This document shows positions 1-64,000 of a DNA stretch of 64,000 bases, piece after piece. Numbering within the stretch: position 1 is the first letter of the stretch; each line of letters starts with the position of its first letter. Origin of the DNA: Eutypa lata (lineage: Eukaryota; Ascomycota; Sordariomycetes; Xylariales; Diatrypaceae); NCBI GenBank assembly GCA_022661535.1, contig JAKULF010000003.1, forward strand, positions 6,572,001 to 6,636,000, in the 5' to 3' direction. The notes under the pieces were generated by a model that was given only the letters and a program-made list of their open reading frames with translations, had not been told where the DNA came from and searched no databases. The translations under genes and the position numbers were made by a program.

Positions 1-1412
1 TCCGCAGCGCCGGCGTCATCTTGACGAACACCATGGCCTTGTTCTCGTCCGTGAGCGCCTTCTCGGCGATCTTGAGCTGCAGGTCGGCGTCCTCGCTCTC
101 GAAGTCACGAAACAGGATCTCGACGGCCTGCTCCTGCCATTTGGGCGGGGCGCGCGCTCGGAACGCGTCCGCGAGCGATAGGAGTCCGTCTTCTATGGAC
201 AGGTTGGTGTTGTTGAAGGAAGGGTGTATGCTGTTGCGCGAGGCTGCAGTGTTGTTGCTGCTGTTGTTGTTTCCATTACTGCTGCTGCTATTGTTGTTGT
301 TGCGGGATGGCGGCACGAAGCCCGAGGTGGTATAGGAGGTTGGTGTATGTGATTGCGCCTGCGACTGTGATGTGGCTGGGTTGGCGCCACCGGATTGATT
401 GTGCTCATAGAAGTCGGACGAAAATCGAGATGGACGGCCCCGGCGTTTTTCGGCGCGCGCGCCAGAGCTAGGATCGGGGTGATTCCGTTTTCGTGATATA
501 GAGGATGTCTGCGGTGCGTGTTCATCGGGCGGTGTCAAGGCGTTGTTGTTGTTAGGCCCCGGAGTTATAGAGGATAGGGGTGGGATCGTAGTCGAGGTCG
601 GTCTACTACTATTACTGTTGTTACTACTGCTACTGAAGGTAGCAGAGCTAGAATTCGCCAGTTGTGGTTGTCGCGATGATGTTTCTGAGTAGGGATTAGG
701 GTTCGAATCTAATAACGGGTCGATAGGCGCTTGTGATGGTTGTGACGTAGATTGCGGTGCAGACGCTAAGCCGGAGACGCTGCCTATGCTTTGCCTTCCA
801 CTACTTGTTACGGGAGTTCCATCCAGGTTTCTACGTCTCGGTTTCATGATCCGTTTGGGTGCACCACCGGATCCTATGACATCGGGGAATAAGATCTCCA
901 TATACTCTTCGTGTTCGAAGGGGCGGCCCCTAAGGGCTTTCGAGAGAGGTTCTTTCTGCCGTTTCCCACAATATGTCAGTTACAATACAGCTAGCGAGGA
1001 AGAAGCTACACCACACTACAATCTACGATGGTCACAAACTTACGTCGAAGTGCTTCCTCCAGGCGTCCTCAGAGGCAGTCACCGTTCTTGTGGCCGGGCT
1101 ATATAGGAAGTCGGGGTCTTCTCTTAAGCCCCTCCACATGCGAAACTTCTTGCGTGCATTGTCAGCTTTGTTAATAAGATGGCTCTTCTCTGGATATGCG
1201 CCGTGCTTGTCCCGCAGAGCAATCGCTGCTCTTTCCCAAGCCCCCGCCTTGAAACTGTGATTCTCCTTGTATCCCAGTTGCATCGACTCGCATAGTGATC
1301 TGAAGAAGGTTTCCTCGTATGCCAGGTTCCAGCTGAAGCGCGGGGTGCGTCGATCTAGGTTACGGTGCGTATTGAACGCAGAGCCCGTCAGCTCAACTTC
1401 ATCGTCCGACAT
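1..1412 (-). CDS. Myb/SANT-like DNA-binding regulator, 3' end outside window
   Basis: Two exons are visible: 1044-1412 and 1-955, joined over an 88-nt intron (GTAAGT...GGCAG, 956-1043). The start MSDDEVELTG at 1412 is chosen because upstream sequence is a short tandem repeat and the domain follows soon after. Residues about 20-122 look like a fungal Myb/SANT-like domain: aromatic-rich NLAYEETFFRSLCES, then SFKAGAWERAAIAL, then SHLINKADNARKKFRMW, with W/F spacing of a helix-turn-helix repeat. The second exon is low-complexity (poly-Ser and poly-Asn runs), has basic patches such as EKRRGRPSR (AT-hook-like, probable nuclear signal), and ends with a helical segment (LADAFRARAPPKWQEQAVEIL) running off the window. 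Such proteins are presumed nuclear; the target is unknown. The intron keeps the frame exactly, which supports the model. Confidence 0.8.
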
Positions 1413-1423
1413 TGTTTCTCCCT

Positions 1424-1456
1424 CTATACTCGATACTCGATACTCGATACTCGGTA
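1424..1456. repeat. Short tandem repeat (ATACTCG) upstream of the Myb-like gene
   Basis: About four copies of the 7-mer ATACTCG lie immediately 5' of the regulator start codon, in its presumed 5' UTR or proximal promoter. Nothing further can be inferred. Confidence 0.7.
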
Positions 1457-2068
1457 TTCCCCGTCCAACTCTGAGGGTTGCCAGTAGCAAAGAACCAAGG
1501 AAATGCCTGGTCAGTCTCTACTGGCGCATCAGTTTGACGGAGTTGCGATGGTCGCAATAACGGTGGGATGACTTGTATCCGTCGGTCTATCTACACTTAT
1601 CTTAGGTAGATATTCAGATAGCCATCAGCAGATAGAAAGGCACAAGGTCCACATTTGCTGCTTATCGCAGCCTAGTAGTTAAAAGACAAGTCAGGCTTCA
1701 CTGGGCTTGGTTTGGTGATTGACGACGATGATCGGATGGTCCCGTTGTGTTGATAACTTAGTAGGGGTGATCCGTAAAAACTGTAACGAAATGAAACGTG
1801 AATAGTGACGGTGGTGAAATCGAGGCAATGGATTGGGAGGGAACGGGAAATCACAAGCGGGGTTTTCTCAGACGGTCGGTTGGTCCATTAATGAGAAGAG
1901 TTTCAAACGGTGCCGATGCCGAAAACATTACAGATAGATTAGGGGCTTGGCTTTCTGTATTTTGCTTAATGTTTACTAGTTAACTACGAAGTAACTATTA
2001 CTTGATTAGCTGTTTTATTATATAAACCTATATACATGTAATTACATACTTACTTAAATAAACTATAA
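1457..2068. other. Intergenic, no gene seen
   Basis: Short open frames exist on both strands but none has family features or splice-supported extension. Base composition falls steadily toward the AT-rich transposon that starts at 2069. Confidence 0.6.
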
Positions 2069-3391
2069 TTATCCGGCCATTTATTCGTTTATATTATAAA
2101 GATAATAAAAACTTTCGTAATTTTTTTCGTTTAAATATTAAATATATTACGTATATATTATAATTTAATATTAAAAAAATATAAAAGTTATTAATTAATT
2201 AAAAAATCGCGTAATTTTAAATCGAAAATATATAAAAGTTATCGATTAATTAAAAAATTACGAAAATTATAATTAAAAAAATAATTAATAAAAAAAAACA
2301 ACGATATATTATTTTTATATTATTTTTATTTAAAGTTATATTTATTATTAAAATTAAAATATCGTCGTTATTATTATAAATTTATATTTAATTAAAAAAA
2401 AATTCGAAATTATTTATAATAACGTTAATAACGTTTTTTTTTTTTTTTTTTTTTTTAAAAGTTCGTTTTTATATTATTAAAGCTTTATAAAATAATAATA
2501 TTATTATTTTTTTTTTTTTTTATTTTTTTCGTTTTCGTTTTCGTTTTTATTATTTATTTTTTATAAAATATAAAGATATTTTTCGAATTTTTTTTTAATT
2601 TTCGCGCGTTATTTTTTCGATATAAAGCGATATTTAAATCGTAAGTTTAAATAATTATATTAATAATATATATAATATAAATTTTAATAAATTATATATC
2701 GTTTAATAATATAAAAATAAATATAAAAATTATTAAAACGAAAACGAAAACGAAAATAAAAATTATTAAAGTTAAAGTTAAATTATTAAAAGTTATATTA
2801 TAATTAATAATATTATAATTATAATAATAATAAAATTATAAATTTATATATTTATAATAAGTTTTTTAATTATTATAAATATAATTTATATAAAAATTAT
2901 TATCGTTTATATATAAATTAATATAAACGTTTTATAAGTTTTTTTTATTATAATAATAAATGTATTTTTATTATATAATAATATTAAAAACTTATAATAA
3001 AGTTATATTAAAGTTTCGATTAAAACTTAAAGCTTAAAAAAAAAATTAAACTTTTTATTTTTTCGTTAATTATAAAAAAAATTACGAAAAAGTTTTATAA
3101 TCGAACGATTTAATAAAAAAGTAAAAAAAAAAATCGTTAATTTTATAATATAATAACGGCGAATTTATTTATAAATATTTTAAATAATCGTTTAAGTTAT
3201 TTCGAAAATAAAAGTTAAAATTAATTAATTATTATAATATATAATAAAATAAAAAGCGAAAAATATATTATCGATTATTAAAGTTAAAGTTAAAATCGTT
3301 TTCGCTTTTTTTTAAAAACGAAAAAAAAAAATAAAAATAAAAAAAAATTATAAATTAAATTATTTTAATTTAAAGGTTAAATTAACGAAAA

Positions 3392-3392
<1 letters not shown>

Positions 3393-3454
<62 letters not shown>

Positions 3455-3483
3455 CGTTATTATTATCGTTATTATTATTATTA
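3393..3483. repeat. (TTA)n microsatellite inside the RIP-scarred element
   Basis: About 25-30 copies of the trinucleotide ATT/TTA, with a few interruptions by CG-containing variants (TTATCG). Confidence 0.85.
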
Positions 3484-3659
3484 TTATTATAATTATTATT
3501 ATAATTTTAAAAAAATAATAATTATTAAAAAGAAAAAAAACAATAATATTAAATTATAATAAGTTATAATTATAATAATAATAATATATTTATATTTTAA
3601 TATATTATATATATTAACTTAAATTATATTATTAAAAAAAAAAATTAAAAAAAATTTAA

Positions 3660-4262
3660 ATATATTTTTTAAAAATATATAATTATATATATAAATATAT
3701 TTAATATATTTATTTAATTTAAAATTATTAAAGTAAATATATTTAATATATTTATTTAATTTAAAATTATTTATAAATATATAAAATTATTAAAATAAAT
3801 ATACTTAATATATTTATTTAATTTAAAATTACTTATAAATATATAAAATTATTAAAATAAATATATTTAATATATTTATTTAATTTAAAATTATTTATAA
3901 ATATATAAAATTATTAAAGTAAATATATTTAATATATTTATTTAACTTAAAATTATTTATAAATATATAAAATTACTTATAAATATATAAAATTATTAAA
4001 GTAAATATATTTAATATATTTATTTAATTTAAAATTATTTATAAATATATAAAATTATTTATAAATATATAAAATTATTAAAGTAAATGTATTTAATATA
4101 TTTATTTAATTTAAAATTATTTATAAATATATAAAATTATTAAAATAAATATATTTAATATATTTATTTAATTTAAAATTATTTATAAATATATAAAATT
4201 ATTAAAATAAATATATTTAATATAATTATTTAATTTATAATTATTTTTAAATATATAAAATT
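3660..4262. repeat. 62-bp tandem repeat array, about nine copies
   Basis: A unit containing TTAATATATTTATTTAATTT recurs about every 62 bp. Some units carry an extra internal duplication of roughly 19 bp (ATAAAATTATTTATAAAT). Copies differ by single transitions. It lies inside the inverted-repeat element, so it is probably an internal satellite of the transposon. Confidence 0.85.
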
Positions 4263-7200
4263 AAATATATAAGTATAATTAATATATTTATTCGATTTAA
4301 AAAATTATTTATTTAAAAAATATTAACTTAAAATTATTTATTTTAAAATATTAAATATATTTATTTAATTTATTTTTTTTATTTTAATTATAATATATTA
4401 ATTTTACGCTTTTTTAACGTATTAAGTATATTTATTTAATTTATATTTTTTATTTTATATATTATAATATATTAATATTATACGTTTTTTAACTTTATTA
4501 TATTAATATTAATTTTTTTTATATTAAATTATTTTATTATATTTAAAATAACTTTATATTATAACTTTAAAGCTTTTATTTTTATTTTATATTTAAATAA
4601 CGTTATAAATATTTATTATAAAGTTTTATAAGCTTTATATAACTTTTTTTAAAAGCCGTTAATAATTTTTTTAAAATTAATTTTTCGTTAACGAAAAATA
4701 TTAATAATATAATTTAATTTATTATTATAAAAAGAATTTTTTATTTTATAATAAAGATTAAAGTTATTATTTTTTTATAAATAAATAACTTAAATAAAAT
4801 ATTATTTTATTAAAAGCTTAAATAATAATTAATAAAGGAAAATATATTTATAAAATAATTATTATTTTCGATATTAATAATAAACGTAATAAAGCATTAA
4901 AGTAAAACGAAAATCATTTAATAATAAAAATTAAAAATATTTTTTAATATCGTTAAGTTTAAAGATTATAATTTTTTTTTTATAATAAATTATATTATTT
5001 TTATTTTTATTTTTTAAAGATTATTAAATAATTTAAAATTATTTTTTTATTTTACTTAATATGTTAAAAGATAATATTTTTAAACTTTAATTAAAAAAGT
5101 TATTATTAAAAAAAAGTTAAGTTTTTCGAAATTTATTAACGACGGCTTTAATTTTAATAAATATATTTTCTTCGTTATATTAAATAATAAAAACGTTATT
5201 AAAAAAGATATTATTATTAAACATTTATTATTTTAAATTATTAAATTTTAATTTAAAATGTTACGTTTTAACGAAATTTATTATAATATATTAAAAAAGT
5301 AAAAATATTTTTATATAAAATTAATACGTTTATTTTATAATATTTATTTATTATTTACGTCGTAAATATTTTATATTAATTTAATCGTTAACTTATTAAT
5401 AAATATTAATAATACGATTAATAAATTTTAAATATTTATTTTTCGATTTACGAATATATAATATTTTAAATATATATTCGTATATTTTTTTAAAAAAATT
5501 TTGTTTTTTATATCGTTTAAAAAAAATCTTTTTATAATAACGAATATATAAAAAATATTAAACTTTAAATATATTAAATTCGTTTTTATAACGAATATTA
5601 AAAATACGTTAAATTATTAATTATTTAACGTTAAAATTATTTATTAATATATATTTTAGTTTTTATTCGTATTTAAAATTATCGTTTTAATCGATAATTA
5701 CTTTTAAAGCTTTAAAAATTATAAAATTATTTTAATATTTAAAGTAAAAAAAAATATATAAAATTTAATTATTATATTTATTACGAACGAAAATAATAAA
5801 AAAATATTATATTTACTTAAATATCGTATTATTATAAGTGAAATTTATTAATGTAAAAATCTTTTTTTAAGTTAATATTTAAATAAACTTTTAACGAATT
5901 TATATAAACTTAATAAAAAGTATATTATTATAAACGATAACGACGTAATTATATTAATAATATATTTAAAAAAGCTTTTAAAATTATTTATTTATATTAA
6001 TAAATTAAGTTTTTTTATTTTTATAAGCATTTATATATATTAATAATATTTAAAATAAAGATTTATTAATTATTTTAAATTTAATTCGTAAAAAGTTATA
6101 AATATTTTTAATTTAAAAGGTTTTAATATATTTTAAATTAAAGGTTTTTAATATTTTATAAATTTTCGAAATATTTTATTTATTAAAAAATTAATTTTTA
6201 ATTTGTTTTAAAAATTATTAAATATAAAGTTACTTTTAAATTTATTTTTAAAAACTTATAAACATTTTAATATAATTTATATTTATACGATTTTTATAAT
6301 AATATTTATAATTATTACTTTAAAAATTAATTTTATTATTATTTTAATATTAAACGTAAATATAAGTTTAATATTAAATAACTTTTCGAATCGTTTTATA
6401 TTTACGTTTTTTATTTAAGTTTTTATTAATTTAAAAATTAAAAAAATATCTTTTATAATATCGATAACGAAAAAACTTTTTAATAATATTATTTTATTAT
6501 TTATTTTCTTTAAAACGTATATAATAAATTAAGTTTTATTATAGTTTTAATTTTTTAAATTTATTTTTTTATATAATTATTATAATAAATAAAAAGATAA
6601 TAAAAAAATTAAAGATTTTTTTTTATCGTTTTATAAAATTTTTAAATAATAAAACCGATAATTTTAAATATTATTTAAATACTTTTAATTTATATATTAA
6701 CTTTATATTAAATTTATTAAACTTTTTATTAAAAGATTTTAAAACTTTAAATAAGTTATAACTCGAGTTATTAAAGCTTTTTTTTAAATTAAAAATTTTA
6801 TTTTAATAACGAAATTTTAAACGTAAACGAAATTAATTTTATTCGGCTTATATAATAACGTTAAGTTAATCGAATATATAATTTAAAAGTAAAATATATT
6901 AACGTTTAAAATATATAAACTCGAAAAGTATAATTTTTTAAAACGCTTTTATATCTTTTTATTTGTTTAATAATGCATTTATAATTATTCGATTTATTAA
7001 TAAAAAAGGAATTTCGAAATTATTAATTATAAAGTTAAAGGTTTTAATATTATAATTATTTATTAAAAAATTAAAAAGTTTAATTTTATCGTTATTAATT
7101 AATAAAGTTTTAATTTATAATAAATTAATAAAATAATATAAAATAACTTAACTTTTTTTATACGTTTTAATAAAAAAAAACGCTTAATATTTTAAATATT

Positions 7201-8045
7201 TAAACTTTTAAATTAAAAGTAACTTTATTATAAATTTAATAAAAAATAAATTAATATTATAAAATATAAAATTAAAAAAAAAAAAAATTTATTATTTCGA
7301 AAATATAATAATTAATAAAAAAAAAATAATAATTAAAAATTAAATAATAAATTTATTATTACGCGTAATAACTTTTTTATATTAAATTTTATAATTTTAA
7401 AACTTTTAATTATTAATTTATTACGAAATTTATTATAATATTAATTCGAAAGTTAAAACGCGTTATTACTTTATATTAATAACGTAATTAATAATTTTAT
7501 TTAAACGGCATTATTAATTAATTTTTTAAAAAACTTTATTAATAAAAATAATGTTATTATAAATAAATTAAAAAGTTATTCGTTCGTTAATTAATTTATT
7601 AAATTAAAATTAATTTCGTAAAATTATTTTACGAAATTAAAATAAATATAATAATATTATTAATTAATTAAAATAAAAAAACGCGTTTATTTAAAAAATT
7701 AAAAAATTAACGAAATAAATACGATAAAAAACGAAAAAGAAAAAAGTTTAATAATCGTTAATCGTTAAAGTAAAAGCCTTTTAAAGCTTAAAACTTAAAG
7801 CTTAAAATTAATAAATTTAAAATTATTACGATAACTTTAAAATCGTTATATATAACGCGTAAAAAAGAAAAATAAAAAATGTTACGCATAAAGATATTAA
7901 TAAATTTTATACGGCTTTAAAACCCCACTGTTTTAAGCGCGATACGCGGCTAAAAAAAAGAAGTAAAGGAATTCGTTACTTTCTTTAAATTCGCTTCGAA
8001 AGTCCATGCCACCCTTGCACTACAAACGAACGGGTGGCCGGATAA

Positions 8046-9042
8046 CGCTTGCGCCTAAGTACATAGTATTTCGTACAACTTGATACTGTAACAGTATAAT
8101 CAACCTCTAATGAAAAGTAATCCAGAAAACGAATGCAGGAGATTCTAAAAACATATTCAAACTTATATAATTCTGCTCAACTCGATGAAATCGATAAGTA
8201 ATGAATACCTAAGGTAGCTTCCACTGTAGGAAGGGTACATCTAGTTATCACCACTCTCCAGACTGTTAATTACCTTTCCCCTTTCTGCCAGCAAAACTTT
8301 CCATGGTGAAAAACAGTCAAGGGTAGGCGTCACGATCCAGAGAACCTATCCTCACCAGCTCTACCAGCACCGTAACAGGTGGGTTACAACGGGTGTATGC
8401 CCGCATGGCGTGCGATTTATCACCATCCTCAGTAACCAGTAGACGCAGCGGCCGCCCTTCACATTACAAGGTTTACATGTTTCTTCGTACATATACGTCA
8501 GTGTTATAATTGATAAAGTGGATGTGCTACCGTCGATGTATCACGATACCCACCCCTCTCAACTTCCAATCGACGTCTGAAATATAGTGGTTATGAAATT
8601 GTATCATCGAAGCATGGGATTATATACTCCTATATTTCCTAGTTCCAAGATCGGGTAGGGAATCTTCAGTTACAGGCTGATGGTAAGATATATACTAATA
8701 CGCCCCTTTAGTAGCACACGTTCTTCACTGGTCATAGATCAGTATGATTGAAAATAACCCACACCAGCCCCATGCGACATGTATCAGGAGCAAGTACATC
8801 GTTAAAGAGTTATATTTCAGTATCGTCATCATAAATGCCAGCATACACACGCTAGCCGGTTATATAACCTCAACAGCTATTGTTAGCTATCCGTCTTGCC
8901 TTAGTGTCTCCTAACACCACAAGCCGCAGCAACCCATTCCGCATTCCACTGCCTTGAACTTTCTCGACCTCAGTCTTGATCCCTCAAGACTAACTGGTCT
9001 ATCGAATGGATATATTCTTGCCACAGCCAGAGCTCAACTCAT
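8046..9042. other. Intergenic, no gene seen
   Basis: Normal composition resumes at the right end of the transposon. No open frame with family features was found on either strand. It includes the 3' flank of the RiPP precursor gene. Confidence 0.6.
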
Positions 9043-9506
9043 TTACTTGCCAATAGAGTAGACAATGATGCTGTAGGTGTCCTGCTCTTTCTCTGCCTCT
9101 CGGACCGCGATCTCCTCCGCCTCGCGCTTGCCGATGGAGTACACGATGATACTATACGTGTCCTGCTCGGACTCCTCCGAGCCCCGCTTCACCTTGGCGA
9201 CGTTGTAGATGTTCTCATCCCCGGCGCTGCTGCGGGCTGCCAGGGTCTCAATGTCGCGCTTGCCGATCGAGTACTCGATGATGCCGTAGGTGACCTCGTC
9301 GATCGACTCGCGCTTGCCAGTCTCCGTCATCCGGTAGGCGAGGAGGTTGTATGCCTCGTGGCGCTTGGCCGCGACTAGTTTTGGGTGAGTAACCGACTGG
9401 ACATGCTACTGTTATTTATAATTATGTGCCACTTACGGTTCTCCAGGGGCGCAGCAACGGCGCCAGCTAGGAGACTAGCAACAATGGATAGCTTGGAGAA
9501 GAGCAT
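9043..9506 (-). CDS. Dikaritin/ustiloxin-type RiPP precursor with Kex2-delimited repeats
   Basis: Two exons, 9437-9506 and 9043-9374, join over a 62-nt intron (GTAAGT...ACTAG, 9375-9436) and give 133 residues. The first exon encodes a secretion signal, MLFSKLSIVASLLAGAVAA, invisible if only the long open frame is read. The rest is cut by dibasic sites (AKR, GKR, GKR, VKR, GKR, terminal GK) into five units. Unit 2 holds YGIIEYSIG; units 4 and 5 hold YSIIVYSIG; units 1 (YNLLAYRMTETG) and 3 (YNVAKV) look like degenerate cores. YSIG just before KR matches the position of YAIG in ustiloxin precursors. Acidic spacers separate the cores. A TTTATAAC box lies at 9561-9570. It should be secreted, cut by Kex2 in the Golgi, and its tyrosine(s) cyclised by a UstYa-type enzyme. 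A pheromone precursor is the main alternative, but there is no W/C-rich core. Confidence 0.88.
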
Positions 9507-10639
9507 TTTGGCAGATGATTCTGGATGAGGAAAACAGGTTGAGAAGGACGGTTTATTGAATCGTTATAAATTGGTCCTCTTAAGGGGGCTGAGGAGCATT
9601 GAAGCCTAGTATATGAAGAGAACACACCGGATACTTATAGACGATCCTCACATGGGGTACGGGATGCATAGGGCCAATATCTCGGCCGTTGCTGTTATAG
9701 GATAAGCAAGAGACCGAGAGACTGGAACGAAAATGAGTCTCGTGGCATCATGGATATCACAGGATAAGAACCTAGTTGCCTAGCGGAACACGGATTCCGG
9801 ATTCCCAGACGTAGGCAAGGTACATTTCGTCGGTTGTACAGCTATGACACTAATAAATTCGCTATATCTACATCTTTAGAAGCGAAATCCAGTCTTCGAT
9901 GTGAATCATCACTCGCTGCCGTCGGCCATTGGTTGCCAGGCTGCCACCCACGTAATTCTGCCTTGCTTTATCGTATATTCGCGACAGACTAACGCCGCCC
10001 GATAGAATACACCAAGAAGAAACAGGAAGGCGGAATGACCAAGTGGCTCGGGAAGTCCCAGATCAGTCATGCTTTGTCTCCAACTCGTTCCTCGAGACAC
10101 AATACTGGTCGCTGTAAAGAAGTCTCGGTCAGTCCTCCCTTTGGTCGCAGTAAGAGACTAGATGACGAGCTTTGAATTCCGTTAAACTTCGATCTCGATT
10201 ATGTATGTAGCTTAATCATCTTCATATTCTAAGCAAAAGACCACCACCAAGACACGATCAGCCCTGATCTCGCAGATCACAGTACATCTATGGAGCTGCG
10301 GCTAGCTAGCCGAGCATCGTATCGTGTCGTGTCGTGCCGCTGACAAGGGGGGTCGAATCGTCATTGCGGCTCCTTCCGGCGATCCAGGGGGTTTTAACGG
10401 AAACTACTGTCTCGAACCGAAGGATTCGACTGTTCGATGCGGGGGAGATAGCTCGCTTACTACACAGCGCCCTCCCGAAAAGCCCGAAAAGGTAAACGAC
10501 GGCTCCGCCATCGACGGCAGTTTCCGCTCCTTATCTTGGGTGGATCCCCGGCAGGACCTTACGTACAAGCGTGTTGGCAACGGAATTTATCATATTTTCT
10601 TGGAGTGGTCATTGTTCTCCTTCGTCACATTGAACGACC
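9507..10639. promoter_or_regulatory. Divergent intergenic region between RiPP precursor and UstYa gene
   Basis: This 1.1-kb stretch separates two genes transcribed away from each other, so it must hold both promoters and could co-regulate them. No recognisable operator was identified. The open frame at 10324-10647 overlaps the UstYa start, shows no family features and is taken as 5' leader. Confidence 0.5.
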
Positions 10640-11648
10640 ATGGATGATATAGTTCGAATATTGACTCGGCTCTTTCATGATCAACCAGGCTCATGGGGAG
10701 CCGAAGAGACAGTCGATGCCAAAGCAGCCTTACTTAAGGAAGATGGAGAACATAGGCGTTTGTCATCTATGAGAGGACAGCGGGAGAGGGGGAGGGGATG
10801 GCTGGTCCTCACAATTTTCAACGGATTGCTATTTACCGGAGCCATAATTCTATATGCTGCCACATGGGTGAAGTTTTCGGGGCGAAACTATTGCCTCAAA
10901 GTGACCTCAACATACTGTAGGTTCTCTAAGCCGAGAGTTTCGGAGTTTCTCACAAGAAAATTGCATCGGGCGCTAATTTCCGTGACGAGCAGCCCCTGTT
11001 TTCGATGATATTGACATGTCGTTGACCTACACGCTATTGAATGGAAGTCTCTGGATCGGAGATAACCCCTCTGTGTGGCGAGGCTCCCCAGATTCCAAGG
11101 AGACGGAGAAGGCCTGGGGAAGCTTCGAAACAGTGAGGCCCATCGCTCTGACAAAGGCTCAAGTCCTAGCAATGGGCAAGGATCCCGCCGCGGTCTCCAA
11201 GTTCAACGATGACTACTGGCATCTGGGCGATGACGCTTATGTCGGTGCATTGGACCTATTCCACCAAGTGCACTGCTTGAATGTTCTCCGGGAAGAGGCC
11301 TTCGGCGACTGGGGACGCGCAGGCGAGAAAAGACCTACATGGGATGATATCCACTGGGTCCATTTGCGGCACTGCACCGACATGTTGATGCAGAACTTGC
11401 TGTGTCATGCTGATGCGGGCTTTCTGACTTACAACTGGGTAGAGCACGAATCGCATCCATTTCCCGATATGAGTGTGCAGAAACAATGCAGGGATTGGCG
11501 ACAGCTCGTCGACTATCGTGACGAGCATGGTGTTAACTTGACGAAATATATCGAATGGGTGAAGCCGGATGGTTTACAGCAGCTCAAGCAGCCTGAAGAA
11601 TATTGGCACCACCGTGGTGAACACGATAAGCCGCATCACCATGACTGA
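10640..11648 (+). CDS. UstYa/DUF3328 family oxidase (RiPP cyclisation)
   Basis: Exons 10640-10916 and 10993-11648 join over a 76-nt intron (GTAGGT...GAGCAG), giving 310 residues; the splice restores TSTYSPVFDDID, a typical UstYa segment after the membrane anchor. Residues 54-75 (WLVLTIFNGLLFTGAIILYAAT) are one transmembrane helix behind a basic cytosolic stretch. The two family motifs HxxHC are present: HQVHC at 183-187 and HLRHC at 216-220. Length matches the family. UstYa-type proteins are thought to oxidise and cyclise core peptides in the secretory pathway, as for ustiloxin, asperipin and victorin; some act in NRPS pathways (cyclochlorotine). Its position 1.1 kb from, and divergent to, a Kex2-repeat precursor supports the RiPP role. 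The C-terminus is His-rich (HHRGEHDKPHHHD). No damage seen. Confidence 0.93.
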
Positions 11649-13408
11649 GGAGAAGCAGGGGCTAGTATATGTAAATAATAGATAAGGATTTACAGCAGGT
11701 ATCTCACCCAACAGTGATACATTTCTACAAAAATAATATTTGAAAAAATAAAGAAAATCATGTTGTGCTCAACATAAATCTGTACTCGACCATACGCGGT
11801 CAGATACATATTTTCTCCCTTCAAACTGCATGGTTTAAAATTAGATACGGTGATGGGTCATCAACCGAAGAAACCTCAACACTGACTATGTCAATATAAG
11901 GGTGCTACTGTCACTGATTAGGCATCTTAGATGGTTGCTACCGTTTTCTAGTCCCTCAAAGAGAGTATTAAAAGCAGTGGCATACTTCGATTCGGATTTT
12001 ACCACCTCAGTACTGCCAAGTCGGTGTCTTAGTTAGTCTTATTGCCTCACAATCCTGAAAATAGTTTAACGTAAAATTATACACTTGTCATAACCTGCAC
12101 CAAACCATCCGTATAATTACCGAAATTGTTACGATTATAGGATTCTCCAGGTAATTGTGGCGGCTTATAGGTATTAGGGCTAGCTACCTTAGGTATCTAT
12201 TACGACTTATAGACTATTATGACATTCGGGACTTAGGAAAGTTAACCTCGTCCATAACGACGAAGCTAGTATCCAATATCCAAGGCAAGACTCATGTCAT
12301 TCCCCCGAAAGAGCATGGAGTTGGTATACCCGTCGAGCCTGCTGGAACTATATCTAAGAACGTGATGTGGGACAGAGGTTTGAGACAGAGGTTTGGGCCG
12401 TTTCGACTGGTAAGGGTGGTCTATGTAGTGCTCGTAGTTTATACTTTATCAACGCATTGATCAAGGCATTGAAGCCATAAAGGGATAACCCGCAGTTCAA
12501 AAGCAGAAATTTCTGTAGTCTCTACATCACATAGCAGATCGCGATATTCACTATTTCGATAGTTTCAGCACATGATAAGAATGTTTCTACCGTATTGAGA
12601 CCGCATCATATAGTAGTATCATCGCCCAACCTGGTAAGGCATATAGGCCATTAATTAATAGACCTTTACAGCCTTCTGGTTGATACATGTACCTATGAAG
12701 CGAGTCGTATGGGGAACGCACCGCCCATGAGCTCCTCTGGTGGTCCATTGTGATTGTTCGTAGTTCCGATGAGAATTTGCTTCTTGGCAAGCGTAGTGCA
12801 TTATGGCACAGCCGCGGGCGCGAACCAACTGCATTATGTTGGACAATGCTTGTTGGTGGCAGATAGTGTTAGTAGGTGATCTTCAATACATATGTGCGAG
12901 ATTGGCGAATAATAAAGCAATTGGCCCGATTGGAGTGGCATGGTATCCAGAGGAGTCCAACTGTGCATGCTGTCCCACCACCTTCCCGCTTCCCCGGGTA
13001 TCGCGTTGGTAGTATGTAAAGAACTGCATGAGCGGCGTAATCGTGGAATAAGCTCAGTAAATATTAAGATAATAATGTTTGATGGTAGACAGTGAATAAC
13101 TGGAAATTCACCACTGTGTGACTGCAGGTACTGAGGATGACCACTCGGCCCTAAACATAGGCCCCTCCCGACATCGTATTTGACTGCACGACTCCCTGGC
13201 GACAGCCTGGTAGCCAACACTGCAAATCTCCCAGTCTAGTAGCGATGAATTTGGAGAAGCCGAGGTGATCCTATTGCTACACACATGAAGATTGCAGAGG
13301 CAGAGATTCTTGTGTTGATTCTCTGCTCAGATAAGAGCAACCGTACCGTACGTGTGGTAAAGTTTCTCTAATGCATAGCGATATTCCGTCTTCCAACCTT
13401 CATCCATA
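11649..13408. other. Intergenic, no gene seen
   Basis: Open frames on both strands (for example 12155-12460 plus and 12834-13220 minus) have no domain pattern and no convincing splice partners. No further RiPP tailoring gene was recognised here. Confidence 0.55.
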
Positions 13409-14424
13409 ATGGCGCCGTCTGCAATCGAATCGTACATTGCTGTCACCCCAGCCCCTGACCAGGAACCAGACACCTATGTGAATCAAGAGTACGTGGCCCA
13501 CCTCGGGGATCTTGGTCGTTCCGAACCGTGATCCCTCAGTCTTACATGCACTAACTCTAGTTACTTAATTATCACAGACTCTTGGATCAGCAGCAAGGTG
13601 GGCGCACCGTGTTCGGCGGGTTACTTGTCGCCCAGGCGATAGCCGCCGCGCACGCTACCGTCCCGACAGACTTTTACGTCTACTCCTCGCAATCGTCCTG
13701 GCTGCGGCCTGTCAGCGCGAAGGCTCAGGGGAAAGCCACCTATCACGTTGAGCGCACCGGCGACGGACGCTCCTACGCCATGCGTCTGGTGTGAGCCATC
13801 GCCGCGGGTGCCTGCGTCTACGTCGCCATCGTCTCCTTCCAGCACGGAAACAACATGCCGAGCAGTAACAACAATGTCCTGACCTACAACATTCCCATGC
13901 CCGCGCTCGACGTCCAGCCGGAAGAGATCCCCAAGGAGACCAACGCGAAGTTCACGGTATCGCAGGTGAACCAGTCCGGCGGGACCATGCAGCCGTGGGT
14001 CCCCGACGAGGAGCCCTTCGACTGGCGACCCGCAGGGTTCCTAGCGTCGGGCGATCCTACGGAGGTCCGCTTGCGCGGGTTTGTCCGGTCCAACCCCGTG
14101 TCCACGCGCTCCGCCGCGGTGCACCTAGCTGGATTGTCGTACGTCTCGGACCATCTGCTAGCCGGTGTGGCCGTCTATGCGAATCCCGGCATGGTCGGGA
14201 AGGGGGGTCGGAACGTGGCCGTGGTCGCGAGTCTAACCCACAACGTTTCCTTCCACGATCCCTCCGTGCAGATTGATGAGTGGATGGTTGTGGACCGCAA
14301 GACAACCTGCGGTGCGGGCGGGCGGGTGCTCGTCCACCAGCAGGTTTGGAATATGCAAAGTGGACGGCTTCTCATGTCCGTTGAGCAGGAAGCCCTGATT
14401 AGGCTAAAGGAGGCGAGACTCTAA
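13409..14424 (+). pseudogene. Acyl-CoA thioesterase (TesB/ACOT8-like), one in-frame stop
   Basis: Exon 13409-13488 splices over an 89-nt intron (GTACGT...TCACAG) to 13578-14424, about 308 codons, close to family length. QGGRTVFGGLLVAQA and, near the end, HNVSFHDPS and DEWMV are typical of double-hotdog type II acyl-CoA thioesterases, which hydrolyse acyl-CoA esters. The C-terminal ARL resembles a peroxisomal PTS1 signal. A TGA at 13792-13794 interrupts an otherwise open frame, and the family pattern continues on both sides without a frame change. A GTGAGC at the stop could start a 52-nt intron ending TTCCAG, but removing it would shift the frame. The stop could be a C-to-T change of CGA, a recent inactivation or a sequencing error. 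The family is common in fungal metabolite clusters. Confidence 0.75.
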
Positions 14425-14538
14425 TTGTAGTAATGCAGCATCTGGGCCGTACCACCTCTCTGATGTGGCAAGCAAGGAGAGAACATGGGTCTCAGGTTAA
14501 GGGCTGGATTTGCCATTAAGACCATGATAACCCAATAA

Positions 14539-15230
14539 ATACTAGATATCATTGTATCGGATTTGGTACCCCTGCGACGCCACGGCAACTACACCGCCAT
14601 CGTCCTGCTTATATACAGTATTGGCACTACGCTAGGTCCTTTCATAGGAGGTGCTATTGCTGAGTCTGGCCACTGGCGTTGGGTTTTCTACATCAATCTT
14701 CCGGTTGGCGCCGTCTCGTTTACGATGTTATTCCGCTTCTTACATGTCAACTACCGCCGTGACTCGGCGTGGGTAGACTAGCTTAAGCGAATTGCCTTTT
14801 GGGGCAACGGCATACTTATTGTGAGCTGTACTGCCATCCTAATCACGCTCAGCTGCGCAGGCACCCGATACGCCTGGTCCTCGTGGCATACTCTTGTCCC
14901 GTTACTCCTCGCCTTTGCCGGATTCTGCCTGTTCGCCGTGCTTGAGACGAGTCGGTGGGCCCCATCGCACCCCGGAATGCCTCCGCGCCTCTTCACGAAT
15001 CGCACGTCAGCCATCGTCGCGATAAACACCTTCCCGAACTCAGCTCTCAGGCACTGGAGCCTATTCTTCTTGCCCGTCTATTTCCAGTCGGTGGAGCTGG
15101 CCAGTCAGAGACGCGCCGGCATCTGCTTGATTCCTTTAGCTCTGTTCACCATCCCGAGCGCCGCGGCAGGGGCCGCCCTTACGTATGGAATCACATGCAC
15201 CCCCGAGAAGGCAATTATGCGATGGGGGGG
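14539..15230 (+). pseudogene. MFS drug:H+ antiporter (DHA14-like) fragment
   Basis: The frame opens in the middle of a transporter (IIVSDLVPLRRHGNYTAI), then shows GTTLGPFIGGAIAE and WRWVFYINLPVGA, the motif region of 14-helix multidrug exporters. A TAG at 14779-14781 interrupts it, and the same frame continues with hydrophobic helices to about 15230. The first helices and the last half are missing. The TAG could be a C-to-T change of CAG. It lies between two other broken metabolism genes, so it is probably the export pump of a lost cluster. Confidence 0.75.
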
Positions 15231-15316
15231 GGAGAAAGCGCCAAAACGGTGCAAGAGCTCCAGTCAATATCGGTATTATATTGGGGTAAATACACTTATT
15301 CAGTCATATTCCAAGA

Positions 15317-17300
15317 TCATTCCGTCGTGCTTAGTATGAAGCGAGCTCTAAGCTCCGGCTTCACCCGGAATCCATATGTGATGAAATCTTTTTCGAAGTT
15401 CAGCTCTTTCCCGCCAACCCTGGCAAGATCAAAAGTCCAAAGCAGTTTTGCAATGAAGAGTCTAGTTTCCCTCCACGCTACCTCTTTCCCAAGCATACTC
15501 TTGGGCCTAGGCTGAAGGGGTGAATGGCCTTGGTGTCGTCTCTCGAAAATTTAGGGTCATAGAGCGGATGGTCTACAGGGAGGTACCGCTCCGGCCGAAA
15601 ATAGAGCGGATCGTGAAAGTAGAGTGGGCTCCGCGACGTAGCGAACATGCTGGTCTGGCAGTAAACCTAAGAGTGTCTATGCGTTAGTAGGGGCTGCTCT
15701 TAGGGGGATGTTGGGAACATGTGAAAATAGGAAACACGAAAATCCCATAAGAGTCAAACTGTGTAGGAATCAGGGGCGAAGGGTTGATAATAGACAAAAA
15801 TGGAGCTCTGTCTTACCCCCTTTGGAACGTATATCCCATCCACTTTGGCGCCCGGGCTAATCCGTGGCAAACCTAGATTATTACTAGGGAACATACGGAG
15901 CGACTCTTCCAGACAAGCATTGAGATACGGCAGAGATACCAGTCCGGTTGGTTTGATATCGTCGCAACTGCTGAACCTGCCTCGAATCTCTTGGACTAAA
16001 GTCTTATGGCTTTCTGGTGTCGCAAGGAGGCACATAAGGGTACTGTAGAACCAGCTCGAGACGGGCTCGAACCCCCCAAATAAGAGCTGTGTGGTCAACT
16101 GCTCTAAGTGGCGCATTTCCTTGGGGCTCTGCGGGATGACGCCGTCGGCGGGCATTAGCTGCTCGAAGAAATCGAGCTGCTCTGTGCTCCCTTTCTGACA
16201 CAGGCGTTTCTGAACTTCCGCCCTACCAGTTTTCACCATCTCGCGCATACTGGCGATCTTGGCCACGGGAAGGAACATATTCTTGACCCATTTCAGAGAC
16301 GGGAACCTTCGTGAGACCTGCTCCATGGTTTTATACTGGTTAAATGCCTGGACCACGTCCATATACACCGAGTTCTTCACTAAAACGATGATTAATATTA
16401 GATCGGCGCGAAATACAAGGAACATGCGGTGTAGGTACATATAAATCAAGATGAATTCGCGAAGAAGCACAGCACTAGGTAAGGTTAGACTTACTGTCTC
16501 TCATCTGATTCATTTCGTGGTTATAGGTAATATCCGCGGAGATATCCATGGCCAGCCAGTTGCACCAGGTGGCGAGATCAATTGCCCTCCGGAGAATCGC
16601 CCAGTAGCTTCATCTTTTCAATGAAAAGATCGATATATTTATGCATTTTGGGTTCCTTGGCAGTTATCGCGCGAGGGCTGAAGGCCGGCAAGAGCTGTTT
16701 GGCCACGTTTCGATGGCGTACGGGATCTCGCTCGAAAGCAATCCCGCCGTGCTCATCCCCACGGTCGTTCATCTCCGTCTTGACGAACGTCTCGTGGTTC
16801 CTGACATGCGGTGTGCGCATATCTAAGCCATGAAAAATTGAGAACCCCGGCCAACCGTAATGGCAACAGGGGATGCCTGCTTACTTACCTACGAAAGCCT
16901 GCAGCCTCATGAACAGAAGTTCATTGGGGGAAATGCGGACGATGTCGCCTACACGACAGTCTCAGAAATCAAGCTGGATATGACGCGATTCAGATCCCAA
17001 CCTACCATACTTCTTCAGGACCCTCTCGGTAGCTCAGGGGTAACGCCCTGATAGCCTAGATGAGACTTTTAATCGACATATCAAAGCCATATTACGGACT
17101 GTAGCTATTACTTATCAGTAATACGCATACCATATATTAGAAATAGCTGCAATCTTAGGGCCAGGGTACTTCGATAATGGGTGAAGGTAGAGAAGATAGA
17201 TACATCGGGTGACCGCATAGACCGAAATGGCCCCCAAGATCGTGGCGAGTAGGTGGCCGGCTACTGTGGCGGCTAGCGAGGCTTCTCCGGTGTTAGCCAT
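15317..17300 (-). pseudogene. Cytochrome P450, multiply disrupted
   Basis: The order of a fungal microsomal P450 is clear: start at 17300 with a membrane anchor and [10 protein letters not shown], then ISPNELLFM, GIAFERDPVRHRNVAKQL, the ExxR helix (EESLR), FRPERYLP, and the haem loop PFSLGPRVCLGK with its Cys. Introns such as 15667-15816 and 16380-16494 still have good splice sites. Breaks: in-frame TGA at 17115-17117 and 17034-17036 (both where Trp is usual), an extra base near 16579-16586, and a missing base near 15478-15488 just after the haem loop. The I-helix reads GGFEPVSS, without the usual Thr pair. The gene is almost certainly dead. It lies tail-to-tail with the MFS remnant. Confidence 0.88.
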
Positions 17301-17770
17301 GCTCGCGGTGTCACAGAATGACAGAGGGGATTGGGGGAAGGCTGGAAGAAGTCAAGGGAGAAACAGATTCAATAAAAGGGTCTACATTTAAAGAGGGGCA
17401 CACACCGTCCTTCCAACACAGCTAACAATCAGCCAATGAGAAACGGCTTTCGTCTGTTCGCGTTGCAACATCTAAGCATTCAGCTGCAAGTCCATTGCCC
17501 TTGCATTAAATATACGAAGGGTGGCATATTAAGCCAGTCGCTAGCGTTTCCTTGGGCAACATATATCATAGCTCTATTACTATAAATACTAGAGACATCA
17601 TCTATCATGGTTCACTCATACAGCATCAACGCTTCTCTACACTTGTATAACCCCCCATAGAACAGAACCTTTAGCAGCTTACCCGCCCGGTTGGAAGTCG
17701 GTCACGGTATGAGTCTCATCGTGATGATGTTCGGGCTGCGCGAGCCCTCGCGTGCTGGAGTCATCTAGAT

Positions 17771-18355
17771 AGACTCGTCATCGTGCTGACGGGGGTGACG
17801 GGATCCCTAGGCTAGGCGATCCTGCAAAACCTAGTCGCGGACTTGCGCGTGGCACGCATACATTGCGTCGCGGTCCGGAACGTTTCCGCCGACGATCGCT
17901 ACACCCACGTAGCAGCTGGTTGTTGCGGGGCTGTTGGAGAGGAGGGGGGGAGCACAAGGTACGCCTTCATGAAGGCGATCGTGCACTGCGGCGCCGACAC
18001 GTCGTTCGCCAATACGTACGCGTCGCTCCGCGCATGCAACCTGTAGTCGACAGTCAAGCTCATGGCCATGGCCGAGTCGTGCATGCCCGCCTTTCACTAC
18101 GTCTCAACGCTGTCAGTAGGGCACGTCCTCGCAGCAGCAGCCGCAGCGGGGACGGGACAAGGAATGCCGGGCGGGAGCGGGAGCAGGAGTAGGGAAGGAA
18201 GAGACCCGCCAGCTCAAGACGACAACGTCGTCTTCAGCCCCGTCTTGGCGGCGGCCTACGAACCGGAGCAGGTGCCCGTGGTCCCGGGTGGCCGAGTCCA
18301 GGGCGCGCTCAATGTAGTACCCGCCGAGACGGTCGCGCAGGGCGTCACCAGCTAG
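17771..18355 (+). pseudogene. Thioester-reductase (NAD-binding_4) domain fragment
   Basis: One frame reads VIVLTGVTGSLG (Rossmann TGxxGxLG), a stop, AILQNLVADLRVARIHCVAV, then AIVHCGADTSFANTYASLRACN, a TAG at 18044-18046, and FHYVSTLSVGHVL. The spacing matches the terminal reductase domain of fungal NRPS, PKS-NRPS or NRPS-like (adenylate-forming reductase) enzymes, which releases the thioester-bound product with NADPH. Both stops sit where Gln would fit (CAG to TAG). No adenylation or carrier domain is found upstream, so only this domain remains. After about 18125 the family pattern fades. Confidence 0.65.
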
Positions 18356-20330
18356 GAACATTCACCGAATTCCACGTTGTTGCGTTCTGTTATATTCTGG
18401 GGAGTAGCTGAGACATTTACAGTCCATGTGGAGTCGGCTTGGAAGAAGATCCATATAGGTAGCTTGATAACCAAGTTCCAAGCACACTCATATCAAGCTC
18501 TGTGAAATCCTGGTATTCCACATTCCGAATACACATCAAGATGTATCTGGCCGCCGCCTACCCGACTCTCTTCATACTCTTATTCAGTGTTTACTTACGT
18601 ACGGAGGTACGAGTAAGGTGAACAGAAGGGTTATTGTTTCGCGTTTCTTTTTTTGCTGCGAAAAAGCTGTCCCAAATAGGAATGTAACTCAATATGCGCT
18701 ATGCGGCTCGTGGGTATAGGTCTAGGTATCTCTCATTGTCCCTACCAGTTTGTATGGCCATTGATCACTTACCTAATACAAAGCTACTATTATGTACTGA
18801 TGGTCGTAAGAAGAGGGAGGCCTCACGGAGATGAAACTGACACTCATAACTCGGAGTACTATGCATGTTCATAAAGTTACCTAGATAGGAGGTAGTCAAA
18901 GTGATGATGCTGTGATGTTGGACACTTTCTATACCTTGTATACCTTGGTTGTTTAGTTATGCAATACGTAAATGCGAATGGGGCTCAATTATGGAATTTG
19001 GTCCGAAGTCGGAATAATATACTTGAGTGACGAAAGCGAGAGCGGGACTTGCCAAGATGAGGACCGAATGGAATCAAACGGTACGGATTAGTTACTTATC
19101 TTATCAGATCCGAATCTCCGCCCCATTTTGACCGGATCTTGGATCGTATTTTTACTTCCCCCCGCTGCCCCCCCTCCCTTACGAGTTACCCCGCTGATCT
19201 TGCACCGACGAGCATCCGATTTATTCCTCAAATAGAAGCTCCTCTTGAAAATTTTCATCAGCTACAAATTAGTGCAACCCCCATTATGATCGTATTACGT
19301 ACCAGCAAGTCCAAACCAGCGGGTAATGGGCAAATGGTTGCGAGCCTATGGATACTACCTACGAAGTACTACCCAGTTTCGTCTCGGTCACTTAATACAG
19401 AGAATTATGCGCATACAGACACCGATACATACATACAACGCGACAAACATAGAGCGCGCAACACATCCCGATGTCTATACAAATACAACTTCCTTGTTAA
19501 CTAGAAAACGCTCTTTAGATATTGCCGGAATCAAGTTTGACAAGACGCCTTCGACTACGTACTTACCACTTACCACTTACTTAGGCAACATGTGAACATG
19601 GTCTCTCCACACCGAAAGCTAGTCCTAGTAACCACCCAAGTACGGATGATACTCACCTGATTGGTCATTAGACTACATTTCAACATGTAACCAGAGCTCG
19701 TCATTAGATCCCAAGCTCTGGGTACTTCCTACTAGGGAGACATTTCCCGCAGGTAATTGTCCTACTAGACGGGCGGTTGGCCGAGTCTAAATCACGGCCA
19801 TGATCATGCTACCCAATCTATCCTTGCAAACCCTCGAACCCTTGGAACATGTCTCGCCAAGCTGAATTATCTGATCCATTTAGAGTTATCTGATCCGGCT
19901 GCTGGTGGAGTCTTAACGGTATCGGTCCCATTTTCGCTATATTCTAACTTGGCTTCCATCGCAGGCTAGAACCGTTAACCGATCAAGACCCCAGTGAACC
20001 CAGCTCCGGTCATCGTCCATTAGGTAGGTTGGAAACCTGGTTCGCCCCTGTGGTATGCAGGAACCAGACGTCGCCATCATGTGATTTTTGCGGGCTTTTC
20101 TAGATCCCCAAGAGGTCTATCTAAGTTCGTGCCAATTCCCAGAAAGGTGCATGTACAACCTGCAGCTTCTGCAGCTTATATTTCTCTTTAAAGAGATTTC
20201 TCCAAATCATACCTCTTAGGGGACATATCAGTAGTCCGTTAAGTGCGTGGAGTAGATGTAGACATATTCAGACCAAGATTAGAACAAATCATATTTTCTT
20301 TTTGCAGGCTCTCATGCCTAAGGACCTGCC
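18356..20330. other. Intergenic, no gene seen; NRPS upstream region
   Basis: Nearly 2 kb without family-like coding sequence. Frames at 19139-19595 have no domain pattern. The last few hundred bases must contain the NRPS promoter. No site was assigned. Confidence 0.55.
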
Positions 20331-23300
20331 ATGGACACCAACATCCTATCCCCCGCTACCACCGATGCGCTTCACGCCGATGAAGTAGAATCTATTAGCA
20401 ATATATCAACACCACCTACAGAGCTCGAGGAAGAAGGTCTCCCGAGAGACCAGTTGGAGCAGATATGGGAATGGAATACTCCGTTACCGCCTACTTTAAC
20501 AACATGCATGCACGATATAGTAGCTGAGCAGGCGAAGAAAAGTCCAGATCGGCCGGCGATAGATTCATGGGATGGATCCTTCACGTACGGAGATGTTGAT
20601 TCCAAATCAAATCAGCTTGCGGCGTATCTAGTATCGCTAGGTGTTGGAATCGGGACGAATGTACCGCTCTGCTTCGAGAAGTCCAGATGGACTGTTGTTG
20701 CGGTGCTCGCCGTGATGAAGGCTGGAGGAACATTTGCGCTCATGGATCCCAGCCAGCCGGAAGGACGACTACGTACGATCGTAGAACAGACCGGCGCTAA
20801 CCTCATCGTAACGTCAAAGTTACAAGAGAGTCTAGGTTCCCAGATCTCGGACGGCATAAGGGTGACGGTGTCGGACGAGCACTTTGAGAGCTACAACACT
20901 GTCTCCGATCTTGCCACTGTGCCAGGCAATACGAACCTCTATATCCAGTTCACCTCGGGAAGTACCGGCAAACCAAAGGGTGTTCTCGTCACCCATGAGA
21001 ATTATACCAGCGGCGCCATACCCCGTGCAGACATCGTAGGATACCGCGCACACTCTCGGGTTCTTGATTTCGCATCGTATGCTTTTGATGTTTGCATCGA
21101 TTGCATGCTCTGCACTCTTTCCGTCGGAGGCTGTCTGTGTATCCCCTCGGATGCGGACCGCGTCAACGACTTGAGTGGGGCGATCCGGAAGATGAACGTC
21201 AACATGGCACACATGACCCCGTCGGTAGCGCGCGTCTTAGATGCGGATATTATACCGTCCCTCGAGGTACTCGGACTCGGAGGCGAGGCGATCTCTGCTG
21301 GTGATGCCGCCAAGTGGAGTAAGAACACCAAAGTTATCAACGCTTATGGCCCTTCGGAATGTACTGTCGGTTGTGCGGTCAACGGAGACGTGGGGGCAGA
21401 AAGCACGAAGCCGCAGGTCAGTATTGGTAGGGGGGTTGGTGCGGCCTTATGGATCGTCGACCCCATTGATCATAATCGGCTTGCCCCCATCGGCACCGTT
21501 GGTGAGCTCCTCGTTGAAGGGGCTATAGTTGGTCCGGGATATCTGGGTGAACCTGCGAAGACAGTTACAGTATTTATCAGCGATCCAAAATGGCTCCTGG
21601 TCGGTAGCCCTAATCACGAAGGCCGAAAGGGGCGACTATACAAGACGGGAGATCTCGTTAGATACGATACAGATGGGACCATCGTCTTTGTCGGAAGAGG
21701 CGACCAGCAGGTGAAGTTACGAGGCCAGAGAATTGAACTAGCAGAAATCGAATACCATATGCGCGACAGACTACCCCCTGAAACCCGTGTAGTTGCCGAA
21801 GTCATCAAGCCGGGGGGACCTACGGCCGAACCGACCCTAGTAGCCTTTGTCGCGGAGAGAGCTACGCTGGTGAAGGAATCAGACGACTTATTAGGTTCAT
21901 TGTCTCCGCAGTTGCAAGACGCCCTCGCGAACATGGGCTCGTTTCTTGCAGAAAACCTCCCAATATACATGGTACCAGCAGCATACATCCCGCTACAGAC
22001 GATGCCGCTCTTAGTCTCGGCAAAGACTGACCGCAAGCGCCTGCGTGAACTGGGCTCTTCTCTCAGCAGGAAAGATATCGCCGGCTTCGCAGCTGTGGGT
22101 AAGGAGAAAAGGAAGCCGAGCACACCCATGGAGAAAGCGCTCGCCGAAGTTTGGAAAGAAGTTCTAGGCGCCGATTTGGAGGTCAGCGCGAGCGACAACT
22201 TCTTCGTCTCGGGCGGCGACTCTCTTCGCGCGATGAAGCTCGTCGCCGCCGCTCGAAGCCAGCAGATCGCTCTCTCTGTCGGTGAAGTCTTGACCCACCC
22301 CGTCCTTTCGGATATGGCGCTCGTAGCAAAGCCCCACTCGGGTGATTCTATCGTCGAGATCTCCCCCTTCTCCCTTATCGATCAGCAATGGTCAGCGGAC
22401 TCTGCTCGGGCTGACTGTGCTGCTCTTTGCGAAATCGATGCATCCCTTATCGAGGACGTGTATCCGTGTACGCCTCTCCAAGAAGCGCTGATGGCCCTAT
22501 CTGCCAAGGTCAGTGAAGCTTATGTCGCCCAAAGGGTTGTGGAGCTGCCCGATGAGATGGCGGCACAAAAGTTGCAGGATGCTTTCAAGGCAGCATCCAT
22601 TGACAGCCCTATTCTACGAACCAGGATAGTCCAGGTCCCCGGGCATGGATTGATGCAGGTGCTCGTAAAGGACGACTTTGATTGTCGATATGAGTCTGGA
22701 CAGAGTCTAAACGAGTACCTATTGGCAGATCGCGATGAGCATGTGCAGCTCGGCAAGCCTCTGGTCCGTTACGGACTTGTCCTCAATGACAAGACAACTG
22801 AGAAGTCACACTTTGTTCTAACGATGCACCATGCATTATACGACGGATGGGCTATGCCTTTGACAGTAGAACGAGTAAACCGAGCTTACAACGGTCTCAC
22901 GACCCAACGGCCAGCCGAATTCAAGCACTTCATTAAATACCTAGGCGAGATGGGCCGCCAAGAGTCGGAAACTTACTGGAGAGAGCGACTAGATGGTGCC
23001 ATCGGCGAACAGTTTCCTCCTCTTCCCTGGTCGGGTTATCAACAACAAGCTGATTCACTGCTAGAGCATTACGTTCATACTGGAAGACCAACGGCTGGAT
23101 TCACGATTGCAACGGCTATCCGAGGGGCTTGGGCTCTCTTGGTATCGTTGTATACATCATCAAACGATGTCGTATTTGGTGAGACCCTCACTGGTCGCAA
23201 TGCTCCGATCGCCGGTGTAGAGGAGATTGAAGGACCTATGATTGCGACCATTCCCGTTCGCGTCGCCGTAGACCCGAAAGCAACTGTCTCGGAATACTTG

Positions 23301-25646
23301 CAAGAAATTCACAGTCAATCAGTCTCAGGGATACCACACGAGCACTTCGGGCTTCAGCACATTCGGCGATTAAGCCCCGATGCCCGAGAAGCCTGCGAAT
23401 TGCGAACCGGCTTAGTCCTGCATCCAAACGCCGATGAAGCCGAAACGAATGGAGACGACAAGCAGCCTGCTGATGGTTTCGTTCCTGCTGGAGATGCAGA
23501 AGCCGCCCAAGAGGCACTAAAGTTCAACACATATGCCTTGATGCTCGTGTGTTCGTTAGATCCTCAGGGCTTCTTGATCATGGCCAGCTTCGACTCCAAG
23601 ACGGTCATCAGCCCTCGGATGGAGAGAATGCTCACCCAGCTTGGGTCGCTTGTGCGACAGTTCTGCCAAACCCCCGATGTTCACTGCGGGGATCTTGCCA
23701 TACTAGCTGAGCAAGATGTTAAGGAGTTAGCCCGACTGAGTCACGTAGGCGCAACTAACTTGGATGCGTCTGCTTTGATCCCCAGTGATCCGGGTGTCAA
23801 AGTTACCAGAACATGGCTCGTTGACCCATCAGATACAGAACGATTAGTTCCAGTTGGTGGTGTAGGTGAACTCCTGGTGCAGTGCGAAGGAGCTCCCGCC
23901 ACCGATTCATCGATGCAACCCCCTAAGTGGCTTGATGAGCCACAGAACGACCAGCTCATTAGGACAGGAAAACTTGCGAAGTATGACAGCAACGGTAGCC
24001 TTATCTTTGTGGAACGAAGGGCTCAAATCGACGTGTCCCGACCCAAGCGGCAACAGAAACAACTATCGCTCACTTCGGCAAAGCAGAAAAAGCTACGACA
24101 AGTTTGGAGTCGAGCAATAGGAATCAGCGAGGAAGAGATCAATCTTAATGACAGCTTTTTCCAGCTCGGAGGCGACTCTATCGGGGCTATGAAGCTGGTC
24201 TCGGAGCTTCGCGCCGAGGGGCTAGAGATAACGGTAGCTGAAATCTTCAAGCACAGGACGTTGTACGACATGACGAAGGTGCTAAAGGAATTGATACCAG
24301 CCCAAGACAGCGCGCCAGAGGAAAAGGCCAACCCCTTTTCGCTTCTTGAAATACCAGATGTGGAGAACTTCATTCGTGATAAGGTACAGCCTTTCCTCAG
24401 TCAACAGAACGCGAAAATCCAGGATATACTACCTGCGCGCCCCCTTCAACAAGTCGCAGTAAAAGGAACGACCCAACTACCGCGATTCTCAGCACGATAC
24501 GAGCTCTTCCATCTCGACGGCGTGATCGGCGATACGATAAACACCGCACAGCTTTTCAAGAGCTGCCAAGAGCTAGTTGCGAGGAACGAGATCCTCCGGA
24601 CGGTCTTCGTCGAAGATGCTGGGAAATGTTTCGCCGTTGTCCTCGAGGAACTGCAAGTCGCCATAGAGCAGTACGAGATCGAGGGGGATCTCGATTCCTT
24701 CGTCCACAAGCTATGCGATATGGATGTCCAGACCCGAATGCCGCTGGGCTCTTCGTTTGTCAAGTTCATGTTCGTCCGCGGAGAAGGCGCTCGGAACTGT
24801 CTAGTCCTGCGCATCTCCCACGCCCAGTATGACGAGATCTGCCTCGTGGGGCTCTTGCGACAACTCGGAGATCTATACGAAGGCCGGAAAGTCGCGGACT
24901 CTGTGCCGTTCTCGTCGTTCGTCTACCATATCGTGAACAAGAATATCCCTCGGAGCATACCGTACTGGAGGGAACTCCTGCAAGGGTCTTCCCTCAGCGT
25001 TCTACGTCCAGACAAGCCGCTGTCCTCGAGAGTACCCGCGGATATCACGAGGACGATGGACATCTCGGCTCGGCTCAAGGATATCACAGTCGCGACGCTT
25101 CCCACTGCAGCCTGGGCTCTCTGCCTCGCCCGCCGTCTGTCATCAAGAGATGTGCTATTCGGCGAGGTTGTGAGTGGCCGCAATATCGACCTACCGAATG
25201 CCGATGCCGTTATGGGACCGACTTGGCAGTACGTGCCCATGCGCGTCAAGTTCGAGCCGGACTGGAAAGGGGTTGACCTCCTCGACTACGTCCAATACCA
25301 GCACATCGCTAGTGCGCAACACGAGTGCATGGGGCTTGTCGAGATCGCGCGGCAATGTACCGATTGGCCGGAAGACGTGGATTGGTTCGACTCGGTCGTG
25401 CATCAGGACGTGTATCATGTGGAAGAACTCAAGTTCGGCAGTGCGGATTGCCGCTTGGAAACGGTATACCCCCATTACGAACCCCTGAGGGAGTGGAAAT
25501 GCCAGGCCTTCGTGAAGGGCGATAGCCTCGCCATAGAGATCGTCACGTTTGAGGACTGGATCGACGTGGCTAAGGAGTTGCTTGATGAGCTCGAGGGCAT
25601 CATGACGCAGTTGGTCAACCGACCAAATGAATTGCTTTTCACATAG
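20331..25646 (+). CDS. Nonribosomal peptide synthetase, A-T-C-dA-T-C (NPS6/SidD-like order)
   Basis: A single exon of 1771 residues. Adenylation domain about 50-590: FTSGSTGKPKG at 207-217, NAYGPSE, YKTGDLVRYD, and FDVCIDCM in the substrate-pocket region (Asp at the amino-acid-binding position). Carrier 1 about 600-670, GGDSLR with phosphopantetheine Ser 631. Condensation 1 about 705-1130, HHALYDGW. Then about 100 residues of a degenerate adenylation remnant (GELLVQCEGA; TGK where TGD is expected; the core is missing). Carrier 2, GGDSIG with Ser 1283. A terminal condensation domain with SHAQYDE instead of HHxxxDG, and no thioesterase. This order is that of NPS6/SidD synthetases that assemble fusarinine-type extracellular siderophores, and a terminal C domain suits cyclising release. 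The siderophore role is inferred from architecture only; no siderophore partner genes are in the window. Confidence 0.93.
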   Translation: MDTNILSPATTDALHADEVESISNISTPPTELEEEGLPRDQLEQIWEWNTPLPPTLTTCMHDIVAEQAKKSPDRPAIDSWDGSFTYGDVDSKSNQLAAYLVSLGVGIGTNVPLCFEKSRWTVVAVLAVMKAGGTFALMDPSQPEGRLRTIVEQTGANLIVTSKLQESLGSQISDGIRVTVSDEHFESYNTVSDLATVPGNTNLYIQFTSGSTGKPKGVLVTHENYTSGAIPRADIVGYRAHSRVLDFASYAFDVCIDCMLCTLSVGGCLCIPSDADRVNDLSGAIRKMNVNMAHMTPSVARVLDADIIPSLEVLGLGGEAISAGDAAKWSKNTKVINAYGPSECTVGCAVNGDVGAESTKPQVSIGRGVGAALWIVDPIDHNRLAPIGTVGELLVEGAIVGPGYLGEPAKTVTVFISDPKWLLVGSPNHEGRKGRLYKTGDLVRYDTDGTIVFVGRGDQQVKLRGQRIELAEIEYHMRDRLPPETRVVAEVIKPGGPTAEPTLVAFVAERATLVKESDDLLGSLSPQLQDALANMGSFLAENLPIYMVPAAYIPLQTMPLLVSAKTDRKRLRELGSSLSRKDIAGFAAVGKEKRKPSTPMEKALAEVWKEVLGADLEVSASDNFFVSGGDSLRAMKLVAAARSQQIALSVGEVLTHPVLSDMALVAKPHSGDSIVEISPFSLIDQQWSADSARADCAALCEIDASLIEDVYPCTPLQEALMALSAKVSEAYVAQRVVELPDEMAAQKLQDAFKAASIDSPILRTRIVQVPGHGLMQVLVKDDFDCRYESGQSLNEYLLADRDEHVQLGKPLVRYGLVLNDKTTEKSHFVLTMHHALYDGWAMPLTVERVNRAYNGLTTQRPAEFKHFIKYLGEMGRQESETYWRERLDGAIGEQFPPLPWSGYQQQADSLLEHYVHTGRPTAGFTIATAIRGAWALLVSLYTSSNDVVFGETLTGRNAPIAGVEEIEGPMIATIPVRVAVDPKATVSEYLQEIHSQSVSGIPHEHFGLQHIRRLSPDAREACELRTGLVLHPNADEAETNGDDKQPADGFVPAGDAEAAQEALKFNTYALMLVCSLDPQGFLIMASFDSKTVISPRMERMLTQLGSLVRQFCQTPDVHCGDLAILAEQDVKELARLSHVGATNLDASALIPSDPGVKVTRTWLVDPSDTERLVPVGGVGELLVQCEGAPATDSSMQPPKWLDEPQNDQLIRTGKLAKYDSNGSLIFVERRAQIDVSRPKRQQKQLSLTSAKQKKLRQVWSRAIGISEEEINLNDSFFQLGGDSIGAMKLVSELRAEGLEITVAEIFKHRTLYDMTKVLKELIPAQDSAPEEKANPFSLLEIPDVENFIRDKVQPFLSQQNAKIQDILPARPLQQVAVKGTTQLPRFSARYELFHLDGVIGDTINTAQLFKSCQELVARNEILRTVFVEDAGKCFAVVLEELQVAIEQYEIEGDLDSFVHKLCDMDVQTRMPLGSSFVKFMFVRGEGARNCLVLRISHAQYDEICLVGLLRQLGDLYEGRKVADSVPFSSFVYHIVNKNIPRSIPYWRELLQGSSLSVLRPDKPLSSRVPADITRTMDISARLKDITVATLPTAAWALCLARRLSSRDVLFGEVVSGRNIDLPNADAVMGPTWQYVPMRVKFEPDWKGVDLLDYVQYQHIASAQHECMGLVEIARQCTDWPEDVDWFDSVVHQDVYHVEELKFGSADCRLETVYPHYEPLREWKCQAFVKGDSLAIEIVTFEDWIDVAKELLDELEGIMTQLVNRPNELLFT

Positions 25647-25873
25647 GTAGGGTAGCCCATGTTGTTGCGCTGTTACGATAGGCATGCATATTAGATCATT
25701 TTTACATAGTTTGTTTGATTTACTGCAGTAGGTAAACTTCGCATTTTTCATTGTAGCTAGGCATCTAGTATATACTATATATAGTCTGTGTTCAAAGAAT
25801 TGCAATCCTACCGCTAGCCCTATAACCAACTAACTACCTATGTGCAGTAGCGTCCTATCCAGTATAACCATTT

Positions 25874-26911
25874 TCACAGGCCGAAAAACAGCATGTCATC
25901 ATCGCCCCGGATGGGGACGGTATGGCCGACGTTCTGGGCGTAGATCCCAACGAGGTGGTCGCCGTACGTGGAAGTCGTGTAGCCGCTCTGGGGGGTGTTC
26001 TGCTCCGCGGACTCGGGGTTCTCGGCGTCGTACGCGAAGACGCCGGCCCACTGCTTGATGGTCTCCTGGTAGTTCGGCGCCGCGAGCGTGGTGTCGGCGC
26101 TCCCGTGGTAGATCTGCATCCGGGGCCGGGGCCCGTCGTACTCCGGGTACATGTCCTTGACCACCTGCGCCCAGTGCTCCGCGGTCGTCGTCGATTGCCC
26201 GGTGGCGCAGGTCGAGTTCCACGCGTTCACGCCGCCCGAAGACGACATGAAGCACCCGGCCGGCACGCCGGAGTAGACGATGCCCGCTGCGAAGATCTCG
26301 GGGTACGTGGCAGCGAGGACATTCTAGGGTGGGATCGTTAGTCTGAGTAGATCTTTGTAGATAATAGAATTACTTGGCACGGTGCCAGAAATGAGAGCGT
26401 AGTTGCGTTAACGCGTAGAGTGGAGCTTTGTACTCACAGTCATCATGGCACCAGACGACGAACCGGTGACGAACACCTTGGCGGGGTCAGCCGCGTATTT
26501 GTCGATGGTGTAGTAGACCATGTTAGCAATCGAGTTGCTATCGCCAGTGCCATTGTGCGAGAGCGCCTCCCTCGACGACACATCCCAGCAGGTTCCGCTG
26601 TAGGGCGACTCGGGGTAGATGACGATGAAGCCCTTGGTGTCGGCCAAGCGCGCGTAGGGGCTCCCGCTGTAGTAGGAGTTGGCGCTGCCGGTGCAGTAGT
26701 GGATCGCCACGATGATGGCGGGGCTCTCGGCCAGCGTCGCCGGGACGTACATGTACATCTTGGTGTTGGACGGGTTGTCGCCGAAGCCCGACACCTGCTG
26801 AAGACCGGCTTGTCGGGGCTGGACTACCTCCAGGCCTTCATCTTCTACTGGCCAGGCATTGACGGCCCCGATCGATGCGAGTCCTGCGACTAGACCTGCG
26901 AGGAGCTTCAT
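25874..26911 (-). CDS. Secreted CE1-type esterase (acetylxylan/feruloyl esterase, PHB depolymerase-like)
   Basis: Exons 26438-26911 and 25874-26323, intron 26324-26437 (GTGAGT...CCTAG), give 307 residues. The start MKLLAGLVAGLASIGAVNA at 26911 is a clear signal peptide; an upstream in-frame MLRRRSN would spoil it. The nucleophile elbow is GSSSGAMM (GxSxG). IIVAIHYCTG near residue 65 fits the oxyanion region, and GHTVP near the end supplies the His. Family members remove acetyl or feruloyl groups from plant xylan outside the cell. The gene converges on the NRPS with a 227-bp gap, with no sign of a functional link. Confidence 0.9.
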
Positions 26912-28399
26912 GTTAGATCTTCTTCTAAGCACTTATCGTGTTCGAAGTATGTGGTTCGTCTGTTATGGTCTCAAAAGTGTTTGTGTGTGTGTGGTCCTCG
27001 CTTCTTCGTCGGGATATGGGGAGGTACCCTGGCCTGATATATACATACTTAATCCCCTCCTCCATTTATCCCAGTAGGACCCATCGCCTTGTTCCTGATT
27101 CCTGTTTACTACGCTTCCCTTTCCCCGAGAGGGAGAGAAAGAGAGAAGATATCACGGTTATCCGCATGCGTTAAAACCGCCTGTCGCTATCCTATTTTCA
27201 GATCATCTAGACCCTCCCTCCGTATCAACACAGCGCGCTGTTCGATGGGGATTTTATCCAACCAACAAAAACGCGGAGCAAAGCAGCGGGTTGGGAAGCT
27301 GGACAAGGCTAGAATGACGGCATGCGTAAGCGCGGCTTCGCGGCACTTGGTGGGCGAGCAAATCACAAGAAGCAAATGAGATGAGACCCGGAAGGTCATT
27401 TTTCTTTAGAGCTATGGGATCCTCCACACGCGCCACCATTAATTAGATTGATTTATCCTTGGCAAAAATCGAGAGTTGCATTGGGGATATTGCGGTTAAA
27501 TGACGACTCCTTGATTGATATAGTAGTTAACGGGTATGACATAAATAGAGAGGTACGTATAGTTAACTGAACTAGCTACGGCACAAACGTAGATCCCTTC
27601 CACGTTCATAGCTGTGCCTTCAGGAAGGGGTGTGGGGTACTGCATCTGTGTATGCTTGGCAGTGGAGGAAAAACTTCCTTGAGATACAAATATCAAGGTA
27701 AGCCCAATATGGTCCGGAACAAGAATTCGCTTCTGTAAGTGGTAGAGTAATCGTGAATGAATAAGCAATACTACCCGAAGCCCAACCATGCAGTCAGGTA
27801 CAATACGTAGCTCAAAGCTTTCTACTGTCAGTCTACCTATACTGCTGTTTATGGAAGTTCGAAGCCTGGTTCAGCTCTACCATATACTAGAGGTACTATC
27901 CACCTGATTACTCACACATTCACCTTCTACGCATGTACATGCCAGCATGTGATATCAATTCGTGAATGAAAGAAAACACCATGCGGCTCAATTCCAGTAG
28001 TGCAACATCGCGCATGCAAATCAAGATCCACATTCCGGTCTCATCCCAATCCCTTATTCGCATCTCAGAAGACCCTATCCATTCGCAGAATAACGTGAAG
28101 CCCGATTATAGTCGCATGACCGTCCACCATCGACCTCAAGACACTGCTGACTGACTCCTTCACTTTCTCACTCCGAGACGGGAAGCGCTAACTAACGCTT
28201 CTTAACTTGTGCAGTGGACTGTTTGCAAAGCATCAAGAAAGGCTATATTCCCTTGCAAACAGGTAGATGAACCCAAGAGCAATTAGACCCTTTCCAGTTC
28301 TGGGTCACTTATATATGTACATACATACAGTCGAAGGAGTGTTCATGCTTGGTCTGAATCCAACCAACAGGACATATATGCGCAATTCCTAACGTAGAT
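26912..28399. other. Intergenic, no gene seen
   Basis: Contains the esterase promoter and the 3' flank of the next minus-strand gene. Short open frames lack domain patterns. Confidence 0.55.
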
Positions 28400-29406
28400 T
28401 TATATGCGGCCCGTGCTACCCTTCATTTCCCTGTTCTTCCTCCGGCGGTAGGCGTCGCGATAGGCGTATCTCTCGTAAGTACCGAAACCGTAGGCAGCGA
28501 AGCCGACAACGGTCCAGATGGCCGTGATGATTAACCCGATAGGAAAGATCAGGATGTTGACGCCCGGGACGATGAATGCGACGGTGCCATTCTGATACTG
28601 GGCAGTGATGTTGTCCACGGCGAGCTGGGCGAGGCCGAAGTCCGACATGACGACGTCTCTGGAGAAGACGCCGTTGATAAAAGCGGCCTCGTTAGGGGAG
28701 ACGGTGGCGGTAGCCTCCCTTGCCGAGAGGGTAACCTGGGGCATGACTAAGGCTTCAACACCTCCTCTGTGGCATCGTTAGTAAAGCCATCCAGAGGCAA
28801 CGAGAGAATTCCGACTTCTTACATAGTCAACGGGCTAGGCATCCGGCTCATATCTACCTGGCCGACCATCATGTACGACTGGAGCAACGTTGGTGTGATA
28901 GTCTGTCGCTTCTTGAGCGCTTCCTCTACGCTGCGTGCGTTGATGGTCTGGTTGATAGGCGAGACGGACGCTCCGTCGTACTGCACTCCGACCTGGATCT
29001 CTTCCGGCGATATGCCCGAGAAATCACCCGAAGGCGTCGATACTTGGTACAGCCGCAAGTCGGCCATGAAGGCCCCGGTAGTCGTATCGAGACTCGGCAG
29101 GTTGTAGCATATGGCTGTGCCGGAAGGATTCGTAGCGACGCTCAGTTGAGAGAGGTGCTTTTCGCATAACGCAGAGGTCTCGGTATCCCAGATCGCCAGA
29201 TCCGTGTCGTTCGTACTCGCCGCATCTTGTCGTCTCTCCAATATATTGCCAGCCGCCCCTCCCAATGCACCTTCCAGGAGATCGCCTGCGGGTTGGAGAA
29301 TCGCCTCTATGTCTCCGGCGCTTTGAGGGACCTGAGCAGAAGCAAAAGGCGACACGGTTGCTGCGACCCAGCACACCTTGGAGATCTTCCACGCAAATGA
29401 ACCCAT
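28400..29406 (-). CDS. Secreted or membrane-anchored protein of unknown function
   Basis: Exons 28823-29406 and 28400-28766 join over a 55-nt intron (GTAAGA...CACAG), giving 316 residues. The N-terminus has a signal peptide (MGSFAWKISKVCWVAATVSP...). The luminal part has many Asn-Xaa-Ser/Thr sites, two Cys (LCEKH, ICYNL) and a possible processing site LERRQ. Near the C-terminus a long hydrophobic helix (VNILIFPIGLIITAIWTVVG) is followed by a basic tail (RDAYRRRKNREMKG), so a type I membrane protein is likely. I do not recognise the family; it has the look of a conserved fungal hypothetical protein. Confidence 0.8.
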
Positions 29407-31470
29407 CTTAGATTGGATAATTAATATGTCAGTCGCTCAACCGAAAGAAGAAAAAAAGTGGTATGTCGAAATAGTCCGTCCAGCGGTGATAGAATTAGAA
29501 AAGCGAGAGCAGATGTCAAGATTGACCCTGTAGTTCTCCCACTTGGGTAAAGATTAGGACTGGCGTGCTAAGATCAACGAGCGTAGAAACAAAAAGAGAG
29601 GACCGGCCCTTGGGGGGTTAGGAAAGATAGACTATTATGTTTGTTTCAATCTCTACTATACAATCAAGACGGCAGAGGAGAAGAGAGCGAATGGAAATCT
29701 CCTTTCCTTGGTATTGATTATTTAGATGCGAGCAGTAATACTGAGGAGGACGAAACCTGAATCACAATGCAAGGAACCAAAACGAGCTGGAAACGCAGAG
29801 GTAAGATCCTATTCACCAAGGAGTTCTAGACAGGTTCTAGGAGACTATGTCTAATCCACATATGGGACGACAAGCTTACAGCCCAGTAGGTAGTTACATC
29901 CTTATCAGAATAATGCCCACAAGATAACGCCATCTTGCCAGAGATTCTGAGGAATGACAGTAGCAGACATGGGGGAGAAGGGCCTAGCTCGTAATGTAAA
30001 CGGTGCCCCTGGCGGAGCCCCCAGGGCAAATATGGGACGATGCTAGTTACTAGAATAATACTACATGGTGAAAAATCGGCCTATGGGAATGGCGGTTAGA
30101 CACAGTCTAGTTAATTACTTCGTAGCATCGAGTTAAATCTTCTCAAAAAAAGACAATAAACCAATGAGATATGAAATACGATTGGCGTGAAAAACGGGTC
30201 AACACGACTGAATGGCTGGTCAGCTGGTGAGACGGACTGAGGGACTGCTGCTACTGTATGATCGACGGACTGACGATGTCGCAGGACCGCACCAGAAAAG
30301 CTTTTCGGGGACTTTTAAGGGGCTAATGGGGGTTTCTGAATTGAGCAGAAGAAGAGACATTCATTGGGTGAATTTGATTGCCGGCGTGGCGTAACCCCTG
30401 GTCTGCATGGAAAGAACCCCAGTCGCCCCCCCTCGACACGCCCGACGCCCGACGCCGTCCGTCTCGCGTAGCGTCGTCCATTCATGGGGGCCCTGACTGC
30501 CAAGAGTTAGAGGTCCCTCGGTTGCGAAACCGTCGTTACATACTGTCGTGTGTGTATGAAGCTATGTACGTATGTAGATACACCTAATCATGTTCTTCCT
30601 TCTCTCTCTTTTCGATAGTTTCAAACATTGCAGAGTAAGTAAGAGTAGTAAAGAAGCTTGTAAGAAAGCAAAGCTATAAATTGGTAACTAGATGAGGGCG
30701 ATAAGAGCCTATGGATTATAATTCATATTGAAACGAAAGTGACTTCAAAAGGTCACAAGCAGATAGATAACGTGACCATGCATGTCGCGGGTTGATGTTA
30801 CCGTCGTTTGGTTGGAGCTTTTGCTTGGATGACTGACACTTTAGTTAAGAGGTGGCAGGGTGGGTTACCTACGTACCTGGTGTTAGTTCAGCGCTTATTC
30901 TTGCGGCAACGGGCACTGTAAACAAGGATCGCGGGGCTAAATCCATGAACATCAAAGAGTCATGTTATCATTCTCGGAGCCAAACCTACAGTCAGCCTGT
31001 CTATTTCGTAAAACGATATCCAATGCATGTCTCGGCTGGTCAGAAGTCTGTACATACACATGTACATACTCAGCACAATCAGATTGATGATCGTGTAGTT
31101 ATGTGCCTAACTAACTATCTACTCATAAAGCTGTAGTTGGGGGTGATGAAGAGTTATGCAGATGGGTATGCATGTATGTACAATACTTAGCTCTAGGTAA
31201 TGAATGGTATTATTATCTACCTAACTTAACAAATAACTGCCTAGTGGATATCTCTTGAAAAACAACCATACTCCTAATTCTAAACTCTAAACACCAATAC
31301 CGTGCATCCCATCCGTGATGCTCTAACCCCCAACAACTAGGTAGACCTCAAAGAAACACCCCTTAATGATGAAACTTAACCAATGTTGAAGTCATGGTAG
31401 GTAGGTGAATGAAGAGAAGGAAAAGAAGATGAAAAAAAGGATGAGGTTATGCAACAATAATAACTACCAA
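29407..31470. other. Intergenic, no gene seen
   Basis: Two kilobases with frequent stops in all frames, pyrimidine tracts and short GT- and AC-rich runs. It contains the promoter of the 28400-29406 gene and the 3' flank of the glycosyltransferase. Nothing else can be supported. Confidence 0.55.
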
Positions 31471-33030
31471 CTACCACCGAAACAACGACTTGACAAAAGC
31501 CGGCATCCTGGGCGTGATCGCTTTCGCGAAATGGCCAACTTTCGTGACGACGAGATAAACGCTGACGCCAGCCCAGATGCCGAGGATTAGGCACAATCCC
31601 ATCACCAGTTTCGCATCGACGATGCGCGCAATCACGACTTGTCGCAACGCGCTGCTCGTGAATTCCCAGTCGTAGATGGGGACGTCGTCCGCAGCAGTGG
31701 GCCCGGTAGTCGCCTCGACGAGCTTGCGACTTGCTCTCCCGGACTCCCGCTGCTGGATGAGGTCCGCCATTCTCCACGCGACCTTGTTGCCGATCTTCTC
31801 CCAGGTGGCCTCGCAAGCTTCGGCCCGGCTCTCTCGACCGAACCGCTCCCGGAGTTGGGCGTTATCCCCCAGCTTGACGATCTTCTCGACGAAGCCGTCG
31901 AGGTCGTCAGGTGGGACGAGGTATCCGGTTCTTCCGTGGTCGACGATGTCGCTTGGGCCGCCCTCGTCCCTCGCGACGACGGGCACGCCGCTCGCCATGG
32001 CCTCCAGTACGACCAGGCCGAAGGTCTCCGTGACGGAGCAATGCAGGAAGATGTCCGCCGATGCGTAGTGTGTCATCAAATCCTCGCCGACCTTGAAGCC
32101 GGTGAAGATGACCTTACCCCGCTCTCTTAACGGGTCGAACATCTCCTTGACTTCTTGCTCAACGACCGCATTTCGATTACCCCCGACGACGACGAGCTTG
32201 AAGCTGAAACCTCTCCTATCTAGCTCGGAAGCGACCTGGGCCAAAAACTCGTAGCCCTTCTCGCCCGCTAACCTCGAACAGGTGAAGAGGATCAACTCGC
32301 CATCGGGAGCCCACTTCTTCCTCAGTGCTTCGCTTCGGTGCGCCGGGTTGAAGCCCTCGGTGTTAACTCCTCTGCGCAGGACATCGAGCTTGTCTCCCTG
32401 TACGCCGGCAGCCCCCTCCAGGTACTTCCTGACGAAGGTACTGGGATAAAATATCGTCTTCACGGACGGGTGCGAAAACAGATAACCCTGGGTCCTGGCG
32501 AACATCCAGCTGGCAAAGGCCCCCAAAACCCCGGGGAACAGTATCTCGCAGTAGCCTGCCAAGTCCGTCTGGAAGTTGCTGATGATGGGAACCCGCTTGT
32601 CGGCCGGGTGCTTCCGCAGCTGCAGCATGACCTGGAATCCCAGGGATGCGGGGCTTGCGAGGTAGATGAGGTCGGGGGGCTCGCCGAATGTTCTCTGGTA
32701 GAGTGCCGATAACCGCACCGGGTATACAATGGAGAGCTCTGGGTTGAACGGTACCGGATATCCCGTCACCCGCACTTCCTCGGTGTATGTCGAGCTGATA
32801 TCATCGGGGCCCATGATGGGCGTGAAAGCGTTGGCCTTGGTGTGGTTGTCCGGCGCAACCACGGCGACCAGGGCACCGTGAGACCGCAGATGGTTCACCA
32901 GCATCAGCGTCGTGCGCGAAACCCCGTTGACGGGGCCGAACGATTCGGTGCATAGCAAGATCCGTCGGCCGCGCAGCGCATCTGGAAAGACGTTTAAGTC
33001 GTGGGGTGGAGGGGCTACTGGGCCGGCCAT
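31471..33030 (-). CDS. GT4-family glycosyltransferase, C-terminal membrane segment
   Basis: An uninterrupted 519-residue frame from ATG at 33030. The same frame extends to 33069 only with a GTG and may then be part of an upstream exon, since a CAG precedes it. The N-terminal Rossmann domain has LLCTESFGPVNGVSRTT and VVAPDNHT. The C-terminal domain has the nucleotide-sugar pocket: FTCSRLAGEKG, then ETFGLVVLEAMASGVPVVA, the E-x7-E motif of retaining GT4 enzymes, and GGPSDIV. The layout resembles SQD2/MgtA-type glycolipid glycosyltransferases, but donor and acceptor cannot be told. Near residues 470-500 a hydrophobic helix (LVMGLCLILGIWAGVSVYLV) suggests tail anchoring. The gene is intact, with high GC in third positions. 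Confidence 0.9.
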   Translation of the reverse strand: MAGPVAPPPHDLNVFPDALRGRRILLCTESFGPVNGVSRTTLMLVNHLRSHGALVAVVAPDNHTKANAFTPIMGPDDISSTYTEEVRVTGYPVPFNPELSIVYPVRLSALYQRTFGEPPDLIYLASPASLGFQVMLQLRKHPADKRVPIISNFQTDLAGYCEILFPGVLGAFASWMFARTQGYLFSHPSVKTIFYPSTFVRKYLEGAAGVQGDKLDVLRRGVNTEGFNPAHRSEALRKKWAPDGELILFTCSRLAGEKGYEFLAQVASELDRRGFSFKLVVVGGNRNAVVEQEVKEMFDPLRERGKVIFTGFKVGEDLMTHYASADIFLHCSVTETFGLVVLEAMASGVPVVARDEGGPSDIVDHGRTGYLVPPDDLDGFVEKIVKLGDNAQLRERFGRESRAEACEATWEKIGNKVAWRMADLIQQRESGRASRKLVEATTGPTAADDVPIYDWEFTSSALRQVVIARIVDAKLVMGLCLILGIWAGVSVYLVVTKVGHFAKAITPRMPAFVKSLFRW

Positions 33031-34849
33031 TTGTCTACAAACCACGCGTAGTTGTTTTGCGACAGACACCTGAATGCGGTTCGATCAGAAAAGTGGTGAA
33101 AGGTTAAGTCAAGTTTCAGGCGCTTCGTGATCGGTTTGCCTTGGCAGAACATCGATGAACCATATAACCTGAGTAATCCACAGAGTTGAGGGTATATTAG
33201 GTATTGTATGTATGCATAAAGTAGGTATGCAGGAGGTATGGATCGGAAGGATCTAGGCCTATAGCCAGCCGGCCGGCAGCATATAAATTAAAAACAAGGT
33301 AGGTAGGTTTCTTGACGACTCATAACAGACCGGTCTCATGCCGAGACGTTATCATTGTTGGGCAAGCAGTTTTCAGCAAACAGCTTAGTAGTAAGTAGTC
33401 TCTGGTAATGGTGGATCGGATGAATAAGAGGGGCAATCCAATCCGTACCGATTTTGGAGCCTCGTGGGTATATCGCAGGACAGTCTCGACTCTGGGGCTC
33501 AAGGGCATGTCCTTTCGCATGGCATCTCGTGCGATTTTAAAAGATCAGCTTCGAGACAAAGGAGCTTTGTCATGTGTCGCTTACCATCTATCGGCTGCCT
33601 GAGCCTCATGACATAGGGTATAGGTATAGGTATAGGTGATACAGCCGTTTTTTCGTTTTTGTTTTTTATAGTTACATGTTTTCTCGAAGAATGTTGTAAT
33701 TCGTACGCAAATAAACCATCTCTAGTTAGGTATTCGTAACAGGCCCATGCCCGGAATGAATGGTTTTCATCCAACACCTCTAGTCTTGTCATCGAAGTGA
33801 CACACTAATGTCTATCTATCTGTCTACCTATCTATCTATCTATGACTGATAACTACCTAGCCAGCCGCCTGGTTTGCCTTTCCAATATATCCCGATATAT
33901 GTATGCAGGTGCATGTAGGTACAATAGATATGGTCCCGTTCAGCTTGGCCTTTTAGGTATCCCCCGTTCTTACCTGTTATCCAATGATATTCCTGCATCT
34001 TTGCACACTGCTTCTGCGCACCAATCATGAAGCTTTCTGCTGTTATCCCCGCTAACGAAAGTCTCAGCGACGATCCCCCCATCTGTGTAATGTTTGTAAA
34101 CGTTGTATGCATGCATGCATGTAGGTAGAGTACCTAGCCTCTAGGTATGTAGGTAGGTATTAGACATGCAAGTCTCACTACAGCTTAACTGTGATGAGTC
34201 CAGCCCAGACTCTTCCGGTTCTCTCTGGCTAACCTACCCGACTAATTAAGCCGCCCTAGGTATTTATTCGTCTGCTATTGATCTGCTTACATACCTAGGT
34301 ACCTTAAGAAGGTAGGTATGTAGGTAAGTATTAGTGAACTGAAGAAGGGCCACGCGGGCAAGGCGGGGGATGTCATTGGGGACCCCCTGCTACCGCCACT
34401 GATCCACATGAGCTACCGGTAGACTGCTTAGGGCGTTATCACAGCCCTATAACTTACGAATAAGCATCACGATTCGACCCCTCGTGCACCTTGCTACTTG
34501 CATTATGAATTACCTCAGATTTCAGGCCGTCGTAGCTTTCGAACTAAAATCTAGATAATGTCACTCAAGTATTCTTTCTTCATAGAAAATAACACTAAAA
34601 AATTAAGCGAATCAGATCTACAGGATCATTCTCGAGCTACCTACATATCTGCCAGGTATGTACGGCGAGGTAACAAACATACAGACAGGTAGCGGCGGCC
34701 TGAGATCTGAGGCCAACTTTCTGTTCAAGACAACCCTTGCGCGCCCTACTCTACTGCCCCCTTAATTACAACCCTGTGCGCACATGCGGGATCGCCGCTT
34801 GCCTATTGCCCGCAGCTCCTGACGTCGGATCTTACCCAAACTCAACGTC
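33031..34849. other. Intergenic with simple repeats, no gene seen
   Basis: Upstream of the glycosyltransferase. Contains (CTAT)n near 33811-33843, (GGTATA)n near 33615-33636 and repeated TAGGTATG/GTAGGTAG motifs at 34108-34160 and 34300-34330. No coding signal was found. Confidence 0.55.
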
Positions 34850-35190
34850 GGCGACGTAGACGTTAACCAACCGGACTTCGACCACCTGCCTCCCGATTCC
34901 GGCGACTACCCGCAGCGCAAGGCGAGGCGGACACTACAGCCGTGTTAAGCGTGCTGGGCCCCTCTCGTGCGCGAGCAGGTCAAACTCGCGCTACTGCTGC
35001 TGCTGGCGCACTCGTCTGGCGGCTGGGTCGCGACGCAGGCTAGGCCCGCGCAAGGCAGAGGGCTTGCCGGGCGGTGTGGTGGGCATCTTGTATATGGGCG
35101 TGTTTGAAGTGCCGGTCGATGAATCGGTGCATATCTTCATCTAGCTGAAGGATGGAAGCGTAGTTATGCCGTCTTTTATGCGGTAGCGTG
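34850..35190 (+). pseudogene. Alpha/beta-hydrolase relic
   Basis: One frame gives LLLLAHSSGGWVATQA, a nucleophile-elbow pattern (hSxGG). After a frame change near 35050-35065 another frame gives GLPGGVVGILYMGVFEVPVDESVH, a TAG, and LKDGSVVMPSFM. Together they resemble the middle of fungal alpha/beta-hydrolase-fold proteins. Start, catalytic His region and end are missing. It lies just left of an AT-rich block that begins near 35215, so decay is expected. The hydrolase assignment is by motif shape only. Confidence 0.5.
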
Positions 35191-35437
35191 TGAGTTTTTC
35201 TTTGTTTTTAGTTTCATAAAAGCCGAGAAGTTCTTGTTTTATAATTTAAATCCCGTTATAATGCGAAAATAAAAAGCAAGCTTTACGGCATTTTTAATAT
35301 ATTCGAATTTTTATAAAAGTTATTATTTTTTTAAAAAATAAAAATATTAATTATAAATTATTATATTTAAAATTATTTATAAAATTTAATAATAAAATTA
35401 TTTTTAATAATTAAAAAATATAATTAAAAAATATTTT

Positions 35438-35722
35438 TTTATTTATTTTATTTATTTTATTTATTTTATTTATTTTATTTATTTTATTTATTTTATTTAT
35501 TTTATTTATTTTATTTATTTTATTTATTTTATTTATTTTATTTATTTTATTTATTTTATTTATTTTATTTATTTTATTTATTTTATTTATTTTATTTATT
35601 TTATTTATTTTATTTATTTTATTTATTTTATTTATTTTATTTATTTTATTTATTTTATTTATTTTATTTATTTTATTTATTTTATTTATTTTATTTATTT
35701 TATTTATTTTATTTATTTTATT
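35438..35722. repeat. 9-bp minisatellite (TTTTATTTA)n, about 31 copies
   Basis: A nearly perfect array of TTTTATTTA units spans about 285 bp within an AT-rich block. Confidence 0.93.
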
Positions 35723-35822
35723 AATTTTATCGGTTTTATTAATTTTATCGGTTTTATTAATTTTATCGATTTTATTAATTTTATCGGTTTTATCGGTTTT
35801 ATCGGTTTTATCGGTTTTATTT
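35723..35822. repeat. Variant 9-bp units TTTTATCGG / TTTTATTAA
   Basis: Directly after the perfect array, in phase with it, the last three bases of each 9-mer vary: TTTTATCGG, TTTTATTAA and one TTTTATCGA. CGG to TAA needs only C-to-T and G-to-A changes. Confidence 0.85.
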
Positions 35823-35879
35823 TAATGTAAATATTTTATTAAAATTCTAATATAATTAAAAGTTCCGTATTTACGTTAA

Positions 35880-37200
35880 TATGTACCACAAGAGTACTTA
35901 TATCGTTGTTATCATATCATTCTTATGTAATACTGGAAACGGTTTCCGGGCGGAATCACCGGCGAGCTTACCAATATGTAGCCAGGTCAAGATCTATACA
36001 ATATTCCGCACTTCCCTGCTTGTGTTGTTCAACTTAAGGCTGCGCGCCCGTCCTTTCGCGTTCTTGCATTGGCTATCGTGGACTGGGTCAGATAGTGCAA
36101 GACTGACCTCATTAAAAAGCCTCCCAGTGAAATGATAGGCACTTTTCCTGAGGTTTTCAACGAATATTATACAACCTTAGTTCCCAGCTTGACGGGATCC
36201 TAGACCAGTTGGCGGCTCGCATGCGCACCAGCAAGAACTTCGTTGTCATTCCTGGTGCTAGCATATCCGTTCCAGCCGGTTGTGGGTTATTCTTTCTTTG
36301 TTGTTACTGGGTCCTGGGCACTTCCCTTGATTTCCTAGGGCATATTTCGTGGTCTACTTAGGTGATATCGGATTGCAGGCATGACGGTGACCACTGGTCC
36401 TCCTTGTCTAGTATGCACTTTAGGGCTTATGGGTGTAGGTATTACATATCTTTGGTGGTCGACACCGCCATTGTCTCATACGAGAGTGCCTTGCTGATCG
36501 TCAAGCCAAGCACGCCACAAAGGAGGTGTCACAAGCAACTTCCGAGTATTACTTTTTACCCAGCCTTGAGCCATGTGTAAGTATAATAACTTGATATGCT
36601 GCGTAACGACAAGTAGCACAAGTAGTGGCAGTGCCTTTACTTTCTTATTATTGATCCGAATTACTTTGTGCAATCATCTATTAGCAGCTGGAAGAACATT
36701 AAAAGCTCCCAGTCTCCCAGTCGTTATGCCATTCGATTAAGACCGTGACTTTATTTTCTTGTCGCATTCTAGCTACTACTTACTACAGGATCGGATACGC
36801 TCGGCTCAGCTGTTGTTGTATTGATCTAAAGGAGCAAGGAAATCTAGGAATCTAGGTGGTGGGCATTATATGCCCTACAAAAAGTGGACGTGGTGGAGAT
36901 CAGGTGACGTGGCTTCGGTAGCTTTATATGGCAGGGATCATTTAACGCAACACACCCCCTGATCGCTGACACTGCCATTGCCATTTCGGGCGAGCTTCTG
37001 AAGCTATTCACACCCTGCTCGTCGTCGACCCTTGGAGTTTTGGCACCCCCTAAATTGCATCCCCGAGCTCGTCGACCTTATTTATTACCGACCGACGAAT
37101 TAACGCTTTGCATTTGTATCGTTTCGATCCAGCTTTCTTTTAAGGCACCGGCATCCGGAAGTGGTTTTACGCGCGTATAGCGAGCTCGTTTTCGGCTCGA
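35880..37200. other. Island of normal composition between AT-rich blocks, no gene assigned
   Basis: About 1.3 kb of balanced composition. Open frames at 35881-36135 and 36362-36580 have no recognisable domain. A stretch near 36180-36290 reads like coding sequence but matches no family I know. It may be a gene relic. Confidence 0.45.
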
Positions 37201-39250
37201 CGTAATAGTCGTTATTATTTATTAAACGACAAGACCGGAAAAGTAATACATTAAGCCGTTTATTCGATTTTAAATAATAATTACTTAGTTATTTTTATAT
37301 AAAATAAAATAAAATAAAAACGAATTATTTATTTTTAATTTTAAATTATTTCGTTATTATCGTTATATTTTATTACGTCGTAATATTAACGTTTTATAAT
37401 AACTTTTTAAACGTTAATTTTAATTTTTCGTATTTTAATTTAAGCTTTATATATAACTTTAATTAAGCGTTAAAGTTAAATTTTTTTTTAATACTTTTAT
37501 ATACGTATAACTTAAGCGTTTTTTTTAAAGTTATTCGTTTATATATAACGTATATTAAAGCGTTATAATCGTTTAATAATTATTTATATTTATAATTAAA
37601 ATAAATAAAATATAAATATTTATATTATTTCTTTAACGTCGTTATTATATATATATTAAACGATAAACGAAAATAATTCTTTTTATATATATTTATATAT
37701 TATTATAATTTAATAACGAATAACTTTAAATATTTATTAAACGTAATAAATAATTTATTACGTGTTTTTTAATTAATAAGTTTATTTATTTACGTCGTTA
37801 TTTAATTAAAAGTTAATCGTTAATTAATAATTAAAACGAAATTTTATATAACGATTTATTTATTAATTTTCGAAATATTTTTAACTTTAATTTATACGTA
37901 TATATTATATTATTATTAATATTAAGTTTTTAAATTAATCGAGTTATATTAAGCTTAATTTAACGTTTTTATATATCGTTTACGCATTAAATTAATAATG
38001 TTTTAACGTAATAACGTTAAACGCTTTTTAAGTTTTTTTATAATTATTTAAATAAACGAATTAACTTTTAATTATAATAAATTAAGCTTATTAAATATTA
38101 ACGTTAAAATCGTTTTATTTACGTTTTTAATAATTTAATTTTAAAAAATAACGTATTAATTAATTATCGTTAATTACTTAATAATACGTTTAATAAAGTT
38201 TTTATAATCGTTTTCGTATTTAATTTTAACGTTTTTTTTAATAATAATTATTAAAGTTTATAATTTAAATTTATATTAATTTATAATTTAAAACTTTTAT
38301 ACGTTAAACTTTTTATTATATTACTTTTATTAATAAGCGTTTTTTTATTAAATATAACGCTTAATAATAAAAACGCGTAAAGTTTTAAATAAAACGTAAA
38401 TTAAATTTAAATTATTTAAATTAATATATAATTATATATTTTAAAATTAAATATAATATTAATAAAAAATAAATTATTAAAATTAAGTTTTACGGTTAAT
38501 AAGTTTATAATTAACGAATATTATAAAAGAAAAATCGCTTAATAATAAAAACATTATTAAAAAAATATATATAAGTTATATATTTTTTAATTAAGTAATT
38601 TCGAAGTTATTACGTAATATATATATATATATTAAGTTTATAATTATCGTATTTTAATTATTATTTATTATAAAATTAAATACGTTTAATTTAATTATTA
38701 TTATATTAATTTAAAAAAATAAAAAAATTTAAAAATTTAAATAATAAATATTATATATTTTATAAAAAATAAACGTAATAAAGATTAAATAATATAACTT
38801 TAATAACTTTATATAATAAGAATTATTTAACGTAATATTTTTTTAATTTTTTAATATATTAAAATATACTTTTTATTTTATTTATTTTCGTTAATTTAAA
38901 AGCTTTTTTTTAAATTTTTTATTTAAAATAATAATATAAAATTTATAATAACTTTAATATTATTAAATATTTAAAGATTAATTTATACGAAGAATTTAAA
39001 ATATAATATAATAATATTTAAGAAAATTATAAGTTTTATTAATTATTAAAATTAATAATAATTTATTTTAAAAAAATTAATTCGAAAACATTAATATTAT
39101 TTACGTTTAAAAAAAATAAATTAATTAAAATTATATATCGAAATTAATTTTACTTTAATGGCGAAAGTAATAACATATAATATCGGCGATAAATAAAATT
39201 TACGATTTATATTTTTACATCGATAAAGCAAGATGCTTTTAATTCGTTAT
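37200..39250. other. RIP-scarred AT-rich block
   Basis: Almost only A and T with isolated CG dinucleotides and no long open frame. No terminal repeats were found by eye, so the source element is unknown. Its right end grades into a HET gene. Confidence 0.7.
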
Positions 39251-39299
39251 AAAACAACTTATTAAGTAATTAATATAGTGTTCGCTTTTACCTACTCTT

Positions 39300-40922
39300 G
39301 GAATTCTTAAGCTTTATCAAAGCCGCATAAACCTTGAATCATTTGAATTATATATACGAAGAATGTTAAACGAATGTTTAACAGAACATGAACTTTGTTC
39401 TAAACGCAGAAAGTCACCTTTACTTAAAAGAGTCCTTAGAATCTCGAGTCTTAGTCGCTTAAGGTTGATCGAGCCCAGTCAAGAGCTTGAAGCACAATAT
39501 GTAACGCTTAACCACTGCTGGGGGCAAATACAACCTTTGAAAACGACAAAAGCTACACTCGCAGCTATGTTTGTTTTAATCCCTGACAATCTGCTAATTG
39601 TCTTTACACAAGCAATTATGGTAGCTAATAGCCTTGGGATTAATTATATCTAGATCGACTCACTATGCATTATTTAAAATAACCAAAAAGATTAAAAGTT
39701 AAAATCCCTTAAAATGGGTAAATATTACTTTAATTCTTATCTTAATATTTCAACAGCATTTTTGCCAAATCATGGCGTTTCTTTCTTAACTAAAAGAAAT
39801 CCATCTTGGTTTCCCGTTATATTTCCTTTAAAAGGTAAATTTAATAAAAGATATAAAATCTATGTTAAGCGTCTTCCTTTTCCTTTCATGATGGCTGATG
39901 AAGGTTTGCTATTTTCGCGAGCCTGGGCATAGCAAGAGGGCGCCTTAGCTCCCCGAACCATCTATTATATGGAAGGTAACCTGGTTTGGAAATGTAAGGA
40001 AGGTATCTTCTTTAATCATTATACACTTAATAAAAGCCAAAAGTTTAGATATTCTAAACTATTGGACACTGCATTAATAACCCACACGGAAAGACGTAAG
40101 TTTATAAAATCCCATTTCCGATAAACTGGGAAATCAATGTTTAACATATTTATAGCATTCATCTATTATATCTGGCAGACCATATCAGGAGTTTACTCTG
40201 CGATGCAACTCACAAAGCCAACAGACAGATTGCCGGCACTCAGTGGTATCGCGACAAAATATCACGAATCAACGGGATCTCGTTACCTTGCTGGGATGTG
40301 GGAACGTGACCTTCTACCGCAACTCTGCTGGCAGGCTACCACTTTAGCAACTGAAAGCCAGAGGCTGACCTACCCGTACCATCAATACCTGTCTCCTTCG
40401 TGGTCCTGGGTCTCCATCTCACAACCAGTGATATACAATATGAACTATCTTCAGTCAAGAATCGAACCGGGCGTCGTGGTCAGCGACGTGCAGTGCGAAG
40501 TTCCTGGACTTAATCCATTTGGGCAAGTGACGAAGGGACATCTTCGGTTGAGAGGTAAAATCACACAAATTTGCCTGGACTGTGACGATCCTCTCCGTCC
40601 GTGGGGTTACGTGGTGAAGAACAGGTCTGACTGGGAATTCATACCGGACTGCATTTTGAGAGAAGAGGGGGACAACATCGTCCGAGCTTTAGAAGGACAG
40701 ATATCGTCAGTATTCTCCGCAAATGCTACATGTATTTTCATTGGGGGGCAAAAAGTTAAGCAAAATATGGAAGGCGAGAACATGAGCTTCGCACTAGTTC
40801 TGGGAAGATCCAACATTAACGGTGATATCTTCCACCGCATTGGGTTACTTATTTCGAGAGATGAGGATGGGTTTGGTTGTTTATTTAAAGTAGCATTAAA
40901 TAGAGAGGTTTATATTATTTAA
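39300..40922 (+). pseudogene. HET-domain (heterokaryon incompatibility) gene, RIP-scarred
   Basis: The HET-domain core is readable: QYVTLNHCWG, PLKTTKATLAA, LGINYI, stop, IDSLCII, stop, then in another segment ISTAFLPNHG, LLFSRAWA, stop, LAPRTIYY. The stops fall where HET proteins usually have Trp or Gln, so TGG/CAG/CAA to TAG/TAA changes explain them. From 40137 the frame is open for 261 codons with TKPTDRLPALSGIA, RYLAGMWERDLL and SPSWSWVS, typical of the region after the HET domain. HET proteins trigger cell death on fusion of incompatible hyphae. The N-terminal half is dead; whether the open C-terminal part is expressed is unknown. Confidence 0.82.
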
Positions 40923-41886
40923 ATTAAAGTGATGCTAGCCATTAATTATTCTTTTTACTTATACATTAATTACTTTCTTAAACACTTGCTGCTTGTTACT
41001 AATCGTTGCTATTTGATACAACTTCACTATAACACTTACTTTTTAACTATTATTACTTAATTAACTGCTATTATTTAATTAATTAATATTAATTAATTAT
41101 AATTATTTTTATTGCATTATTCAAGATAGCGACGACGATTGGGCCGCGGAAGCGGATCAGATGAAGACAGTGTACCAAAATGCCACTTTGACCATTGCTG
41201 CCGTCGGCGCCAGCAGCGCCAGCTCGGGTTGTTTCGCAGATTTCGACGGCCTTTGGAACAGACCCGTTCGAGTGGTATCTGTCCCTTCGAGAAGAAAAGG
41301 GGCTGAATCAGATAAACCAGAGCCAATTTACGCTTTTCAGCACCGAACCGGAGAAACTGGGTACGAAGATACCTTTCGCCAGAGAGGACCACTTGATACT
41401 AGAGGCTGGGTATTGCAGGAGGAGGTCCTCTCTCCCCGCATCTTAGCATTCGGAACATCTGGAATTACATGGGAGTGTCTGCAAATGGATGCCTCGGAGT
41501 GTGTTCCAGAGGGAAGCCTGAAGGAATCCAAACGCTTCTACTCGAGAACCTTCAAGAGGAGCCTACTAGATCGAGCCCATCCCGGGCATACGACCTCCGA
41601 AGACCCCTTGATAAAAGCATGGTGCTCTTTGATTGAGAACTATAGCAAAAGGAATCTCACCAGACAGTCGGATGCTCTCGCGGCCGTGCAAGGTATAGCC
41701 AGCGTGATCGGCAGAGAAACCGGGAATACATACCTTGCCGGCTTATGTCAGGACGGGCTACACCAACAATTGTTATGGCATGTCAGCCCCGGCATCATCA
41801 ACCCGAAGTGGAAATCCTACGGCTTGATGGTGCACACCGTTGAAAAAGTACAGCCCCGCCGTCGACCTTCTGGACCTTACCGCTGG

Positions 41887-42150
41887 TGTAGGATCTAGTG
41901 GAACGCAGGGAATTTATAGCAATTGTAATATAGTTATTGATAATATTTTCGTTACAGGATGACCTAGATCTAAAGGACCTGAAAGTCCTATATATACTAA
42001 TTACAGGACGCATTAACTACTTATTATATTCGTATTTGCATAAAGCTATCGTTAAACGTATACGTTACCTAGGTATATAGATCCTTAAAATTAACAAAGT
42101 AGTTAAATAAAGTTAGTTATTTATAAAAAATTAATTTATAAAATTTTAAA
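41887..42150 (+). repeat. Left direct repeat of the insertion (LTR-like)
   Basis: 264 bp, gapless partner of 47289-47552. Its outer (left) half is nearly unmutated; its inner half is AT-converted. Confidence 0.8.
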
Positions 42151-45100
42151 TCTTTTTTTAAAGTAATAATTTTAATCGTAAAAAGTTATAAAAAGGTTTA
42201 TAAAATTATATATAAAAATATTATAATGATTTATTTTTTAATTATATTTATTATAAAATTTAATTTAATAATTTACTTTTAAAAATTACGTTTATTATAT
42301 AAAGTAATATTTAATAATTTATTTTAAAAATTATATTTATTTAATATAAATAAATAAAAAAAGTTTTTTTTTAATTTAATAAATAATAAAATTTATTATA
42401 AAAAAAATCATTTTATTATATATATAATTAAAATCTTTTATAAAGTAAAAATAATTATTATTAATTAAATATTAATTATTTTTAAGTTTTTTATTAATTT
42501 AATAAATAAAAATTTTAAAAATAACTTAATTAAATAATTTATTAATTAATTTATATTATTAACGTAATATATAATAATTTATTTATTAATTATAATAAAC
42601 TTATTATAATAAAATAATAAGTTTATATATTTTATTTTTTTATAAAATTTAAGATTTTTATTAATTTTTATAATATTAATATTATTATAAAATATAATAA
42701 ATAACTTAATATTATAATTTAAATTTAAAATATTATTTAAATATTAAAATATATTATTTAAATATATAACTTTTTTAAAAGTTTTTCGTAATGTTATATA
42801 TTTAATTTTGTAATTATTAAATATTATAATTTTTAAAATTTATAATATTTAATTTATAAAGTTAAATACTTTTAAATTTTTTAAATTAATAATATATACT
42901 TTTATTAATTTTCTTTAATTCGAATTATTCGTTTAATTAAAATTCGAATATATTTTTAAAGTTAAATCGCTTTTATAATTATATATAATTTTTAAATTAA
43001 AATATTAAAAAAGATATTTTTATAATTTATTTAATTAAATAAAATAATTAAAACTTAAATTAATTATAAATTTAATTCATAAATATATATTAAAAATAAT
43101 ATTAAATTTAATTTTTAAAGTTAAATATAATAATAATTTTATTTATTATTAATATTTATTAATTTTATTTTTTAAAGTTTAATTTTTAAATTTTATTAAT
43201 TTAATTTTAAAGTTAATAAAAATATTAATATAAATAATCTTTTTATTATTATATATATCGAATCGTTATAATAACTTTTTAATATAACGTTTTTATTAAA
43301 TTTTAATAACTTTAATAATATAATTTATTTTTATATTATTTTTTAAATAAATAATTATAAAGTTTATTTTATTAAGTTTTATTTTATTTATAAAAGCTTT
43401 AATTAATTAATTTATAATAACTTTTATAAAGTTAATTATAAATAAATCGTTTATATAATAAATAATTATAATAATAATTTAATTATTAATAAAGATTTTT
43501 TTATTATATAAAAATATAATAAATCTTTATATTTTAAATATTTTAATTAAATGTTTATATTATAATTTAAATAATTATTTTAAATTATATAAAGTTTTAT
43601 TTAATTTAATTATTTTACTTTATTTAATAACTTTAAAATATTAATTTTTAAAAAGTTATATATAAATTTTTTAATTTATATTAAAATATATAAATGCGTT
43701 TTATACGTTAAATTATATTATATTTTATCTTTTATTTATTATTATAATTAATATAAAATATTAAGTTTTAAATTTAACGATTATATTAAAAGTTTTTAAA
43801 TAATTAACTTTTAATTATTATATATATTTTTAAACGATAAAGTTTATTTTATAACGTATAATTTTCTTTATATTAATTATTTAATTAAACTTAATATTTA
43901 ATATATTAATAATAAGCTTTATTTTAAATAATTATCGAATTTTTATAATAATTTTATTTAATAATAAATTAATAATTATATAAATATTTAAATCTTTTAA
44001 TTTTTTAACTTTAATATTATAAGCTTTTAATTATAACTTAAAATTAAAGGTTTATAAAGCACGTTTAAAAGTAAAAAGTTTAATAATTATAATTATTAAT
44101 AATATAAAAGTTATTTTTTTATTTTTTAAATTTATATTAATTAATATTATAAATAAAAGTATATTTTTTATTATAAATAATAATTAATTTATATTAATTT
44201 TTATATACTTTATAATACTTTAATTTAAAGTATTATTATTAATATTAACTTATTATTATATTAATATATTATTAAATATTATTATTAATTATTAATTTAT
44301 AAATTTATTAAATTTAAAAGTTTTAAATAATTTATTTTTATTTTTTTATAATTTAAGTTTAAATATAATTATTTTTTTTATAATTAATTTAATATTATAT
44401 TTTTATTTTAATTATATATTTATAAATTTATAATTAAAAGTATTAATTAAATTAATTAATATTTATAATTAATTCGTAACGTTATTATTATTATTAAATT
44501 ATTAATTAAAGTTATTTTTTTTATTTTAATTATAAAATATAAATCTTTTAAAAGCTTTATTTTTAAAATTTAAACTTTTAATATTAATTTTTAAATTATT
44601 AATTTTAAAATTAACTTTTATAATAATATTTAAAATACTTAATTATATATATTAATTATTTAATATATTTATATTTTTAAATTATAAAGTTTTTTTTTTA
44701 TAAGTTTTAAATTTTATAATATAAATTTTTAATGTTAAAGTTTATAATTATTTCTTTTTTAATACGTAATTTAAGCTTAATTTTATATTAATTAATATTA
44801 TAATATATTATAAACCTTTAATTAATTAAGTAATTTATATAAATAATATATTTATAATATATTTTAAATAATATTTTATAATTAAATAAGTTATAAAGTG
44901 TTTTATTATATAAATACGTTATTATTAATAATGTTTTTTTTATAAATAATTAAAAAGCTTTAAAGTTATAAAAAATGCTTTTATTTTATTTATTAAAATT
45001 AAATTTATACGTTTTATAAAGTTATTAAGTTTTTTAATATAAATAAATATTTTATAATAAATAATTTTATTATTATTTAAAATAATTTTAAATTTAATAT

Positions 45101-47288
45101 TAATATATTTTATATTATTATTAATAAAAAATTCTTTAATTTTAATATTATATTAATTTTTAACTTTTAATTTATAAATATTAAAAACCTTTAATACTTT
45201 TAATTTAACTTTTAATAATTTAATTTTTAAAAACTTTAACTTTTTATTTAAAAAAATTATATAATATTTATAATAATTATACGTTAAAAGTAATAATTCT
45301 TTTATATTATTATAAACTTTTTATAAAATTATATATTTTATTTAATTTATAATATTTTTATAAATATATTATTATTATATAATTTATAAATATATTTTAT
45401 ATTTTTATTTTTTATAAATTATAAAATTAACTTTATTTATTTTTAATCGTTTAATTATTAAAAACTTAATTAATAACTTAAATAATATATGCTTTAATTT
45501 ATTATATTAAGTTTTTAATAAATTTATTTTTATAAATTGCTTTTTAATAATTATTAATATATTAAAATAATTTTTATTTTTTTTATTTTAAAAAATATAT
45601 AATATAACTTTTTTTAATAATAACTTTTAATAATTAATTATTTATTAAGTTTATTAAAAAGCTTTAAGTTTATATTTTCGTTTATAAAAATATAATATCT
45701 TTTTAATTTTTAATTTAAATATAAATAATATATTTTTTATAATATAAAATCTTTTTATATTAATATATTTTAATTTAAAGTTATTAATATTAATTATTAT
45801 AAATAATTTAATTTATTTTTATTTAATTATACGATTTATTATATAATAATTAAAAAAGTAATTTTTATTAATTATAATATATATTATTACTTTTATATTT
45901 ATTATTAAATTTAATATAATTAAGTTTTTAAATTTTTTTAAATTTAAATAATTTAAATCTTTATTAATAATATATATTTCGTTAAATTAATTAATTATAA
46001 AGTTTATTTTAAAGTAATTAACTTTTATATTTTTATTTAACGTAAATATAAAAATAAAGAAAAAAAAGTTCTTTAAGCTTTATAAGCTTTATAAGTTTTA
46101 TAAATAACTTTTAATTAAATTTTATAATAATAATATTAATTTAATTATTATTATTTAAATTTTTTATAAAAGAATTAAATAAATTAATTTGTTTTTATTT
46201 ATACTTTTTACGCTTTAAAAGTATAATTAACTTTAATTATTATTATTATTTAAAAATATTATTATTAATTTTTTTTATTAATTGTTTTTTTTTAAGTTTT
46301 TCGTTATTTTTTTTTTAAATACTTTATTTAAATAAAAAAAGTAATAATCTTTATTAATATAATTAATACTTTTATAATATATATAATAAATTTAATATTT
46401 ATTATCGCGTTAATTTTTTTTATTATTTAAAGTATTAATTTAATTTTTTTTATATTTTAAAATTTAAAATTTATTAATAAATAACGAAATTAAATTATTA
46501 AACGTATAAACTTTAAAGTTATTTTTAAAAGCTTAAGTTATAATTTATATTATAATATTATACTTTTTAATAAATAAATTTAATAAATAAATTATAATTA
46601 TTTTATTAAAAAAAATTAAATTTTTAAATTTAAATTTATTATAAAATAATTTAATTTTATTAAAATATTACTTTATAATATTAAAATTATTAAAATAAAC
46701 GTTAAAAAATTTCTTTAAAATAAAAAGTTTAAAGTTAAAGCTTTTAAATTTATAAATTTATTAAATTTTAATTTATATATTTTTAATAAAAATTAAATTT
46801 TTAATATATTATAAAAAACCTTTTTTAAAATTAAATTATATAATAATTTTAATATTTTTTTTTATTATTTAATAAGTTTATTAAATTAATTATTTATAAC
46901 GACTTTTAAATTATTTTTTATAAAAATTAATTTAATTTTTAATATTTATAAATTATAATTATTAAATTTTTTTAAAAAAATAATTTTAATTTTATTAATA
47001 ATTAAAATTATTATATAATATAAAAAAGTAAATAAATAAATAAATAAATTCGAAAATATAATATTAAAAAAATAATTATATTAAATAAAATCGAAAATAA
47101 TAATAATTTTTAAAACGTTAAATATATAATAATTAAATAAAGTAATAAATATAAATTAAATTAATTCGTATTAATAAATAATAAATATTATAATTATTAA
47201 AAATAATTATAAAGTAATTTATATAAAAGTTTAAATAAAATAATTTAATTAAATAAATTATTATAAATATAAATTAAAGTTTATAATT

Positions 47289-47552
47289 TATAAAATTTAA
47301 TAAAACGTAAAAAATTTATAATAATTATAATATAATTATTAATAATATTTTCGTTATAAGATAATTTAAATCTAAAGAACTTAAAGGTTTTATATATACT
47401 AATTACAAGACGCACTGACCACTCATTATATTCGTATTCGCATGAAGCTATCGTCAGACGTATACGTCACCTAGGTGTGTGGATCCCTAGGATCAACAAG
47501 GTGGCCAGATAAAGCTAGTTATTTATAGGAAACTGATCTACAGAATCCTAGA
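47289..47552 (+). repeat. Right direct repeat of the insertion (LTR-like)
   Basis: 264 bp, gapless partner of 41887-42150. Here the outer (right) half is nearly unmutated, for example TAGGTGTGTGGATCCCTAGG at 47471-47490, and the inner half is AT-converted: the mirror image of the left copy. Confidence 0.8.
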
Positions 47553-48226
47553 GCCGGCCTAATTTTACCGCACCCTCGTGGAGTTGGGCCACGGTAACGC
47601 ATCATCTCGAGTGGCCCTTTTCCCAGTCCGTAAGGCCTCTTTTCGAGGTTCTTGATGTTAAGGCTGGCCATGATACATTCAGTAGCTGGACTGGTCGGTT
47701 GAAAGTACGAGGGATGCTTAAAGGGGCGAAAGCGGTAATTGGTGACCATGAGTATGTCGAAGATCCTACCTGGTTTTTTTTCCTTTTTCTTTCTTCTCTC
47801 TTCTATACTTGCGTGGTTCATCTAACCGAGTTTCGCCTCAATTGAAGGGATCATCTGATAGACATAAACGATGGCGCAATTCTCAGCCGATCATACTACG
47901 CCGACGAAGTCGATTGGGAAGATCCTCTGGTGCTATGTCTTCCTATCTGCGAAGCTGGTGATAATATATATTGTCTGGCCCTGCATCCCTGCGATGATGG
48001 ACGTGACAACGTTTTTGACTACGGGAAAGACGAAATTTGTTATCGGCGTGTTGGTCTTTCCAAATGGGATAGAAAGGTTGCGGATCGATTCTTTTCATGG
48101 CCAAGAAAGCAAGAGGGTGTTGTAGAACATAATGAAGAGGAAGACGTAAGCGAGCCGTCATCCTCTCCAAAGCTGGGCTTTGAAGACATAGATAAGGGGC
48201 TTTTACAAAACTTTACATTGGTGTGA

Positions 48227-49072
48227 AATAGTTGGCGGAGTTTAGCTATACAACTAATGGGTATTTCATTCTTATTTCTGTTCCGTCATATACTATTCTG
48301 CTTAGAAACATGTGACAACCATAAAATGTGTGAGCGTCCATGCGCATGAGCGGTGGGTTGTATAAGCAAGTACATAGACATGGTATCGAACTGAAAGTGT
48401 AGGAAAGATGGCTAACGTCGATTCATGAGTGCCTATCATATGAAACATAATAACGAACGTATATTCAGGTTATGTAGCGAGAATAACAATCTCGTAGCTA
48501 ATAGCAAAAGAGTTCCAGTTATATCTCTGTTTATACAGACTGGACAGAGCAGCCCTTCGGCTTTAAGCCCCTATCTAACTAGAGCTTCCTAAAGTTACAT
48601 AATTACGCACTATAACTAGTTCCCCACCATGATCTCATAGATCTCGGCCTTTTTTAATGCTTCCCGTTGCTAACACTACGTACCTACAATATCTACGACA
48701 ATGAACATTGATAGTAAATTTTCAGAACATGACACAAACCAATTCCTAGCCTGGTAGTCCGAAGTCGCATGTTTTCCTCGGAAATAGATCAGTGTTCGTC
48801 TCTCCAATTGAGCCGACAGAATTTAGTCAAAAGCAATGCGGCATGTCTATCCGTTCCACTGATCAGTCGGTCATTTAGAAATGGCCGAGGGCACGTAGGT
48901 CAGATTTCCTTAAAGGACCGAGGGTCGGTTTGGTGTAAACCCCGACAGTACAATAAAAAAGAATAAAAACCCGTTGTGGTCTCTCAGTATACTGTTTATA
49001 GAAGTGCATTTTAGAGGCATGAAAATAAGAAACTTGGGGGGGCTTTGACGGACAGTTTTTTCTTTCTCGAAA
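48227..49072. other. Intergenic, no gene seen; SCOT promoter side
   Basis: Return to ordinary sequence after the AT-rich compartment. No coding pattern was recognised on either strand. Confidence 0.55.
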
Positions 49073-50938
49073 ATGGCGCCGTCGCGAAGTGTATTGATAC
49101 TGCGGGCTTCGGCCCAGGTCTCGTGCCGCTGCTGGGCGGTACCCGGCGCGACCCAATATGCCAGATTCGCGCCTTATCTCCAAAAGGCGTTCTATTCGGC
49201 AGGTAGACCTGCGCCGACACCCACGCGCGGTGGCTCTAAAGTCTTCAAATCGGCCGACGAAGCTATAGCCGACATCGAGGACGGTTCCGTGGTTCTCAGT
49301 GCTGGATTCGGGTTATGCGGGGTAGCTGGTATGTAACATGGATACCAGCCAGATCTACAGCGTGACGGGGAGGCACTCGTCAACTCCTCACTAGTTGCGC
49401 TTGTTCACCAGTGCCTACGGACGGTCCTTAATGCTAAATGATGTTCTTCAGAAACGCTTATCCAGGCCATTCATCGGAAAGGTTTGAAAGACTTAACGGC
49501 CGTATCGAATAATGCCGGCGCGGGTTCCAATGGTCTCGCCTTACTCACCCGAAATAAACGCCTGAGCCGGATCATGCTCTCATATCTAGGTTCAAATAAG
49601 GAATTGGAGAAGCAATACTTGTCGGGTGAGATCGCCGTCGAGTTGTGTCCCCAGGGCACGCTTGCCGAAAAGTTGCGGGCTGCCGGGGCGGGTATTCCGG
49701 CCTTTTATACGTCAACTGGTGGCAGTAAGTGTGCACCAATCGAAATGCTGAGCGAGGCTCTTATGTGGTACCTAGAACCCCGGCTAACGAACAGTGTCTT
49801 AGAAACATTCATAGAGACGGGCGAGATCCCGGCAAGATTCACTCCCGAAGCTGTACTTGAGAAGGGTAAGCCTAAGGAGACCAGGATATTCAATGGCAAG
49901 TCCTACATTATGGAAACTGCATTACCGGGTGACGTTGCTATCCTGCGCGCATGGAAGGTCGACGAGGCAGGTAACTGCGTGTTCAAGTAAGTAACTTTCA
50001 TACGTAACCTTGCATACAAAGTAGGTACTTCATCAAAGCCCTCGGTGACTAACTAGCCTATTAGATATACTACTAAGACATACGCTGGATTGATGGCGAA
50101 GGCCGCTCGGATAGCAATCGTAGAGGCGGAAAATATCGTACCGGCCGGGGCCATCGATCCCGACCACGTCGACCTACCAGGCATCTTCATCGACCGCATC
50201 GTCCCGGCCACGGCTACCAAAGCCGTTGAGAATTTGAAGATTGCGCCGTCTCAGGACCCCGCGAAACCCACCAAGCTAGATTCTAGGAATCGCATCGCCA
50301 AGCGCGCCGCCAAGGAGCTGAAGGACGGCTTCTATGTGAACCTCGGAGTCGGCATTCCCACTCTGGCCGCTTCGTACTTGCCCGAAAACACCAAGGTCTG
50401 GTTGCAATCCGAGAATGGCATCTTGGGAATGGGTCCTTACCCGGCCACGGAAGAGGACGCCGACCCAGACCTCATCAATGCTGGCAAGGAAACAGTAACC
50501 CTGCTGCCGGGCGCGTCGACCTTTGATTCAGCCGAGTCGTTCGGCATGATTCGCGGTGGCCATGTAGACGTTTCCATCCTAGGAGCGTTCCAGGTCTCCG
50601 CATCGGGCGACCTAGCCAACTACATGATCCCGGGCAAGGTGTTCAAGGGTATGGGCGGCGCTATGGATTTGGTGTCAAACCCGGACCAGACCAAGATCGT
50701 GGTGGCGACAGAGCATGTCGACAAGAAGGGCCGCAGTAAGATCGTGCAAGATTGCTTGTTGCCGCTAACCGGCAAGGGCGTAGTCAGTACGATCATTACG
50801 GACCTCTGCGTCTTCCAGGTCGACCGCGTAAATGGAGGGCTGACGCTCACGGACGTGGCTGAGGGTGTTGATATCGAGACTGTGAGGAAGAACACGGATG
50901 CAGACTTTGAAGTCGCAGAGAATGTAGAGACATTTTAG
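49073..50938 (+). CDS. Succinyl-CoA:3-ketoacid CoA transferase (SCOT), mitochondrial
   Basis: Four exons (49073-49328, 49452-49724, 49803-49986, 50065-50938) give 528 residues, the normal length of fused alpha-beta SCOT. The N-terminus is Arg/Ser/Ala-rich without acids for about 40 residues, a likely mitochondrial presequence. Subunit-A part: VVLSAGFGLCGVAETLIQA, SNNAGAG, ELCPQGTLAEKLRA. Subunit-B part: KRAAKELKDGFYVNLGVGIP, and SENGILGMGPYP with the catalytic Glu that forms the enzyme-CoA thioester. It transfers CoA from succinyl-CoA to acetoacetate or related acids. Intron 49725-49802 is 78 nt, a multiple of three and without a stop, so a naive frame reads through it; good GTAAGT, CTAAC and TTAG signals and the restored TFIETGEIP show it is an intron. 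Confidence 0.95.
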
Positions 50939-51310
50939 ATGAGCGATCTTGGCATACGTTGTAGGATGACTTCAGGCACGTAAGATGCATATTTGGGCGG
51001 CTTCTTTCTTGGTATATAGCGTAGATATCCTTTCACACTAGGTATATAATAAGATATGGTATATACGGTATATACAATATATACACAGGAACAACATTCA
51101 TTAGAACTCAGAGCCAGATCACTAGATACAAAAACAATCTGCTCAAAGTTGATCCTAACACCATGCTTCTTCATCTTATGGACAACACAGACGAGGTATG
51201 TACAGTATCTACCTAGGTAGGCCATATGCCATAATATGCAATATCCCCTACTTCGCCATTAGATGCGGCACACACGAGATCATACATCCCCTCATTCGTC
51301 GTAAGCCAGA
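50939..51310. other. Convergent intergenic region, no gene seen
   Basis: 3' flanks of two genes pointing toward each other. Contains a (GGTATATA)-like run near 51041-51080. Confidence 0.6.
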
Positions 51311-52283
51311 CTAGATCTTGGCCCGTATTCCCGGGGCAAAGGTAGTTCCCTCGCCACCGCCGATGGCATGGACCAGCTTGTCGATGTTTTCTAGCATCCA
51401 TACATTACCATCCTCCGTAGCGAGCCACTCGCCCCCTTCGACGTGCTCCTGGCCCTCAGCCGTGGCATCTCCATTCTCGTAGGCCTTGCGCAGCCCAAAG
51501 ACATGGCTGACGACCTGCGGGCCAACACCAGTCTGGGTGCGCAGACACGCAATAGCGACAAGACTCGTCAGGACCCGACCGACACTCGCGCCCGTGTTCT
51601 TATCCCTGGGATCGGAGAGCAGGCTCGCGTAGTGGCCATTGAGGATGTGGACGGGCAGGTCGGGGTGGGACAGGGCCAGCTTGTCGAGCAGCTTGCGCTC
51701 GAAGCCGAGGTAGACCTGGTCCCAGAGGGCTCGGCCGTCGCGCTTGCGGGCCTCGACGTTGGCGGCGGTGAGCTCGCGCGTCGGCGCCCGGGAGAGCGAC
51801 GACGCCACCTCCGCCGGCAGGCTGCCGTGGAAGGCCCCCAGCGTGTTGATCGACCGCGGGATCCCGTTGAACGAGATGCACTTCAGCCCGACCTCGCGGA
51901 TCAGCTCGGCGTTCTGCGCCGGCGTCCGCTGCGCGTCCCGCGCGTTGGCCAGGTGGAATATCGACGTCATGGCTTCGGGGCAGTTGAGCGTCGCTGATAC
52001 GGCTGACTAGGGGAGGGTTCTTTTGTTAGCCACAGAACCATCCAATTCCAATTCCAATTCCAATTCCAATTCGTCTTTTAACAACGCTACTGCGAACAGA
52101 GTAAATGGAATAGTGTTCTCATACCGACAGCGTCACCCAAGCCGGAAGTCCAACTTTCTTCTCCGTCGCGGCGGTTGCGAACTTCGCCAGAGCAGGCTGC
52201 ACATCGGCGGATTGGCGAGTGTAGCCGGGCTTCGCATGGCCAGCATTGATGAGTGCCTTAACGGCCTCTGAGAGTTTCGACAT
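51311..52283 (-). CDS. AhpD-like / carboxymuconolactone decarboxylase-fold protein
   Basis: Exon 52125-52283 (MSKLSEAVKALINAGHAKPG...) and exon 51311-52006 join over a 118-nt intron (GTATGA...CCTAG), giving 284 residues. The join reads LPAWVTLSSAVSATLNCPEA, continuing straight into MTSIFHLANARDAQRTP. FNGIPRSINTLGAFHGSLP resembles the helical repeat of the AhpD/CMD fold, but the CxxC pair of true AhpD peroxidase partners is not seen, so peroxidase activity is doubtful. The fungal family is widespread and poorly characterised; mitochondrial or peroxisomal placement has been suggested for relatives. The gene converges on SCOT. Confidence 0.82.
52034..52074. repeat. (AATTCC)n microsatellite inside an intron
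   Basis: About six copies of the 6-mer lie within the intron of the AhpD-like gene. Confidence 0.8.
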
Positions 52284-53398
52284 GTCGGCAAATCGGTGTC
52301 GGCGAGTTTGACAAGTTAGTACTGTAGTGGGCGTACTTAACAGCCGTGAAAAGGGACGGCTAGCTACTTAGGTGACAAGATGACCACCACATGCGAAAAC
52401 AGTTATCAGATAATGTTAGGAACAATCCCCTAGCCTTACATAGGCATACATTGGAAGAATAGTATATGCCAGACAGTCAGTCAGTCAAACAAACAGACAT
52501 AGATGGACACAGATAGATCACAATTGATGTGTCCAAACCATTACGGGAGTTTGCGCTCAAACGGAATGCCTATTCCGGAGCTGACCGGCGGGGCATTGAT
52601 TCTCGGTGGTTCTTGAATGCCCGAAGCAAATTTTTGGGGGATCCCGCCATCTTCTCCAATTTTGAGGCATAGAGTATGCCTCGGGATCTTAACGCGGCTA
52701 GCATCACTGCTAAAAGTTTAGGTGCATATAAGGGTACATACCTACCTGCCTACCTAGGTAGATAGAACACTATAGCATATGTAACAAGAGTTTTTAGTCA
52801 TTACTGCATGTTTTGGCCTTGCTATGAAAGTTCAAGATGGTGGATATAGAAGGTCGACTATCAGGATGACATTACATCCCACTAAGAACGGGGATACAAC
52901 TTATGCAGAGCCTCAAGGCCTCGATTTCATTGTACTTAGGGAAATGGTCCTGGTGGAATACCAAGATCCTTAGCTTCGGGCATTGCATCAACCCAGATTC
53001 GTGGGAGAGTTCCCAAGGGCCGCATATGGTGGACCTGAATAGGTTCCAAGAATGCTTGGCCTACGGGGTTTGCATTGCTTAGATCATGTAGCCAAGGCAG
53101 CGGTTCTGTTTTATAACTATGGCTTAACGATTTTATTTATAAAGTCTTCTCAGAGTACATAGGTTCTAGGCGCCAACACAATAACGTAGGCATAACTAGA
53201 CATTCGACATTATAGATAAAATTGCCCCCCTAATTCATCCATCCATCAAGCGACATCTATATAATTATCACTTTACAGAACTAATAAGCTCCCCAACATC
53301 TCCCGCATTTCTATAGCTCCCGTATATCTATATCTCTATATAGCTAAATATGGAATATACCATATCTCCAGACCGTCGTTTGTCGCTGATATCTCAAC
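52284..53398. other. Intergenic, no gene seen
   Basis: Contains ACCTACCTGCCTACCTAGGT-type repeats at 52739-52762 and no recognised coding sequence. Confidence 0.55.
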
Positions 53399-55559
53399 TT
53401 ATAGAACCAGTCTAAAGGACGGATCCCGATCGTCACCATACCCAATATACTTGTCATACTTCCCGTTCGCTTTACCGCGGTTAATCTTGGCGCAGTACAG
53501 CACGTTCAGGAGAATCCTATATTTTTATTAGCCACCAAACTGATCATCATTAAGTCCGTTCATGTCCAGCTCGCCAAGTTACTCACAAAAACCACCCGAA
53601 ACATAACAACCCAAGTATTATCGTATGTCCCTCATGGTACTGGGGGCCTTGAGCCTTGGGATATACAAACACGGTGACGAAACCGCCGCAATTCGCAATA
53701 GCAAGTTGCAATGCGCTTGTAGTAGCCCTCTTATAATGACCCGCCGAGTTGTTACTAAGCCAACCCAACACGGGCGGTACGGAACAATAGAGGCCAGTCG
53801 CCATGAGGAACGTCATTCCGTACTTGACGTTCGGATGGCCTTGTATATTGGCAATGACTGCATAGCCGATGATAGCTATCGGCAAAGTGCAAAGCATGAT
53901 GATGCCGCGGACACGGAAACGGTCGGATATGAAAGCGACAACAACTGCCATCATGTGAGTTTCCAGTCCTTGATTTTCACAGCTGCTTATGATACGTACC
54001 TGTTAGGACGGAGGCTACGGCATATGGAATCACGGACCAGAGCTGCGCTTCGTTGGCAGTGTATCCTAGGGCTTCGATGATCGTAGGCAACTAGGGGCTA
54101 TCAGTATATGAAGGAGATGCTAAATAGTCTTGGATAGAGGCAAACTTACAAAGAGCCCAAAGGAATACAAGCCGCTGAGGATACCGAAATAAGCGCAGGC
54201 CGTAAGCCATGTCTGCGGGCTGAAGACTCCGCGGCGCACTTCGGACCAAGAAAACTTCTCGCTAACCTCCCTAGAAGCAAGTTAATGAACTATACCCTCC
54301 AAGGAGATAAATCATGTCTCCTTACCTCTCGCCCGTACCATTCCCTTGCCCAAGATGGCGCAGTCGGTTCGTTGCAAATTCGCGTTGCTCGGGGGTAAGA
54401 AACTTGGCAGAGCTAACGCCGTTCGGGAGGAAGAAGAAGGCCAAGATGCCGACGACTGCGGTCTGACCAAGCAATCGTTATTCTAGCTCATGTCTTCGGG
54501 ACGACAAGACGTTATTATTCACTTACCAGGAGGCCCTCGATGACGAAGATCCATCTCCAACGGCTGAGACCACCTCGATCTCCGATCTCAGCAATACCTC
54601 GGGCAAGTAGTCCTGTCATTGTCATTGTTATTGTCAAACGTCGTTGGTTGTGATCGAATTGCTTAAAAGACGTCGAGGGCAGCTCACCTCCAAATGCGCC
54701 AGACAAGGAAGCGGCTGTAAAGAAGATTCCAATTCGCAAGCCAAGTTCCGCCCGAGTGTATATCCCACTAAGGTATAGAATCTACATACAATAGCGGAGG
54801 AATCAGTAACGATCTCCCGAGATGCTACACCGACATTGCCGTTGTCTTACCAAGCCAGGAAGCAAACCACCTTCGGTGATACCCAACAGTGCGCGGACCG
54901 CGACGAATTGGGGAAAGTTTTGTATCTATAAGCATCCAAGTTTAGTGGATGTTCGGATTTGGAGAGTAGTTGGGTATTATTCCGTACAAAACCAAGGCAC
55001 ATGGAGACGATGCCCCATGCGAAAGTGAGAACAGGAAGCCATATTTTCGGTGTCACTTTCTTCAAGACAAGATTGCTTGGTATTTCGCTGCCCGACTATA
55101 TTAGATCCGACTTCGATCTCACAATATTGGAATATTTTGATTCGGGGTGAGGAATTGTCCGAGGGAAATTCACCTTGCAATATAGGTAGCATAGAACACT
55201 GCTAGGCCCTGGTTATACTGGCTGTTTGTCATTCCCAAGTCCTCTTCGAGGTTGTAGAGGCGCGCATTGCCGACATTGGTTCGGTCGAGAAACGAGCAGA
55301 GGAACAAGGCGGCTAGAACAGGGAGGATCCTATTCCATGATTATTGTTAGTTAGGCGATTTCGACTACCTAGGTAGAGATATCTCGACATATGATATGAA
55401 TCAAGTCTTAGAGTCAATTCACCTGGTGTCGAGCTTCCATAGGATTTTACGCGTCATGCGCTTCTCGTCTACGTTGATGGAACCGTTATTGACATCACTT
55501 TTCTCCAGCTCCTCCATCGCGACCTTGTCGTTATTCTCCGCATACCCCTGCGATGCCAT
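53399..55559 (-). CDS. MFS transporter, Dal5/TNA1-type anion:cation symporter
   Basis: About ten exons, from ATG at 55559 to TAA at 53399. In order: an acidic cytosolic tail and KRMTRKILWKLDTR; after the first intron ILPVLAALFLCSFLDRTNVG; NARLYNLEEDLGMTNSQYNQ; SEIPSNLVLKKVTPKIWLPV (spliced at 55100-55180); RALLGITEGGLLPG; GIFFTAASLSGAFGG; SRWRWIFVIEGLL; a cytosolic loop with LTPEQREFATNRLR; and VPPVLGWLSNNSAGHYKRAT. LDRTNVGNA and RALLGxxEGGLLPG are hallmarks of the family that imports allantoate, nicotinate, biotin precursors or other carboxylates at the plasma membrane; the substrate is not predictable. No disruption was seen. The last exon ends with RDPSFRLVL. Confidence 0.9.
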
Positions 55560-56573
55560 TGCAAATTACAGGATTCGACTCGAGCTTCACTGGAATAAAA
55601 ATCCGTATCGTAGGTTTTTAAGTGGCAGATCGAGCAAGAAACGGACAAACAGCGCGCAGTGAGTTACGAGCAGAGCTGTATATGTAGACGAGCGAGCTGA
55701 CTGACGGACCAGCAGGGACTCGACACTGCGGTGAATGGAAAATAGAGGCCGACAGGGTCCAACTCAAGGGTGTCAGATCCCATTCGTAAGCCTCTATTCT
55801 ATTTGCACCGAGACATCCCCGTCAGATATCTGCCAAGGCACGAGATTGGTCAAGCTTTGCGGGTGTCTCCATCCAAGAGCGACTAGAGGTAAGAGAAGGC
55901 GGGGTGTGGGGATGGACTAGCTACGGTTCCCATCAGATTACCAGACTATCTATCTACCTGCTTAGTTGAGAGACACACCCCCAACATAGACTGTAACATG
56001 CTCCATATATGTAAGTGACCGGGTGCGGGGGTGCGACGACTAGGTAAGTATGTACATGGTTAGGAGCGTGCGGGGAGCGTATATAAGACGATGGACACAG
56101 CGGCGCTTTTAATAATGGCGACGGTGTTATTGGCCCTTGTCTTGCTCCATTGGTTAACAGCGCCGAAAAGACGACATAACTGCATACCGAACTTAGACGG
56201 TGGGTATAACAAGCGAATTGGAGAGAAGAACATGATATGATACGATACGATAGGTTTTGATTTCGAGATCGGTTACTAACTGCATGTAAGTACATATAAC
56301 ACTAGGTACATCGATAAACTATTGATTATGAATGTTAATACAGACAAGAGACTTGCTATGCATAGACTGCCGTAGCGCGTCGAACTATTGGTAAAAAGCA
56401 ATGAGCCCCAGAACTCCAAATTTCAAAATGCTGTCCTGTCCTGTTCCTATCCATATCCCTATCCCTATCCTTATTCCTATCCTTCAAACCGTATTTCCGT
56501 GTCCTCGTGTCCTGTTAATAATATGTAGTTCCGCATATCGTGGAAGAGACAGTTGAAAGTGATAAATAGCCGA
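55560..56573. other. Intergenic, no gene seen
   Basis: Promoter side of the transporter and 3' flank of the Zn(II)2Cys6 gene. Contains a (CCTATCC)-like run near 56445-56485. No gene was recognised. Confidence 0.55.
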
Positions 56574-59418
56574 TCATGCAAATGTTGACCAGTCCATCCA
56601 ATCTAGGTCTGTACCATTCTGAAACTGAAAATCGTCCCAGACCGCGTCTAGTCCCACGTTGGTATTGTTGATGACCTCGTTCAGCTGGTCATTAGACATT
56701 GTCGAAAACATTAAGTAGTCCGGTTGCACCTGAGAGGTGCTCATATCCATCTGTTGCTGCTGTACGGATCTCTGGTGGTGGTGAGCAATCTGCGTTACGC
56801 CGGCTAGGTCAGTATATGCCGAACTGCCGCTATGGGGTTCTCTCGTCGGCTCGAGTAGGTTTCTCATTGTCTCCGAGGGTCGCGATGCCAGCTTTAGAAT
56901 CGTGCGCAGCTGTGATGCGAAGAGCACCGAAAGTCCTTTCCGTTGAACGGGTGTCGAGCCTATCCTCTCCAGGACATCGGTAGTCTCCGCGATCAAGGTC
57001 CTGATACTGGGGGCCAGGCTTGACCCACGCCCGTCTGCTGCCGTGCTCACGCGCAGCGCGAAACAGGCAGCAAACGAAATCATGATGGCAGTGTTGTTGG
57101 GCATCGACCGAAGTTGACCTTCGCCTTGTACGGCAACACGCAACACGTTAAGCGCGGATGATAGGCCCGCAGCGCGGAAGTAGTGGCGAGCTGCGGCGGG
57201 CGCTGTGGGGTGGTTGATCACACTGGAATACATCGATAACCGCGTGTGTGAGGCTAATATTTCAACATAAGGGGGGAGAGCGAGTTCTGTATAGTCATGA
57301 GCACACGTGGGATGAGTAAAACTATAAATGTAGGGGTTTAGTTGAGACTTACGTTCTCGATCGCCAATCTGGAATGGCCAGGTTTGGTACCATCTATCGA
57401 AAAATAAAGTAGTTTCATGTTTCAACCTAGTATTTTTACATGAATGAGTGACATGGCATTTAAGACACTTTAGGTACCAACTTACATGTCCACAACGCCG
57501 GCCTCGCTATGAGTACCGTCGCTATAGCTGTCGCAGATTGCTCTGACTCTTGCGATCAGATTCGCCTATAGGATATTAGTGTTGATGTCCAAAGAAGAGC
57601 CTACATAGGAGCCACATACCAGGTCCCTACGTAGGACAGCAACAGACACGATGGATCCATCCCATCTATCTGCTAGATCAGAGAGGTGCCATTGATCACA
57701 AGCTTCGATGAGAGGTGAAACAGGGAGAACGTAGGTCCTCCCTCTGGCTAGACATACACTATTCTCTATTAGTTGAAGGCCTTCATGGAAAGACAGCAAT
57801 TAGGAACAATTACCCTCTCTCAAGCACAAACAAGGACAGCCAAGTACGCTCTCTCCTCCGTAAGAGTCTTCTTCCGATGAGGGAGTTAGGATCGACGTCG
57901 GGAAATCCATCGACATAGAGGGCTTTTCTAGCAGATACACATTCTGAAGTAGCAACGCTATCCCTCGGCGTCCGGGGCTCGTCGGAATATGGGAGAATGA
58001 TTTTGTTCAGAGAGAGGTCGAGCGCGATCATAAGTGCCATGGAGATGTAGGTTGAGGTCTCATCATCGGCCCAGTGCTCACCGGCGGAGATCCATGGCAC
58101 GTTGACCATGAAAGCTAGGACGATCTCTATAGATTTGTACCGGTTGGCGACGATGAGGCTTGCTAGCTTCTGTCGGTGGTTGGAGAGTCGCTTGTACAAG
58201 GCCTCCAGAGACGGTGAGAATAGTGCAGAAGCGGCTGCTATGGAGGTGAAGAGGAAAGCGGAGCGACTTCGAACAAAGTCGACCGTATGAATTACGGGGT
58301 CTATACCCCATCGCGTATGCGAAAGCTTTTCAAAGAAGCTTAGGCGTGCTACAGTCAATAACAGAGACGTGAAAAGCCTACGGGAGAGGGTGTACATACT
58401 AAGAGAACAGGGCCTCGGCTTCGGCAGGGGTGAGGAGACCGAGCTCGATGGGGTCCAAATCTTCCCCAACATCTAGTCGGGGCTGGAAGCTGCCGAAAAA
58501 CCTTTGCAGATCATTGTTCCGTCCGGAACCGGGTTTCTGGGAGTTGCGAGAGGAGGTAGCAGCAAGAGGTTGTTGGGGTTCTATCGATGACAAGAGTTCG
58601 GAAGTCCGGGCAAGTAGCTGGAGTGGATTCTCCGCGTCATCCAGGTTGAGATGTTCATCTTCAATGCTTTGGGCCGATGCACCTTCACGGGATCCAGCTT
58701 GCGATGGTGGCGTCTCTTGCGAAGCTATAGTCTGGTGAGGAGACGACGTCGTCACTTGTTGCTGATCCGAGTTGACTCCGTTAGACACGGAATACCGGCG
58801 TTGGAGGCTGTTGTTCTCGGCGTTCAGGAGATCGCGACTCCGCTCTAGTAAATATCGCAGCTCCGAGGCTTGCTCCGGACTCTGGATCTGATCTCCTCCC
58901 GTACGGTTCGACCTCTTCAATGCCTGCTCTATCTGGATGACCGCCTTCTCCAGTCCGGAATGCTTACTATCGGAAAACCATTAACATCCGATACCAAGAA
59001 CTACTACGGGCATTCGACTACTTAAGGAAAACTAAAACCCACTTCTTGACTCCCTTATGTCGACCCACGTGATAAGCGGGAGCCGCGCAGTCAATCCCAC
59101 GTTGGCGGCACCTAACACACGTGGGATCTGACCCGCTCGTCCGGACACATTTGAGCTTGGAACGCTTGCAGTTGAAACCTGTCGGGCGTACATATATAGT
59201 CCTGGTGGTTAGGCCCCATCGGATATCGTAAGATAAGGAAGAATTTTTGGGCTTAAGAGGGTATGCGGGTCGGGGATTATGGATCAATGGATTATGGGTT
59301 AGGTATTGGGGATTGGGGATTGGATGGATGGGAAAACATGATTTCGCTTACATGAGGCGAGGCGTTGCAGTTCATCTCTTTTGTCTGCGCTTGAGCTCGA
59401 AGCAACGGAGTCTGTCAT
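56574..59418 (-). CDS. Zn(II)2Cys6 transcription factor
   Basis: Start at 59418. A 67-nt first exon (MTDSVASSSSADKRDELQRL...) splices over 59179-59351 so that the junction codon makes the first zinc Cys: CFNCKRSKLKC, then CVRCRQRGIDC. The six Cys are complete. The next exon begins near KHSGLEKAVIQIEQALKR (linker/coiled coil), then a Gln/Ser-rich region to ALFS. A short intron leads to YFFEKLSHTRWGIDPVIHTVDFVRSRS, the start of the fungal-specific regulator domain. Further exons hold RTWLSLFVLERG, VCLARGRTYVLPVSPLIE and DRWDGSIVSVAVLRRDL. The C-terminus (QNGTDLDWMDWSTFA) is acidic-aromatic, like an activation domain. A nuclear regulator; it lies next to the Dal5-type transporter gene on the same strand, so control of it is possible but unproven. 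Confidence 0.92.
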
Positions 59419-61061
59419 CACAGCTGGAAAAACGGAGGAGACCCTCAAGCAAGACACATTTGGACCCCTATTTCTTGTTCAGAAAACCGCACAGATTCAT
59501 ATCTTCTCTTTTCTAGAAGTTTCTCATTTTAAGTTCTACCCCGGATGACGGGGAGCTCTTATTATTCTTATTAAGGGTGGTGTTAGCTCTGTTATTTTTA
59601 AGGTCATCCCCGACTTCCCCCGCACGAGCCTAACCCCGGATCGCCTTCGTTCCCATTCAAGACAATTAAACCAAAAAAGTAGGGCGGGAAAGGTCACGTG
59701 ACGATTCAATGGTTGGGGGGGGGGAAGGGGGAAGAAGAGCTGAGTGGCTGTGTTGGCGTAGTATATTATATAGTTCTAAGGATCAGGGGGAGATGTTCTT
59801 TGGTCTTATTGATGCATAGCACAAAACCGTAGTATGATGAACGTTTAAAGTAGCATCCATATAATGCTCTTCAAAGGCGGGGGTTAAGTTGTTGGTCGCC
59901 TGAGCAAGCATGATAGGTAGATAGGTAGGTGATAGGTATGACACGCAGGGCAGCAGTTATGGATGACTGACTCGCAGGGGTAGGGTACAATACATATGTA
60001 CTTACTCTGATAATACGTCGCAGATGATGTGGCTAGAAATTCGGTACTCGGTCCGTATTGAGTCTACTTGTGTACTCCTATCGTACCGAACAAGACTTTT
60101 AGTCCATTACACTTTGGATATGGGGCAATCGAAGGCAAAATATTCAACAACTGAAAGAATACATGGAAGCATTAACTACGTACACGAAACTAAATAGCTA
60201 GTTGCTTCAAGATGGGGACCTCGAGAATACGTATGTAGTAAAAAGGAGACTTTCTTAAATGCCAACATGTTCGTACTTTATCAGGAAACTGTAGCCGCAC
60301 TGGCAAGACTTGCAGACTAAAATGTAACGAAGTGGGTGATCCCTCACCGCTTTCGAACTCCACACGGCGTTTAAGGAACAGGGAGCCGGATTTATTAGAG
60401 CAGGTCACAGCCGGCACGACGGGATCACCTACGTACATATATATGTGGTAGTGGTTATAGAAGCCATAGTCAATTCGGATACATATCAGATATCCAATAT
60501 TGTGCCGCTTCCGTGCCGACCCTATTTACCTACCTACTTAGGTAGTGTTCTGCTTTGCTGTTTTCGTAGTTGATGCTGGCTTCAATTCTGGTTGATGCCC
60601 AGGATCCACATGGAAACTTTTCTTACTTTACCTACAAGGTACGTACTTCGTACATATGATTTACGTAGTTAGTTAGTGGCTGATATCGGAGTTTATGCAC
60701 AGAGATACTGGTATCACCGAATACCGCGGGTTTGGGAGTAATGGATAATCCTCACAGTTAACACCGCTTCAAGGCTACAGTGCTGACGCCAGATTTTGCG
60801 CAATGAGGCATCGTGGGATACCCCTGGGCATTGAATATATAAAGTGTATGTACGGAGTGTATAATTTAGTCATATCGAACAGTTCTCATATATAAACACA
60901 TCATAATTGTTGCGACAACACTTCCAATTAAACTCAGGACGGACATATACATCTCCTCCACTACTGTGCTCTCACGATCTAACACCTAAGCCTCAATTTA
61001 ATAGTTGTTACGCTTTGACCTAATAGTTTTACCTCACCTAAATATAACTACAGTTCCCAAC
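59419..61061. other. Divergent intergenic region, no gene seen
   Basis: Separates the Zn(II)2Cys6 gene (minus) from the next plus-strand gene. A poly-G run lies at 59715-59725 and GATAGGTAGGT-type repeats near 59913-59937. No coding sequence was recognised. Confidence 0.55.
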
Positions 61062-61904
61062 ATGCATCTCATTCTCACCGGTGCTACGGGCCTTGTAGGC
61101 TCAGGGGCCTTGGATGTCATGCTCAAGATGAAAGATATCACCAAGATCTCCATCCTCAGTCGGAGACCAGTCAAGATGGCGGAGGACGCCAAAGACCCGC
61201 GCGTCAATGTCATCATCCATAAAGATTTCGAGACTTACGACTCCCAGCTGCTCTCTCAACTTCGGGGCGCCAAGGGATGTGTATGGGCTCTTGGAATCAG
61301 TCAAACACAAGTCGGCAAGGAGTAAGCATCCTCATCATTACATACATCTTGGCACAGATATATACATATATATAACTTGGCCCACCTCTAACCCAAAAGC
61401 AGGGAGTACATCAAGATCACCAAGGACTACGCCTTAGCAGCATCCAAGGCATTCCAGGAGCTAGCCTCGGACGGCGAGCCCTTCAACTTCGTGTACGTGT
61501 CGGGCCTCGGCGCGACGTTAGAGCCGGGGAGATTCACGCAGATCTTCGCGCGAGTGAAGGGCGAAACCGAGCTGGCATTAGCAGAGCTGCGGAAGTCTAG
61601 CCCCCTGCTCCATGCTCTATCTGCTCGGCCTGCCGTGATAGATCCGCTCGACCACGACACGATCAAGCCCTATATCCCCATCGCTCCCTGGACCATCGGC
61701 GTTGCCCGTAATATTCTCGGACCGATCGTCAAGCGGGGACTGCCGAAGCTGTATAGCCCTACAGAGGAGCTCGGTAGGGTGTTGACGGAGCTGGCTATGG
61801 GAAAGCACACGGATCGGTTCACGGCCACCGATATTGGGAAGGTCGGCGAGTTCCCCATTCTCGAAAACACTGCCTTGAGGAGGTTGGCGACATTGCCTAA
61901 GTAA
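61062..61904 (+). CDS. NAD(P)-binding Rossmann protein (atypical SDR, NmrA/HTATIP2-like)
   Basis: Exons 61062-61321 and 61403-61904 join over an 81-nt intron (GTAAGC...AGCAG), giving 253 residues. The start MHLILTGATGLVGSG is the nucleotide-binding motif TGxxGxxG, followed by ISILSRRPVK, whose Arg residues after strand 2 suit NADP. FVYVSGLGAT is the usual strand before the active-site region, but the Tyr-x-x-x-Lys pair of classical SDRs is replaced, as in atypical members. Relatives act as small reductases or redox sensors; a specific function cannot be assigned. Confidence 0.88.
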
Positions 61905-63032
61905 GATTATCGGGCCCGGTTGCAAGGCGCCCTTGTGATTACCGTCCTTGCCATGTAATAGTATAATCACCATAGACTAGCGATACCCCTGTAACCATGA
62001 CGATAGATAGAATTCAGCTTTAATTGCCTTCTTATTCATAATTTATATGCGCCTACTGTAATATGAAGCCCCAAAACATGTACATTATCTACGTAGCTAG
62101 GAATAGATGTAAATCTGATTGGGCAACCCCATATGTCTAGTCCTGTATCTATAACAATGTCTATAATATAATTTATGCATGGAGCCGCTGCAAACGGCCG
62201 GAGAGTCTGTCTATTATACGGCATACCAGGGAAGTCGACTCTATCTCAAACCCTATCCTTGAAGCCCATTCGGAAAAGGAAACCCCATTTGTTTGCAAGT
62301 GTCTCGGATGAAGCTTTAACATCAATATATTCTTTGATCATAAGACAGGTCCTTGATTGGGGCTATTTGCAATATTATTTCCTCGGCCACCACAAAGTCG
62401 ACCGGTGAAATATTCACAACTATGTGACCATCCAGGCCGATGAAACAGTATAAAGAAGCATAACTATTCCTATATTATTTCTCAGCTTCACCCATTCCTC
62501 CTAAGGATCTTTGCTAGATCAACTCTATTCTATTCCACTGCTTGGTGTATTTTGTTGGGTCTAGTCTTCTCAACAACAACAACGTATTTATTACTGTGAA
62601 ATAAGCCTTCCATTGAGTAAATGACATGGCAGTAGTTTATTGTTTGCTATTGTCATGTCTTCAGAAACTGTAGGTATAACGACGAATGATTATTATTTCA
62701 TCCGCGTCTATTAGGAGACCTACTGAGTAGCTACACCCCCCAGATTAGAAAATCATATTCTAGTTAGATCATGTAAATTTCCGGACTTGGAAGATAATAG
62801 CTGCTTTCCAACCCCAAGACCGTGGATGAAGTGATTTACCCCTGGTTTTGAATATAATAAGGGGCTGCTCTACTTCCTAGGTACTACGTATAACGTAATA
62901 TGTCCTATAGTCACGTGATACCCCCATAATAATGTAACCCAAGGTGTGGATAGAATAACTATAAGGTACAATAATTACCAATTTGTTTAACCTCTGGCAG
63001 CCAGTACTAGTTCGTTCTCTGCTTTAGAATGC
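61905..63032. other. Intergenic, no gene seen
   Basis: 3' flank of the Rossmann gene and upstream side of the tRNA. Open frames such as 62175-62408 have no family features. Confidence 0.55.
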
Positions 63033-63140
63033 GGTTGTATAGTCTAATGGTCAGGACGTGGGATTCTGATGTCTGCTTGCCTTCGCTGGCAGCAAGATTA
63101 GAATCTTCCCGAAGTCCCGGTTCGATCCCGGGTACGACCT
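63033..63140 (+). tRNA. tRNA-Gln (CTG), intron-containing
   Basis: The acceptor stem GGTTGTA (63033-63039) pairs with TACGACC (63133-63139), with discriminator T. The D arm is GTCT...GGAC. The T arm is CCCGG-TTCGATC-CCGGG. The anticodon loop reads TTCTGA, giving anticodon CTG after the invariant T33. An intron of about 35 nt follows the base after the anticodon. The first anticodon-stem pair appears to be a T-C mismatch, so the exact intron ends are uncertain. The A and B box regions of a Pol III promoter are internal. Confidence 0.8.
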
Positions 63141-63760
63141 AAAATTATGTTTGTCTTTATTTTAATTTTTTTGCTTTTACTTCATACACACTCTGTGTTT
63201 GCATGCTTTGTTTTGGCTATTATTGATTTTCCTTTTTATTGATATTCTGTTCATTACATCCATGCCCCTGCTACTATCCGTAGCGTTAATTACAATACCT
63301 ATTACCTATAATGATGTGTGTGGGTATGTAATTAGTATTCATTTCCTTAACTTTCGTTTGATAGACCTTTGCCTACATAGTAATGTGTGATTGATCTATA
63401 GAGCGCAGGTATAATTACTACGGTATGGATATTTAACTTTGAACCATTCCATTCGTACCTGCCCTGTGTGATAGGATTGTCATCTTTGTAGGTACATACA
63501 TACCTAGCTTGCTTGACCCCACAGACCCCGCGATGCCGAACCCGCAATTGCTTACCTGACGCTATAGTGGAAGGGCTCGCCCTGCGCCTTGACATTAGCC
63601 CCAGATATGTTGATATTCTAGACGAAGTTTACTGAAGGGACCTCTCAATAAATATAAATTACAGCCCATTCACTTGTTGTCACACTCATAGTAGATACGA
63701 TACTGCTAGCTATATGAACATAACCATCCATCATCCTGTTCCCTGCTACCCGAAAAAAGA
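63141..63760. other. Intergenic, no gene seen
   Basis: A T-rich run (TTTTAATTTTTTTG) right after the tRNA would serve as Pol III terminator. No coding sequence was recognised before the GNAT start. Confidence 0.55.
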
Positions 63761-64000
63761 ATGCCAGACGCACCTTGTACGGTTCGGCACGCTCGTCGTG
63801 AAGGTGAGTTAACTTAGGTAGAGTCGCTATAGCTGCATAGCTACCTACCTACCTGCTTAAATCTGGATCTCTCCTTGAGTTCTGACGACACACAAACCAA
63901 CATCTATTGCTGCGTGCGGAAAGTAGGCTAACCATCCCCTGTCTGTCTATTACACACAACACAACAGACGTGCCCGCGATCCTCACACTAATCCGGGAAC
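63761..64000 (+). CDS. GNAT N-acetyltransferase, 5' end only
   Basis: Exon 1 is 63761-63803 (MPDAPCTVRHARRE), followed by a 164-nt intron (GTGAGT...CAACAG) and the first 33 nt of exon 2. The junction reads VRHARREDVPAILTLIRE, the beta1-alpha1 opening of GNAT enzymes such as polyamine acetyltransferases. These use acetyl-CoA to acetylate amines; the rest lies outside the window. Confidence 0.72.

Follow-up and report, generated by a model that had tools for sequence, protein, structure and literature searches.

In a 64,000-nucleotide stretch of the Eutypa lata genome (hereafter the window), a two-exon gene quite probably encodes a precursor of the dikaritin, or ust-RiPS, type, which would be served by an adjacent UstYa gene and whose repeated cores would be crosslinked. 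Judging from the repeats, the core is most likely a nonapeptide, YSIIVYSIG in two copies and YGIIEYSIG in one. The dikaritin type had been proposed in an earlier note on this DNA, and it is now supported by the neighbouring gene: a UstYa (DUF3328) oxidase, whose start codon lies 1134 bp from that of the precursor, matches PF11807 (E 1e-43, 150 bits against a cut-off of 25) and carries two HxxHC motifs. The precursor is probably a new member of the dikaritins/ust-RiPS with a core new to the searchable literature, within a general kind of system that is already known.

Table 1. Features of the window, in positions of the 64,000-nucleotide stretch.
Feature	Position	Strand	Description
Precursor gene	9043..9506	minus	two exons, 133 aa; frame open once the 62-nt intron is removed
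Exon 1	9437..9506 (70 nt)	minus	signal peptide and start of pro region
Intron	9375..9436 (62 nt)	minus	phase 1, GTAAGT...CTAG
Exon 2	9043..9374 (332 nt, including TAA stop)	minus	remaining pro region up to KR, five Kex2-type units
Unit 1, HEAYNLLAYRMTETGKR	9310..9360	minus	diverged core YNLLAYRM at 9351-9328
Unit 2, ESIDEVTYGIIEYSIGKR	9256..9309	minus	core YGIIEYSIG at 9288-9262, then KR
Unit 3, DIETLAARSSAGDENIYNVAKVKR, ending ...DENIYNVAKVKR	9184..9255	minus	spacer or degenerate core, without second tyrosine
Unit 4, GSEESEQDTYSIIVYSIGKR	9124..9183	minus	core YSIIVYSIG at 9156-9130, then KR
Unit 5, EAEEIAVREAEKEQDTYSIIVYSIGK-stop	9043..9123	minus	core YSIIVYSIG at 9075-9049, then K and stop
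Head-to-head intergenic region	9507..10639	.	about 1.1 kb; candidate two-way promoter, by layout alone
UstYa (DUF3328) oxidase gene	10640..11648; exons 10640-10916, 10993-11648	plus	311 aa; PF11807
Acyl-CoA thioesterase-like pair of frames	13.6-14.4 kb
MFS stretch	14539-15339	plus	frame break, ends missing
P450 stretch	15300-17350	minus	interrupted frame
Thioester-reductase-like fragment	17816-18352	plus	weak, below family cut-off; looks broken or truncated
NRPS	20322-25646	plus	1774 aa; one adenylation, two carrier and two condensation domains

The precursor and its repeated cores

The precursor opens with MLFSKLSIVASLLAGAVAA followed by PLEN, which was identified by eye as a signal peptide. 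A short pro region closing in KR comes next, and then five Kex2-type units (Table 1). A signal peptide (by eye) followed by repeated cores between Kex2 sites is the organization by which dikaritin precursors are defined. The signal peptide and the Kex2-delimited units described earlier were borne out, the latter by reading the KR sites, and the coordinates of the proposed two-exon model proved correct, with an open frame over all 133 residues. Splicing at 9436-9375 is predicted from the consensus sites and the open frame. Two other gene models were discarded: a plus-strand frame at 8980-9378, taken as an antisense by-product, and an extra 3' exon (a GTAAAT overlaps the stop codon), for which neither a one-frame downstream translation nor a six-frame scan gave a further matching unit. 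When searched against the 54.5 Mb genome (29 contigs), the precursor matches its own two exons only, i.e. it is present in a single copy.

The three cores of the earlier note are present, and YSIG stands directly before KR, KR and a lysine followed by the stop codon. The count was incomplete, since unit 1 holds a further core, diverged but built on the same pattern, that had been overlooked. This core, YNLLAYRM, matches the others in its two tyrosines and at the aliphatic positions; when the residues outside the cores were shuffled 5000 times, 8 shuffles scored as high against the three cores. The YNVAKV of unit 3 may be a degenerate core; its score as a core (4.67) is below the mean shuffle maximum (5.4) and not distinguishable from chance. 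Overall, Y-x-[IL]-[IL]-x-Y-x-[IM] is kept in four of the five units and YSIG before a basic site in three. As unit 1 repeats the two-tyrosine spacing, the repeating element is Y-x-[IL]-[IL]-x-Y-x-[IM] and not YSIG alone.

This bears on the length of the product, for which a tetrapeptide or a nonapeptide had been put forward. The true core could be YSIG, closed into a single ring of the ustiloxin type, with the upstream YSII acting as a recognition sequence. Indeed, YSIG shares its Y-x-I-G form with YAIG and YVIG and directly precedes KR, and three of the five units end in it while their first half varies (YSII, YGII). We nevertheless regard the tetrapeptide as doubtful. More units retain the first tyrosine with its two neighbouring aliphatic residues (four of five) than retain YSIG itself (three of five). 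In ustiloxin and phomopsin precursors, according to the available text of PMC6339444, acidic residues stand immediately before the tyrosine (EDYXI). The window cores do not show this motif, and their acidic spacer precedes the first tyrosine (EQDTYSII), not YSIG directly; the residues before the first tyrosine read DTYSII or VTYGII, and those around the second IVYSIG or IEYSIG. Finally, a clustered tyrosinase is absent, though ustiloxin cyclisation needs one. Thus, with a two-tyrosine block that repeats and an acidic spacer ahead of its first tyrosine, the tetrapeptide half of the earlier alternative becomes less likely and the nonapeptide is retained as the likeliest product.

The pattern is unusual within the window. 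Coding matches to Y-x-I-I-x-Y-x-I number 4 in the 64 kb, against 0.22 expected, a count reached in none of 100 shuffles; three of them lie in the precursor gene and one in an AT-only island. A scan of the 64 kb for at least three matching nonamers before dibasic or terminal-lysine sites returned the precursor gene alone, and 40 first-order Markov resamplings of 49 kb (main AT islands excluded) gave no such case. At the scale of the genome, the coding pattern YxIG-K-[R/S-type] has 33 matches, among which the only close pair (132 bp) is the one within the precursor gene. YxIG-KR shows no genome-wide enrichment (33 matches vs 53 for the backward control). For Y-x-I-I-x-Y-x-I the genome-wide counts are swamped by AT-only sequence and carry no information (at least 400 and 366 matches on the two strands; backward control, at least 400 and 356), so that the test within the window is the one relied on.

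Units 4 and 5 contain identical 14-residue blocks, EQDTYSIIVYSIGK, encoded with 7 codon differences; all 7 are silent and none changes an amino acid. Silent options make up 25 of the 126 single changes available to the 14-codon block, which gives 7 silent changes out of 7 a naive probability of 1.2e-5, presuming that changes are independent and equally likely. Because the two units differ by synonymous changes only, their core peptide appears to be under selection at the peptide level. Over the same 14 codons, unit 2 differs from units 4 or 5 by 3 silent and 5 amino-acid changes, with 3 of the latter in the spacer and 2 at core positions 2 and 5.

The adjacent UstYa gene and the surrounding locus

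The UstYa and precursor genes are divergent, and no gene is recognised between them. The two HxxHC motifs of the oxidase are HQVHC and HLRHC, the H-C of the second being invariant in 6-row and 8-row alignments of paralogues; an N-terminal hydrophobic helix was recognised by eye. The 76-nt intron reads GTAGGT...GAGCAG. A sequence comparison with the PDB brought up unrelated proteins alone, all of them weakly similar (E 0.5-0.7), and a structure prediction of the domain from the eight-row alignment had a mean pLDDT of 44, too poor to use.

That the cluster holds a DUF3328/UstYa gene with two HxxHC motifs agrees with the UstYa-based definition of dikaritins reported in the available part of PMC12048977. 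The older five-gene definition includes several DUF3328 genes, a tyrosinase, a methyltransferase, and transporter proteins or peptidases. The window holds one PF11807 match, and tyrosinase gave 23 exon matches genome-wide with none in the window. No genome match to an S41 peptidase was obtained, in a search that reads exon by exon and that a split gene could escape. Tyrosinase being absent from the window and S41 unmatched in the genome, parts of the original definition are thus missing. The genome-wide search for a kexin P-domain yielded 0 candidates, which we read, as an unproven explanation, as insensitivity of the search to split exons. No methyltransferase was found among the 19 open window frames given to Pfam (one of which is the precursor's own), and no intact transporter was recognised near the precursor, the MFS stretch looking incomplete. 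The P450, thioesterase, MFS and NRPS of Table 1 were considered as pathway genes and set aside: the P450 and MFS look broken, and nothing links the others to the precursor.

Readings that leave the oxidase out of account were also weighed. Ile and Val abound in the hydrophobic cores, and such beta-prone repeat peptides could be structural, for instance surface-active or amyloid-like once secreted; amyloid-like surface peptides of Kex2 origin have reportedly been described in another fungus, in a study of the Rep1 repellent. A structural role is nevertheless highly improbable here, as it leaves the adjacent UstYa unexplained and conservation within a unit covers just nine or so residues. The precursor could also be a Kex2-processed repeat protein that frees linear signalling or pheromone-like peptides next to an unrelated UstYa gene. 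Its spacers after KR are of the EAE type, like the spacers of yeast pheromones. Moreover, most Kex2-repeat proteins in the survey of PMC7329392 have no UstYa, its available text counting 22% of 7878 with one nearby. We consider release of linear peptides quite unlikely, since UstYa is here the neighbouring gene, head to head with the precursor, and since what the units have in common is their pair of tyrosines and their aliphatic positions. In the same survey, as far as its available text goes, the position adjoining Kex2-repeat genes is where UstYa-type genes are most frequent, and all but three of the pheromone-type Kex2-repeat genes are without UstYa; for linear pheromone precursors, the share with no UstYa gene nearby is 98.6-100% (PMC7329392).

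The locus could also be a decayed remnant, in which the precursor and UstYa persist as relics without a product. The P450, MFS and thioester-reductase-like stretches alongside look broken, and a 5.7 kb island of 8% GC lies to the left of the precursor. Decay is improbable in our view because the precursor and UstYa frames are both open and the synonymous-only change between two repeats indicates constraint.

Low-GC islands occur at four places in the window (2001-7750, 35251-35750, 37251-39250 and 42001-47250), with mean GC of 5-11%; two 500-base steps of the first island have only 2-3%. Island GC of this level is lower than usual for fungal repeat-induced mutation.

Predicted product and relation to known systems

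For a dikaritin precursor served by the adjacent UstYa, the following route can be proposed. The signal peptide would route the precursor into the secretory pathway (ER), where the membrane-anchored UstYa would oxidatively crosslink the tyrosine side chains of the core, before or after Kex2 cutting. Kex2, itself assumed, would cleave after KR, a carboxypeptidase would take off KR or the last K to leave a core ending at Gly, and aminopeptidases would trim the acidic spacer. Both halves of the core carry Y-x-I, which is crosslinked in ustiloxins and phomopsins, so that by analogy one or two Tyr-O-Ile ether rings are plausible in the product. The small one-UstYa layout, together with the doubled Y-x-I motif, leads to the tentative proposal of a bicyclic nonapeptide, made with one UstYa and without a tyrosinase, in which two ustiloxin-type Tyr-O-Ile rings (YSI and YSI) follow each other; this specific structure is possible, though we hold it with limited confidence. 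Its computed [M+H]+, 4 H below the linear peptide, is 1010.519 for YSIIVYSIG and 1010.483 for YGIIEYSIG; the values computed for the linear forms are 1014.5506 and 1014.5142, and those for a single crosslink 1012.5350 and 1012.4986, while the tetrapeptide YSIG would have 439.2187 linear and 437.2031 crosslinked. Such a double-ring dikaritin scaffold would be one not described in the searchable literature. If the dikaritin reading is right, a core with two tandem Y-x-I motifs and a single UstYa joins a class with few solved products. The locus would then offer a test of whether a single UstYa is able to close both Tyr-Ile rings of a peptide, and of whether Y-x-I cores can do without a tyrosinase.

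Ustiloxins and phomopsins (YXIX cores; G-10 type, Umemura 2020) are among the closest known systems. The precursor shares with them Y-x-I, YSIG resembling YAIG and YVIG, and KR after the core, and it has the YXIX core of this type; the cores published in the available text of PMC7329392 include YAIG, YVIG, YVIP, YTIG and YFIG. It differs in placing two tandem Y-x-I motifs inside one conserved nonamer, in lacking a clustered tyrosinase and an S41 match, and in having one UstYa where the available descriptions give two or five. For ustiloxin B, UstQ (the tyrosinase), UstYa and UstYb are all required and KexB acts in processing, according to the accessible parts of PMC6514808 and PMC4740483. Tubulin-binding toxins are among the relatives of the ustiloxin type, as is Neurospora POI2, required for sexual development (PMC7329392, in part).

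A single UstYa without a tyrosinase fits better, by analogy, with the layouts of asperipin and the epichloecyclins than with that of ustiloxin. Asperipin-2a (aprA/aprY, Aspergillus flavus) has a bicyclic core, for which one UstYa-type enzyme is proposed to make two ether rings; like the window, it combines a core with several tyrosines and one UstYa, with no tyrosinase in the four-gene cluster as described in the available part of PMC6514808. Its core, FYYTGY, is unrelated in sequence to that of the window, where no intact transporter was recognised and no isoflavone-reductase-like gene was found among the 19 frames scanned. The epichloecyclins (gigA, Epichloe) are cyclic nona- and octapeptides from imperfect repeats, made by a small cluster with one DUF3328 gene, which resembles what is predicted for the window (PMC7317419, PMC9233826, as far as available). 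Unlike the window, their core has an N-terminal Ile and an internal Tyr (PMC9233826), and the four-gene cluster has 27-residue repeats and a kexin gene inside it (PMC7317419), again from the accessible text.

The earlier statement that no RiPP with this core has been described holds for the searchable literature, with the qualification that the YXIX cores listed above are published. Indeed, no paper pairing YSIG with Kex2 was found. YSIG as a whole word returned no fungal paper by title among the matches listed, and the literature on dikaritins, UstYa and fungal RiPP products gave no two-motif nonapeptide core among the matches listed. As surveys span thousands of repeat precursors (7878 in the available text of PMC7329392), the sequence may already stand in a table.

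Other UstYa loci in the genome

PF11807 has 37 matches in the genome. The 36 outside the window fall in 22 stretches (7-10 kb), grouped by eye into 18 places, and all 22 were scanned for repeat precursors, counting KR, RR and K-stop sites and leaving KK aside. A clear Kex2-repeat precursor is present at three of these places (L011, L018 and L030), all the stretches compared being UstYa stretches, and the genome thus carries several distinct UstYa-linked Kex2-repeat precursors. At 14 of the 18, nothing or chance-like matches only were seen; hence UstYa in this genome does not as a rule come with a repeat gene close by.

The precursor of L011 (3514-3944, plus strand) has AEVDYNTLG-KR / AEIDYNRLG-KR repeats, with one UstYa match at a distance of about 1.2 kb. 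This UstYa is the closest paralogue of the window UstYa among the 22 stretches (33% over 199 aa, E 2e-35). L011 also resembles the window in having one UstYa nearby and a phase-1 GTAAGT intron at the same place, but its core, Y-N-[TR]-L-G, has a single tyrosine where that of the window has two.

Between the UstYa matches of L018, a minus-strand precursor with its start codon at 4728 contains six long repeats (VEEVDAGLFTSLDGVWASYGYDEKK; ASYGYDEKKKR). At L030 (G000:C14:2552000-2561999), a minus-strand frame at 2675-2266, read by eye, has ten D[SA]D[DN][VI]WLW repeats beside UstYa exons. Nine of the WLW copies stand before KK or KR and the tenth before the stop codon, and a signal-peptide-like frame lies upstream, which makes this a Kex2-like repeat precursor with a tryptophan core. 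A weaker candidate near a UstYa exon of L022 (about 2053-2262, minus strand) has two units ending AWG-KR and is without an intron after the signal peptide. In L018 the intron after the signal peptide is of phase 1 and 63 nt long. Three precursors, those of the window, L011 and L018, thus have a phase-1 intron directly behind the signal peptide, which hints at their common descent despite cores that look unrelated.
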